From positions 1 to 38,911 of the IMG/VR virus record IMGVR_UViG_3300035162_004867: DNA of 38,911 nt; one strand, given 5' to 3'. Shown piece by piece: positions 1-38,911 of the stretch. The notes beneath the pieces are model-generated. The model saw nothing but the letters and a program-made list of their open reading frames with translations. It was not told the origin of the DNA and did no database searches. The position numbers and the translations under genes are program-made. Positions within the stretch are counted from its first letter, which is position 1. The number at the start of each line of letters is the position of its first letter. Origin of the DNA: a virus.

Positions 1-1358
1 TCATCACCACTTGAGATTAAAACATCTCTAGATCTTACATTAACTCTAGTTCTAGAAGTTGTTGTAGTCTGTGTTCTGGAGTTTGTACTACTTCTCCAGT
101 CTGTTCTTTGCGTTGCTTGTCTGTTTCGAAGCAAAGCAAATGCAAAGAAATCCAATCTATTTCTAAAACGAGGTATTTCAGGTGTTTCATTCTGTAATGG
201 TATTGATACTGTATTCCTTACAGTATTACGAATAACATTTGTAGTTCTTCTTGTTATATTCTGTACAGAAGGGGGAATGTATATTGTTCTAATCCAAAAA
301 TCATTTTCTGGGGATAATTTTACATTTCCAACATATTCTACTACATGGAATGGATTAACATTTTCAACACGAGTAGCAAGTGGTTGCTCCAACCAACCGA
401 TAGAATCATATTTTAGAGTAACAACATTCCCAGTTTTTTGAATATTTGGATCTAATAATTCAAAATTAGTTGTCAAATCCAAATCTTCTTCCGAAATTTC
501 CGAAGAAGGTAAAACTCTTTGTCTTAAGGAATTGGAAAGAAGTCTTGGTCTCAATTGACCTTCACTAATATCTGCAGATGTTAGATTTTGATCACTGTTT
601 GTTTGATCAACAAAATTATCTACAAAGAAACCAGACTTAAATCTGTTATTACCATCTTCATCTTCAATACGCAATGCTTCAGTACTTACCTCTAATAAAC
701 TTAAAGATGTAACTCTTTCCAAGTTTTCTATTCTATCTTCAAGTTGACCAATATCCCTCATGGTATATCTTCTATTATCAACCAAATTAATAGAAACATC
801 ATCAGGGTCATAAAGATATGGTGGAAGTATAATGGTTGCCAATTCCATCAAACTTTGATCATTACTTGGAGATTCTTTTGGATCTTTTGCCGAAACACCT
901 TTACTAACGATAAGATTTTCAAATTTATCAAGATATAATTTATCAATTCTTGGGAGATAAAAATCAAACCCAATCAGTGAACTTTCTCCAGGTTTTAAGT
1001 TATAATCTGTAGTAAATGTTCTTGAACTAAAATCAAATGGTGAAGCAGTTGTTGAAGAATAATCAACAACTCTTGGTCTAAAGTCTAATGTATCAGAAGC
1101 TCTAACATCATTAGGTCCAATTGTAGGAATATCATTTAAAAATCTATCATCATCATAACTTAAAACCGTAAATACATCTCCAGTGTCTGATGCAGGAACT
1201 ATATAATGATCATAGACAACTAACAATCTCTTAGATGGTTCTGAATCTGTTGTTCTGATTAATCTTGAATAATCATAATATTCATTTTTTTGTCCACCAT
1301 CAAGAACAAAATTATCTGTTACATTATTATATTTTCCTAATATTAGATTCTTTAAACG
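1..1358 (-). CDS. C-terminal part of DUF4815-type virion protein, out of frame and cut by window edge
   Basis: An open reading frame of about 450 codons runs from 1358 to the window edge without a stop, in the frame shifted by +1 (or -2) relative to the 904-aa frame that ends at 1327. Translation gives well-formed protein. Examples are NNVTDNFVLDGG and YYDYSRLIR near the start, KSGFFVDNF in the middle, and SIGWLEQPLATRV with NPFHVVEYVG towards the end. These read as the normal continuation of the DUF4815-type structural proteins of T4-like cyanophages, so I treat this as the C-terminal part of the gene at 1327-4041. There is no obvious start codon or Shine-Dalgarno sequence of its own. Either the gene is split by an indel (real or from assembly) or expression needs frameshifting. 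The true 3' end lies outside the window. Confidence 0.8.
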
Positions 1359-4041
1359 TTACAGTTTCTCCAGCAATAAAGGTGTTTTGGTTCAGATATA
1401 CAACACCTAGTTTATTGACACCACCTGACGATGGTGAAGAACTATTATTTGTTACAACTCTTCCAACTGCTCCACTCTCAGACCCGATGATATTTTCGCC
1501 AATAATGGCATCTGTTCCTACATTAGATATTGAAGAGAACTCAATTGCATCTAGTGTAGGATCTGCAGTATTTGTTGATTCATATACTACAAGAACTTTT
1601 GAGACATCAGGAACATTTAATGAAATTTGATCATCTTGAACTCTGAGTCCATAATATGGATTATATGTTAGTCCATCATTGATTGATATACTAGATGCAG
1701 ACCCAGATTGTGCTAATTTTGATAGATTGACTACTTCTATTGCACTTCTAGTAAATTTTTTAATTTTACTTTGAATTCCGTTCTTTTTGAGAGTCGTATT
1801 TACTACTACATTACTTGATTGACCTGAAAGTAATCCTTTAATTTCTACTCCAGATCCTCCTCCAGTGAGAGTAAAGGCATCAGAAGTTACTGTTCCAATT
1901 CCACCACCAGTATAGTGAACGGAATATCTTTCTTGATCAAATGATTCATAAAATGCACTTGAAATACCAGTTGGTAGTCCAAATACTAACTCTCCAGATC
2001 CATCAGTTGATTCTCCAATTATTTGATTTGTAATTAATAATTGAGAATTTGAAAGATCAACCGAAGAAATATTAGATTCTGGAAGATTTGCATAAAGAAA
2101 TCCATTTTCACTATTCCTTATTTGTGCTTTTCTAAGATTTGTAGTGTAATTTCCATTACTAATACCACTTCCATTAAATACTCCACTAACACTAGGAATA
2201 CTAGTAATAGTCAGTGTTACTAAATCTGTGGAAATTGCTGTAATTCTATTATATTTTAAATCTCCTCCATCTATAACACTAATTATATCATTCACTTTTA
2301 TCCCAGAGAATAATTTTCCTGGACTTGTTACTGATGTAGAACTTACACGAACTTCTCCAATCCCATTAGAGAATTTTTTAGGACTCAGAACTGCATCAGC
2401 ATCAAAATCTGGAAAATCTGCTATTCCCGTCTGATCAACAGATTTGAGTTGGTCAATTGTATTTTGAGTAAAACTTGCAATTGTTAATGCAGTTTCAATT
2501 CCATTAACAATTAGTTTTTCTCCAGTTACAAACGTTCCTGAAGTTTGACTGAGATCAAAAGATGTTGAAGAAGAACCAGCAACAACAAAACCACTCGCAC
2601 CACTACTCTTTCCTTTTATAAAAGCAGATGTTAAGAGTGTTGTACTCACATTAAAAGTTACATTTGTATAAGTTTGAATATCATAAAGATATAAATCCCA
2701 TTGAGTTGCTGCATCAGAATATGCAGAGTCAGTTAAATTAAATGTATATACTCTCGCAGCACCGATTTTTGTTCCTGCCCCACCAAGTTGATCATATAAA
2801 TTTAAAGTTTCATTTTCTTTTGGAGCACCACTAACATTATTAACTCTCAACAAATGTCCCATCTCAAATGGGATATTAGAACTACTTATACTTTCCGTAT
2901 CTCTTGGTTTCTCCACATCTACAGCAGTTTCTGTATCTAGAGTAACATCATATCCATCAACATATGCTCTTCCAGGACTTACCTGTAGACACATTAAGTC
3001 ATCTGATGGAGTATTTCCCTGTTCTGTAGTTTCTCCTTCTAAATATAATCCATCATTATCGATTTGATCATTTAATGAATTGAGTGCTTTGATACTAAAC
3101 TCATCTATAGCATAATGTCCAGATTCATCAAATGTTCTTTCTGCAATATAATCCCTTATTAAATTATAAACAGGTTTATTTTCAATTTTTTTAATTTTTC
3201 CTTCATCTACTCTTAAAATCTCCACAAAATCAGTATCTGTTTTATCAGATAACTCTTTTTTTGTAAGTGTTAATGAAATTTTTAATCTATCTGCACCTGG
3301 TGCCGCAAAATTAGTAAATCCTTTTGCATTATCATATAAAGATGAATCATCTTTTGCATTTACAATCGTTTCGGATATTTTTAATCCTACTCTATATGAA
3401 GGGGTATTTGTATAATAATCTAATATCAATGTTTGCTTAGAAACTTCTACAAATGTCCCTCTAATAAAATAAACACCATTATCGATAGATGCAGCGGAAC
3501 CAATTGAGGTTGCCTCTTGAGAAACTAATGATGCAAAAGCAGTTCCTGCACTAATTGTGGTATTTCCATATGTAACATTTTCACTTGCAAATAATTGTTC
3601 CCCATCTTGGAAAGTATCTGATTCACCATCATCTCCAGATTCATTATATTTCACATAAATTGTTAGGTCGCTCACAAGACTATTGTCTGAGGTAAGAGCG
3701 ACATATTGAATAGATGCTGTTACACCGGAAAGTTGTCCGGTAATTTTTTTACCGATAAAATTCTTAATATAAACAGAAACGTCTATGCCTAAATTAACGG
3801 CATTTAATTTTACAGAAGAAAACTGATTATCAAAAGTTACTGCTCCTGGAAGAACCATAGATCCTTCTTTAAAAATATTTCCACCAAAAGATTCTACTTG
3901 ATTCTGTAAGATGGACTGAAGAGTTGTTAATTCTCTAGCTTGAACTGGAAATCCTGGTTTAAATAAAACTTTATAGAAGTTTTTATCACCATCAAAATCA
4001 TCATAGTAGGGGCTGATATTTAAGTCGGTTTTTTGTGCCAT
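1327..4041 (-). CDS. DUF4815-type virion structural protein (gp9/gp10 position), N-terminal part
   Basis: This 904-aa frame begins MAQKTDLNISPYYDDFDGD and continues with KVLFKPGFPVQARELTTLQ and GGNIFKEGSMVLPGAV (residues about 20-70). That pattern is the N-terminal signature of DUF4815 proteins, which are phage tail or baseplate structural proteins. The gene follows gp8 directly with 6 bp between them, where T4 has gp9 and gp10, so a role in the outer baseplate wedge or in fibre attachment is inferred from position. The middle is rich in Ser, Thr and Gly with beta-type repeats, as expected for an extended virion protein. The frame ends prematurely (KESNIRKI then two stops), while the homologous-looking sequence continues in another frame. 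The 904-aa product alone is therefore probably not the full protein. Confidence 0.85.
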   Translation of the reverse strand: MAQKTDLNISPYYDDFDGDKNFYKVLFKPGFPVQARELTTLQSILQNQVESFGGNIFKEGSMVLPGAVTFDNQFSSVKLNAVNLGIDVSVYIKNFIGKKITGQLSGVTASIQYVALTSDNSLVSDLTIYVKYNESGDDGESDTFQDGEQLFASENVTYGNTTISAGTAFASLVSQEATSIGSAASIDNGVYFIRGTFVEVSKQTLILDYYTNTPSYRVGLKISETIVNAKDDSSLYDNAKGFTNFAAPGADRLKISLTLTKKELSDKTDTDFVEILRVDEGKIKKIENKPVYNLIRDYIAERTFDESGHYAIDEFSIKALNSLNDQIDNDGLYLEGETTEQGNTPSDDLMCLQVSPGRAYVDGYDVTLDTETAVDVEKPRDTESISSSNIPFEMGHLLRVNNVSGAPKENETLNLYDQLGGAGTKIGAARVYTFNLTDSAYSDAATQWDLYLYDIQTYTNVTFNVSTTLLTSAFIKGKSSGASGFVVAGSSSTSFDLSQTSGTFVTGEKLIVNGIETALTIASFTQNTIDQLKSVDQTGIADFPDFDADAVLSPKKFSNGIGEVRVSSTSVTSPGKLFSGIKVNDIISVIDGGDLKYNRITAISTDLVTLTITSIPSVSGVFNGSGISNGNYTTNLRKAQIRNSENGFLYANLPESNISSVDLSNSQLLITNQIIGESTDGSGELVFGLPTGISSAFYESFDQERYSVHYTGGGIGTVTSDAFTLTGGGSGVEIKGLLSGQSSNVVVNTTLKKNGIQSKIKKFTRSAIEVVNLSKLAQSGSASSISINDGLTYNPYYGLRVQDDQISLNVPDVSKVLVVYESTNTADPTLDAIEFSSISNVGTDAIIGENIIGSESGAVGRVVTNNSSSPSSGGVNKLGVVYLNQNTFIAGETVTFKESNIRKI

Positions 4042-4047
4042 CTTTTT

Positions 4048-5541
4048 TTAAAATTCTAGAATGATTTTGATGTCTTCTTTTTGTCTAGAGTCTCTCTGGA
4101 CAATGGGTCTATTATCAATATAAATTATATCCCCTGTCTTTTTATTTATCTCTGGATCTGCGAGTCCATTGGTGAAAGAAACTCCCAAATTAATTTGTTT
4201 GGAATCAACAGTAATTACACTACCATTTAAATTTGTATCAACTGATCCTGATCCTGCAGAGAAAGAAATATCATTCACATTATTAAATGACACAATATTT
4301 TGTGTATCAGGAGATTGTGTTTGGTCTATTTTATTTCCAAAACACAATGATCTATCTTGATAATATTTTAAAACTTTAGTGTCTTTATCAAATGATGCAA
4401 CATATCCCTTTGCAACAACATTACTACCTTGATCTTGAGTTATTTCTTCACCAATTACTGCATCTATAGATTCGGTCAATCCGACAGCATAAAGAGATGA
4501 AAATGTATTATCAGTAAAAGTTGTTCCTGCTCCAGAAAAGGTTTCGGGATTTTTTATAATACCAACTTGAGCAAATTTTGTATCTACAGGAAAATCTTTA
4601 GTTGAATCATCAAATCTTGCATAAACTAATACTTTATCAGTGCCTAATTCTTTGTAAATATCATATCCATGACCTTTTGATGGAGGAATGATGGGTATTA
4701 GTTTTGCTGGGGTAGCAGATGTAGGTAAATCTACAATTCCGTAAGTATAACCAGAACCCCCTTGAGTTACGGTAACATCGGTTATAATTCCACCAGATGT
4801 TGTTATAGAGACTTCTCCACCAGTTCCGTCACCTAAGATGGAAGATGTCCCATCACTATATCCAGATCCACCATCTTCAATATATACTGCTTTTATTTGG
4901 TTGTTATCAGAACCATCTCCACCTTCTCTAATAGTTTGAATTTCAGAATCTGTTGTAGTTGCCCAATTATTAGGAACAACGATATACTCCGTAGAATCAA
5001 ATTTAATAACATCTGATGGAGAAACTTTAAACAGATATTTCCATCTATAACCATCAGAATAAGCAACAGGTTCTACATCTGTATGTGTAGGTTCTATTGC
5101 TGATGCTGGAACTGTAGGATCTAGACCTGAAGTTCCATTTTCAATACAAATATAAATTTTAAAATCGCTTGTGATAATATAATAATTTGAATCATACAAT
5201 CTTACCGTTTTTGTAACAGGTGATTCGTTACCCTGACGATAATCATGTCTATACATATCATACCGATTATTTGCAATCCAATCAACACGTCTTATAACTC
5301 TTCTAGCATTTTCGGTAGTAATCTTTCTTCCAAATAAACTAGTGTCTCTGTAATGAGATAGATACTGAAAATTATCTACAGGATTATTTGCTAAACTAGT
5401 ATTCCAATTATCTGTTCTTCCAAATCCAGTTGATGATGGATTCGATAAACCTAAAAAAGCGTAAAAAGAATTGTCACTGATAGACTCTACAAAAGAACCA
5501 GCATTCAATATTCTAAATTGGTCTGTTACGAATGCAGCCAT
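4048..5541 (-). CDS. gp8: Baseplate wedge subunit, gp8-like
   Basis: This 497-aa protein is longer than T4 gp8 (334 aa). It starts MAAFVTDQFRILNAGSFVES and carries the gp8-type core: a WIANNRYDMYRHDY stretch (about 88-101), DFKIYICIENG (about 126-136), and GYRWKYLF at 164-171, a strong marker of gp8-like wedge proteins. The central region has GGSGY repeats of the kind also present in the gp7 protein upstream. It lies between gp7 and the DUF4815 gene, matching the T4 order 6-7-8-9-10. A perfect late promoter (TATAAATA) is 18 bp upstream of the start, so the gene can be transcribed independently of gp7 late in infection. The assignment rests on motif and position; the extra length relative to T4 is usual for cyanophage versions as far as I know. 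Confidence 0.85.
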   Translation of the reverse strand: MAAFVTDQFRILNAGSFVESISDNSFYAFLGLSNPSSTGFGRTDNWNTSLANNPVDNFQYLSHYRDTSLFGRKITTENARRVIRRVDWIANNRYDMYRHDYRQGNESPVTKTVRLYDSNYYIITSDFKIYICIENGTSGLDPTVPASAIEPTHTDVEPVAYSDGYRWKYLFKVSPSDVIKFDSTEYIVVPNNWATTTDSEIQTIREGGDGSDNNQIKAVYIEDGGSGYSDGTSSILGDGTGGEVSITTSGGIITDVTVTQGGSGYTYGIVDLPTSATPAKLIPIIPPSKGHGYDIYKELGTDKVLVYARFDDSTKDFPVDTKFAQVGIIKNPETFSGAGTTFTDNTFSSLYAVGLTESIDAVIGEEITQDQGSNVVAKGYVASFDKDTKVLKYYQDRSLCFGNKIDQTQSPDTQNIVSFNNVNDISFSAGSGSVDTNLNGSVITVDSKQINLGVSFTNGLADPEINKKTGDIIYIDNRPIVQRDSRQKEDIKIILEF

Positions 5542-5558
5542 ATTAATAGTTTTTTAGA

Positions 5559-5566
5559 TATTTATA
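5559..5566 (-). promoter_or_regulatory. T4-type late promoter upstream of gp8
   Basis: Minus-strand TATAAATA, an exact match to the T4-family late promoter recognised by the phage late sigma factor (gp55), sits 18-25 bp before the gp8 start, in the 33-bp gap after gp7. The gap is otherwise AT-rich with no other gene. Confidence 0.75.
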
Positions 5567-5574
5567 AGACATAT

Positions 5575-8500
5575 TTAAGATACAATCTTAGGAAGTGCTC
5601 CAGTTTTTCTAATTCCAAAATCTCTTCTTTGAATTGTTGGATATGTAGATAGACCTGATACAATATTTCCAGTCACTCCAATTGATATTGGGTTTGCAGA
5701 TCTAGTTCCACCAGACAATCTTCCCCATGAATATTTTCCAACTGGATTTAATATACTTCCAGTAGTTCCAATACCAATAATATTAGAGTCCGATTTCACA
5801 TTACATGTAATAATTCCGAGTTCATTGTTATTGGATATAGCAGAAATGTAGTACACATTATCTAAAAATTCAGTTCCAATTCCAATAATTGCAGAATCTG
5901 AACCATCAATTGATGTGACTCCACTACCAATTCGTGTATCGTAGATATAAATTGGATTCCCAACATTCAAACCATTAAAATAATTTGATGGGACATCATG
6001 GTATATTTCAAACTGAAGTGCTAAAGGAACTCCAATACCTGTAGTTGTTGTAATGCCGGTTACAATTCCAGAGAATCCATCAACATCATTAAATGTTATA
6101 ATTTTTTCAATCAAACCTGTTGTAAATCCTGTTGTAGAAATTCCATTAATTATTAATGCTCCAAAACCATCTTGTGGTTTATCAGTAAATTCTGAGTTAT
6201 TTGGATTAAATAATCCATCTTCATAATTAAATAACTCAGAGTTATCTACAAATATTTCAGTATCACTTGTAGATACATCTTTAATAATTCTTGCAGTTGG
6301 GAATACTAAAGGTTCTATTATATCTCTCGATTTATATACATATTCCCCATTAATTTTTTTACCTGATTTTTGTTTAGTCCAAGATAGTGGTTTATAATTT
6401 ATTTCATCAATTCCTAATCCTGAATAACCATTAGTTTCAAACTTATCAGAAGTAGTTAAGTTATAAACTGTTCTTTCATCCTGAGTTATTGTATTTGGAT
6501 AAATGTTATTACTTATAACTTGAACAATATCACCTGTTTTTATAGTTGGGAGAATATCATCTCTCAATGAAGAATCAACTCCATCAACTCCTTTGTAGAA
6601 ATAGATATCAACTTTATCTTCTGGTAATGGTGCAGTTGTAAATGCAAATGATGTTCCACCTTCAAAAAGATAATTGGTTATTGGTTCTTGAAGTATTCCA
6701 TTTATAAAGATAATTAATACATTATTAATATTAGATTCTATTGGAGAATTCTCCTGAGGTTCAAAGCTGAGTAATTGTGAATTATAATTGAGTGGGAATC
6801 TAACTCTTGATCCGTCTTGATATTGACTAATAGAATCAATATAATCCAGTTCGCCAAACTCCCAAGCAGCAAAACTATCTGAATATGTATCAACTACTGT
6901 AATTTCAAAATCCGATATCGGAGAAGATAATGAACCATCAGTAACCAGTCCAACAGGTTTAAATACATCCCCTCTCTGGAATCCATATCCGGGTCTTGAG
7001 AATTTAAATTCAGTTACTTCAAATAAAGTAGACCCTATTCCTGTAGATCCTCCAACCTTAAGATCTACCAATAATCCAATTCCAGCATCAGTTGTTGCTC
7101 CAATACCTAATCTAGAGACACCAATAATTGGTAAGTTTTCATATGATGGATCTGAAACAAATATCGATGGATTTGTGTATCCTGTTCCACCATCAACAAC
7201 ATTAAATGATAAAGTTCCACCAGCACCTACATTTGCCGTAATTATCGATGCAGCACCACTGTGACCATCTTCATAGACACTAATACCAATAGAAACTAAA
7301 CCATTATATCCAGAACCAAGATTATCGGTGGTTCCTAATCCTACAGATATAATAGATCCACCACTAACTACAGCAGTCACAGAAGCACCTACAAGTGGTG
7401 CAAACCCAAGTCCAGGTGTGGAACCATAAGAAACTATAAGTCCACCTCTTGGAGTCTCATTTTGATTAACATCATAGTCAGAAACTACATATTGTGCAGG
7501 ATCATCTGGTTGGGTAATTCCAGAGAATTCGACAGTTGTTATTCCTGAAGTTGAATCTTCCAATATCTCATAATTAAACCTAGATGGATTATTATCAGTT
7601 TTTGGTGATTGATAAATGCTATTAATAAAGACAAGTCCACTTGCACCTTCAGTTCCTATTCCTGTTGTATTTGCACCTCCAACTTTTAATGTAAATGTTC
7701 TTCCAATTCCAGTAAATTCATCAGATATATCATCGTAAATTTTATTATTATCATAGTTAGACTTAAAGAATACTCTTCCAGCAAATGATGAGGTTTCATA
7801 GTCTAAATTAAATCTAGTCTTATCAATTTGTGGATTTCCTCTTGGAGGTTCTGAGAAATGAATTTCATCATTTACAATATTAAATGAACCTTTATAAACT
7901 CTTACTTGAGTAGTGTCCGTATGAGTCGATGCAGAAGATCCAACAAATCCTCTATCAACTTCTACTAGATTTATTGTTCCATTGTTAGTAATTGGTCCTA
8001 CATTAGTCGTTCCTAATCCAACATTAGTAACTCCCATATATTCATCATCAACTAACAATATATCTCTCGGATTTATTGTAGATATTCCACTTAAGGAAAC
8101 AATATTAGTAGAAATTCCTAATGAACCTCCAACATTTCCACTTAAAGTGTGTGTTGTTTTTGTAAATGTTATAGGATATTGAATTAAATCATCAACAGTA
8201 ATAATACATTTAGAATTTCTTTCCTTCATAGTAAATCTATGAGCATTTCCTTCACCCAGAGAAGTGAATGTTACTCCAATTCCAGCAGGTGTTGTTGCAA
8301 CTTTAAATGTATCCTCTGTCAATTTAATAGCATATACTGTAGATGGTAATGATCCACTAGGAGTAACCATTGCAACAGTTCCAACACCAGCAATGGTTGA
8401 ATTTGGAGTATAAATTAACTCTTCACCAGTAACAAAAAAGTGATCTTGAATTGTAAACACCCCAGTGTTTGCTACAAGTGATGCAGAGTTTGGATTAAAT

Positions 8501-11500
8501 TCTTTTGAAAAAATTATAGTATTATTGGAAGATAACTTAAAGTTAGTTTTATTAATTCTATCCAGGTTAATTGCATTATAAAATTTCTCATCAATACTTT
8601 CAGTTACAGAACCATATGTTAAATCTTCATAATCATTAAGAATATCTAATTGAGAATATAATGATTTACTGAATACTTCAATGTCAATTTGACCTGTCTG
8701 ATCTACATCTGGGTAAAATTTAAGTATTAAATCACTTCCAGATATTTCTCCACCAAATGTTCCAATACCAGAAGCACCGTCAAATGTTCCAATACCAGAA
8801 ACTGAAAGGAACGGTAACTGCTGAGTATAAACATCAGTTCCATCACAAATCATCATAACTTGATGAAGTGCTTTTGTAGAACCTGCGCTCACCTGAATGA
8901 CTGATTTTGATGCATCAAATAAAGATTTGTCTAATGAATGAATTATTGTAGGTGTAGCAGATACTGTAGATTGGTAATTAGATTCATAAATTGCACTTCT
9001 CTCCTGTCCATCCAATTGTGCAGAGGATTGGAATCGGTAAGTTCCGATTCCAATTGATGTTGTTCCAAATCCGACAATATTGGATCTTATTTTAATTTCT
9101 TGAGACGAATCATTTTCGTGTGTTATTGATAAAACACCACCATCTAAATTGGAATAGAATGTTCCTATTTGATTTCCAGTTGAAGAGGATAAGACACTGC
9201 CATCAATATAATATTCGGACATGAATGTATTTGTTCCAGCAATTGAAACATATAGTCTCACATAATTCATATCTTCTGTAACACTATTGATTACCTGTGC
9301 ATTAACATAGAGAGATTCAAAATTACTAGAGTCTAATGAAATTATTGTTGTTGTTCCTATACCAACACTAGTGTTTTCTACATCTACAGATCCTATCAAA
9401 TCTATAAATCCGACTGATTCTGTTCCCACCCCAGAAATAGGTGTATTAAATACTTGCCTGATCAATTTTACATTATAATTGGTGTTGATCGAATCATTTG
9501 GATAGAATTTTAAAAATGTTTCATCGAATTCATTTTCATCTAAATCAAAACTTCCATAAGGTAAAGATGAATTATATAATGATTCATTTTCGACAATGAA
9601 AGACTCTGTACCATCACTTAAAATTGTAATATCAGTTAATTGTATCTCAGTATTATCTTCACTAGTTACTCTTAGTAAGTAATTATAGTATGTTTTATCA
9701 TCAACTTCTTCTATGGATAAAAATTCTGTATTTTCAGACTCTGAATTTGAGAATTGACTACTTAAATCGTCAATTGTTAATACATTAAGATTTTTTAATT
9801 CTGTATAATTAGTAAGTCTTTTATTTTTTAATTTTAGGAATTTTGATTTTGAATTAACAACATCAACATCAAGAACATTGTCAAAATTATTAATAGTATC
9901 TACTCGTTTTTCATCAATTATGTCATAGATGATGGTAATACCATCATTAGTGGTAGATAATCCTGCGGTTATGCTTGAAGATATTCCAGTATCAGCAAAA
10001 TTTTTCAATCCACTGGTATGAACTAAATTTTCAACAGGTGATTGCTGATCCAAGTATGTTACTGAACTTTTTACAGAATAAGATAAATTTTGATAATAAT
10101 CATTGTTTGAAGTAACTTGATAGTCTTCACTCAATTTGCCAATTTCTGTATCCCATCCAATATTTTTTAAATTAGAATACTCGACATTAAAAGTTCCTAT
10201 ATTTAAATCTAATGATTTTATTGTGGCGATATTACCAGATTCATTTCCTGTAATTATTTCACCTACTGACAACTCGTATAATCCAGAAACTTTTAAAGTA
10301 TTCTTATTATTTTGAGTTACCTTTAAGTCTCTAATTATTCCATTTGAAGATAAAGTTTCTCCAATTAGGAATAGAGATTGTTTTTGAGTTATATTAAATG
10401 ATGGATAATCACTCTTATTGATTACAACTCCACTAAAATCTTGAATTGTTTTTGCGATTCCAGTATTTGTAGTGAAACCAGATACATCAATTGTTACTGT
10501 ATCAGCAAGTCCTCCATTATCATAACCAGATACTTTGAAAAACTTATATCCATAATCAGAAGAATTGAACCCATCACCATCAATACTAAACTTTTGAATA
10601 CCTTCAACAAATACGTCATTACCTATAGTAAAAGGTTGTGTGGTAAATGTATTTCCAATACTAGGTGTTGATAAAATACATGTAAAAATACCAGAATTTG
10701 ATGATTCTACTTTTTCAACTGAAATTCCATTACTATTATTAGTTGTAAATATCTCTACTGTTTCGTCAGGTAATCCTTTTGGTTGAACATTAATATCTAC
10801 TGACGAAATTGCAGATCCGGTTATTTCAGTATTGATTAAACCAGAATCAATTACACTTCTATTTACAGAATTTACAATAGTAATATTTGGTGCAGATATA
10901 TATCCACTTCCCCCGCTAAGTATTGTTAGTTGATCTAAAGTATTTGAATCTTTTAATATGATACTTGGGGATACATTAGCTTTAGGTCTTAATGTTTTGT
11001 CTGAAGAATATGTAAATCTATTATTGATGACTCTTGTCTCTTTTATAGATCCTATATTTGGGGATTCTACATTTACAATCAAATCTGCACCAGAAATAGA
11101 ATTAGTAGATTTTAAAGTTGGTATTTTTTTATATCCAGATCCTGAAGATATGATACTTAAAGATTTAACTGGCCCAGATGGAGAAGTTGATGTTGTTGAA
11201 TAATCTAATATATCACATTCTGTAGATCCGTAAGAAAGTTTCTCTGGTTTTTTGTTGATATTCACATTGAAAGTTGTTACCGCAACACCACTAATAACAT
11301 ATGAATTGCTATAATCACTATTAATATACTTGATACTTGAATAGTTACTAACATCAGTGTCAGATTTGACCAATACTCCATCTTTTTCTAAGGTATAGAA
11401 TAATTCACCAATTTCTGAGTTATAATTTAATGTAAGAGTTGCTGTAGATGTTACTCCAACAGTTCCTACTCCAGATACACTGAAAGTATTTGTAGAACCA

Positions 11501-14500
11501 GTAGAAACAAATTCATTATTAAACTCTTTGTCCTGATATAATCTCAGACTATAATTTACTAATGAAGAATCTGAAAGGTCAAATACTAAATTATTATTTT
11601 TAACTGGTTGTAATTGTGGATTAATTAATGCTATTGATTGTGAAGAACTTCCTGTAGAGGCAAAAGATACCACTGTTGGAGGATTTTGCTGAGAATCTAT
11701 TAAAGTTTCGCAGAGATTGATTCTATTTCTATTAATTTTATAGATGTAGTACTCACTATTAGTTAATGGTGATGGTCTAATAAATCTTCTAATAATATCA
11801 TCACCACTAGAACCAACATAGAAATTTTCTTCGTCTGGGGAAACAGACATTATTGTTGGTGTATTTGGAGATCCCAAATCAATTCTATCTAATTCAGTGC
11901 CAGTAACAATGTCCCATGGTGTTGATAATTTATAAATGTAAATATTATCTGAACCAGCTCCGACCCAGTATACTAAGGTTCCAGAAGAATTGATATGTAT
12001 ATCATTTGGATTTGTATCTGGAGGACTGACATCTAACCTACCCGTGCTATCTCCCGAATAGGATGCTGTTGTAATATCCCATGAGGTTGAAAGATCAAAT
12101 TGGTAAATAAAATCTCCATTAGATCCAATTAAGTAAAGTACTGAACCATCATATTTAAAATAAAGTCCCGTTGGATTAATTTGTTGTAAAAATCCATCAA
12201 TAGAATTACTACTACCAATGAATAAACTTACATTATCATAACTTGCTGTGGTAATATCCCATGCAGAAGTCATAGAATACTGATAAATTGTATCATTTTG
12301 ATTACCGGTAATCCAGAACTTAAGACCATCCTCTCTGATATAAAGTCCAGTAGGTCCGTTGTCTTCCGATGTAACATCAAAATTGTCTGTAAATACTGCC
12401 GTGCTCGGACTCCAAGGTGTTGAAAGTTCATATTCATTGACTTCATCAGCACCAGAACCGAGAGCATACATTTTAGTTCCATCTGGTTTGAAACGTAATG
12501 ATTGTATAGAACTATCCTGAGCAGTAGTATCTAATTGATCACTAGTTTCAATTAAGTATTCAAAATTATCATCTTCATAAAGAACTTTATCTCCTGTTAC
12601 TAATTCATGATTCGAAATAGTAATTTCATCAGTTACTGTATTGATTCCTGTAGAGTTAAATCCAATTGGATTGACTATGATATTATCAATTTCAGATTTA
12701 TAAAGAACACGAACTGCTGTTGAAGTTCCAATACCCACTGAAAGATTTGGTTGAACATCTAATGTTACCGTATCTCCATTTTGAAGTTCATGAGATGTTG
12801 ATACTGAAACGATTACTACATTCTTATCTACATCTCCCAATATTTGAGTATAATTGGATTCGAATGAATACTGATCATTATCAACTCCATTAGTATGGAA
12901 GAACAATTCTTCACCTGTAATTGCAGTCTTTAATCCAATAATACTTGGACCTTTATTAACAATAAAAAGATTGGGATTGCTGGATAAATCTGAAGTAGAT
13001 GTCCCATCTGTAGAAACAGTTATATTTGCTCCACCATTAGTATTATATCCAACCGGTTGATTAGTTACAAAAGGATGGTTTTCAATATAAATTCCTTGCG
13101 TAGGAATACTTCTGGTTACATTTGGAATGTTGCCAAATGTAAATGATGTACTATATCCAACACCACTTATAGTTCCAACACCAACAGATTCTTTAGGATT
13201 GAAGAAAACCTTATCATTTACTTTTGAATCAAATTTATCTAAAGATTTAGAAATTGTAAAAGAATCCGGTAAGAACGATACTGCTGTTCCAACAGTATGT
13301 GATACACCTGCCAGACCTCTTTCAATTCTAAGAATGTTTTGATTTTTAAATATTTCAAGAACTTTTAAAGTTTCTGTCCCAATACTAATGCTACTACCAA
13401 CTGATACTTGATCTGGAATTGGAGAAACATAAATTTCTGTTGTGAATCCTATAGATGCTGATGTTATAGTGGAAAGACATCTTCCATTTGCATAAGAAGG
13501 AACTGTGATTTGATGTGTTCCATTAAGTGATGATAGATTTGTAGAAAATCCAGATATAGTTACATGATCTAGACTCAAAAGATCATGATTGGGTAATATT
13601 GATACTTTTACTCTACTTGCAGATTCCCATGTAAAAATAGAATTTAAATATTCAGTTGAATTTGTATTTAATTCTACGAGACTCTTTCCTTTTACGGAAG
13701 TAACACTAACATCTAAACCACTTCCTGATGTGTCAGTGTTATCAAATATCAATCTATCCCCAACTTTGTAATTATTGCCAGCACTTTGAATTTCAATAGA
13801 TTTTATTGAATCTGATTTTACGGATAATACTTCTATTTTTTGATCTAAAACATCACTAGTTTCATTAACGAAATCATAATCAGCATTTTCTTCGGATACT
13901 TTATATGGTAAAGTATTTCTTAATAAATTTGAATTATTGAAATCAAATGATTGATCCAAATCGGAATCAGAAATTAATTTTGATTTATACTTATTACCTA
14001 TAAAATAAGGGAATTGATTTATCGTAGCATGATATGCATAAACACCATTTGGATACTCTTCATTTTTTTCGTATCTGCCATTATATTCATCTAAATCTCC
14101 ATCTCCATTAAATTGATAATCTTCAACAAAAAATCCAGCATCAAATCCAGATGGTCTATCTTCAACATTCGATGTATTTAAGATATATCCAGATTCTAAT
14201 GGTTTTAAAACAGACAATATATTTTCAGGGTCTGTGTATGCATAGGGTCCATATATTGGATTGCCATCATAAGCCCATCCGATTATTCTTGAGATATTGG
14301 TAGATGCTGAACCTACAGAACTTTCTCTAAAAGAATCTCTCAATCTCTCAAAATATTTTGATACTGAATACTGAAGTTTATCCTTACCTTTCAATAAAAC
14401 TTCACCTGTATCAAACCTTACTTCGGAATCATTAACAGTTAATTTTCTGATTTGTGGATCAATGAAGACATTTTTCCCTGATGAAACGACTTGAATCTTT

Positions 14501-17500
14501 GTATTTGAAGAAGAATAACCAACTCCAGTATTAATAACTTTAACTTCTGATATTTGTCCATTATTAATTATTGCTCTTAATTCTGCTCCGGTTCCAGAAC
14601 CAGTTACAATTAAATCTGGAACTGAATAATATTCACTTCCACCATAACTAATCGAAACATTGGTAATTTTGTCACCAATAACAACTGGAGATAGTTGTGC
14701 AGATTTACCATTCTGTACAGTAATTGTTGGATTATTTTTAAAGTTTAATATAGTCGAACCATATCCAGTTCCAGATTCAAATACATAAGCATCAATAATA
14801 CTTCCTTTTACTACAGGAGTGGATATAATCTCTTGATATAATTGAGTTGTAGTTCCAAATCCAACAGTATTATATTTGATTGAAACAGAAATATCAGGAT
14901 ATTTGAAATATTGATATCCACTTCCAGTACTAATTAATTCTTCATAGTTTTTTCTTTCATAATTTGAAGAAATTGTTCCTCCAACACCAGCATTACATAA
15001 TCTAAAGGAATCATTATCAAGTTTTAAAATAAAATATTGATTTGTAGTTGAAATTCCTGATATTTGAGCAGATTCGTAATCATATTCAACAATTTCACCA
15101 TCATTGAATCCATGATTCTTGAAGTTAATAGAGTTTTGTATCGTGGATATTCCAGTGGAATTTACAATTAATTTTCTATTAGTATAACCTTCTCCACTAT
15201 TAATAATTTTTATATAATCAATCTGTTTTTTAGAAGAAAGTGTTGAGAATTTATGTGTTCCCGAAGAACCTGTAAAAATTCCCACTACATTTGTACTTGA
15301 TTGTTGATCACTTAAAGTATTATATAATTTTACTGTTTTGTTGTTAGTAACACCAACAAAATATACTGAATTATTTGGGAGATCAATATTGTTTCCTATT
15401 TCTATTGGATTATTACCTAAAGAATTATAGATAACTTCTTGTCCATTGACAAAGTTGTGATCTGATAAAAATACAATTTGATTAGTTATCTCATCAACTC
15501 CACCACCACTGGAAAATTCATCCGCATTAAATAAAACATCTCTAGGTCTAGAAATTAATACTGGTTCAATTACTGCTCCAGTTCCATTTCCTCCAGAAAT
15601 ATCTACAGAAATAATTTTGTCGATATTATAGTCTTGAGTATCTACATATATCTTCTCAAAACTTCCACTGATAATAGGATGAATTTTTGCAGTAGAACCT
15701 GCACCACTAGAAACTTTAATAATTGGAGGATTAATTACATCATAATCTTCCCCATTAGAAAGAATATTTACACTTTCAATCGGTCCATAATATATTACAT
15801 CATTAGACTTATAATTATGAATTTCAACTCCGTTTATTAACATCCCTGTAGTTCCAGGAACCGTAACAGTTCCAGAACCATTTTTGATATTTTTTTCTAA
15901 TGGGAATTTTCTTAAAAGTTTTTGTACGCCAAGATCAGATTCTTTCTGAGAATTTAAGGTAAAAGTATGAGTTCCTATACCAGAATTTGGTACTTGAAAT
16001 GTTAAATTACTTCCTGATTCAATTAAAGATGAAGAACTGTATAGTTTGAAGATTTTATCTGATATTTTCTTTACAAAATATGTTCCTGTTTGAAGACCAA
16101 TCAAAGGTTCTTCTTGAGGAGAATAAAATACTTTATCTCCCGTTATAAAAGGAATTGAGGAATCTGCCTCAATACTATTGTAGACATCATTAGGTAATTC
16201 ATCTGAAAGATTATTAGTACTACCGATACTAGTAGATTTTAAACTCGCATCAATATCAAGACGATAATCATTCACTACAAATTCACTTCTTATTTCAGAT
16301 GGAAGTGAATTTGATGCAACATATGCATAATCTTCGTTATCAATATAAAGATTGAGAATATCAGACATCAAAGAACTAGAACTAAATTCAGATCCCGAAG
16401 ACTTTGTTTTATTTAATTTTCTTCTTACGTCATAATTTGTACCTGAAATTAATACAGGAGCATTTTCTAGGTCTAAAGTATTCTCTGCAAGGTCAATTGA
16501 TTTAACATAAACTGTATCATTAGTAAAAACTAAATTTTCACTTCCTCTTTCTAATATTTCAACCTCATCTCCAATCTTTAAACTAGATCTATCAATGACA
16601 GATCCTAACTCAACCGTTTCATTATTAATAATCTGATATCTTGAACTGGTATTGTATATAAACGAATTTGAAAAAATTTCTTTCCAATTTGAATTATTAT
16701 TATTAATTTTATCACCAAGATTTTTGATTCTGATTATATCACCTTCTTCCACATTAAAATTTTCACTATCTTCTTCTAAATTACTAATTACTCCAAGAAG
16801 TATAACTTCAACTTTTTTGGATGTATCCCCATCTTCATAGGAATAGTAAGTATCATCGGATATGATATTGGTTGTTGCGGAAGCATCAGTAACGCCACTA
16901 CATCCAAAGAATTGATTAATACTTTTTCCAGTGTAAGAAAATGTACTATTTCCTGATATTAATGTTCCAGATTCCGGAAAACTAACAGTTGAATCTACTG
17001 TTAGTATAGAAGATCCTGCAGATACACTTTCAATTAATTTTGTATTTGGAGTAATTACAAAATTTCCTTCTACAGAAGATCTACCATCATTTCCAATATA
17101 TAATTCAATTCGGTAGAATGTTTTACCTTTTCTTGAAAAAGGTTCCACTGAAGAAATTGAAGCTGTCGTATTTACATCAGTAGTTTTTATGAGTGTTTGA
17201 CCAACTATCTTTGAAGGTTCTCCTGATATTAAATCTACTATAACAACTTCTCTTCTTACATAATTTGCCGAAGATGGTTTAATTAAGTATTCTTCTAGAT
17301 TTATGATTGAGGGTGTCTCCCCAAATATTACCCTAAAAAGTATTTTTATTGCCTCATCTGTACCTTTAGAAGCATAAAAATCTTTTGCTCTTTTTATGAA
17401 ATTTCCTGCATCAATTTCATCTACGAATTTGATGTTTTCTAATCCTGGAGTGAATGTTGATTTTAATTTTTTATAAAATTCCTTCAAAAATAAAGAACTT

Positions 17501-17976
17501 AAATTTTGTACAGAAGAATTTGATTGATGTTCTGCTGCGGTTGATGTCGCAAATACTAATTCTCCACGATTCAAATCTTGATGATAATCAGTTACTCCAC
17601 TAAATCCACGCACACATCCAGTAAAACTATTAGTTGTTATTCCAGTGTATGTAATAATTTCATCATCAATCTTAAGAAGTCCATACTGATTAGGAAAACC
17701 TTTTGTACTAGAAACATTAATTACAATATCTCCACTGGTTGAAATACCAGTTAATGAGGTATTATCAACAATAACTTCGGGTTTTAAATTATCTAGTCTT
17801 AAATACTGATCTAAATTATCACTAAGATCTATAGGACCACCTTGATATTCCTGAGAAATATAATATTGCTTTAAAAAATCTACTGCCTTTGGACTTTCAT
17901 CCAAGATAAAACTTGGAAGTTGATGGTCAATCAAATCCTGTACTTTAATTCTAGATTCAAATCCAGTTTGTATCAT
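5575..17976 (-). CDS. gp7: Giant baseplate wedge protein, gp7-like, with YHYH domain and beta-propeller
   Basis: This 4133-aa protein is about four times the length of T4 gp7 (1032 aa). It starts 2 bp after gp6 and precedes gp8, so the gp7 position is clear. The N-terminus (MIQTGFESRIKVQDLIDHQL, then KAVDFLKQYY) and the KDFYASKGTDEAIKILFRVI stretch near residue 210 are wedge-type. Residues about 1225-1330 hold a YHYH-like domain: GWAYDGNPIYGPYAY followed by GVYAYHATINQFPYFIG. Residues about 1815-2066 form a beta-propeller-like block with repeated LSTPWD or LSTSWD and NPTGLYF or DGSVLY motifs. The rest is a long series of beta-rich segments with recurring GSGYxxxP motifs. I infer an elongated, modular baseplate or fibre-like protein exposed at the wedge. 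Both inserted domains are types often found in secreted or adhesive proteins and may contact the host surface or glycans. No frameshift was seen over the 12.4 kb. Confidence 0.8.
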   Translation of the reverse strand: MIQTGFESRIKVQDLIDHQLPSFILDESPKAVDFLKQYYISQEYQGGPIDLSDNLDQYLRLDNLKPEVIVDNTSLTGISTSGDIVINVSSTKGFPNQYGLLKIDDEIITYTGITTNSFTGCVRGFSGVTDYHQDLNRGELVFATSTAAEHQSNSSVQNLSSLFLKEFYKKLKSTFTPGLENIKFVDEIDAGNFIKRAKDFYASKGTDEAIKILFRVIFGETPSIINLEEYLIKPSSANYVRREVVIVDLISGEPSKIVGQTLIKTTDVNTTASISSVEPFSRKGKTFYRIELYIGNDGRSSVEGNFVITPNTKLIESVSAGSSILTVDSTVSFPESGTLISGNSTFSYTGKSINQFFGCSGVTDASATTNIISDDTYYSYEDGDTSKKVEVILLGVISNLEEDSENFNVEEGDIIRIKNLGDKINNNNSNWKEIFSNSFIYNTSSRYQIINNETVELGSVIDRSSLKIGDEVEILERGSENLVFTNDTVYVKSIDLAENTLDLENAPVLISGTNYDVRRKLNKTKSSGSEFSSSSLMSDILNLYIDNEDYAYVASNSLPSEIRSEFVVNDYRLDIDASLKSTSIGSTNNLSDELPNDVYNSIEADSSIPFITGDKVFYSPQEEPLIGLQTGTYFVKKISDKIFKLYSSSSLIESGSNLTFQVPNSGIGTHTFTLNSQKESDLGVQKLLRKFPLEKNIKNGSGTVTVPGTTGMLINGVEIHNYKSNDVIYYGPIESVNILSNGEDYDVINPPIIKVSSGAGSTAKIHPIISGSFEKIYVDTQDYNIDKIISVDISGGNGTGAVIEPVLISRPRDVLFNADEFSSGGGVDEITNQIVFLSDHNFVNGQEVIYNSLGNNPIEIGNNIDLPNNSVYFVGVTNNKTVKLYNTLSDQQSSTNVVGIFTGSSGTHKFSTLSSKKQIDYIKIINSGEGYTNRKLIVNSTGISTIQNSINFKNHGFNDGEIVEYDYESAQISGISTTNQYFILKLDNDSFRLCNAGVGGTISSNYERKNYEELISTGSGYQYFKYPDISVSIKYNTVGFGTTTQLYQEIISTPVVKGSIIDAYVFESGTGYGSTILNFKNNPTITVQNGKSAQLSPVVIGDKITNVSISYGGSEYYSVPDLIVTGSGTGAELRAIINNGQISEVKVINTGVGYSSSNTKIQVVSSGKNVFIDPQIRKLTVNDSEVRFDTGEVLLKGKDKLQYSVSKYFERLRDSFRESSVGSASTNISRIIGWAYDGNPIYGPYAYTDPENILSVLKPLESGYILNTSNVEDRPSGFDAGFFVEDYQFNGDGDLDEYNGRYEKNEEYPNGVYAYHATINQFPYFIGNKYKSKLISDSDLDQSFDFNNSNLLRNTLPYKVSEENADYDFVNETSDVLDQKIEVLSVKSDSIKSIEIQSAGNNYKVGDRLIFDNTDTSGSGLDVSVTSVKGKSLVELNTNSTEYLNSIFTWESASRVKVSILPNHDLLSLDHVTISGFSTNLSSLNGTHQITVPSYANGRCLSTITSASIGFTTEIYVSPIPDQVSVGSSISIGTETLKVLEIFKNQNILRIERGLAGVSHTVGTAVSFLPDSFTISKSLDKFDSKVNDKVFFNPKESVGVGTISGVGYSTSFTFGNIPNVTRSIPTQGIYIENHPFVTNQPVGYNTNGGANITVSTDGTSTSDLSSNPNLFIVNKGPSIIGLKTAITGEELFFHTNGVDNDQYSFESNYTQILGDVDKNVVIVSVSTSHELQNGDTVTLDVQPNLSVGIGTSTAVRVLYKSEIDNIIVNPIGFNSTGINTVTDEITISNHELVTGDKVLYEDDNFEYLIETSDQLDTTAQDSSIQSLRFKPDGTKMYALGSGADEVNEYELSTPWSPSTAVFTDNFDVTSEDNGPTGLYIREDGLKFWITGNQNDTIYQYSMTSAWDITTASYDNVSLFIGSSNSIDGFLQQINPTGLYFKYDGSVLYLIGSNGDFIYQFDLSTSWDITTASYSGDSTGRLDVSPPDTNPNDIHINSSGTLVYWVGAGSDNIYIYKLSTPWDIVTGTELDRIDLGSPNTPTIMSVSPDEENFYVGSSGDDIIRRFIRPSPLTNSEYYIYKINRNRINLCETLIDSQQNPPTVVSFASTGSSSQSIALINPQLQPVKNNNLVFDLSDSSLVNYSLRLYQDKEFNNEFVSTGSTNTFSVSGVGTVGVTSTATLTLNYNSEIGELFYTLEKDGVLVKSDTDVSNYSSIKYINSDYSNSYVISGVAVTTFNVNINKKPEKLSYGSTECDILDYSTTSTSPSGPVKSLSIISSGSGYKKIPTLKSTNSISGADLIVNVESPNIGSIKETRVINNRFTYSSDKTLRPKANVSPSIILKDSNTLDQLTILSGGSGYISAPNITIVNSVNRSVIDSGLINTEITGSAISSVDINVQPKGLPDETVEIFTTNNSNGISVEKVESSNSGIFTCILSTPSIGNTFTTQPFTIGNDVFVEGIQKFSIDGDGFNSSDYGYKFFKVSGYDNGGLADTVTIDVSGFTTNTGIAKTIQDFSGVVINKSDYPSFNITQKQSLFLIGETLSSNGIIRDLKVTQNNKNTLKVSGLYELSVGEIITGNESGNIATIKSLDLNIGTFNVEYSNLKNIGWDTEIGKLSEDYQVTSNNDYYQNLSYSVKSSVTYLDQQSPVENLVHTSGLKNFADTGISSSITAGLSTTNDGITIIYDIIDEKRVDTINNFDNVLDVDVVNSKSKFLKLKNKRLTNYTELKNLNVLTIDDLSSQFSNSESENTEFLSIEEVDDKTYYNYLLRVTSEDNTEIQLTDITILSDGTESFIVENESLYNSSLPYGSFDLDENEFDETFLKFYPNDSINTNYNVKLIRQVFNTPISGVGTESVGFIDLIGSVDVENTSVGIGTTTIISLDSSNFESLYVNAQVINSVTEDMNYVRLYVSIAGTNTFMSEYYIDGSVLSSSTGNQIGTFYSNLDGGVLSITHENDSSQEIKIRSNIVGFGTTSIGIGTYRFQSSAQLDGQERSAIYESNYQSTVSATPTIIHSLDKSLFDASKSVIQVSAGSTKALHQVMMICDGTDVYTQQLPFLSVSGIGTFDGASGIGTFGGEISGSDLILKFYPDVDQTGQIDIEVFSKSLYSQLDILNDYEDLTYGSVTESIDEKFYNAINLDRINKTNFKLSSNNTIIFSKEFNPNSASLVANTGVFTIQDHFFVTGEELIYTPNSTIAGVGTVAMVTPSGSLPSTVYAIKLTEDTFKVATTPAGIGVTFTSLGEGNAHRFTMKERNSKCIITVDDLIQYPITFTKTTHTLSGNVGGSLGISTNIVSLSGISTINPRDILLVDDEYMGVTNVGLGTTNVGPITNNGTINLVEVDRGFVGSSASTHTDTTQVRVYKGSFNIVNDEIHFSEPPRGNPQIDKTRFNLDYETSSFAGRVFFKSNYDNNKIYDDISDEFTGIGRTFTLKVGGANTTGIGTEGASGLVFINSIYQSPKTDNNPSRFNYEILEDSTSGITTVEFSGITQPDDPAQYVVSDYDVNQNETPRGGLIVSYGSTPGLGFAPLVGASVTAVVSGGSIISVGLGTTDNLGSGYNGLVSIGISVYEDGHSGAASIITANVGAGGTLSFNVVDGGTGYTNPSIFVSDPSYENLPIIGVSRLGIGATTDAGIGLLVDLKVGGSTGIGSTLFEVTEFKFSRPGYGFQRGDVFKPVGLVTDGSLSSPISDFEITVVDTYSDSFAAWEFGELDYIDSISQYQDGSRVRFPLNYNSQLLSFEPQENSPIESNINNVLIIFINGILQEPITNYLFEGGTSFAFTTAPLPEDKVDIYFYKGVDGVDSSLRDDILPTIKTGDIVQVISNNIYPNTITQDERTVYNLTTSDKFETNGYSGLGIDEINYKPLSWTKQKSGKKINGEYVYKSRDIIEPLVFPTARIIKDVSTSDTEIFVDNSELFNYEDGLFNPNNSEFTDKPQDGFGALIINGISTTGFTTGLIEKIITFNDVDGFSGIVTGITTTTGIGVPLALQFEIYHDVPSNYFNGLNVGNPIYIYDTRIGSGVTSIDGSDSAIIGIGTEFLDNVYYISAISNNNELGIITCNVKSDSNIIGIGTTGSILNPVGKYSWGRLSGGTRSANPISIGVTGNIVSGLSTYPTIQRRDFGIRKTGALPKIVS

Positions 17977-17977
17977 A

Positions 17978-19954
17978 CTACTTTCTTATTAGATTTCCGT
18001 TGGAATAACTTGATGTATAAAAATCATTAACAAATCTTGTTCCGGATATTTCATCTCCAGAAGCAATTACATCTCTTACAATATTTATTGTACTTTTGGA
18101 AATGTTTAATGAAATATACAAGTCTCTCAGTCCAACAACATCATTGGATTCTGGAAATGCCTGTATTTCTATAACGTTACCAGAAACTGAAGTTTCTGTG
18201 ATGTTTACAGTACCAAGATTAATTTCTCCCTTTTCATAATCTACTGTACCTGCTTCTTTCACAACAACAACGTTATTACCATTAGAATCGATTTTGATGA
18301 TTGAAATGATTCCCGTTTTCGCATTTATGGATGATGGTCTTTGAAGAAAAACATTTCCTGCCTCAGTAGTATTGGTTATGGATGTATTATCCGAAATAAT
18401 ATTTGGAGTATCTGTAATATAAACTGTAGATGACTCACCAGAAACCTTAAATCCGGTAGATTTAATATTATTTCCTTGAGGTTTTACATTAAATCGATTT
18501 CCAAAACATAATTCATATTGAGCAAACTGATTTATTGCTGCCTTCAAATCTCTGCGAATAATAATTTTTGTAATATTTGATGTAATCGCAGTATCTGTAT
18601 TATCAATAACTTGTTGTACTTTACTATATCTAAATCTTCCTCCAAATTTGTTTAAATCTAAAGATTCTGAATATTTTTGGAGAGAATTAGTGACAGATGT
18701 TTTTAGTGTATCCGCACTTGATACTTGCGAATAATTGTAATAAACAGAACTATTAAGTTCAACATAAAGAATCTTAAGGTCTGTTATCTTTTGATTGATT
18801 CCCGAAACTGTAAATTGCTTCAGATTTGATAAAATTTGTTCTTTATTAAAATCTGATACAAAAGTTCCATTTTTTGGTTTAATACTAATTTGAACCGTAC
18901 CAAATTGTGGTGGATCTATTTCTTCACCACCAACAACAGAAACAGACTCTGTATTAGGATATATTCTTTTTATAATTGCTTCATAGTCTCTTGATGTAAC
19001 TGCTCTATATTGAGATGAATACAATCTTGGAGCATAATACTTAATTGAATCTATTGGTTCAATATCTCCACCATTGATTGATGATTGATTGGTGGTAATT
19101 GTAACAGTTCCTGGATCAATAATTCCACCAGTCGCATTCTCTAATGTCCCAGAGAATGAGAAACTAGATGCACCATTGCCATCTCTACCATCAGTAATAA
19201 TATAGTTAGCCGTAATTATAGTTCCATCAGAATCAACTGAATCACCTAATTTCTTACCAATCAGTCCATCACCAAATCTAAGTTCATATTTTTCATCCTG
19301 AATTTCATTGAGAAAGAAAATTCTGGAAGTTTTATCTACATCAAATATATTTTCTGATAAAATATATTCAATACCAAGTCCATTTTGTTCTGTTTTTTTA
19401 ATGTATACCTTGAGTGTCGATGTATCAATAAAAGAATTATTCAGAACAAATCTTTGATCTAAAGAACCATCATATTGGAATTGCTTGGTTAAGAATATTC
19501 CTTGATAAACAATAAGGTTATTGAAAGATGCTATACCATCCACAACGTTTGCTGTAACGTCTTCTGGGACGGCAAAGGTGTATGTAGTATCATTAGTACT
19601 CCCTACACACACTATACCTGCCTTCAGGGTCAATGTAGGAATGTCTGTGCTAGTTGTTACATTAAATGATATTTGTGCTGTTGATGCGACTCTGGAACGG
19701 GGTACATATCCAATGTTACCTGCCAGAGAAACTACATTCTCACGAAGAGTTGCAGAATCCAAAAAGGATTCATTCACAATCATGTTCGAATTGAATGCGG
19801 TAATGTAAGTATTATATGCTAACGTATCAATTAAAACTGAAAAGTTTGATCCTTCAAAATCAAAGTCCGTGAATGTAGAGTTGGCACGGAGATAATCTTT
19901 GATAGAAGTCTTTATCTGATCAAAATCTAAATTTGTATATTTTGTAAAAGGCAT
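17978..19954 (-). CDS. gp6: Baseplate wedge subunit, gp6-like
   Basis: This 658-aa protein is almost exactly the length of T4 gp6 (660 aa). Its N-terminal part (LDFDQIKTSIKDYLRAN, DFEGSNFSVLIDTLAYNTYI, then ESFLDSATLRENVVSLAGNI) is the conserved gp6/baseplate-J type region. The gp6-like core follows with YELRFGDGLIGKKLGD (about 240) and YRAVTSRDYEAIIKRIYPNT (about 325). gp6 forms the dimeric ring of the wedge. The gene begins 1 bp after gp25 and ends 1 bp before gp7, so all three must share one transcript from the late promoter at 20380. Nothing is broken or unusual. Confidence 0.93.
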   Translation of the reverse strand: MPFTKYTNLDFDQIKTSIKDYLRANSTFTDFDFEGSNFSVLIDTLAYNTYITAFNSNMIVNESFLDSATLRENVVSLAGNIGYVPRSRVASTAQISFNVTTSTDIPTLTLKAGIVCVGSTNDTTYTFAVPEDVTANVVDGIASFNNLIVYQGIFLTKQFQYDGSLDQRFVLNNSFIDTSTLKVYIKKTEQNGLGIEYILSENIFDVDKTSRIFFLNEIQDEKYELRFGDGLIGKKLGDSVDSDGTIITANYIITDGRDGNGASSFSFSGTLENATGGIIDPGTVTITTNQSSINGGDIEPIDSIKYYAPRLYSSQYRAVTSRDYEAIIKRIYPNTESVSVVGGEEIDPPQFGTVQISIKPKNGTFVSDFNKEQILSNLKQFTVSGINQKITDLKILYVELNSSVYYNYSQVSSADTLKTSVTNSLQKYSESLDLNKFGGRFRYSKVQQVIDNTDTAITSNITKIIIRRDLKAAINQFAQYELCFGNRFNVKPQGNNIKSTGFKVSGESSTVYITDTPNIISDNTSITNTTEAGNVFLQRPSSINAKTGIISIIKIDSNGNNVVVVKEAGTVDYEKGEINLGTVNITETSVSGNVIEIQAFPESNDVVGLRDLYISLNISKSTINIVRDVIASGDEISGTRFVNDFYTSSYSNGNLIRK

Positions 19955-19955
19955 T

Positions 19956-20357
19956 TTATCTGGTTGCCTCTAAGAGGAATGAATATTCTTGGGTCGGAAA
20001 CTCTTGACCAATAATATCAAATATGACTGTTACATTAAATGTATTTTCGTCTGCTATTGGATCTACCTGAACGATCAAATTATCGACTCTATCCTCAAAA
20101 TTATTAATCGCAATTTCAATTTGATCCTGAATCACTGATGCAGTACCAAAATCAACGAACTCAAATAGACTTCTTCTTACATCAGATCCCAACAAAGAAT
20201 TAAAAAATCTCTCTGTTGGGATAGTTTCGACTATATTTCTTACGGAACGACGAATTGCGTTCTCATTTTTTAGAATTGGGAGATCTTTTGTCACAGGATG
20301 AGGCTCAAAAGACAAACTAATGTCCTTGAATGACCGTGATATCCTCTGAATTGCCAT
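19956..20357 (-). CDS. gp25: Baseplate wedge subunit, gp25-like (lysozyme-like fold)
   Basis: This 133-aa protein matches the length of T4 gp25 (132 aa). It contains the GPW/gp25 pattern: FEPHPVTKDLPILKNENAIRRSVRNI near residues 17-42, then PTERFFNSLLGSDVRRSLFEF near 48-68 (read as two adjoining stretches), and a C-terminal strand with QEFPTQEYSFLLEATR. gp25 nucleates sheath polymerisation and joins the wedge to the hub. It is the first gene of the wedge operon, with a perfect TATAAATA late promoter 23 bp upstream of its start. It has the same orientation as gp6, gp7 and gp8, which follow immediately. Confidence 0.93.
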   Translation of the reverse strand: MAIQRISRSFKDISLSFEPHPVTKDLPILKNENAIRRSVRNIVETIPTERFFNSLLGSDVRRSLFEFVDFGTASVIQDQIEIAINNFEDRVDNLIVQVDPIADENTFNVTVIFDIIGQEFPTQEYSFLLEATR

Positions 20358-20379
20358 TGTTAAAGAGTTTTCTTAATTA

Positions 20380-20387
20380 TATTTATA
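20380..20387 (-). promoter_or_regulatory. T4-type late promoter upstream of gp25
   Basis: Minus-strand TATAAATA, exact, lies 23-30 bp before the gp25 start. It is expected to drive the gp25-gp6-gp7 transcript late in infection. It lies between gp25 and the stop codon of the 58-aa gene. Confidence 0.78.
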
Positions 20388-20389
20388 CT

Positions 20390-20566
20390 CTATTCCTGAA
20401 GATTCTTCTGCCCCTTCTTCAAATCATCATGCATAATCTCCTGAAGCACTTTTTCTTCGGGATCTTCGGTTTTTTTAGGTAATGACCAGTAATCTGTGGT
20501 CAAACTTGTTGTTCCCCACACTTCTTTCATGTAATTTGTACTTCTATCAACCGGTGAATTGCCCAT
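20390..20566 (-). CDS. Small conserved phage protein, 58 aa, unknown function
   Basis: The frame encodes MGNSPVDRSTNYMKEVWG and ends LKKGQKNLQE, 58 aa. It has a good Shine-Dalgarno sequence (AGGAG) seven bases before the ATG, and fills the gap between gp25 and the 238-aa gene. The protein is polar and charged, with a lysine- and glutamate-rich C-terminal half and no transmembrane segment. It resembles a short protein I associate with the region before gp25 in cyanophages, but I cannot name a function. A virion or assembly role is possible from position only. Confidence 0.75.
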   Translation of the reverse strand: MGNSPVDRSTNYMKEVWGTTSLTTDYWSLPKKTEDPEEKVLQEIMHDDLKKGQKNLQE

Positions 20567-20620
20567 TTTGCTCCTGATTAGTGAAATCAGAACTTTTTGA
20601 GGGGTTACTATCCCTATTTT

Positions 20621-20628
20621 TATTTATT
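20621..20628 (-). promoter_or_regulatory. Possible late promoter for the 58-aa gene
   Basis: Minus-strand AATAAATA fits the looser late-promoter consensus NATAAATA. It overlaps the stop codon of the 238-aa gene and lies 55 bp before the 58-aa start. Such A/T octamers occur by chance in this base composition, so support is modest. Confidence 0.4.
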
Positions 20629-21340
20629 TTTCACCCACTTTGGAATTGATACATCGAGGATTACATGGATTTGATCCACAATTGTCACATAATTTACGTT
20701 CCTGTGCGGTCTTCCAGAAATATTCGTCCTCACGTCCCATTCCAAGTCGTTCAAATCCATTTTCAACTTGATAATATTGAGTCGAAACCTTAAAATCTGG
20801 CATTTTTGGATCGACAGGTGTCAAACTATTGTCAAAAATACGTAATCTATTGTTTGGATACAGTGCATACTGCCCATTCTCAAGTTCAATCAGGTTGTGA
20901 GACTTATGTTCGGCAGGATTTTCACTGGTTGCCCAATCAACATAGTCTGGATCATGATGATAGTTATCAATAGTGCAGACATAGGTGCCTTTTACATTAC
21001 CATAGTCCCGAGTATAACATTCAAAGTCCATTGAACCAATAAATTTCTTATCCACCGAGACAACCCCATAGTCCATGCAATTCCAAAACTGTAGGTTTGG
21101 TAGGTTCATGTCCGGACTTGGGGTCTCAGGGTCTGCTACAAAGGCACTGATAGGCAATTTATCATACATTGCCGCATATTCTGGTAAATAGGTCTCAAAA
21201 TAAAAAGCACGTCCAGGAATCGATTTAACAGATACCCAAACGCCCTTTACAAATTCACCGTGTCCACTTTGATGGTCCGTTAGATATTCCTTACGAACCC
21301 ATACTTCTTGTGATGGAAGATTTGCAATCAAACAACTCAT
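20624..21340 (-). CDS. Conserved cyanophage protein, 238 aa, unknown function, C-terminal cysteine cluster
   Basis: The protein starts MSCLIANLPSQEVWVRKEYL and contains GEFVKGVWVSVKSIPGRAFYF near residues 28-48. I recognise it as a conserved hypothetical protein found next to gp25 in T4-like cyanophages, with no assigned function. The C-terminus has a compact cysteine cluster, CDNCGSNPCNPRC (about 218-230), which could bind zinc. There is no signal peptide or membrane segment. Its ATG overlaps the TGA of the 33-aa gene upstream (ATGA), so translation is probably coupled. Confidence 0.85.
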   Translation of the reverse strand: MSCLIANLPSQEVWVRKEYLTDHQSGHGEFVKGVWVSVKSIPGRAFYFETYLPEYAAMYDKLPISAFVADPETPSPDMNLPNLQFWNCMDYGVVSVDKKFIGSMDFECYTRDYGNVKGTYVCTIDNYHHDPDYVDWATSENPAEHKSHNLIELENGQYALYPNNRLRIFDNSLTPVDPKMPDFKVSTQYYQVENGFERLGMGREDEYFWKTAQERKLCDNCGSNPCNPRCINSKVGEK

Positions 21341-21438
21341 TTTCTCTTCTTAGGTTTGGAACATTTTTTAGGCGTTAAAACGTTTTTACAATGTTTATCG
21401 GGTTTTGATTTGCCATTCTTATGTATCCAACGTGCCAT
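21337..21438 (-). CDS. Tiny basic protein, 33 aa
   Basis: This frame encodes MARWIHKNGKSKPDKH and ends KKCSKPKKRK, 33 aa with about one third Lys or Arg. It is linked on both sides: its ATG shares one base with the stop of the 50-aa gene (TAATG) and its TGA overlaps the start of the 238-aa gene (ATGA). This double coupling, plus the lack of stops, supports a real gene. It may bind nucleic acid through its charge; function unknown. Confidence 0.65.
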   Translation of the reverse strand: MARWIHKNGKSKPDKHCKNVLTPKKCSKPKKRK

Positions 21439-21590
21439 TAACCCCGTCCTTGTCCACGATACATCTTACGCTTTCCATTACGAGAAGTCGCGGCATACTT
21501 CGTGTGCTTCCCACTTCCCTGACGAGTTTTCTTCGGCTTCCCCTCCACAAAACCATCACCCCTCAATCCAACCTTTGAACGTACTGCCAT
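21438..21590 (-). CDS. Small basic protein, 50 aa
   Basis: The frame encodes MAVRSKVGLRGDGFVEGKPK and ends GKRKMYRGQGRG. It is strongly basic and glycine-rich with no hydrophobic segment. A clear Shine-Dalgarno sequence (AAGGAG) lies upstream, overlapping the stop of the 53-aa gene, and its own stop overlaps the ATG of the 33-aa gene. It is a plausible nucleic-acid-binding or virion-associated peptide, but no family is recognised beyond similarity to other small cyanophage proteins. Confidence 0.7.
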   Translation of the reverse strand: MAVRSKVGLRGDGFVEGKPKKTRQGSGKHTKYAATSRNGKRKMYRGQGRG

Positions 21591-21599
21591 AATAACTCC

Positions 21600-21761
21600 T
21601 TAATACTTTGTGATTCTTGTTTCTAAATCTTGAGGTCTTGGAAAACCTTTCTGATAATACTCTATCGAAAGGTCCTCCATCTTATCAAAATACTCCTCCT
21701 CCGTCAAGTTCTTATACAGAACTTTCCCTTTATGGAGAATTGTATATTCTGTCAGCCCCAT
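21600..21761 (-). CDS. Small conserved phage protein, 53 aa, unknown function
   Basis: The frame encodes MGLTEYTILHKGKVLYKNLT, then EEEYFDKMEDLSIEYY and a C-terminus ending TRITKY. It has the look of the short proteins of cyanophage structural clusters: an N-terminal beta hairpin, then an acidic helix. The ATG overlaps the TGA of the glycosyltransferase-like gene upstream (TGATG), and the gene ends with the Shine-Dalgarno sequence of the next gene. Function unknown. Confidence 0.75.
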   Translation of the reverse strand: MGLTEYTILHKGKVLYKNLTEEEYFDKMEDLSIEYYQKGFPRPQDLETRITKY

Positions 21762-22519
21762 CAGATGACTCTTGTCTTTTCGTGCCCAACTCTGATACGT
21801 GGATCACACCAAATCTCATACCCTGCACTGATAGCATCGAGACAGAATGATACATCCTCTCCACACATATCCTGTACCTCTCCACTCTCAAAAACTTGCA
21901 TCTTTGGTGCAAACCATGGATACTTCATCTCTTGATTCTCAAAGACTCCGTGCTTAATCAGTAACCATCCAAATCCTGCATAGTCCACAGTAAACGGTTT
22001 ACGGCGCTTTGAAATACTCTCCCCAGTTTCATGATTCATGACTCCACCATTATTTCGGAAATCATCTTCCTCCATCCAATGTGCCACACTGGTCGTGCGA
22101 CCGTCCTCAGTCATATACCATCCACTTGCAATGTCTTGATCCATCAAAACCAATTGCCAGAATTTCTCTGAGGTAAACACAATATCACTATCAATCCATA
22201 ATTGATAATCATACTGTAATTTACCGTCCCATGGAATTTGATCCGGTCCTCTCAGTACATTCGCACCTAAACATTTGCATCTTGCAAAGTTTACCATTGA
22301 TGAATAATCCTGAGAAATCTGGATACTTGCTCCTGCCTGCACTAAATCAAAACAAAGTTGTACAAAGTTTTTGAGATACGTATAAGATACTCCTCTACCA
22401 GGTAAACAAAAGACAATGGACTTGCCTTTTACCATTTCCTTTGCCTTCGCATAGTCCCATTCAGGGGCACTCTCAGTTGCTTTGGGAGTCTTTGCTTTTA
22501 CTGTAAATCCTTTAGCCAT
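21761..22519 (-). CDS. Glycosyltransferase-like protein (GT-A type), 252 aa
   Basis: The protein has GKSIVFCLPGRGVSYTYLKN near residue 32, a DSD (DxD) motif at 110-112 within YQLWIDSDIVF, an acidic GED at 220-222, and a late histidine in RVGHEK near 246. DxD, acidic pair and late His together fit metal-dependent GT-A glycosyltransferases and match a conserved cyanophage protein of this kind. The substrate is unknown; modification of virion proteins, DNA or host glycans are all possible. A good sigma-70-like promoter lies just upstream, so this gene can start the transcript that also carries the 53-, 50-, 33- and 238-aa genes, which follow with overlapping or tightly spaced ends. Confidence 0.75.
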   Translation of the reverse strand: MAKGFTVKAKTPKATESAPEWDYAKAKEMVKGKSIVFCLPGRGVSYTYLKNFVQLCFDLVQAGASIQISQDYSSMVNFARCKCLGANVLRGPDQIPWDGKLQYDYQLWIDSDIVFTSEKFWQLVLMDQDIASGWYMTEDGRTTSVAHWMEEDDFRNNGGVMNHETGESISKRRKPFTVDYAGFGWLLIKHGVFENQEMKYPWFAPKMQVFESGEVQDMCGEDVSFCLDAISAGYEIWCDPRIRVGHEKTRVI

Positions 22520-22542
22520 AACTTTAAATGAACTACTTCAAT

Positions 22543-22571
22543 ATCATAACACTCTATCTATACTCAGTCAA
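22543..22571 (-). promoter_or_regulatory. Sigma-70-type promoter for the glycosyltransferase-like gene
   Basis: On the minus strand, TTGACT (22571-22566), 17 bp, then TATGAT (22548-22543). Spacing is ideal and the -10 lies 24 bp before the start codon. The -35 lies in one copy of a 17-bp direct repeat (see 22561-22600). Confidence 0.7.
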
Positions 22572-22600
22572 GACTTCCTTCGGTACTCAGTCAAGACTTC
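22561..22600 (-). repeat. Tandem 17-bp direct repeat at a gene end and promoter
   Basis: GAAGTCTTGACTGAGTA occurs twice (22600-22584 and 22577-22561) separated by 6 bp. The upstream copy encodes the last residues and stop codon of the AbrB-like gene. The downstream copy supplies the -35 box (TTGACT) of the next promoter. This suggests that duplication of a gene end created a promoter. Confidence 0.85.
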
Positions 22601-22778
22601 GAATTACAATACAATCATTCTCTACCTCGATGTTTACTTCTGTTCCCTCATACCACCCCTTCTCATCACATATCCATTCAGGTATGTTAATAATATATTC
22701 CCCACTTACTGGGTCGATCTCTACGGTCGTAAAATTTTCCTGCGGATTTTTTTGCATATCTTTGAATCCTTGTGCCAT
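22587..22778 (-). CDS. AbrB/SpoVT-like small protein, 63 aa
   Basis: Residues about 17-62 follow the AbrB/MazE swapped-hairpin pattern: TVEIDPVSGEYIINIPEWI, then GWYEGTEVNIEVEND and CIVIRSLD. AbrB-like domains bind DNA as dimers and occur as transition-state regulators and antitoxins; no toxin partner is visible next to it. This makes it one of two plausible DNA-binding proteins in the window. The start follows an AT-rich TATATAAAAAC tract, without a clear Shine-Dalgarno sequence; an internal ATG at residue 8 is an alternative start. Its last codons belong to the direct repeat that forms the next promoter. Confidence 0.7.
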   Translation of the reverse strand: MAQGFKDMQKNPQENFTTVEIDPVSGEYIINIPEWICDEKGWYEGTEVNIEVENDCIVIRSLD

Positions 22779-22970
22779 GTTTTTATATATGAAAATTTTT
22801 TATTTTGGAGATTGAAATGCTTGGAGATCTTGGTGGGTCTTGGTGAATCCTTTGAGGTTTATATCTAAAGGTCGATCTGGGTCGTTTGTAGACTCCAGGG
22901 ACCCATGGGTTTTATATACGGCACCCCATAATACCCCGTTAACTGTCATTCACGAACGAACGGCACTGTT
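22779..22970. other. Intergenic stretch, no gene seen
   Basis: About 190 bp between the AbrB-like gene and the first 3' hairpin. Longest frames are under 20 codons. It contains a short palindrome (ACCCATGGGT, 22902-22911) and a TATATAAAA tract, but nothing I can assign. Confidence 0.5.
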
Positions 22971-23005
22971 ACTTAGGGGGGTGGATTGCCCCCCTTAAGT
23001 GTTAG
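22971..23005 (-). terminator. 3' hairpin 1 of the AACACTTA/GGGG family
   Basis: Minus-strand CTAACACTTAAGGGGGG, a 7-base loop, then CCCCCCTAAGT. The stem is about 11 bp with one bulged base. It overlaps the stop codon of the 55-aa gene. It is one of six such hairpins in 22971-26366; no strong U-tract follows, so terminator, processing site or mRNA-end stabiliser are all possible. Confidence 0.65.
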
Positions 23006-23169
23006 TCTGTCGTGAAAATCCACAGGTAGAATTCACCTACGTCGATTCTTTCGCCCCTTAAGTGAGAATAATCTCTCAGGAATTGAGAGACTAAGTTATA
23101 ATTAAGCGCCTCATTGAGGCACTTAATCCATGTCGTTGTACCCTTATCGTCAGCAGAAAGATTGAACAT
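23002..23169 (-). CDS. Small protein, 55 aa, unknown function
   Basis: The frame encodes MFNLSADDKGTTTWIKCLNE and ends FYLWIFTTD. It is in the same layout as its neighbours: ATG preceded by an ACCTTTCTTTCG leader like the one before the 92-aa gene (ACCTTTCTTTCT), stop codon overlapping a conserved 3' hairpin. Those shared flanks are the main reason to call it a gene. The protein is mostly helical in appearance, with an aromatic C-terminus. No family recognised. Confidence 0.65.
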   Translation of the reverse strand: MFNLSADDKGTTTWIKCLNEALNYNLVSQFLRDYSHLRGERIDVGEFYLWIFTTD

Positions 23170-23201
23170 AATCGAAAGAAAGGTGAAAGGTATAAAGAAT
23201 T

Positions 23202-23230
23202 GGGGGGGATTAGACCCCCCTAAGTGTTAG
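23202..23230 (-). terminator. 3' hairpin 2 of the AACACTTA/GGGG family
   Basis: Minus-strand CTAACACTTA, GGGGGG, loop TCTAAT, CCCCCC, one base after the stop of the 78-aa gene. The following sequence (CAATTCTTTATACC) is only mildly U-rich. Confidence 0.65.
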
Positions 23231-23231
23231 A

Positions 23232-23468
23232 TTAGAACCCTAATCTTTCTGATAGATATTGCTCAACCTCATCAGAATTGGTAGGGTTCTGTGTACTGTG
23301 ACCGGCAAATTTCATTGCTCTAAATGTTGCCTCCTCTATTGAAGAGATAACATTAGAGACCTCTATTGTCTCACCTTTAGAGATGTTAGTTGCTGTCACT
23401 ATGTAACCCTTACCGTTAGGGTTACACATAACAGCAGAAAATAGAGTGTCATTGTTGTAAAGAAACAT
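23232..23468 (-). CDS. Hypothetical protein, 78 aa
   Basis: The protein begins MFLYNNDTLFSAVMCNPNGK, continues GYIVTATNISKGETIEVSNV and ends with an acidic helix and YLSERLGF. The first half looks like a small beta sheet, the second half like helices; no transmembrane segment. An ATGGAGGAACC leader lies about 30 bp upstream. It is flanked by hairpins 2 and 3, so it appears to be a separate expression unit. No family recognised. Confidence 0.7.
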   Translation of the reverse strand: MFLYNNDTLFSAVMCNPNGKGYIVTATNISKGETIEVSNVISSIEEATFRAMKFAGHSTQNPTNSDEVEQYLSERLGF

Positions 23469-23562
23469 GGGTTGGTGCTCCGATGTGGTTCCTCCATATC
23501 CTACAGGATCGGAACGGGTAACCGTGGCAGGTCACCCGACTTGTAACACTTTGAAATAATGT

Positions 23563-23596
23563 CACTTAAGGGGATGATTAGTCCCCCTAAGTGTTA
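23563..23596 (-). terminator. 3' hairpin 3 of the AACACTTA/GGGG family
   Basis: Minus-strand CACTTAGGGGGA, a 7-base loop, TCCCCTTAAGTG: 11 pairs with one mismatch. It begins inside the stop codon of the 92-aa gene (TTAACACTTA). Confidence 0.65.
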
Positions 23597-23872
23597 ATGA
23601 ATCAATTCTGATAAGTGTTCATAACCCTTAATTTTGTGAGCATAATCGGGCGATGGATAATCACGAAGCAGTTTTTTATACTTTCTAACTGAAATATCTT
23701 TCTTAATTGAATCATAGGCAGCATCCCTGAATATACCTGGCACCGCATTGTGTCCTAGATAACCCTCATCCCACACTGCTAAAATATCTTCATTGTCATC
23801 AATTAAAGCATACAATCGCTGAGGGTTGCCGTTAACATCGTTGTTTGCACAATAGTGAAAGATAGTTGCCAT
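23594..23872 (-). CDS. Conserved cyanophage/cyanobacterial hypothetical protein, 92 aa
   Basis: The motif order DVNGNPQRLYALIDD, then AVWDEGYLGHNAVPG, then RKYKKLLRDYPSP is one I recognise from small hypothetical proteins of marine Synechococcus and its phages. Function is unknown. The protein is soluble, with an N-terminal strand region and a basic C-terminal half. It sits alone between hairpins 3 and 4; its leader, ACCTTTCTTTCTAAA, matches that of the 55-aa gene. Confidence 0.75.
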   Translation of the reverse strand: MATIFHYCANNDVNGNPQRLYALIDDNEDILAVWDEGYLGHNAVPGIFRDAAYDSIKKDISVRKYKKLLRDYPSPDYAHKIKGYEHLSELIH

Positions 23873-23898
23873 TTTAGAAAGAAAGGTAAAAGAATAGG

Positions 23899-23925
23899 AG
23901 GGGGATTGCTCCCCCTAAGTGTTAG
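23899..23925 (-). terminator. 3' hairpin 4 of the AACACTTA/GGGG family
   Basis: Minus-strand CTAACACTT, AGGGGGA, loop GCAA, TCCCCCT: a 7-bp stem with a GCAA tetraloop-like loop, immediately after the stop of the 68-aa gene and followed by CCTATTCTTTT. Confidence 0.68.
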
Positions 23926-24132
23926 TTAACGTTGCCTGCGTTTAGTCAATTCCATCCCATAAGTGCTTGCCTGATCAGAATAGAATCCTTCTACGATTCC
24001 GCCGTCAACGTTGCGCCATAGCGCCTCTACAGCGCGACAATCTTTGACCGCGTAGATTAACTCAGCGTCAGTCATGACTTGCGCCTGCGCTTGCCAATTC
24101 CGGAAATCATTCTCGGTTGCGTGTCTTGCCAT
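23926..24132 (-). CDS. Hypothetical protein, 68 aa
   Basis: I place the start at MARHATENDFRNWQAQAQVM because the sequence just upstream (24133-24200) is a leader repeated in front of the DUF7227-like gene, where it is clearly non-coding; a longer in-frame start at 24210 would translate that leader. The protein is helical and polar: TDAELIYAVKDCRAVEALWR, then a short segment ending GMELTKRRQR. It is more GC-rich than the structural genes. No family recognised. It ends in hairpin 4. Confidence 0.7.
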   Translation of the reverse strand: MARHATENDFRNWQAQAQVMTDAELIYAVKDCRAVEALWRNVDGGIVEGFYSDQASTYGMELTKRRQR

Positions 24133-24200
24133 GGGGTGTCGGTTGGTTCGAACTGATCTAAGATTAAACCGAAAAGAGACCATTGCCAGTCCCATTGTGC
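24133..24200 (-). promoter_or_regulatory. Repeated promoter/leader module, copy 1
   Basis: Minus-strand sequence with ACTGGCACAATGGGACTGG, TGGTCTC, TAATCTTAGATCAGTTC and AACCAACC before the ATG. The same series, with scattered substitutions, precedes the 226-aa gene (25823-25895). A weak -35 (TGGCAA), 16 bp, and -10 (TAATCT) can be read at matching positions in both. The leader contains few G residues. Confidence 0.6.
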
Positions 24201-24221
24201 CAGTCGTCAAACTGGTTTTTT
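24200..24221 (+). terminator. Possible plus-strand terminator next to structured element A
   Basis: CCAGT, 6-base loop, ACTGG then six T. The stem is short (5 bp) and is not maintained in the related copy at 26950, so this may be only part of a repeat. Confidence 0.3.
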
Positions 24222-24222
24222 C

Positions 24223-24316
24223 GACCCCATAGGTGCTTAAGATCGATTAGAATTTAGGAAATCAGAGGAGGTGCGGGGTAGCACTGTAGATGACAATATA
24301 TCGACACTCACCCTGC
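24223..24316 (+). ncRNA. Candidate structured RNA element, copy A
   Basis: One of three related copies (A; B at 26967-27060; C at 29318-29414). Inner hairpin: GGTGC (24270-24274), 6-base loop ggggta, GCACT (24281-24285). The outer pairing TCGATTAG/GTAGATGA (24243-24250 with 24286-24293) has 6 of 8 pairs. AGGTG (24231-24235) can pair with CACCCT (24309-24314) leaving one bulged base. Paired positions change together between copies, and the retained G-U pairs favour the plus strand as the RNA. 57 bases (24208-24264) are identical to copy B. Expression is not shown; a DNA element remains possible. Confidence 0.5.
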
Positions 24317-24342
24317 CATAAAATAATGTTAAATTTTATTTC

Positions 24343-24592
24343 AATTTTAGGGGTGTGCCAATTCACAAACTGTCCACTCCACCGGCACAGGTCTCAAAAT
24401 ATGCTAGGATGGAGGTAGAATATATTTTTAAGGTGGACAGTTGAGAAAGTGTCCACTCAACTGGCATAGGTCTCAAAATATGCTAGGATGGAGGTAGAGT
24501 CTAATGTGTGGTGTGCCAGTTTGTAAGGTGTCCACTTGACATTAAAAATCTTACCTGTGACGTGGTAGGATGGAGGTAGAGTCTAAAATTTA
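24343..24592 (+). repeat. Three tandem ~80-bp promoter-like repeats
   Basis: Each unit has GTGTCCAC or a related half-site, then GGCACAGGTCTCAAAAT (units 1 and 2), an extended -10 (TGCTAGGAT or TGGTAGGAT; -10 hexamers at 24405, 24484 and 24566) and GGATGGAGGTAGA. Unit 2 has the inverted repeat GTGGACA-N10-TGTCCAC (24433-24439 and 24450-24456). No plus-strand gene follows, so transcripts would be non-coding or antisense to the 91-aa gene at 24780. Confidence 0.65.
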
Positions 24593-24731
24593 GTAAAAGT
24601 AATTAAAAAAAAGAATTAAATTAAATTGATGATGTAAAGAATTAAATAGTGTTATGTTATATCTCGTGATGTATTATGTTATATCTCGTGATGTTAATCT
24701 CGTGCTATGTGATGTTATATCTCGACGAGAT
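24593..24731. repeat. AT-rich tract with repeated ATCTCGTG half-sites and one palindrome
   Basis: GTTATATCTCGTGATGT or close variants occur three times (24653-24720), ending in a full palindrome ATCTCGACGAGAT (24719-24731). The half-sites match one arm of the 13-bp palindrome found at 27466, 27509, 29847, 29921, 29953 and 29974. No gene in this stretch. Confidence 0.6.
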
Positions 24732-24742
24732 TTTTATTACAA

Positions 24743-24775
24743 TAGGGAGAGAATTTTCTCTCCCCTAAGTGTTAG
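24743..24775 (-). terminator. 3' hairpin 5 of the AACACTTA/GGGG family
   Basis: Minus-strand CTAACACTTA, GGGGAGAG stem, AAAA-type loop, CTCTCCC, then TATTGTAATAAAAA. The stem sequence differs from the other copies (GGGAGAG with CTCTCCC) but stays complementary, which supports selection on pairing. Confidence 0.68.
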
Positions 24776-24779
24776 GAAA

Positions 24780-25055
24780 TCATCCTACGATTGCTGCCAT
24801 TAACCTGTCACGCTTGCGCGGAGCAATAGAAAACCACAAGTCCCGTTTTCCGGTCTTAGCGTTCAGGGTGGCACCGATCTGTCTTGACGTTTCAAGGTCT
24901 ACCAAGACGGCATGAACGGTCCCTTTGTGACGCTTAGGATCGAGTCCCATAGTGCGGACCAACTGGGTGCCAGTCATCGGACCTTGCTGAATCAGGATGC
25001 TACGGGCAGCGATCCTGATCATGCGGTGAAACATTTGAGAGGAGAATGCGATCAT
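24780..25055 (-). CDS. Putative winged-helix protein, 91 aa
   Basis: I use the start MIAFSSQMFHRMIRIAARS because a promoter (-10 TATACT at 25091-25086) and the preceding terminator lie just upstream; the longer frame would begin inside them. The segment SILIQQGPMTGTQLVRTMGL, then HKGTVHAVLVDLETSRQIGA and KRDLWFS reads as helix-turn-helix plus wing, like small winged-helix regulators. It is therefore a candidate repressor for one of the nearby operator families, by inference only. Composition is richer in GC and Arg than the structural genes, suggesting a different origin. Confidence 0.65.
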   Translation of the reverse strand: MIAFSSQMFHRMIRIAARSILIQQGPMTGTQLVRTMGLDPKRHKGTVHAVLVDLETSRQIGATLNAKTGKRDLWFSIAPRKRDRLMAAIVG

Positions 25056-25085
25056 GGTTTCGTGTGGTGTGGTGTGGACTCTTAA

Positions 25086-25091
25086 AGTATA
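25086..25091 (-). promoter_or_regulatory. -10 box of promoter for the winged-helix gene
   Basis: Minus-strand TATACT lies 31 bp before the chosen start and directly after the terminator of the gene upstream. A convincing -35 is not seen. Confidence 0.45.
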
Positions 25092-25092
25092 G

Positions 25093-25128
25093 CGAATAAA
25101 ATCGGGCAACCGTGGAAGATTGCCCGAT
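25093..25128 (-). terminator. Rho-independent terminator of the 226-aa gene
   Basis: ATCGGGCAA, 10-base loop, TTGCCCGAT: a perfect 9-bp stem, followed on the minus strand by TTTATT. It starts 13 bp after the stop of the 226-aa gene. Confidence 0.75.
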
Positions 25129-25141
25129 CTTTAACATTTGT

Positions 25142-25822
25142 TCACATTTGATCTAAGATGGCGTTGACAGTTTTTTTCGCGTTACCGTGGGCAGGAAATG
25201 CCACGATGCTGGAACGATTAGCATCAGCGCAGATTCTGCAATCGTCGCATGATACGTTATCATGAATCGTAGCGGGGCAAACTATTACTTTGCGTCCGCT
25301 GCTAGTGTTAAAGAATCGACGCGATTCGTCAGACTTAATAACAGCAACCGCTGGAATGTTATGCTGTGACATAACACTATCTGCAACCTCCACTGATTCA
25401 CAACTAGCGTTGATTGTGAACCCGCTATCATTCGCAAACTTAATAGCGCCTAGGTTTACATCGTTGCTCAGATCGTGGTGAGTGTAAGTGTAACCCTTGC
25501 GCCCCTTATTAGCGCCGATAAGTTGAAACAACTCTTGAGTGTTGATTGTCTGCTTAATGTGTGGAAGATCCCCGCTGACGTTATGACGCCAGAACTGCCC
25601 CCGCTTGAGTTTGCGGATAGAGTTACAGAATTGATCCCACGACGTGCCCCGTGCGCCCTCTGTGACCTTCTGCCAATGGATATTCTGGGGTCCACCCTTG
25701 GCATAGCATCCCTTGCTGAGAAAGGGGCATGATGCAGGGCAAGTGTTTTTCTCACTTGTGCTTGTGGGGATCGCGCCAGTTTTGCGGTTGCTTGAGATGG
25801 CGGTGAGTGCTGCTTGTGTCAT
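25142..25822 (-). CDS. DUF7227-like protein, 226 aa
   Basis: The protein shows a motif series that I associate with DUF7227: SNRKTGAIPTSTSEKNTCP, CPFLSKGCYAKGG, FWRHNVSGDLPH, GYTYTHHD, NASCESVEVAD, GRKVIVCPAT, CDDCRICA and FPAHGNAKK. Cysteine pairs near residues 28-40 and 190-200 could bind metal. The family occurs in phages, plasmids and mobile elements; its function is unknown to me. The coding sequence is markedly richer in GC than the baseplate genes, which suggests acquisition from another replicon. It has a repeated leader module upstream and its own terminator downstream, so it is an independent unit. Confidence 0.75.
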   Translation of the reverse strand: MTQAALTAISSNRKTGAIPTSTSEKNTCPASCPFLSKGCYAKGGPQNIHWQKVTEGARGTSWDQFCNSIRKLKRGQFWRHNVSGDLPHIKQTINTQELFQLIGANKGRKGYTYTHHDLSNDVNLGAIKFANDSGFTINASCESVEVADSVMSQHNIPAVAVIKSDESRRFFNTSSGRKVIVCPATIHDNVSCDDCRICADANRSSIVAFPAHGNAKKTVNAILDQM

Positions 25823-25895
25823 TGGTGGGTTGGTTTGAACTGATCTAAGATTAGTCTATTAGGAGACCGTTTCCAGTCCCCTTGTGCCAGTCTTA
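25823..25895 (-). promoter_or_regulatory. Repeated promoter/leader module, copy 2
   Basis: Same series as 24133-24200: ACTGGCACAAGGGGACTGG, ACGGTCTC, TAATCTTAGATCAGTTC, AACCAACC before the ATG of the 226-aa gene. Sequence outside these blocks differs, which fits a conserved control region attached to unrelated genes. Confidence 0.6.
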
Positions 25896-25901
25896 GGATT
25901 G

Positions 25902-26129
25902 TCACAGCATTGCAATTAAGTGCATCAAGGAAGCAATCTGGACCGGAGTCTGCCAGATGATCACATCTTCTAACATGTTGCCGTTAGGACGGATAACAGC
26001 AACCTCGAAAGTATCCTTCCAACGATTATCCGATACCACTGAGATGGTCCAACCGTTCGGGAAAGTGTGCCGTGCTTGGCAAGCACCTGGCAGCATGTGA
26101 TCGGTGAATGTTAGTTGTGAAAAGGTCAC
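25902..26129 (-). CDS. Conserved hypothetical protein, 75 aa
   Basis: The segment LTFTDHMLPGACQARHTFPN, GWTISVVSDNRW and FEVAVIRPNGN resembles a small protein family of cyanobacteria and phages with an ARHTFPNGW core; function unknown. It ends with helical IWQTPVQIASLMHLIAML. Its stop lies close to a CTTAGGATTGTC sequence shared with other gene ends in this block. Confidence 0.7.
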   Translation of the reverse strand: MTFSQLTFTDHMLPGACQARHTFPNGWTISVVSDNRWKDTFEVAVIRPNGNMLEDVIIWQTPVQIASLMHLIAML

Positions 26130-26199
26130 GGTGGTGTGTTGCGGTTGAACCTATTGTTGCATGTGATGGGACACCCTGTCGATGCCCCTTGTGCCAGTG

Positions 26200-26316
26200 C
26201 TAGGATTGTCTGGCGGTTTCGATCAATTCTGATCCTGCCTGTATGGCATCGACAAAATAGTGACCGTATGCTGTGCCAACGGTCAGACATAGAACTGCAA
26301 TCAAAAATGTTTTCAT
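26200..26316 (-). CDS. Small membrane or exported peptide, 38 aa
   Basis: The frame encodes MKTFLIAVLCLTVGTAYGHY and ends SELIETARQS. Lys followed by a 15-residue hydrophobic run and TAYG resembles a signal sequence or a single transmembrane helix. Its stop overlaps the CTAGGATTGTC sequence of the region, and hairpin 6 with the 161-aa gene lies upstream. Evidence is composition and neat fit between neighbours; no family recognised. Confidence 0.55.
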   Translation of the reverse strand: MKTFLIAVLCLTVGTAYGHYFVDAIQAGSELIETARQS

Positions 26317-26337
26317 AGTGTTGAGAGTTTATGTTAA

Positions 26338-26366
26338 TTAAGGGGAGGACTAATCCCCTTAAGTTT
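26338..26366 (-). terminator. 3' hairpin 6 of the AACACTTA/GGGG family
   Basis: Minus-strand CTAAACTTAAGGGGA, 7-base loop, TCCCCTTAATTAA: a perfect 9-bp stem, about 10 bases after the stop of the 161-aa gene. The flank is AAACTTA rather than AACACTTA. Confidence 0.65.
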
Positions 26367-26375
26367 AGTCTTCTA

Positions 26376-26861
26376 TCACACTTTAAGATAACCTTCTTTC
26401 ACTAAACGGTCACGGATTGCAGCAGCATCAGCACCACAATGTGGGCAGGCAGATGCAATTTTAATTTTAGAAATGCAGACATATCGATAACTAGGTGAAA
26501 TAAATCCACGGGACTTAAGTTTGTATGCTGCAAAAATAACTTTCATGATGTTACGTTGCTCCAAGGTATGAACAAAATCAAAATAAAGTCCCCGAGCATT
26601 CGTGAAATCAGAATAAGGTCTATTTGCAATTTCACTGAGTTTTTTTACAATTGCCTGAGAAGTAGTCTCCGAAAAATATTCTTTAATTATGGAAACCACA
26701 AAATCATCAAACTTTACAAGGTTATTGATTTGTCTTTCTTCTTCTTTTACAGGTGCAATCGGTGTATTGACAGTATTGGAAACAATACTGAGAATTGTTG
26801 CCAATGTGGACAAATCTGCCTCTACCGTGTTGCCGTTGATGATCGCGGTGGTGGTGGTCAT
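26376..26861 (-). CDS. Hypothetical protein, 161 aa, with C-terminal CPHC motif
   Basis: I start at MTTTTAIINGNTVEADLSTL because the longer frame would run into the repeat next to structured element B. After an N-terminal helical region there is FDDFVVSIIKEYFSETTSQA and NRPYSDFTNARGLYFDFVHT, then SKIKIASACPHCGADAAAIR near the end, a possible metal-binding CxxC. No family recognised. The region upstream holds element B, which is on the opposite strand. Confidence 0.65.
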   Translation of the reverse strand: MTTTTAIINGNTVEADLSTLATILSIVSNTVNTPIAPVKEEERQINNLVKFDDFVVSIIKEYFSETTSQAIVKKLSEIANRPYSDFTNARGLYFDFVHTLEQRNIMKVIFAAYKLKSRGFISPSYRYVCISKIKIASACPHCGADAAAIRDRLVKEGYLKV

Positions 26862-26966
26862 TGGTATGAATCGGATTGAATGTGTGTTTGTCCGATGTGC
26901 CAATGATGCCCCAGATTTTGAGATCCTGCAACTGGGTTTTGTGCCACCTGCCAAACTGGTTTTTTC

Positions 26967-27060
26967 GACCCCATAGGTGCTTAAGATCGATTAGAATTTA
27001 GGAAATCAAACGAGGCGGGAGGTACTGCTGTTGACGAACCTACATCGACACTCACCCTGC
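26967..27060 (+). ncRNA. Candidate structured RNA element, copy B
   Basis: Inner hairpin GGCGG (27014-27018), loop gaggta, CTGCT (27025-27029); compared with copies A and C, pair 3 changes from T-A to C-G and pair 5 to G-C, so pairing is kept. The outer stem (26987-26994 with 27030-27037) is weak, 5 of 8 pairs. The 3' part ATCGACACTCACCCTGC (27044-27060) is identical to copy A. Confidence 0.5.
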
Positions 27061-27096
27061 AATGAAATAATGTTAAATTTTATTTCAATTTTAAGA

Positions 27097-27153
27097 GTGG
27101 ACAGTTTGTAAAGTGTCCACTCAACTGGCACAGGTCTTAAAATGTGATACAAT
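27097..27153 (+). promoter_or_regulatory. Plus-strand promoter module with inverted repeat
   Basis: GTGGACA-N10-TGTCCAC (27097-27103 and 27114-27120), then TGGCACAGGTCTTAAAAT and extended -10 TGATACAAT (hexamer 27148-27153). It is the same module as in 24343-24592. A transcript would run into 27154-27277, which has no gene, and then antisense to the 61-aa gene. Confidence 0.55.
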
Positions 27154-27277
27154 AAAAAAGACCTGGGCACCACCCCAAGTCTCAGAGAACCAACACACTA
27201 AACCCTAAAATTATAAGTTACAGTGCTCGCAGAGTGACTTTACTTATAGATGGGGCAAACTCCTTCCCCGTATGTGA

Positions 27278-27463
27278 TCATTGTAGCATCCAATGGGGGT
27301 CGTTGTCAACCATAACCCAGAAGTGATTCCTCTTGTTTTGTGATGTGAGGAACATCATACCATCACGCACTTGCTCTATTGTGCATATGTGATTCTCGTC
27401 CATTAGGTTAGAGAATCTGTTCTTTGCTTTTCTCGTGATGGGTGTGACTGTAATTGTGTTCAT
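27278..27463 (-). CDS. Small conserved phage-type protein, 61 aa
   Basis: The protein starts MNTITVTPITRKAKNRFSNL and contains TIEQVRDGMMFLTSQNKRNH and FWVMVDNDPHWML. It resembles short hypothetical proteins of cyanophages; function unknown. The ATG lies 2 bp after one of the 13-bp palindromes, and a second palindrome covers the -35 region of its promoter, so it is probably under operator control. Confidence 0.75.
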   Translation of the reverse strand: MNTITVTPITRKAKNRFSNLMDENHICTIEQVRDGMMFLTSQNKRNHFWVMVDNDPHWMLQ

Positions 27464-27465
27464 GG

Positions 27466-27521
27466 GTCTCGTCGAGATCTGATGTGTTTATTGTAATGTA
27501 TGACATACATCTCGACGAGAT
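27466..27521 (-). promoter_or_regulatory. Promoter bracketed by two 13-bp palindromes
   Basis: Palindromes at 27466-27478 (GTCTCGTCGAGAT on plus strand) and 27509-27521 (ATCTCGACGAGAT), centres 43 bp apart, about four helical turns. Between them is a minus-strand -10 TACAAT (27495-27490); the second palindrome falls on the -35 position. A further palindrome ATGTATG-A-CATACAT (27496-27510) lies in the spacer. The layout fits repression with looping or cooperative binding. Confidence 0.65.
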
Positions 27522-27572
27522 CTGAGTGCCAGTGTGAGGACTGGCACATCTCGACTAGACTTCTAGACTAGA

Positions 27573-27779
27573 TCAGGCATCAATCAAGGTAAGAACTGAT
27601 GCTTTGATCTGCTGGTCAACAAAGCGACCTTTGCTGCTGGCAGCATTGAAAGCAGTGGCAAATGCTTGAACGTCAGCAATGCCATAGGTGTAGTCAGTGC
27701 CATTAGGACGGGTGATGACTACATTGCTATCAGAAACACTGAGAGCAGTCATTGCAGAAGAAGTGAAAGGATTGATCAT
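27573..27779 (-). CDS. Hypothetical protein, 68 aa
   Basis: The protein begins MINPFTSSAMTALSVSDSNV, then VITRPNGTDYTYGIADVQAF, and ends KASVLTLIDA. It looks like a small alpha/beta domain, with a strand hairpin followed by a helix. Richer in Ala and GC than the structural genes. A hairpin (GCGGG..CCCGC, 27816-27836) separates it from the 68-aa gene upstream. No family recognised. Confidence 0.7.
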   Translation of the reverse strand: MINPFTSSAMTALSVSDSNVVITRPNGTDYTYGIADVQAFATAFNAASSKGRFVDQQIKASVLTLIDA

Positions 27780-27851
27780 AATAAAAAAAGCGATTGAATG
27801 TTGATGTGTTTTAAGCGGGATGCATCACCCCCGCTTGTTGAACTTATTCTA

Positions 27852-28058
27852 TCAGTAGTGGTGGTAACTTGCCTTGCTGTTAGGGTCAGTATACCAACTG
27901 TCATCGTTCAACAGATCGGAGATCTTCGACTGAACTGAATGTGCCAAGTCAGTCTCCTCCTCACCGTGATCCTGATAGTCTGCCATCGCATTGTAGATGG
28001 CGTCCCACTCATCTTCAGTGAAGAATTCTTTGATGCTGGCGGTCATTGTGGTGGTCAT
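27852..28058 (-). CDS. Hypothetical acidic protein, 68 aa
   Basis: The protein starts MTTTMTASIKEFFTEDEWDA and ends DPNSKASYHHY. It is helical and acidic (AMADYQDHGEEETDLAHSVQ), without membrane segments. A perfect sigma-70 type promoter precedes it. It has the small size and individual control region typical of this block. No family recognised. Confidence 0.7.
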   Translation of the reverse strand: MTTTMTASIKEFFTEDEWDAIYNAMADYQDHGEEETDLAHSVQSKISDLLNDDSWYTDPNSKASYHHY

Positions 28059-28082
28059 GGTTGGTGTCCTGCTGATGAACTT

Positions 28083-28111
28083 AGTATAGAGTGGTCTGTT
28101 GCTGGTGTCAA
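28083..28111 (-). promoter_or_regulatory. Strong sigma-70-type promoter
   Basis: Minus-strand TTGACA (28111-28106), 17 bp, TATACT (28088-28083), followed by a short leader to the start at 28058. Preceded by GTGTCACAAG, which recurs before other promoters of this block. Confidence 0.8.
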
Positions 28112-28138
28112 GTGCCTTGTGACACTTGTTGAATTGTC

Positions 28139-28279
28139 TTAGAAGTCGTTGTCTCCGTTGAGTTCTTCATGAAAGTCTAGCACGGAAAACCCGTCTTCCT
28201 CCTCTTCGTCAATAATGTCGAAGATTTCACCAGGCATGTCTTTGATTTCATGCCAGAGTGTTTCAGTTTCGTAATCCAT
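28139..28279 (-). CDS. Small acidic protein, 46 aa
   Basis: The frame encodes MDYETETLWHEIKDMPGEIF, then DIIDEEEEDGF and a C-terminus ending ELNGDNDF. About one third of residues are Asp or Glu. It has its own promoter with ideal spacing and the same leader as its neighbours (ACTAATCACAT). Function unknown; small acidic phage proteins sometimes inhibit nucleic-acid-binding host proteins, but nothing here shows that. Confidence 0.65.
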   Translation of the reverse strand: MDYETETLWHEIKDMPGEIFDIIDEEEEDGFSVLDFHEELNGDNDF

Positions 28280-28299
28280 TGTTGGTTGCTGATGTGATT

Positions 28300-28328
28300 A
28301 GTATAGGATGGGGTTGATGCTATGTCAA
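28300..28328 (-). promoter_or_regulatory. Strong sigma-70-type promoter
   Basis: Minus-strand TTGACA (28328-28323), 17 bp, TATACT (28305-28300), followed by AATCACATCAGC. Preceded by GTGTCACAACGGGG. Confidence 0.8.
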
Positions 28329-28343
28329 CCCCGTTGTGACACT

Positions 28344-28553
28344 TTAGAAAGTGAGATAAGGGTGATCTTCGTCCAGTACCTGATGACTATCAGATGCTGT
28401 CAAAAGTGTAGTCATTGGATAATACTCATCAGAATCAGAATCATACACAGTAGGGGTAGAATCTAATTGATCTCCAGACATTGCCTGAAGCATGATAAGT
28501 AGATCACGATAGGTTTGTACACCATAGGGTGCATTACTGTTGATTGGGAGCAT
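28344..28553 (-). CDS. Hypothetical protein, 69 aa
   Basis: The start is placed at MLPINSNAPYGVQTYRDLLI, because a longer frame (to 28607) would include the -10 and -35 boxes of the promoter. The rest is acidic with a DSDSDEYYPMTTLL segment and a C-terminal DEDHPYLTF. No family recognised; separate promoter. Confidence 0.68.
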   Translation of the reverse strand: MLPINSNAPYGVQTYRDLLIMLQAMSGDQLDSTPTVYDSDSDEYYPMTTLLTASDSHQVLDEDHPYLTF

Positions 28554-28578
28554 GGTGGGTGTTGTTTGGTATGTGATT

Positions 28579-28607
28579 AGTATGGCATCAATTGGTGGGT
28601 GATGCAA
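28579..28607 (-). promoter_or_regulatory. Sigma-70-type promoter
   Basis: Minus-strand TTGCAT (28607-28602), 17 bp, CATACT (28584-28579), then AATCACAT. Nearly identical to the promoter at 29257-29285, including spacer sequence. Confidence 0.68.
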
Positions 28608-28632
28608 CCCCGTTGTGACACTTAGGCAACTG

Positions 28633-28914
28633 TCACACCATTTCCTGCTGTTGTAACATCAATTGCTCCTCTGTAACCTCATCCACACAGTCTTGAATCA
28701 TACTGTAGATGTAATCTATCTGCCCAACATCATCAAAGATGCGTTCAAGAACCTCAGGATCTTCTACATTATTATCATAATCAATGTTGCCATCTTCGTC
28801 CTTCAAATGACAATCGTTCTTGGTATAAATCCAAGCAGCACATTCTGCATCCTCCCCTTGTTCTTTGATCATGCTATTAACACGGTCTTGAAGATCTTTG
28901 AGTCTGTAGTTCAT
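28633..28914 (-). CDS. Hypothetical acidic protein, 93 aa
   Basis: The protein starts MNYRLKDLQDRVNSMIKEQG and contains AAWIYTKNDCHLKDEDGNID, then a long acidic helix ending LQQQEMV. The WIYTKNDC part recalls WIYTENDL in the MTHPLTD family member at 34830, but the rest does not match well. No other recognisable features. Confidence 0.7.
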   Translation of the reverse strand: MNYRLKDLQDRVNSMIKEQGEDAECAAWIYTKNDCHLKDEDGNIDYDNNVEDPEVLERIFDDVGQIDYIYSMIQDCVDEVTEEQLMLQQQEMV

Positions 28915-28965
28915 GAGTTTGTGTTACTTAGTGAGAGTTGAGTGAGTGTTACTTATGAATTCATA

Positions 28966-29229
28966 TCAGTTATGAGCATCATTGATGCCTCCGAGACCCT
29001 CCCAAGTTTCTTCACCATAGCAATCGATAATCTCTTCTTTTAAGTCTTCCATATCATAATCTTTGATATTCTGCTCAATACTTTCAACAGCAAGTGTAAT
29101 CAGAGTGTTCATATCCATTCCCTCTACAATCATCTGTGCATAATCACTCTTGAGTTGATCGAGTTGAATCAATGCCTTGATGCCAGTATTAGGTTGATGT
29201 GTTGAAAACATTGGTGAATTACTGTTCAT
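28966..29229 (-). CDS. Hypothetical acidic protein, 87 aa
   Basis: The protein starts MNSNSPMFSTHQPNTGIKAL and is mostly helical: QLDQLKSDYAQMIVEGMDMN, then EDLKEEIIDCYGEETWEGLG. A promoter of the TTGCAT/CATACT type precedes it. Structured element C lies further upstream on the opposite strand. No family recognised. Confidence 0.7.
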   Translation of the reverse strand: MNSNSPMFSTHQPNTGIKALIQLDQLKSDYAQMIVEGMDMNTLITLAVESIEQNIKDYDMEDLKEEIIDCYGEETWEGLGGINDAHN

Positions 29230-29256
29230 GATTGGTGTCCTTTGGTTGATGTGATT

Positions 29257-29285
29257 AGTATGGCATCAATTGATGGGTGATGCAA
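29257..29285 (-). promoter_or_regulatory. Sigma-70-type promoter
   Basis: Minus-strand TTGCAT (29285-29280), 17 bp, CATACT (29262-29257), then AATCACAT and a leader with GGACACC before the start. Confidence 0.68.
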
Positions 29286-29317
29286 CCCATAATGGACAGT
29301 TGGATTAGTGGCACAAA

Positions 29318-29414
29318 GACCCCACCAGAGGTGCCTAGGATCGTCTACAATATAGGAAATCAGACGAGGTGATGGGTATCACTGTAGACGACAATACATC
29401 GACACTCATCCTGC
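29318..29414 (+). ncRNA. Candidate structured RNA element, copy C
   Basis: The most regular of three copies. Inner hairpin GGTGA (29368-29372), loop tgggta, TCACT (29379-29383); outer stem TCGTCTAC (29341-29348) with GTAGACGA (29384-29391), 8 perfect pairs. AGGTG (29329-29333) can pair with CATCCT (29407-29412) leaving one bulged base; that base is C in copies A and B and T here. This copy is well diverged from A and B outside the paired parts. Confidence 0.55.
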
Positions 29415-29535
29415 TATAAAATAATATAAAAAAACCACCCACCAAACTGGCACACCCTAAGGCATAGGGTCTTATAGTGTGCTAGAATGGGGGCAGACTC
29501 TATTTTTCTACAGGGACACTTCCTAAACTGGCACA
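29415..29535 (+). promoter_or_regulatory. Plus-strand promoter-like module
   Basis: CTGGCACACC, GGCATAGGGTCTTATAGT and an extended -10 TGCTAGAAT (hexamer 29483-29488), then GGGGGCAGA. It is related to the modules at 24343 and 27097 but lacks the full GTGGACA/TGTCCAC inverted repeat. It points towards the 50-aa gene in antisense. Confidence 0.5.
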
Positions 29536-29688
29536 CTAATACACATCAGCAGTCTCCCTGATGCTAATATCAATGTTCTCATCACCTTCTAACCCTAAGA
29601 CATCACTCCAGTTGATGCTCTTAAGGTCTAGGTCTTCATAACACTCAATGTCCAATGTAACACTTACGATGCGTTTCTGTGCGTACAT
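29536..29688 (-). CDS. Hypothetical protein, 50 aa
   Basis: Start placed at MYAQKRIVSVTLDIECYEDL; a longer frame would begin inside the -35 box. The remainder, INWSDVLGLEGDENIDISIR, looks like a compact beta-alpha domain known to me as a small cyanophage protein type, function unknown. Promoter boxes lie in the end of the 65-aa gene upstream. Confidence 0.65.
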   Translation of the reverse strand: MYAQKRIVSVTLDIECYEDLDLKSINWSDVLGLEGDENIDISIRETADVY

Positions 29689-29713
29689 GTGCCCCTGTGT
29701 GTGATGTTTACAT

Positions 29714-29742
29714 ATTGTATCATGCGTAATGCTTATACGCAA
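29714..29742 (-). promoter_or_regulatory. Sigma-70-type promoter overlapping the 65-aa gene
   Basis: Minus-strand TTGCGT (29742-29737), 17 bp, TACAAT (29719-29714). The -35 and spacer are within the last codons of the 65-aa gene. Confidence 0.6.
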
Positions 29743-29917
29743 GCTCTACGTAATCTTGTGTATCACGCGCATAATCATCATCATTCTCGTATGTATCTTG
29801 TATGTTATGCATATCTCGTAATGCATTATTCATATGATTCTCACACATCTCGTCGAGATCGTATGCATAATGTTCATTACTTAATGATGCATAGTCGAGA
29901 TCGTAATCGTCGTACAT
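29720..29917 (-). CDS. Acidic, tyrosine-rich protein, 65 aa, under palindrome-controlled promoter
   Basis: The protein begins MYDDYDLDYASLSNEHYAYD and contains QDTYENDDDYARDTQDYVEL. I count about 18 Asp/Glu against 3 Lys/Arg, and 10 Tyr in 65 residues. Such extreme charge occurs in DNA-mimic proteins, among others, but there is no recognised family. The promoter is an ideal TTGACA-17-TATAAT with three 13-bp palindromes in and around it, and two further copies, one complete and one half, lie inside the coding sequence (29847, 29893). It may be a tightly repressed early gene. Confidence 0.65.
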   Translation of the reverse strand: MYDDYDLDYASLSNEHYAYDLDEMCENHMNNALRDMHNIQDTYENDDDYARDTQDYVELAYKHYA

Positions 29918-29920
29918 AAT

Positions 29921-29986
29921 GTCTCGTCGAGATTTAAGTCTATTATACAGTAGTCTCGACGAGATGTCAAGTTTTCTCGACGAGAT
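29921..29986 (-). promoter_or_regulatory. Operator-promoter: three 13-bp palindromes on TTGACA-17-TATAAT
   Basis: Minus-strand TTGACA (29970-29965), 17 bp, TATAAT (29947-29942), both perfect. Palindromes with a TCTCG-W-CGAGA core at 29921-29933 (near the transcription start), 29953-29965 (in the spacer, touching the -35) and 29974-29986 (just upstream of the -35). Centres are 32 and 21 bp apart, close to three and two helical turns. This is the layout of a repressor-controlled promoter. Confidence 0.75.
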
Positions 29987-30281
29987 CCATAAGCATTATT
30001 TATGTGTCGGTATGTTAAAAAATGTGTGGGTCTCAGAGTTTTTATGTGGGGTGGTTGACAAAACTGCCGTCTTGTGATAGAGTGTCGGCAAAGGTTGCAT
30101 AAGATCTGGGGTTTATAAGAGGTTTATAAGAGGTTTAGATTTCCACAAATAAGTATTCAATTCTCATAAAAATCAGAGTATTTATAACTCTTTTCAGAAC
30201 ACTAAATCAAATAAAAACAATAATTAAACAATAATATAATAATCTTTACCACTAAATAAAAACAGTGGTAAACTATAAGCA
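29987..30281 (+). promoter_or_regulatory. Leader region of the HNH gene: promoter, repeats and hairpin
   Basis: No gene here. It holds a plus-strand TTGACA (30055-30060), 17 bp, TAGAGT (30078-30083); a triple repeat of GGTTTATAAGA type (30111-30138); and a perfect 9-bp inverted repeat TTTACCACT (30245-30253) and AGTGGTAAA (30264-30272), with loop AAATAAAAAC, ending 9 bp before the HNH start. The loop and adjoining bases read CTAAATAA, a partial match to the late promoter. Confidence 0.6.
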
Positions 30282-30821
30282 ATGCAATCCAGATTTATAA
30301 GGTTTGAGAATACAAAACATCTGAAAGATTATGAAGGTTATGGTATTGATGTAGAAGGTAATGTATGGTCATTTAAGCAAAAGAAACCAAAGATGCTTTC
30401 ACCCGGATGGAAAAAGAAAAATCATGGATATAGATCTGTTGTATTAACACCTAAGGATAAAAGCAAACCTTTAAAGAATTTCTTAGTTCATAGATTAGTT
30501 GCATTAGCATTCATTCCAACTGATGACATCACAATGCAAGTTAATCATATCAATCGTAATAGTACTGATAATACATTAGAAAACTTAGAATGGGTAAGTA
30601 GAGAAAAGAATATATCTCATAATGATAAAGTGAATGGATTTAAATTAGATTCTTACATAATAGCAAAGATAAAAGAAGTTCACTCTGCTTCTATAAGAAA
30701 AGGTCTTCCAGTTCCTACTTCCTATGAGTTTATGAATAGTATAATAGAAGGTTCATTAGAACAATATATCAATCAGTATGGTTTGCGTAAAGTAATGAAT
30801 CAATTACCGAAACCAAGTTAA
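30282..30821 (+). CDS. HNH homing endonuclease, 179 aa
   Basis: This is the only clear plus-strand gene. Residues about 15-45 form a NUMOD4-like part (KDYEGYGIDVEGNVWSFK). Residues 68-115 form the HNH domain: FLVHRLVALAFIP, then MQVNHINRNSTDNTLENLEW, with His70, Asn88-His89, Asn98 and Asn101 as likely catalytic or structural residues. The C-terminal part (110-179) is helical and may bind DNA. Such genes are site-specific mobile endonucleases of T4-like phages. Its stop codon abuts that of the convergent 208-aa gene with no gap, and a strong hairpin precedes its start; both suggest a precise insertion. No intron or intein is visible, so it is free-standing. Confidence 0.88.
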   Translation: MQSRFIRFENTKHLKDYEGYGIDVEGNVWSFKQKKPKMLSPGWKKKNHGYRSVVLTPKDKSKPLKNFLVHRLVALAFIPTDDITMQVNHINRNSTDNTLENLEWVSREKNISHNDKVNGFKLDSYIIAKIKEVHSASIRKGLPVPTSYEFMNSIIEGSLEQYINQYGLRKVMNQLPKPS

Positions 30822-31448
30822 TCACTTTACCTCTCCAAATAGTTTGTCCATACAATCAAGCACTTGTTCATCTACATCTTCAGTGATAGTTGCTTCTACT
30901 ACATCACCAACAGAGTTACCTGTCAATACACTCTTAGTTGCAGCAGCAGTAATCAGAAATGCACTAAGTTTATTCTTAATCTTATCTTCTTTCTTCTTTC
31001 TTTTTATGGCAATTAATCCATTAATATGATTATTAATAATACTATTCCTTTTCTCTCCATTAATCTTATACTCTACCTTTGACATACATGTTAATTGTTT
31101 TATGTCCTCATAAAGACTATAAAGACAATATTTAAATATATCATCAGGAAGATTTTTATTTACAGACATAGGCAAGTAACAGGAATCCGACAAGAGCTTG
31201 GATTTACGAATTGTATAAAGAGCACGAATGATATCTTCATCATCAGATGTTTGTGCAAGATGACTCATTAACCAACTATCCCATCTGTATACTTGATGTG
31301 GAATACCATTTTTGTAATGCTTCTCTTTCCATTCTTTACGGGCAACCTTATCATACTCTTTTGTATGTGATTCATCTTTATATCGATCAATGATATGTAA
31401 AATTAATTCCTTTTCTGTTTTGAAGTTGGTGAATAGTTTTTTGAACAT
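30822..31448 (-). CDS. Hypothetical protein, 208 aa, paralogue of the 31651-32346 gene
   Basis: The protein starts MFKKLFTNFKTEKELILHII and ends with a block nearly shared with the next gene: IAIKRKKKEDK, then AFLITAAATKSVLTGN and a C-terminal DKLFGEVK. Shared features also include TSDDEDIIRALYTIRKS and LPDDIF. The middle part has diverged. AFLITAAATKSVLTGN may be a short membrane-associating or buried helix. No family recognised. The stop codon is directly next to that of the HNH gene. Confidence 0.75.
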   Translation of the reverse strand: MFKKLFTNFKTEKELILHIIDRYKDESHTKEYDKVARKEWKEKHYKNGIPHQVYRWDSWLMSHLAQTSDDEDIIRALYTIRKSKLLSDSCYLPMSVNKNLPDDIFKYCLYSLYEDIKQLTCMSKVEYKINGEKRNSIINNHINGLIAIKRKKKEDKIKNKLSAFLITAAATKSVLTGNSVGDVVEATITEDVDEQVLDCMDKLFGEVK

Positions 31449-31462
31449 GATGTTTTGTGAAT

Positions 31463-31654
31463 TCAGTGAGTATGAATAGTTAGAGTTTTACCATCTGATG
31501 ACAAACCTATGGAGCAGTGAGTTAGTTCCGACCTAATCTCTCTATGACTAACAGTAGCACCCTTGTGATAATAAGACGAATGATCAACAACTAACTCTTC
31601 AACACTTGATAGTATTGTTGCATAGATTTCATTTGAATCAATTATGTGCTTCAT
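31463..31654 (-). CDS. Hypothetical protein, 63 aa, between two paralogues
   Basis: The protein starts MKHIIDSNEIYATILSSVEE and ends with CSIGLSSDGKTLTIHTH. The ATG overlaps the TGA of the larger paralogue (ATGA), so it is likely translated with it. The other paralogue follows after 14 bp. Function unknown. Confidence 0.68.
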   Translation of the reverse strand: MKHIIDSNEIYATILSSVEELVVDHSSYYHKGATVSHREIRSELTHCSIGLSSDGKTLTIHTH

Positions 31655-32346
31655 TTTTTATCACCAAATAGTTTGTTCATATAATCAAGCACATCATCAT
31701 TAACAGTATCATTAATAGATGCATCTACTACATCATCAATAGCATTACCTGTCAATACACTCTTAGTTGCAGAAGCAGTAATCAGAAATGCCTTAAGTTT
31801 ATCCTTCGTCTTATCTTCTTTCTTCTTTCTTTTTATGGCAACGATTTCATCAATACGACTTTGAATCTTTTCATTCAGAGTAGAATTAAATCCTACCTTT
31901 GACATATCATGCAATCTGAGGAATTCCTCAGATAAAGTTTCTCTCAGAAAGATTGGTGAATTGATATAACAATCAATCAGATCATCAGGAAGATGAACAT
32001 TTAAATATAATTTTGGATGACAATAGTTTTCATCGTTCATATATAAAAACCCAGAACGACGATTTTCATAAATGGCACGAAGGATTTCTTCATCATCAGA
32101 TGTTTTTGCCCATTCACCAATTATTGTTCTATCTTCTCTCCAAACATCATACGAAAAAACAGGTCCTCGCCTCTCAGGATACTGTGCTTTCCATTCAGGA
32201 AGAGAATGTTCTTTATAAATTTCTGAATTAATTGTTGCTTCTTTAATAACATTTAGAATTAATTCTTTTTCTGTTGCAAATAATGGGTCTGGGTCTGGAA
32301 CTGGAACTGAATTAGATTCGGTCTGATGAAAAAAGAAGTTAAACAT
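31651..32346 (-). CDS. Hypothetical protein, 231 aa, paralogue of the 30822-31448 gene
   Basis: Start placed at MFNFFFHQTES, which aligns with the MFKKLFTNF start of the paralogue; the in-frame TTG six codons further upstream is unlikely. It shares TEKELIL near the N-terminus, KTSDDEEILRAIYENRRSG in the middle, and the C-terminal IVAIKRKKKEDK, AFLITASATKSVLTGN and YMNKLFGDKK. A perfect TATAAT lies 27 bp upstream of the ATG. The pair arose by duplication and has diverged well in the middle. Function unknown. Confidence 0.72.
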   Translation of the reverse strand: MFNFFFHQTESNSVPVPDPDPLFATEKELILNVIKEATINSEIYKEHSLPEWKAQYPERRGPVFSYDVWREDRTIIGEWAKTSDDEEILRAIYENRRSGFLYMNDENYCHPKLYLNVHLPDDLIDCYINSPIFLRETLSEEFLRLHDMSKVGFNSTLNEKIQSRIDEIVAIKRKKKEDKTKDKLKAFLITASATKSVLTGNAIDDVVDASINDTVNDDVLDYMNKLFGDKK

Positions 32347-32372
32347 GTGTTTGTTTGGTTTCAACTGAAGTT

Positions 32373-32378
32373 ATTATA
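32373..32378 (-). promoter_or_regulatory. Extended -10 promoter for the 231-aa gene
   Basis: Minus-strand TTGTATAAT; leader AACTTCAGTTGAAACCAAAC. The same TTGTATAAT plus CTTCAGTT leader occurs at 33120, so this is another repeated promoter type. No clear -35. Confidence 0.6.
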
Positions 32379-32447
32379 CAAGAAAAAAGAGGTCTTGACG
32401 ACCCCCGGTGGTCACTTTGATAGGTGGTCCATTAGAGTCATATACCT

Positions 32448-32675
32448 TTAAGAATCATTAGTATATCTAAAGTCATCATCTTCATATGAATACTCTTCTT
32501 GAGTATAGTGAATTCGTTTTACAGGTTTTACAAAAAGAAATTGAATTTTATTATAAGTCTCTCTACTAAGAGTATCTGTTTCTAACTCATATGGGTTAGC
32601 ATATTTTAAATACACTTCATATTGTTCTGTAGTAAAATTTTTAGATGGGGAGATAAAATATCCAGTATTATTCAT
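32448..32675 (-). CDS. Hypothetical protein, 75 aa
   Basis: The protein starts MNNTGYFISPSKNFTTEQYE and contains VYLKYANPYELETDTLSRET, then a C-terminal acidic aromatic tail (YSYEDDDFRYTNDS). It follows the 80-aa gene after a single base, so the two form one unit. No family recognised. Confidence 0.68.
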   Translation of the reverse strand: MNNTGYFISPSKNFTTEQYEVYLKYANPYELETDTLSRETYNKIQFLFVKPVKRIHYTQEEYSYEDDDFRYTNDS

Positions 32676-32676
32676 A

Positions 32677-32919
32677 TTAAATATCTTTTTTGTTTGGTAT
32701 GTTAGGATGAAAGAGATTATTAAAATGTTTGTATTTTGTTTTATTGTTATTGAGTGGGTGATAATCGTCCCAGTAAACTTCTGTAGATTCCACAGACATT
32801 ACACTTGGATTGTAATACGCTGGGTCACATTCAAAAGTTTCCTCATCGAAAGGCTCATCGAATTCAACTACCATAATTTCAATTTTGTGAACTTTCGCTA
32901 TTACTTTTTCAAATTCCAT
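32677..32919 (-). CDS. Hypothetical protein, 80 aa
   Basis: The protein starts MEFEKVIAKVHKIEIMVVEF and continues DEPFDEETFECDPAYYNPSV; the C-terminal third is basic and Asn-rich. The promoter upstream belongs to the GGGCA/TGCCC type. First gene of a two-gene unit with 32448-32675. No family recognised. Confidence 0.68.
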   Translation of the reverse strand: MEFEKVIAKVHKIEIMVVEFDEPFDEETFECDPAYYNPSVMSVESTEVYWDDYHPLNNNKTKYKHFNNLFHPNIPNKKDI

Positions 32920-32941
32920 GGTGTCCGTTGCTTATGTGAAT

Positions 32942-32963
32942 AGTATAGGGCATCTGGGTGCCC
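32942..32963 (-). promoter_or_regulatory. Promoter with GGGCA-N6-TGCCC inverted repeat, copy 1
   Basis: Minus-strand GGGCACCCAGATGCCC (32963-32948) directly followed by TATACT (32947-32942). Related copies stand at 35119-35140 and 37501-37522, each next to a -10 box. The inverted repeat fills the region between -10 and -35, where a repressor would block. Confidence 0.6.
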
Positions 32964-33024
32964 TGTGGAACGTTAGGTGGACAGTTTAGGGATTGTCTAA
33001 TTTTGATTTCGTATCAGTTGACTA

Positions 33025-33096
33025 TCATTTTTTTTTTACAATACCATTAAGAAAAAATCCAACGATAAAAAAGAATATGACCGAAATTGGATCCAT
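33025..33096 (-). CDS. Tiny membrane peptide, 23 aa
   Basis: The frame encodes MDPISVIFFFIVGFFLNGIV followed by KKK: one transmembrane helix and a basic end. It has its own promoter (TATAAT at 33125-33120) right after a terminator, and the start codon is 23 bp downstream of the -10. Small size makes it uncertain, but promoter, leader and composition agree. It could be a single-pass peptide acting at the host membrane, as small phage membrane proteins do. Confidence 0.55.
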   Translation of the reverse strand: MDPISVIFFFIVGFFLNGIVKKK

Positions 33097-33119
33097 GATT
33101 GTTTGTTTGAACTGAAGTC

Positions 33120-33125
33120 ATTATA
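33120..33125 (-). promoter_or_regulatory. Extended -10 promoter for the 23-aa peptide
   Basis: Minus-strand TTGTATAAT followed by GACTTCAGTTCAAACAAAC; same type as 32373-32378. It overlaps the stop codon of the 47-aa frame. Confidence 0.6.
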
Positions 33126-33264
33126 CAATAAAAAACCACCCCTGTGAAAAGGTGGTGTGACGGTTAACACGTTGTCTTTGTACCCAAAGGGTTTGAAAGC
33201 CTGCTGTAGGCGCTTGTGAGATAAACTGAGCAGGTCTAATCAAATCTTTATTGCCAGGTGTCAT
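33121..33264 (-). CDS. Possible small protein, 47 aa
   Basis: The frame encodes MTPGNKDLIRPAQFISQAPT and ends TTFSQGWFFIV. It begins with ATGA coupling to the stop of the 122-aa repeat protein and has the GGAGGACAACTC ribosome site. However, the last 10 codons run through the terminator hairpin (33128-33156) and the stop lies in the next promoter, so only the coupling supports it as a gene. Confidence 0.42.
   Translation of the reverse strand: MTPGNKDLIRPAQFISQAPTAGFQTLWVQRQRVNRHTTFSQGWFFIV
33128..33156 (-). terminator. Rho-independent terminator of the repeat-protein operon
   Basis: Minus-strand ACCACC, 10-base loop, GGTGGT, then six T. It ends the transcript carrying the 34-33 kb genes and is followed at once by the promoter at 33120. 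Confidence 0.8.
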
Positions 33265-33629
33265 GAGTTGTCCTCCAATTGGTTGAATGTGTCAATCAGT
33301 TCTTGATTGCGAGTTCCTTGTAACAATCGTTGAAATTTTTCCTTAGGTGTTTCAATAAACTCCCAACTCCGACCGTTGATTGTGCCACCGACACTGCCAT
33401 AGACATGACCGCCAACACTGCCACAGACACTGCCATAGACATTGCCACCGACATTGCCACCGACACTGCCATAGACATGACCGCCAACACCGTTAAAAAC
33501 ATTGCCATCGATCTGCAGTACATCGCCGTGGACACGGCCAGAGACATCGCAGATTTGCCAACCATGCGTATCATCGTACTTGAATCTGACAAGACTCAAT
33601 ACTTCTTCAAGTGTGATTTGTTTGTCCAT
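33261..33629 (-). CDS. Tetrapeptide-repeat (G-x-V-x) protein, 122 aa
   Basis: Three parts: an N-terminal cap (MDKQITLEEVLSLVRFKYDD), a repeat zone with about 15 GxVx units (VGGHVYGSVGGNVGG and so on), and a C-terminal cap (SWEFIETPKEKFQRLLQGTR). Period-4 repeats with Gly and Val suggest a narrow beta-solenoid. The caps match those of the adjacent 169-aa protein, so the pair are paralogues with different repeat numbers. TGATG overlap with that gene. Function unknown; similar low-complexity G-V repeats occur in phage proteins I cannot name. The DNA is a 12-bp repeat and may vary in copy number. Confidence 0.75.
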   Translation of the reverse strand: MDKQITLEEVLSLVRFKYDDTHGWQICDVSGRVHGDVLQIDGNVFNGVGGHVYGSVGGNVGGNVYGSVCGSVGGHVYGSVGGTINGRSWEFIETPKEKFQRLLQGTRNQELIDTFNQLEDNS

Positions 33630-34138
33630 CAGTTGTCCTCCTGTTGGTTGAATGTGTCAATCAGTTCTTGGTTGCCTGATTCTTCAATGAGGCGTTGAAG
33701 TTTCTCTTTAGGTGTTTCAACAAACTTCCACTTGCGACCGTTGATTGTGCCTCTGACATCGCCAGAGATATAACCTTTGACATCGCCATGGATATCGCCA
33801 ATGAGATCGCCATTGAGATCGCCAATGAGATCGCCTCTGACATCGCCATTTATGTTGCCTTTGACATGACCGCCAACACTGCCACAGACACTGCCATAGA
33901 TACGGCCACCGACATAGCCATGGATATCGCCTTTGACATCGCCTGCGATAGTGCCTTCAACATCGCCATTGACAGTGCCATAGACATTGCCTTTGACATC
34001 GCCTACGATATCACCACCGACCTTTCCATAGACATTGCCACCGACATTGCCATGGACGGAGAGGACTACCCATTCCTTGGCATCCCCGTGATAAAAACTA
34101 ACAAGCTTTAGGGCTTCTTCAAGTGTGATTTGTTTCAT
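33629..34138 (-). CDS. Tetrapeptide-repeat (G-x-V/I-x) protein, 169 aa
   Basis: Cap MKQITLEEALKLVSFYHGDA, then about 26 units of G-x-[VIL]-x (for example GDIVGDVKGNVYGTVNGDVE), then RKWKFVETPKEKLQRLIEES and an acidic tail. It is the longer paralogue of the 122-aa protein next to it. The repeats carry Asp and Lys at x positions that would line the surface of a solenoid. It is coupled to the upstream MTHPLTD-type gene by TAATG, and its own tail codons (GAGGACAAC) serve as ribosome site for the next gene. Confidence 0.78.
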   Translation of the reverse strand: MKQITLEEALKLVSFYHGDAKEWVVLSVHGNVGGNVYGKVGGDIVGDVKGNVYGTVNGDVEGTIAGDVKGDIHGYVGGRIYGSVCGSVGGHVKGNINGDVRGDLIGDLNGDLIGDIHGDVKGYISGDVRGTINGRKWKFVETPKEKLQRLIEESGNQELIDTFNQQEDN

Positions 34139-34422
34139 TAGTTGTCCTCCTGTGTTGTTGTTGTTGGGCGCATTGCTTTCTTGAAGTCATCAAGAAAATC
34201 TTCCGTGAGAAAATAAGTCTTGTAATAATCTTCTAATAAGTAATCATCAGTATTAAATTTCAACCATTCAATCACCTGCTCCAACTGCCAATCAGCAGCG
34301 GAACGCATGTCATCGTCAAGATAAATCCTTGTCGGCTCCCATTTCGTGGCCAGTTCAAAGGCAAATTGCTGGTCGTCCGTTCCAAACTTGTCTAGGATTT
34401 TGTCAGTCAGTGGGTGTGTCAT
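34138..34422 (-). CDS. MTHPLTD-family protein, 94 aa
   Basis: Start placed at MTHPLTDKILDKFGT, which aligns with its paralogues and overlaps the upstream stop (TAATG); the longer frame would overlap that gene by 31 bp. Family features: MTHPLTD start, DDMRSAADWQLEQVIEWLKF in the middle, FKKAMRPTTTTQEDN at the end. I recognise this type from cyanophages and cyanobacteria; function unknown. Confidence 0.8.
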   Translation of the reverse strand: MTHPLTDKILDKFGTDDQQFAFELATKWEPTRIYLDDDMRSAADWQLEQVIEWLKFNTDDYLLEDYYKTYFLTEDFLDDFKKAMRPTTTTQEDN

Positions 34423-34709
34423 TAGATGTTCTCCTGTGTTGTTGTTGGCCACATTGCTTTTTTGAGATTTGCAAGGAACCTTGAATCGTTAAATTCGTGG
34501 TCGTTTTCATACTGGCACTCTTCCATGTACGACCAAGCATGTTTTTTAGTCCAACGAGATACCGCCTCTAACATTTCAACATGACCTTCCTCACGACCTA
34601 AATCGTAAGCGGCTCGCATATCTTGTCTAAAGATTGGAATAGAATAGTCGTAGTAGAACACATCTTCAGCAATCTCTTCGATGATCTCGTCAGTCAGTGG
34701 GTGTGTCAT
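34422..34709 (-). CDS. MTHPLTD-family protein, 95 aa
   Basis: Begins MTHPLTDEIIEEIAEDVFYY, has RQDMRAAYDLGREEGHVEML in the middle and FLANLKKAMWPTTTQENI at the end. It is the first gene of the operon leading to the tetrapeptide-repeat proteins. The promoter upstream has the GGCACAG..CTGAAAAT arrangement of the plus-strand modules at 24343 and 27097. Function unknown. Confidence 0.8.
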   Translation of the reverse strand: MTHPLTDEIIEEIAEDVFYYDYSIPIFRQDMRAAYDLGREEGHVEMLEAVSRWTKKHAWSYMEECQYENDHEFNDSRFLANLKKAMWPTTTQENI

Positions 34710-34734
34710 TTGAGAGGTGAATTTCTTTGACCCT

Positions 34735-34775
34735 TCTACAATACACGATTTTCAGGTCTGTGCCGGAACCTTGTG
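34735..34775 (-). promoter_or_regulatory. Promoter-like module related to the plus-strand modules
   Basis: Minus-strand CCGGCACAGACCTGAAAATC then GTGTATTGT (-10 TATTGT). The first part matches GGCACAGGTCTCAAAAT of the modules at 24343-24592, here driving a gene. Confidence 0.5.
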
Positions 34776-34829
34776 ACACCTATCCGATTGTCTACTCGCG
34801 GCTGACCTGAGTATCATTTAGTGACGACA

Positions 34830-35090
34830 CTATTTGTTATCCTGTGTTGGGCGCATTGCTTGCTTGAGGTCGATAACGACACTCTCTACATCTATCCCAG
34901 GGGCAAGAATATCTCCATCATCGATGTATCTTTCATCAAGATTTTTTCGCAACCACTTAATCACCCACTCCAACTCCCAATCAGCAGCGGCTCGCAGATC
35001 ATTTTCGGTATAAATCCAAGTGCCTAAATCAGGGCATCCTAGCTTTTTGACGTATCGAATGATGTCGTCAGTCAGTGGGTGTTCAGTCAT
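34830..35090 (-). CDS. MTHPLTD-family protein, 86 aa
   Basis: Begins MTEHPLTDDIIRYVKKLGCP, has WIYTENDLRAAADWELEWVI in the middle and VVIDLKQAMRPTQDNK at the end. It has its own promoter (GGGCA/TGCCC type). The final codons keep CAGGATAAC, similar to the ribosome-site tail of its paralogues, although no gene follows. Confidence 0.8.
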   Translation of the reverse strand: MTEHPLTDDIIRYVKKLGCPDLGTWIYTENDLRAAADWELEWVIKWLRKNLDERYIDDGDILAPGIDVESVVIDLKQAMRPTQDNK

Positions 35091-35118
35091 GAGTTATTCT
35101 CCTGTGGGTGGTACAATG

Positions 35119-35140
35119 AGTATACGGCATCTGGGTGCCC
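35119..35140 (-). promoter_or_regulatory. Promoter with GGGCA-N6-TGCC inverted repeat, copy 2
   Basis: Minus-strand GGGCACCCAGATGCC directly before GTATACT (-10 35124-35119). One arm has a mismatch (TGCCG). Confidence 0.55.
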
Positions 35141-35164
35141 TATGGGGGTTCAGTGTGACAGTTC

Positions 35165-35413
35165 TCAATCTGTCTCATAGATACTCTTTCGACTCTTTAC
35201 ATAAGTAAGATCCTTCCATTGATGCGGATAACACAATAACAAAGTGTGAATATACTTATGTTTCTCCTCACGGGTATACTCACAGTTTGGTTTTGGTTTT
35301 ACTCCTGTCTCAATCGTAATATAAGCACTATCAACAAAATATACCCATCCTTGATGAATGACACCATGATGATTCCATCTTACATAATCATTCAACTTTG
35401 GTTGATAAGTCAT
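35165..35413 (-). CDS. Small conserved cyanophage-type protein, 82 aa
   Basis: The protein starts MTYQPKLNDYVRWNHHGVIH and contains QGWVYFVDSAYITIETGVKP, then HTLLLCYPHQWKDLTYV. The first part resembles a small SH3-like beta barrel (NDYVRW, GWVYFV). I have seen this type in cyanophages, without function. ATGA overlap with the 50-aa gene upstream. Confidence 0.75.
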   Translation of the reverse strand: MTYQPKLNDYVRWNHHGVIHQGWVYFVDSAYITIETGVKPKPNCEYTREEKHKYIHTLLLCYPHQWKDLTYVKSRKSIYETD

Positions 35414-35562
35414 TGGACTCTTACAATCTTTAATCGTTTTGGACTTGTTCCATCATTTAATTGTGCATCATATGCTTTCTTACAATCTTCTCTTGTTAAT
35501 GGTTTCGTGATATCATGCCAACCCATAGTTTCTTCTTCTTGAAGTTTATATAACTCTTCCAT
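35410..35562 (-). CDS. Small protein, 50 aa
   Basis: The frame encodes MEELYKLQEEETMGWHDITK, then PLTREDCKKAYDAQLNDGTS and ends LKIVRVQ. It is charged and helical. It starts 5 bp after the 80-aa gene and overlaps the start of the 82-aa gene, so it fits a continuous operon. No family recognised. Confidence 0.68.
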   Translation of the reverse strand: MEELYKLQEEETMGWHDITKPLTREDCKKAYDAQLNDGTSPKRLKIVRVQ

Positions 35563-35567
35563 AAAGA

Positions 35568-35810
35568 TTAAGTGCAGAATGCTTCAATTATACCACTTTC
35601 ATAATCATTTGCCAACTCTAACTTAGTCGCAGTAATAATCTTCTCCATAATCAAATGTCCATAGTTCTTCTGCCACAGATGAAATGATTCCTCATCAGAT
35701 AACAACTCAAAGGCTTCTGTATCATTCTCTGCAATTAATGTAATTAACCCTCCATATTCTGATGCTGGAAATGGCACCCAGTATTCAACAACATACATAT
35801 ACTTTTTCAT
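35568..35810 (-). CDS. Small conserved cyanophage-type protein, 80 aa
   Basis: Begins MKKYMYVVEYWVPFPASEYG, then GLITLIAENDTEAFELLSDE. The strand-helix start suggests a small alpha/beta fold. Its ATG overlaps the stop of the 60-aa gene upstream. Seen in cyanophages to my knowledge; function unknown. Confidence 0.75.
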   Translation of the reverse strand: MKKYMYVVEYWVPFPASEYGGLITLIAENDTEAFELLSDEESFHLWQKNYGHLIMEKIITATKLELANDYESGIIEAFCT

Positions 35811-35989
35811 TCAATAATCCATTCGGCAAGAAACACATCAACTGTAATTTCCATCTTTGCCGCAGTATTCTCTAAAAATTCATCTAATACTTCAGGAGCA
35901 TCCTCCTTGACTACTGCATACCATGAATACCATAACTCTGGATTGGTCTCTGGAGTGACGTTAAAAAGATTGGTCAACATAAGATTCAT
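35807..35989 (-). CDS. Small protein, 60 aa
   Basis: The protein is MNLMLTNLFNVTPETNPELW, then YSWYAVVKEDAPEVLDEFLE and an end of VFLAEWIIE. It overlaps the 71-aa gene by 29 bp if started at the first ATG; the third-residue ATG at 35980 would reduce this to 20 bp. Helical and acidic; no family recognised. Confidence 0.62.
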   Translation of the reverse strand: MNLMLTNLFNVTPETNPELWYSWYAVVKEDAPEVLDEFLENTAAKMEITVDVFLAEWIIE

Positions 35990-36176
35990 AATTGAGTTCG
36001 ACGTTTGTTGTGTCTAATGTGGCATAATAATCATACAACCGATCATACAAGGTGTCAATACTACCTGATGATCGATTGATCTGTATCTCATCTCTACTAT
36101 CCACTAATTCAAGTGCCTTGAGTATAATATCTAATTCATGTACATTCAGTTCAATCGAACACTCTGTCTTTTTCAT
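35961..36176 (-). CDS. Small protein, 71 aa
   Basis: Begins MKKTECSIELNVHELDIILK, then ALELVDSRDEIQINRSSGSI, with a tyrosine-rich C-terminus. It overlaps the 58-aa gene upstream by 26 bp and the 60-aa gene downstream, so this run is heavily overlapped. The N-terminal strand-helix pattern recalls other small cyanophage proteins; function unknown. Confidence 0.68.
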   Translation of the reverse strand: MKKTECSIELNVHELDIILKALELVDSRDEIQINRSSGSIDTLYDRLYDYYATLDTTNVELNYESYVDQSF

Positions 36177-36327
36177 TCATTAACTCCTTTAATTGCCATA
36201 TGGTTTCTTTCATTGTAACCTGAGCATAACCAGTCGCATAAGGATAACCTTTGTTTTTATCCTTACCCACATCATAACATACTTGAATCGCATCTTCAAG
36301 TCTTTCAATCATATGAGATACATTCAT
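36151..36327 (-). CDS. Small protein, 58 aa
   Basis: The frame encodes MNVSHMIERLEDAIQVCYDV, then YPYATGYAQVTMKETIWQLK and ends NEKDRVFD. It is coupled to the 119-aa gene by TGATG with a GGAGGAAAAC ribosome site in that gene's last codons. No stops, sensible composition and coupling support a gene; function unknown. Confidence 0.68.
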   Translation of the reverse strand: MNVSHMIERLEDAIQVCYDVGKDKNKGYPYATGYAQVTMKETIWQLKELMNEKDRVFD

Positions 36328-36686
36328 CAGTTTTCCTCCTGTTGTTCTTTCTTAAGTTTCTTGGCAAGTTTTGCAACCTTTTCCCATTCTTCAAAGTAAA
36401 CAGCATCTGATAATTGTAAAAAGAGAGGGATTGGTTCTTTTGGTCCTCTCATTCCTTTCCACATTAGATCTCTAAATTCACCCATGCCTCCTTCATCCTG
36501 TTGATCTAACCATCTAAGACATTCTTCCATTTGATCTCCACGACCTTTGTCATATGCAGATCGCAGGTCATGAACGTCATATGAAGATCTGATGTTTTCA
36601 AAATTACACACCATCCCATTTGATCCTGAGTTGAATATATTGGGGTCTAAGCAATCTACAATTTTTTTGGGGTTTCGTCTTGTCAT
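36327..36686 (-). CDS. Divergent MTHPLTD-related protein, 119 aa
   Basis: It lacks the MTHPLTD start (MTRRNPKKIVDCLDPNIFNS) but has the central motif VHDLRSAYDKGRGDQMEECL followed by RWL, like DMRAAYDLGREEGHVEML in the 95-aa protein. The C-terminus is basic then ends QQEEN, with GAGGAAAAC as ribosome site for the next gene. ATGA overlap with the gene upstream. Function unknown. Confidence 0.72.
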   Translation of the reverse strand: MTRRNPKKIVDCLDPNIFNSGSNGMVCNFENIRSSYDVHDLRSAYDKGRGDQMEECLRWLDQQDEGGMGEFRDLMWKGMRGPKEPIPLFLQLSDAVYFEEWEKVAKLAKKLKKEQQEEN

Positions 36687-37003
36687 GAGTTGTTCTCCTC
36701 GGTCACGTCTACCACTTCAGATTTATATTCAACGCGTCTTTTAGTGGACTCTTTGTTCCTCTCCCACCGGATAATATGTTGCAACCTGTGGCTGTAAGAC
36801 ATTGGGTCTTGTACAAAAAACTGCTCTATGGTCAGGTCAGCCAAGAGTTTTTCTGTTTCAGACCGTATCTCCTTTTCAAGTTGAAGGGTTAAATCTGTAA
36901 CGACTACATCTGTAATTTTTTGTTTAATTAAATCTAGACATCTCTCAGTTGCTAAATCCAGAACAGAAAAAGTTTCTTGTGCCGATTGGTGTTGGTCAGT
37001 CAT
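36683..37003 (-). CDS. Hypothetical protein, 106 aa
   Basis: Start placed at MTDQHQSAQETFSVLDLATE, which overlaps the TGA of the upstream gene (ATGA); a longer frame to 37111 would overlap it by over 100 bp. Mostly helical, probably coiled: CLDLIKQKITDVVVTDLTLQ, then LEKEIRSETEKLLADLTIEQ. Ends VTEENNS, encoding the next ribosome site. No family recognised. Confidence 0.7.
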   Translation of the reverse strand: MTDQHQSAQETFSVLDLATERCLDLIKQKITDVVVTDLTLQLEKEIRSETEKLLADLTIEQFFVQDPMSYSHRLQHIIRWERNKESTKRRVEYKSEVVDVTEENNS

Positions 37004-37281
37004 GAGTTGTCCTCCTGTGTGTTTGTTGGACGCATTGCTTCCATGAAAGGAACCATTGCTTCTTGACCATAATTCAATAATACAAATTGAAGACATTGTG
37101 CTAACTGCCAATCAGCAGCGGTACGCATTTCTGCAAGCGTAATTTCATCATGTTCTTCAAACATGCCATCAAGGACTCTTTGACCGTCATAACTGAGCTT
37201 ATGTCCTTGCTCATTACATGACAACGCGGGTATTGAGTCTCGAATTTGATTCATTATCTTGTCAGTCAGTGGATGTGTCAT
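37000..37281 (-). CDS. MTHPLTD-family protein, 93 aa
   Basis: Begins MTHPLTDKIMNQIRDSIPAL, has EMRTAADWQLAQCLQFVLLN in the middle and FMEAMRPTNTQEDNS at the end, so all three family blocks are kept. First MTHPLTD-type gene of this operon, which runs on to about 35165. Function unknown. Confidence 0.8.
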   Translation of the reverse strand: MTHPLTDKIMNQIRDSIPALSCNEQGHKLSYDGQRVLDGMFEEHDEITLAEMRTAADWQLAQCLQFVLLNYGQEAMVPFMEAMRPTNTQEDNS

Positions 37282-37301
37282 GATTTTTAATGATAGGTAG
37301 T

Positions 37302-37478
37302 TTAATACAATTCGGTGGGTTCAACTGTTTCATTCACAACATCCAACCATTCAGACCATACATTCATTGCATGACCACTGGCACCATCCTTTGTCCATTG
37401 TGAGATAAACTTGAAAGCATACTCTGCTCTGGATTCGGGTTGAGCAAGTCGTGCTTTGAGTGCGGGTGACATCTTCAT
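37302..37478 (-). CDS. Small protein, 58 aa
   Basis: The frame encodes MKMSPALKARLAQPESRAEY, then AFKFISQWTKDGASGHAMNV and ends NETVEPTELY. The promoter upstream has a perfect TATAAT with the GGGCA/TGCCC type inverted repeat. Helical, soluble; no family recognised. Confidence 0.7.
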   Translation of the reverse strand: MKMSPALKARLAQPESRAEYAFKFISQWTKDGASGHAMNVWSEWLDVVNETVEPTELY

Positions 37479-37500
37479 GGAATTGGTTGCTTATGTGCTT

Positions 37501-37522
37501 ATTATAGGGCACTAGGTGCCCC
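37501..37522 (-). promoter_or_regulatory. Promoter with GGGCA/TGCCC inverted repeat, copy 3
   Basis: Minus-strand GGGGCACCTAGTGCCC (37522-37507) then TATAAT (37506-37501), followed by a CACATAAGCAACC leader like that of the 80-aa gene at 32677. Confidence 0.62.
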
Positions 37523-37532
37523 TGTGGAGTGT

Positions 37533-37811
37533 TTAGTGAAAGAATTCGTAAGATGTCTGAGGTGTAGGATCATAACCGTCATGAATGTCAGCAACGGCAT
37601 CTGCGACACTACCTTCTTTTTGATAGCATTCCAGAATAACATCCAACTGCCACCCTTCATCAGGAACACCATATTCCTCTTCTGTGATTGCATTGACTTC
37701 ATCCCAGTACTTACAGAATGATGGATCATTCCAGCAGGTTTCTTCATTGAGTGACATGATGCGTCTTTCCTCAGATTCTTGTTGGTTCAGAGTGTGATTG
37801 TGAAAATCCAT
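37533..37811 (-). CDS. Hypothetical protein, 92 aa
   Basis: Start placed at MDFHNHTLNQQESEERRIMS because the longer frame would cover the promoter at 37837. The rest is acidic and helical: SLNEETCWNDPSFCKYWDEV, GVPDEGWQLDVILECYQKEG, ending YEFFH. No family recognised. Confidence 0.7.
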   Translation of the reverse strand: MDFHNHTLNQQESEERRIMSLNEETCWNDPSFCKYWDEVNAITEEEYGVPDEGWQLDVILECYQKEGSVADAVADIHDGYDPTPQTSYEFFH

Positions 37812-37836
37812 GATTGGTTTCCTTTGGTATGTGATT

Positions 37837-37865
37837 AGTATAGAGCAGAGTAGAGGTAGAGTCAA
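37837..37865 (-). promoter_or_regulatory. Sigma-70-type promoter
   Basis: Minus-strand TTGACT (37865-37860), 17 bp, TATACT (37842-37837), then AATCACAT. Same type as at 28300 and 28579, ten kilobases away. Confidence 0.75.
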
Positions 37866-37892
37866 GGCAGAGTGGACACTGCCCTAAGTGGT

Positions 37893-38162
37893 TCATCCGA
37901 CTGCCATGGGAGAATACTCAGAGCGTGGCATTTTATCAAGATTGAAGTCAGTTACCACCGCACCGTTAGCGATGCGTGTGTCCCACTCATTACGTGCTGA
38001 GAGAGCAGTGACAGTACTATAGGACTTGAGACCATTCTTATTGAATGTGACACGCTTCTGGAAGCGTTTGACTGTGACGATCATACCCTTGGTATCATGT
38101 GCCTCAGCAATTAATGCCTCAGGAAAGAAGTCAACTGTGGTGACGAGTGTGGTGACTTGCAT
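37893..38162 (-). CDS. Hypothetical protein, 89 aa
   Basis: The protein starts MQVTTLVTTVDFFPEALIAE and contains GMIVTVKRFQKRVTFNKNGL and ALSARNEWDTRIANGAVVTD. Mixed strands and helices, soluble. A weak promoter (TATCAT as -10 at about 38193-38188) lies upstream, in the end of the metalloprotease gene. No family recognised. Confidence 0.7.
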   Translation of the reverse strand: MQVTTLVTTVDFFPEALIAEAHDTKGMIVTVKRFQKRVTFNKNGLKSYSTVTALSARNEWDTRIANGAVVTDFNLDKMPRSEYSPMAVG

Positions 38163-38185
38163 CGGTGTCTCCCTTGATTACTTTC

Positions 38186-38665
38186 TTATGATAGTGCCAC
38201 CAGACGGTACTGAAACTCCTTCTGTGACACTTCTGGTATTGGCACACCCTTAATTACATTTAACCACAAATCATATAACCTTTCTTCTTCCTTTCTGGCG
38301 ATAATTTCATGTGGTTGATCTTCATAATCATAATTCTCCACTGGTTCATGAGAATAACACAATTTTCCATATCGGGATCGCAGGTCACCACGTATCCACT
38401 GTGCCATATGGGTCAGTTCATGAAAAAGAGTTTTTATATATGTTTCCTTATCCATATGTGTGTGAAGTTCAATCAGGAAGTGTCGTGGTCGATAATATCC
38501 TTCCATCACATCACAATAACCAACAACACCTTCACGTTTCAGTCCTTTATGATTAATATCCACACAAATGCTATGTCGTGGAAAATATTCATTCAAAAAC
38601 CAAGAGGTAACATCCTCACAGATGATCTTAGAATAACCGTATCCAAAGTGGTAGATGGAACTCAT
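38186..38665 (-). CDS. SprT-like zinc metalloprotease, 159 aa
   Basis: HELTH at residues 82-86 (within TLFHELTHMAQW) is the HExxH zinc site, with a conserved downstream segment QPHEIIARKEEERLYDLWL whose Glu residues could give the third ligand. The preceding RHFLIELHTHMDKETY also fits SprT-like proteins. These act on DNA-bound or damaged protein in cells; in phages the target is unknown. Its start directly follows the stop of the 31-aa gene (TAAATG). Confidence 0.78.
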   Translation of the reverse strand: MSSIYHFGYGYSKIICEDVTSWFLNEYFPRHSICVDINHKGLKREGVVGYCDVMEGYYRPRHFLIELHTHMDKETYIKTLFHELTHMAQWIRGDLRSRYGKLCYSHEPVENYDYEDQPHEIIARKEEERLYDLWLNVIKGVPIPEVSQKEFQYRLVALS

Positions 38666-38761
38666 TTATAGACCACTCAGTAGAACATAGGTCAATCGTG
38701 CTCCCCAATTCATGAAGACGAAAAATGATGAGATGAATAAAAGTTTTTCTTTAGCAGTCAT
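38666..38761 (-). CDS. Small membrane peptide, 31 aa
   Basis: The frame encodes MTAKEKLLFISSFFVFMNWG and ends ARLTYVLLSGL: a polar start and a hydrophobic stretch compatible with one transmembrane helix. Its ATG overlaps the TGA of the partial gene upstream (ATGA), and its stop touches the metalloprotease start. The tight fit supports a real gene. Confidence 0.6.
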   Translation of the reverse strand: MTAKEKLLFISSFFVFMNWGARLTYVLLSGL

Positions 38762-38911
38762 GCCGGTGTTACACTCCATTCATCTGTCGGAACCATTGTG
38801 TCAATGACATGCTTAACATTTTCGATTCCATAAACTACAACCTCTTGAGTTGAAGTGTAACCATTTTTCTTCTCACGTTTCCATGAGACAATCCATCGAT
38901 CACATGATACT
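38758..38911 (-). CDS. Partial gene at window edge, last 50 aa
   Basis: The open frame VSCDRWIVSWKREKKNGYTS then EVVVYGIENVKHVIDTMVPT and WSVTPA stops at 38758. The start lies beyond the window. Its stop codon overlaps the start of the 31-aa gene. Strand-rich; no family recognised. Confidence 0.65.
   Translation of the reverse strand, partial: VSCDRWIVSWKREKKNGYTSTQEVVVYGIENVKHVIDTMVPTDEWSVTPA

Follow-up and report, generated by a model that had tools for sequence, protein, structure and literature searches.

A candidate family of hairpin-bearing small RNAs in T4-like viruses of picocyanobacteria

The stretch of DNA analysed here (the window) is a 38.9-kb fragment of a T4-like cyanophage, for which Synechococcus phage S-SKS1 is the nearest isolate (85% match over 21 kb). 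The left half carries the genes for T4-like baseplate proteins, with a single ORF of 4133 aa at 5575-17976 in their midst, and the right half consists of successive small genes, mostly on the minus strand. Between these small genes lie three homologous intergenic elements on the plus strand, copies A (~24248-24349), B (~26992-27093) and C (~29346-29415). Copies A and B are 86% identical over 161 nt, copy C is more divergent, and a 17-nt motif of their 3' part occurs three times on the plus strand of the window, compared with 0.13 occurrences expected from shuffles. The three copies of a structured element reported in a preliminary description of this DNA are thereby recovered at their places.

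All three copies share the same layout on the plus strand, namely a promoter-like -10 hexamer, a hairpin of five base pairs with a loop of six bases (P1), and a conserved block directly after it. In copy A, the hexamer TAGAAT (24248..24253) is followed by P1 (GGTGC GGGGTA GCACT, 24270..24285), the block GTAGATGACAATATATCGACACTCACCCTGCC (24286..24317) and an A/T terminator-like hairpin with a T-rich tail (24318-24349). The corresponding small RNA (24257..24349), assigned by homology with 97.3 bits in the covariance model R1, would start downstream of the -10 box and end with the A/T hairpin. Copy B has the same hexamer TAGAAT (26992..26997), P1 (GGCGG GAGGTA CTGCT, 27014..27029), and the block at 27030..27061, with predicted RNA ends at 27001..27093 and 86.1 bits. 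Copy C carries TACAAT (29346..29351), P1 (GGTGA TGGGTA TCACT, 29368..29383) and the block GTAGACGACAATACATCGACACTCATCCTGCT (29384..29415); its RNA (98.4 bits) is placed at 29355..29431, with a start predicted as for the others and a provisional 3' boundary. The hairpins are supported by covariation, the blocks by alignments and the hexamers by their conserved position, and the inner hairpins match those of the preliminary description exactly.

Further copies were gathered by pattern scans of IMG/VR, with the covariance model and with a sequence-only nhmmer profile; two of the scan patterns left the hairpin untouched, and none required complementarity. This yielded 285 copies in 223 viral contig stretches, 201 of them distinct with flanks. 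Named carriers are the Synechococcus phages DSL-LC03 and S-SRM01, the latter (an isolate on Synechococcus KCZYC6) with two copies, and the marine single-cell virus AG-345-F15. Contigs carry one to three paralogues at positionally conserved intergenic sites, as a rule with unlike stems and related loops and blocks; in the 58 loci with more than one copy the stems are mostly different and the loops kindred. In S-SKS1 and one other long record no copy was detected at the sensitivity of model R1; S-SRM01 also fell under the cut-off of this model, yet its copies were found by sequence. Outside the viral collection, a scan of bacterial and archaeal genomes with the type-1 pattern (see below) returned as its sole match one 4.9-kb contig of a metagenome-assembled genome, which we take for a phage contig, as a phage neighbour gene of the element is also found on it, and the plasmid collection gave chance matches only.

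The extended alignment allowed P1 to be evaluated in detail. All five pairs are complementary in 200 of the 201 distinct copies, with 26 different arm combinations, a count that carries a mild bias from the parsing step, which took the best-paired GGT[A/C] loop of each copy. Over pairs 2-5 of these copies we counted 517 GC, 140 CG, 105 AT, 37 TA and 4 GT/TG pairs, with one C-U mismatch and no A-C, and pair 1 is GU in 172, GC in 23 and CG in 6 copies. The loop follows NRGGUA, with AGGGUC in 42 distinct copies. In a tree-aware covariation test in the manner of R-scape, in which the substitutions on each branch of a 185-row tree were shuffled, the top three of all column pairs were P1 pairs 3, 5 and 2 with scores of 303, 287 and 169, all above 147, the highest value reached under the null in 60 simulated alignments. 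No further RNA column pair stands out among the 185 rows. Within the -10 region, two column pairs reach 118-126 (E 0.05-0.2); they are not complementary and hence reflect promoter subtypes. A separate covariation count gave 99.6-100% paired positions for helix 1 and a score of 0.26-0.29, compared with 0.07-0.08 for shuffled data. The compensatory changes first noted at two positions in three copies thus extend far beyond them, and paired positions that vary independently in more copies, which had been proposed as a refutation, were looked for and did not appear. Three copies alone would not suffice to exclude chance or a simple recent duplication without structure, but the arm combinations and the tree-aware covariation of the extended alignment refute this explanation, to which we assign a negligible probability. 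The comparison hence shows a conserved secondary structure, as expected for a small RNA gene, and is best described by a plus-strand RNA hairpin of five base pairs with the loop NRGGU[A/C] that is under selection for pairing.

The strand assignment is based on the pair counts and on the upstream hexamer. G-U pairs occur and A-C is missing when the copies are read on the plus strand, which favours a plus-strand RNA, the more probable strand already in the preliminary description. Just upstream of the element a TANNNT hexamer is present at the same position in 198 of the 201 distinct copies in 13 variants (TATCTT, TATACT, TAGAAT, TATAAT, TACAAT, TAGACT and others), while 13% of random 30-nt windows contain such a hexamer by chance. 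Sigma-70 -10 boxes are constant at the positions TA---T. As many hexamer variants occur at one place, a promoter is indicated rather than mere copying, and the RNA would start 5-8 nt after the -10 box. The element therefore appears to have its own promoter pointing into it, as an autonomous small RNA gene should, and we regard a plus-strand RNA with its own promoter as very probable. A leader or regulatory element on the minus strand, belonging to the 5' part of the left-hand gene on that strand, would agree with the position of the element: in many loci it stands 30-150 nt upstream of genes read on the minus strand, immediately beyond a terminator of the same strand. The genes on this side, however, belong to many families, and both the G-U/A-C asymmetry and the -10 box pointing into the element on the plus strand in 198/201 copies speak against it, which makes such a leader quite improbable.

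The 3' end of the plus-strand RNA is less uniform. Behind 52 of 192 copies (27%, with 13% at random) lies a terminator-like structure on the plus strand, and behind 83% lies one that belongs to the converging minus-strand gene. Each copy had also been described as followed by a plus-strand promoter-like module. This holds within the window, where the module GGTCTYANANTNTGNTANNATG, which ends in an extended -10-like form, is seen on the plus strand at 24390-24411, 24469-24490, 27133-27154 and 29468-29489 (5 matches with up to 2 mismatches, 0.25 expected), but not for the module as a regular companion, since only 7 of the 191 copies with enough flank have it, all of them in the window and its near relatives.

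Beyond P1, several proposed structures did not hold. The outer stem described earlier, TCGTCTAC/GTAGACGA in copy C, is not conserved and overlaps the -10 box TACAAT (29346-29351), which places its 5' arm upstream of the predicted RNA start; elsewhere the stem is absent, with TATCTTATAGG in its place. A second helix P2 (GAYGA..UCGNC) was rejected, its pairs being mostly invariant or broken with no double-sided change. A pseudoknot between the loop and the 3' CCU was favoured by single-sequence folding but shows no covariation, and is contradicted by copies in which GCAGC replaces CCUGC. Minus-strand coding was also discarded, as stops interrupt the reading frame through the element and indels distinguish the copies there (by eye).

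After P1 follows a near-invariant stretch, GAYGACAAUACAUCGNCAC-NNNN-CCUGCC in type 1. In type 2 the hairpin is preceded by AAGCGAAGGAGG and followed by GAYGAAAAAGGUCGYCAC, and in type 3 ACCAGCACCAACGG stands before and CUACUGAACAAUACAUCGCCAC after it. Being nearly invariant, the block has no covariation of its own, and its near invariance suggests that it is the working part of the RNA. A search of 18 phage records for its complement gave only its own antisense and one site with two mismatches, with no perfect targets, and pairing with E. coli 16S and 23S rRNA was no better than with shuffles. With the phage records yielding so little, we would rather expect a host RNA or a protein as its partner.

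The genomic surroundings of the element are conserved as well. In the window, copy C is adjoined by a small convergent minus-strand gene (29536..29742, phrog_12516), placed by eye from its translation in a ~50-aa family whose genes border the element in about 29 distinct loci. Copy B has the convergent minus-strand gene 27278..27463 (phrog_1653), of a ~60-90-aa family that is its neighbour in about 12 distinct loci, and on its other side a minus-strand gene (26376..26954) that holds this place in 6 distinct loci. The interval from copy A to copy B includes a minus-strand gene of the DUF7227/GP88 type (25142..25822), and genes of this type are located between two copies in several other contigs too. 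The 109-aa minus-strand gene downstream of copy A (24780..25109) likewise belongs to a family that adjoins the element in other contigs. Hence, the element keeps the same small converging neighbours over wide divergence, and the adjacent proteins match only families without an assigned function. This positional conservation beside small phage genes, the -10 box and the conserved block after the hairpin had escaped the preliminary description.

This arrangement was compared with those of known RNA classes. Cis-regulatory leaders and riboswitches have a consistent downstream gene on the same strand, whereas the conserved neighbours here converge on the element. Type III toxin-antitoxin RNAs consist of tandem repeats with an adjacent toxin gene, whereas the copies are single units 1-4 kb apart. 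An antisense RNA to the 3' end of psbA, as for CfrI, would require a Photo_RC gene, of which the window contains none, and the elements lie beside small genes other than psbA.

The near relative S-SKS1 has no copy of the element at the sensitivity of model R1; at the site of copy C (about 8575-8690 of S-SKS1) it has a long inverted repeat of ~24 bp (GTGTGCCACTTCCCCGACTGTCAC and its complement) around a promoter-like sequence, and a cassette exchange at this site is possible. A DNA-level element, such as a recombination site, a replication or packaging signal or a mobile cassette with the hairpin acting in single-stranded DNA, would account for the multiple copies, for this replacement at the orthologous place and for TGGCACA-type sites upstream of 145 of 197 copies. 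It is opposed by the G-T pairs kept where Watson-Crick pairs would serve DNA, by the strict -10 box, and by neighbours that stay fixed over wide divergence with no sign of roaming; we consider it improbable, slightly more so than the minus-strand leader.

No match in the window was obtained by cmscan against Rfam 15 (4227 families) at the gathering cut-off, or even at E up to 1, and 12 other element-carrying loci gave nothing convincing, with L20_leader in one locus at 25.4 bits for a cut-off of 58.7. The earlier statement that no RNA family of this form is known hence agrees with Rfam. We found no description of the family in a literature search, whose coverage of subscription journals is thin. 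Taken from comparative analysis, the copies constitute a previously uncatalogued family of predicted ~75-90 nt RNAs in T4-like viruses of picocyanobacteria.

Small RNAs encoded by phages are known as a general kind (PMC12197685), and those named in lytic T4-like cyanophages are few, being Rfam motifs or an antisense RNA (PMC12197685). The latter, CfrI of cyanophage S-PM2, has ~225 nt and is antisense to psbA (PMC12197685); like the element it is a non-coding RNA of a T4-like cyanophage, while the element is shorter (~75-90 nt), defined by its hairpin and located among small hypothetical genes. The wcaG, manA, glnA and abiF motifs in cyanophage S-CREM1, of which the first three are described as cis-regulatory (PMC12197685), are also structured RNAs of cyanophages. 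None was matched by cmscan in the window or the 12 other loci, and, unlike the first three, the element has its own putative promoter and no consistent plus-strand gene downstream. PreS of phage lambda is one of several phage-encoded sRNAs with a presumed trans action on host expression (PMC12197685). PreS resembles the element as a small phage-encoded RNA, so that a trans action can be proposed by analogy, not by homology; the two are unrelated and PreS depends on Hfq. As cited in PMC6202907, the RNA-binding properties of Hfq are altered in cyanobacteria (Boggild 2009).

In cyanobacteria themselves, the RNA Yfr1 has hairpins around an ultra-conserved unpaired segment. Yfr1 is a trans-acting sRNA of ~65 nt (PMC6202907) and, as proposed for the element, a short intergenic RNA from its own gene. 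The element differs in sequence, with no Rfam match, and in being phage-encoded and multicopy. Its proposed action in trans would resemble that of Yfr1, again with no homology between the two.

From these comparisons we suggest that T4-like cyanophages carry each copy as a small RNA gene in its own right. Host RNA polymerase would make an RNA of ~75-90 nt during infection, the hairpin would protect it and present the GGU loop, and the block GAYGACAAUACAUCGNCAC..CCUGC would pair with some conserved RNA of the host or, with lower probability, bind a protein, with a shift in host or phage gene expression as the result. A trans-acting small RNA of this kind, with the block as its working part, is the reading we hold to be reasonably likely, while base-pairing in trans as its mode of action has an even chance by our estimate. 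Alternatively, the RNA may be a protein decoy or counter-defence RNA, in which the GGU-loop hairpin and the invariant block bind a host protein (an RNase, an RNA-targeting toxin, a defence effector or RNA polymerase) and the paralogues raise the dose. A near-invariant loop and block next to a freely drifting stem, with stems that differ between paralogues, are usual for a protein-recognised hairpin, and the lack of an RNA target in the phage genomes fits as well; yet no tandem array, cognate toxin or known defence gene is seen adjacent, and nothing points to a protein partner. We therefore see the decoy as a tentative alternative and modestly favour trans-acting base-pairing over protein binding. 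Equally tentative is a direct action of the RNA on a conserved host molecule, such as the ribosome, RNA polymerase, an RNase or an RNA-based defence, through the GGU loop and the ACAAUACAUCGNCAC/ACAAUACAUCG block; if true, this would be an RNA-based agent of host takeover or counter-defence of a kind not yet described.

The family is found in hundreds of viral contigs, many with two or three paralogues, and is consistently located next to the same small genes; the viruses probably use these RNAs to interfere with the host or to control their own genes during infection. As at least two isolates, S-SRM01 and DSL-LC03, carry it, the possible use of a dedicated small RNA by these phages to steer their infection of abundant picocyanobacteria can be tested directly.

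The window contains several other repeats. TGGCACA occurs 20 times at 22080-29535 (3.6 expected; e.g. 24196, 24354, 25883, 26190, 27126, 29309, 29448 and 29529), in most cases as half of an intergenic dyad whose partner, TGTCCAC or TGTGCCA, lies ~10 nt away; these may be either terminator hairpins or a protein-binding dyad. The palindrome TCTCGACGAGA(T) and close variants cluster in intergenic DNA at 24720, 27467-27573 and 29848-29986, with 17 matches (both strands, about 9 places) compared with 1.75 expected. Two stretches of 216 nt (30822-31037 and 31651-31866) are 82% identical and lie in two neighbouring genes (208 and 237 aa), which have no PHROG match and stand beside a plus-strand HNH endonuclease gene (30282-30821). 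Further to the right, the minus-strand ORFs 33261-33629 and 33629-34138 share a 217-nt duplication and contain ~20 units of a 12-base repeat at 33373-34083.
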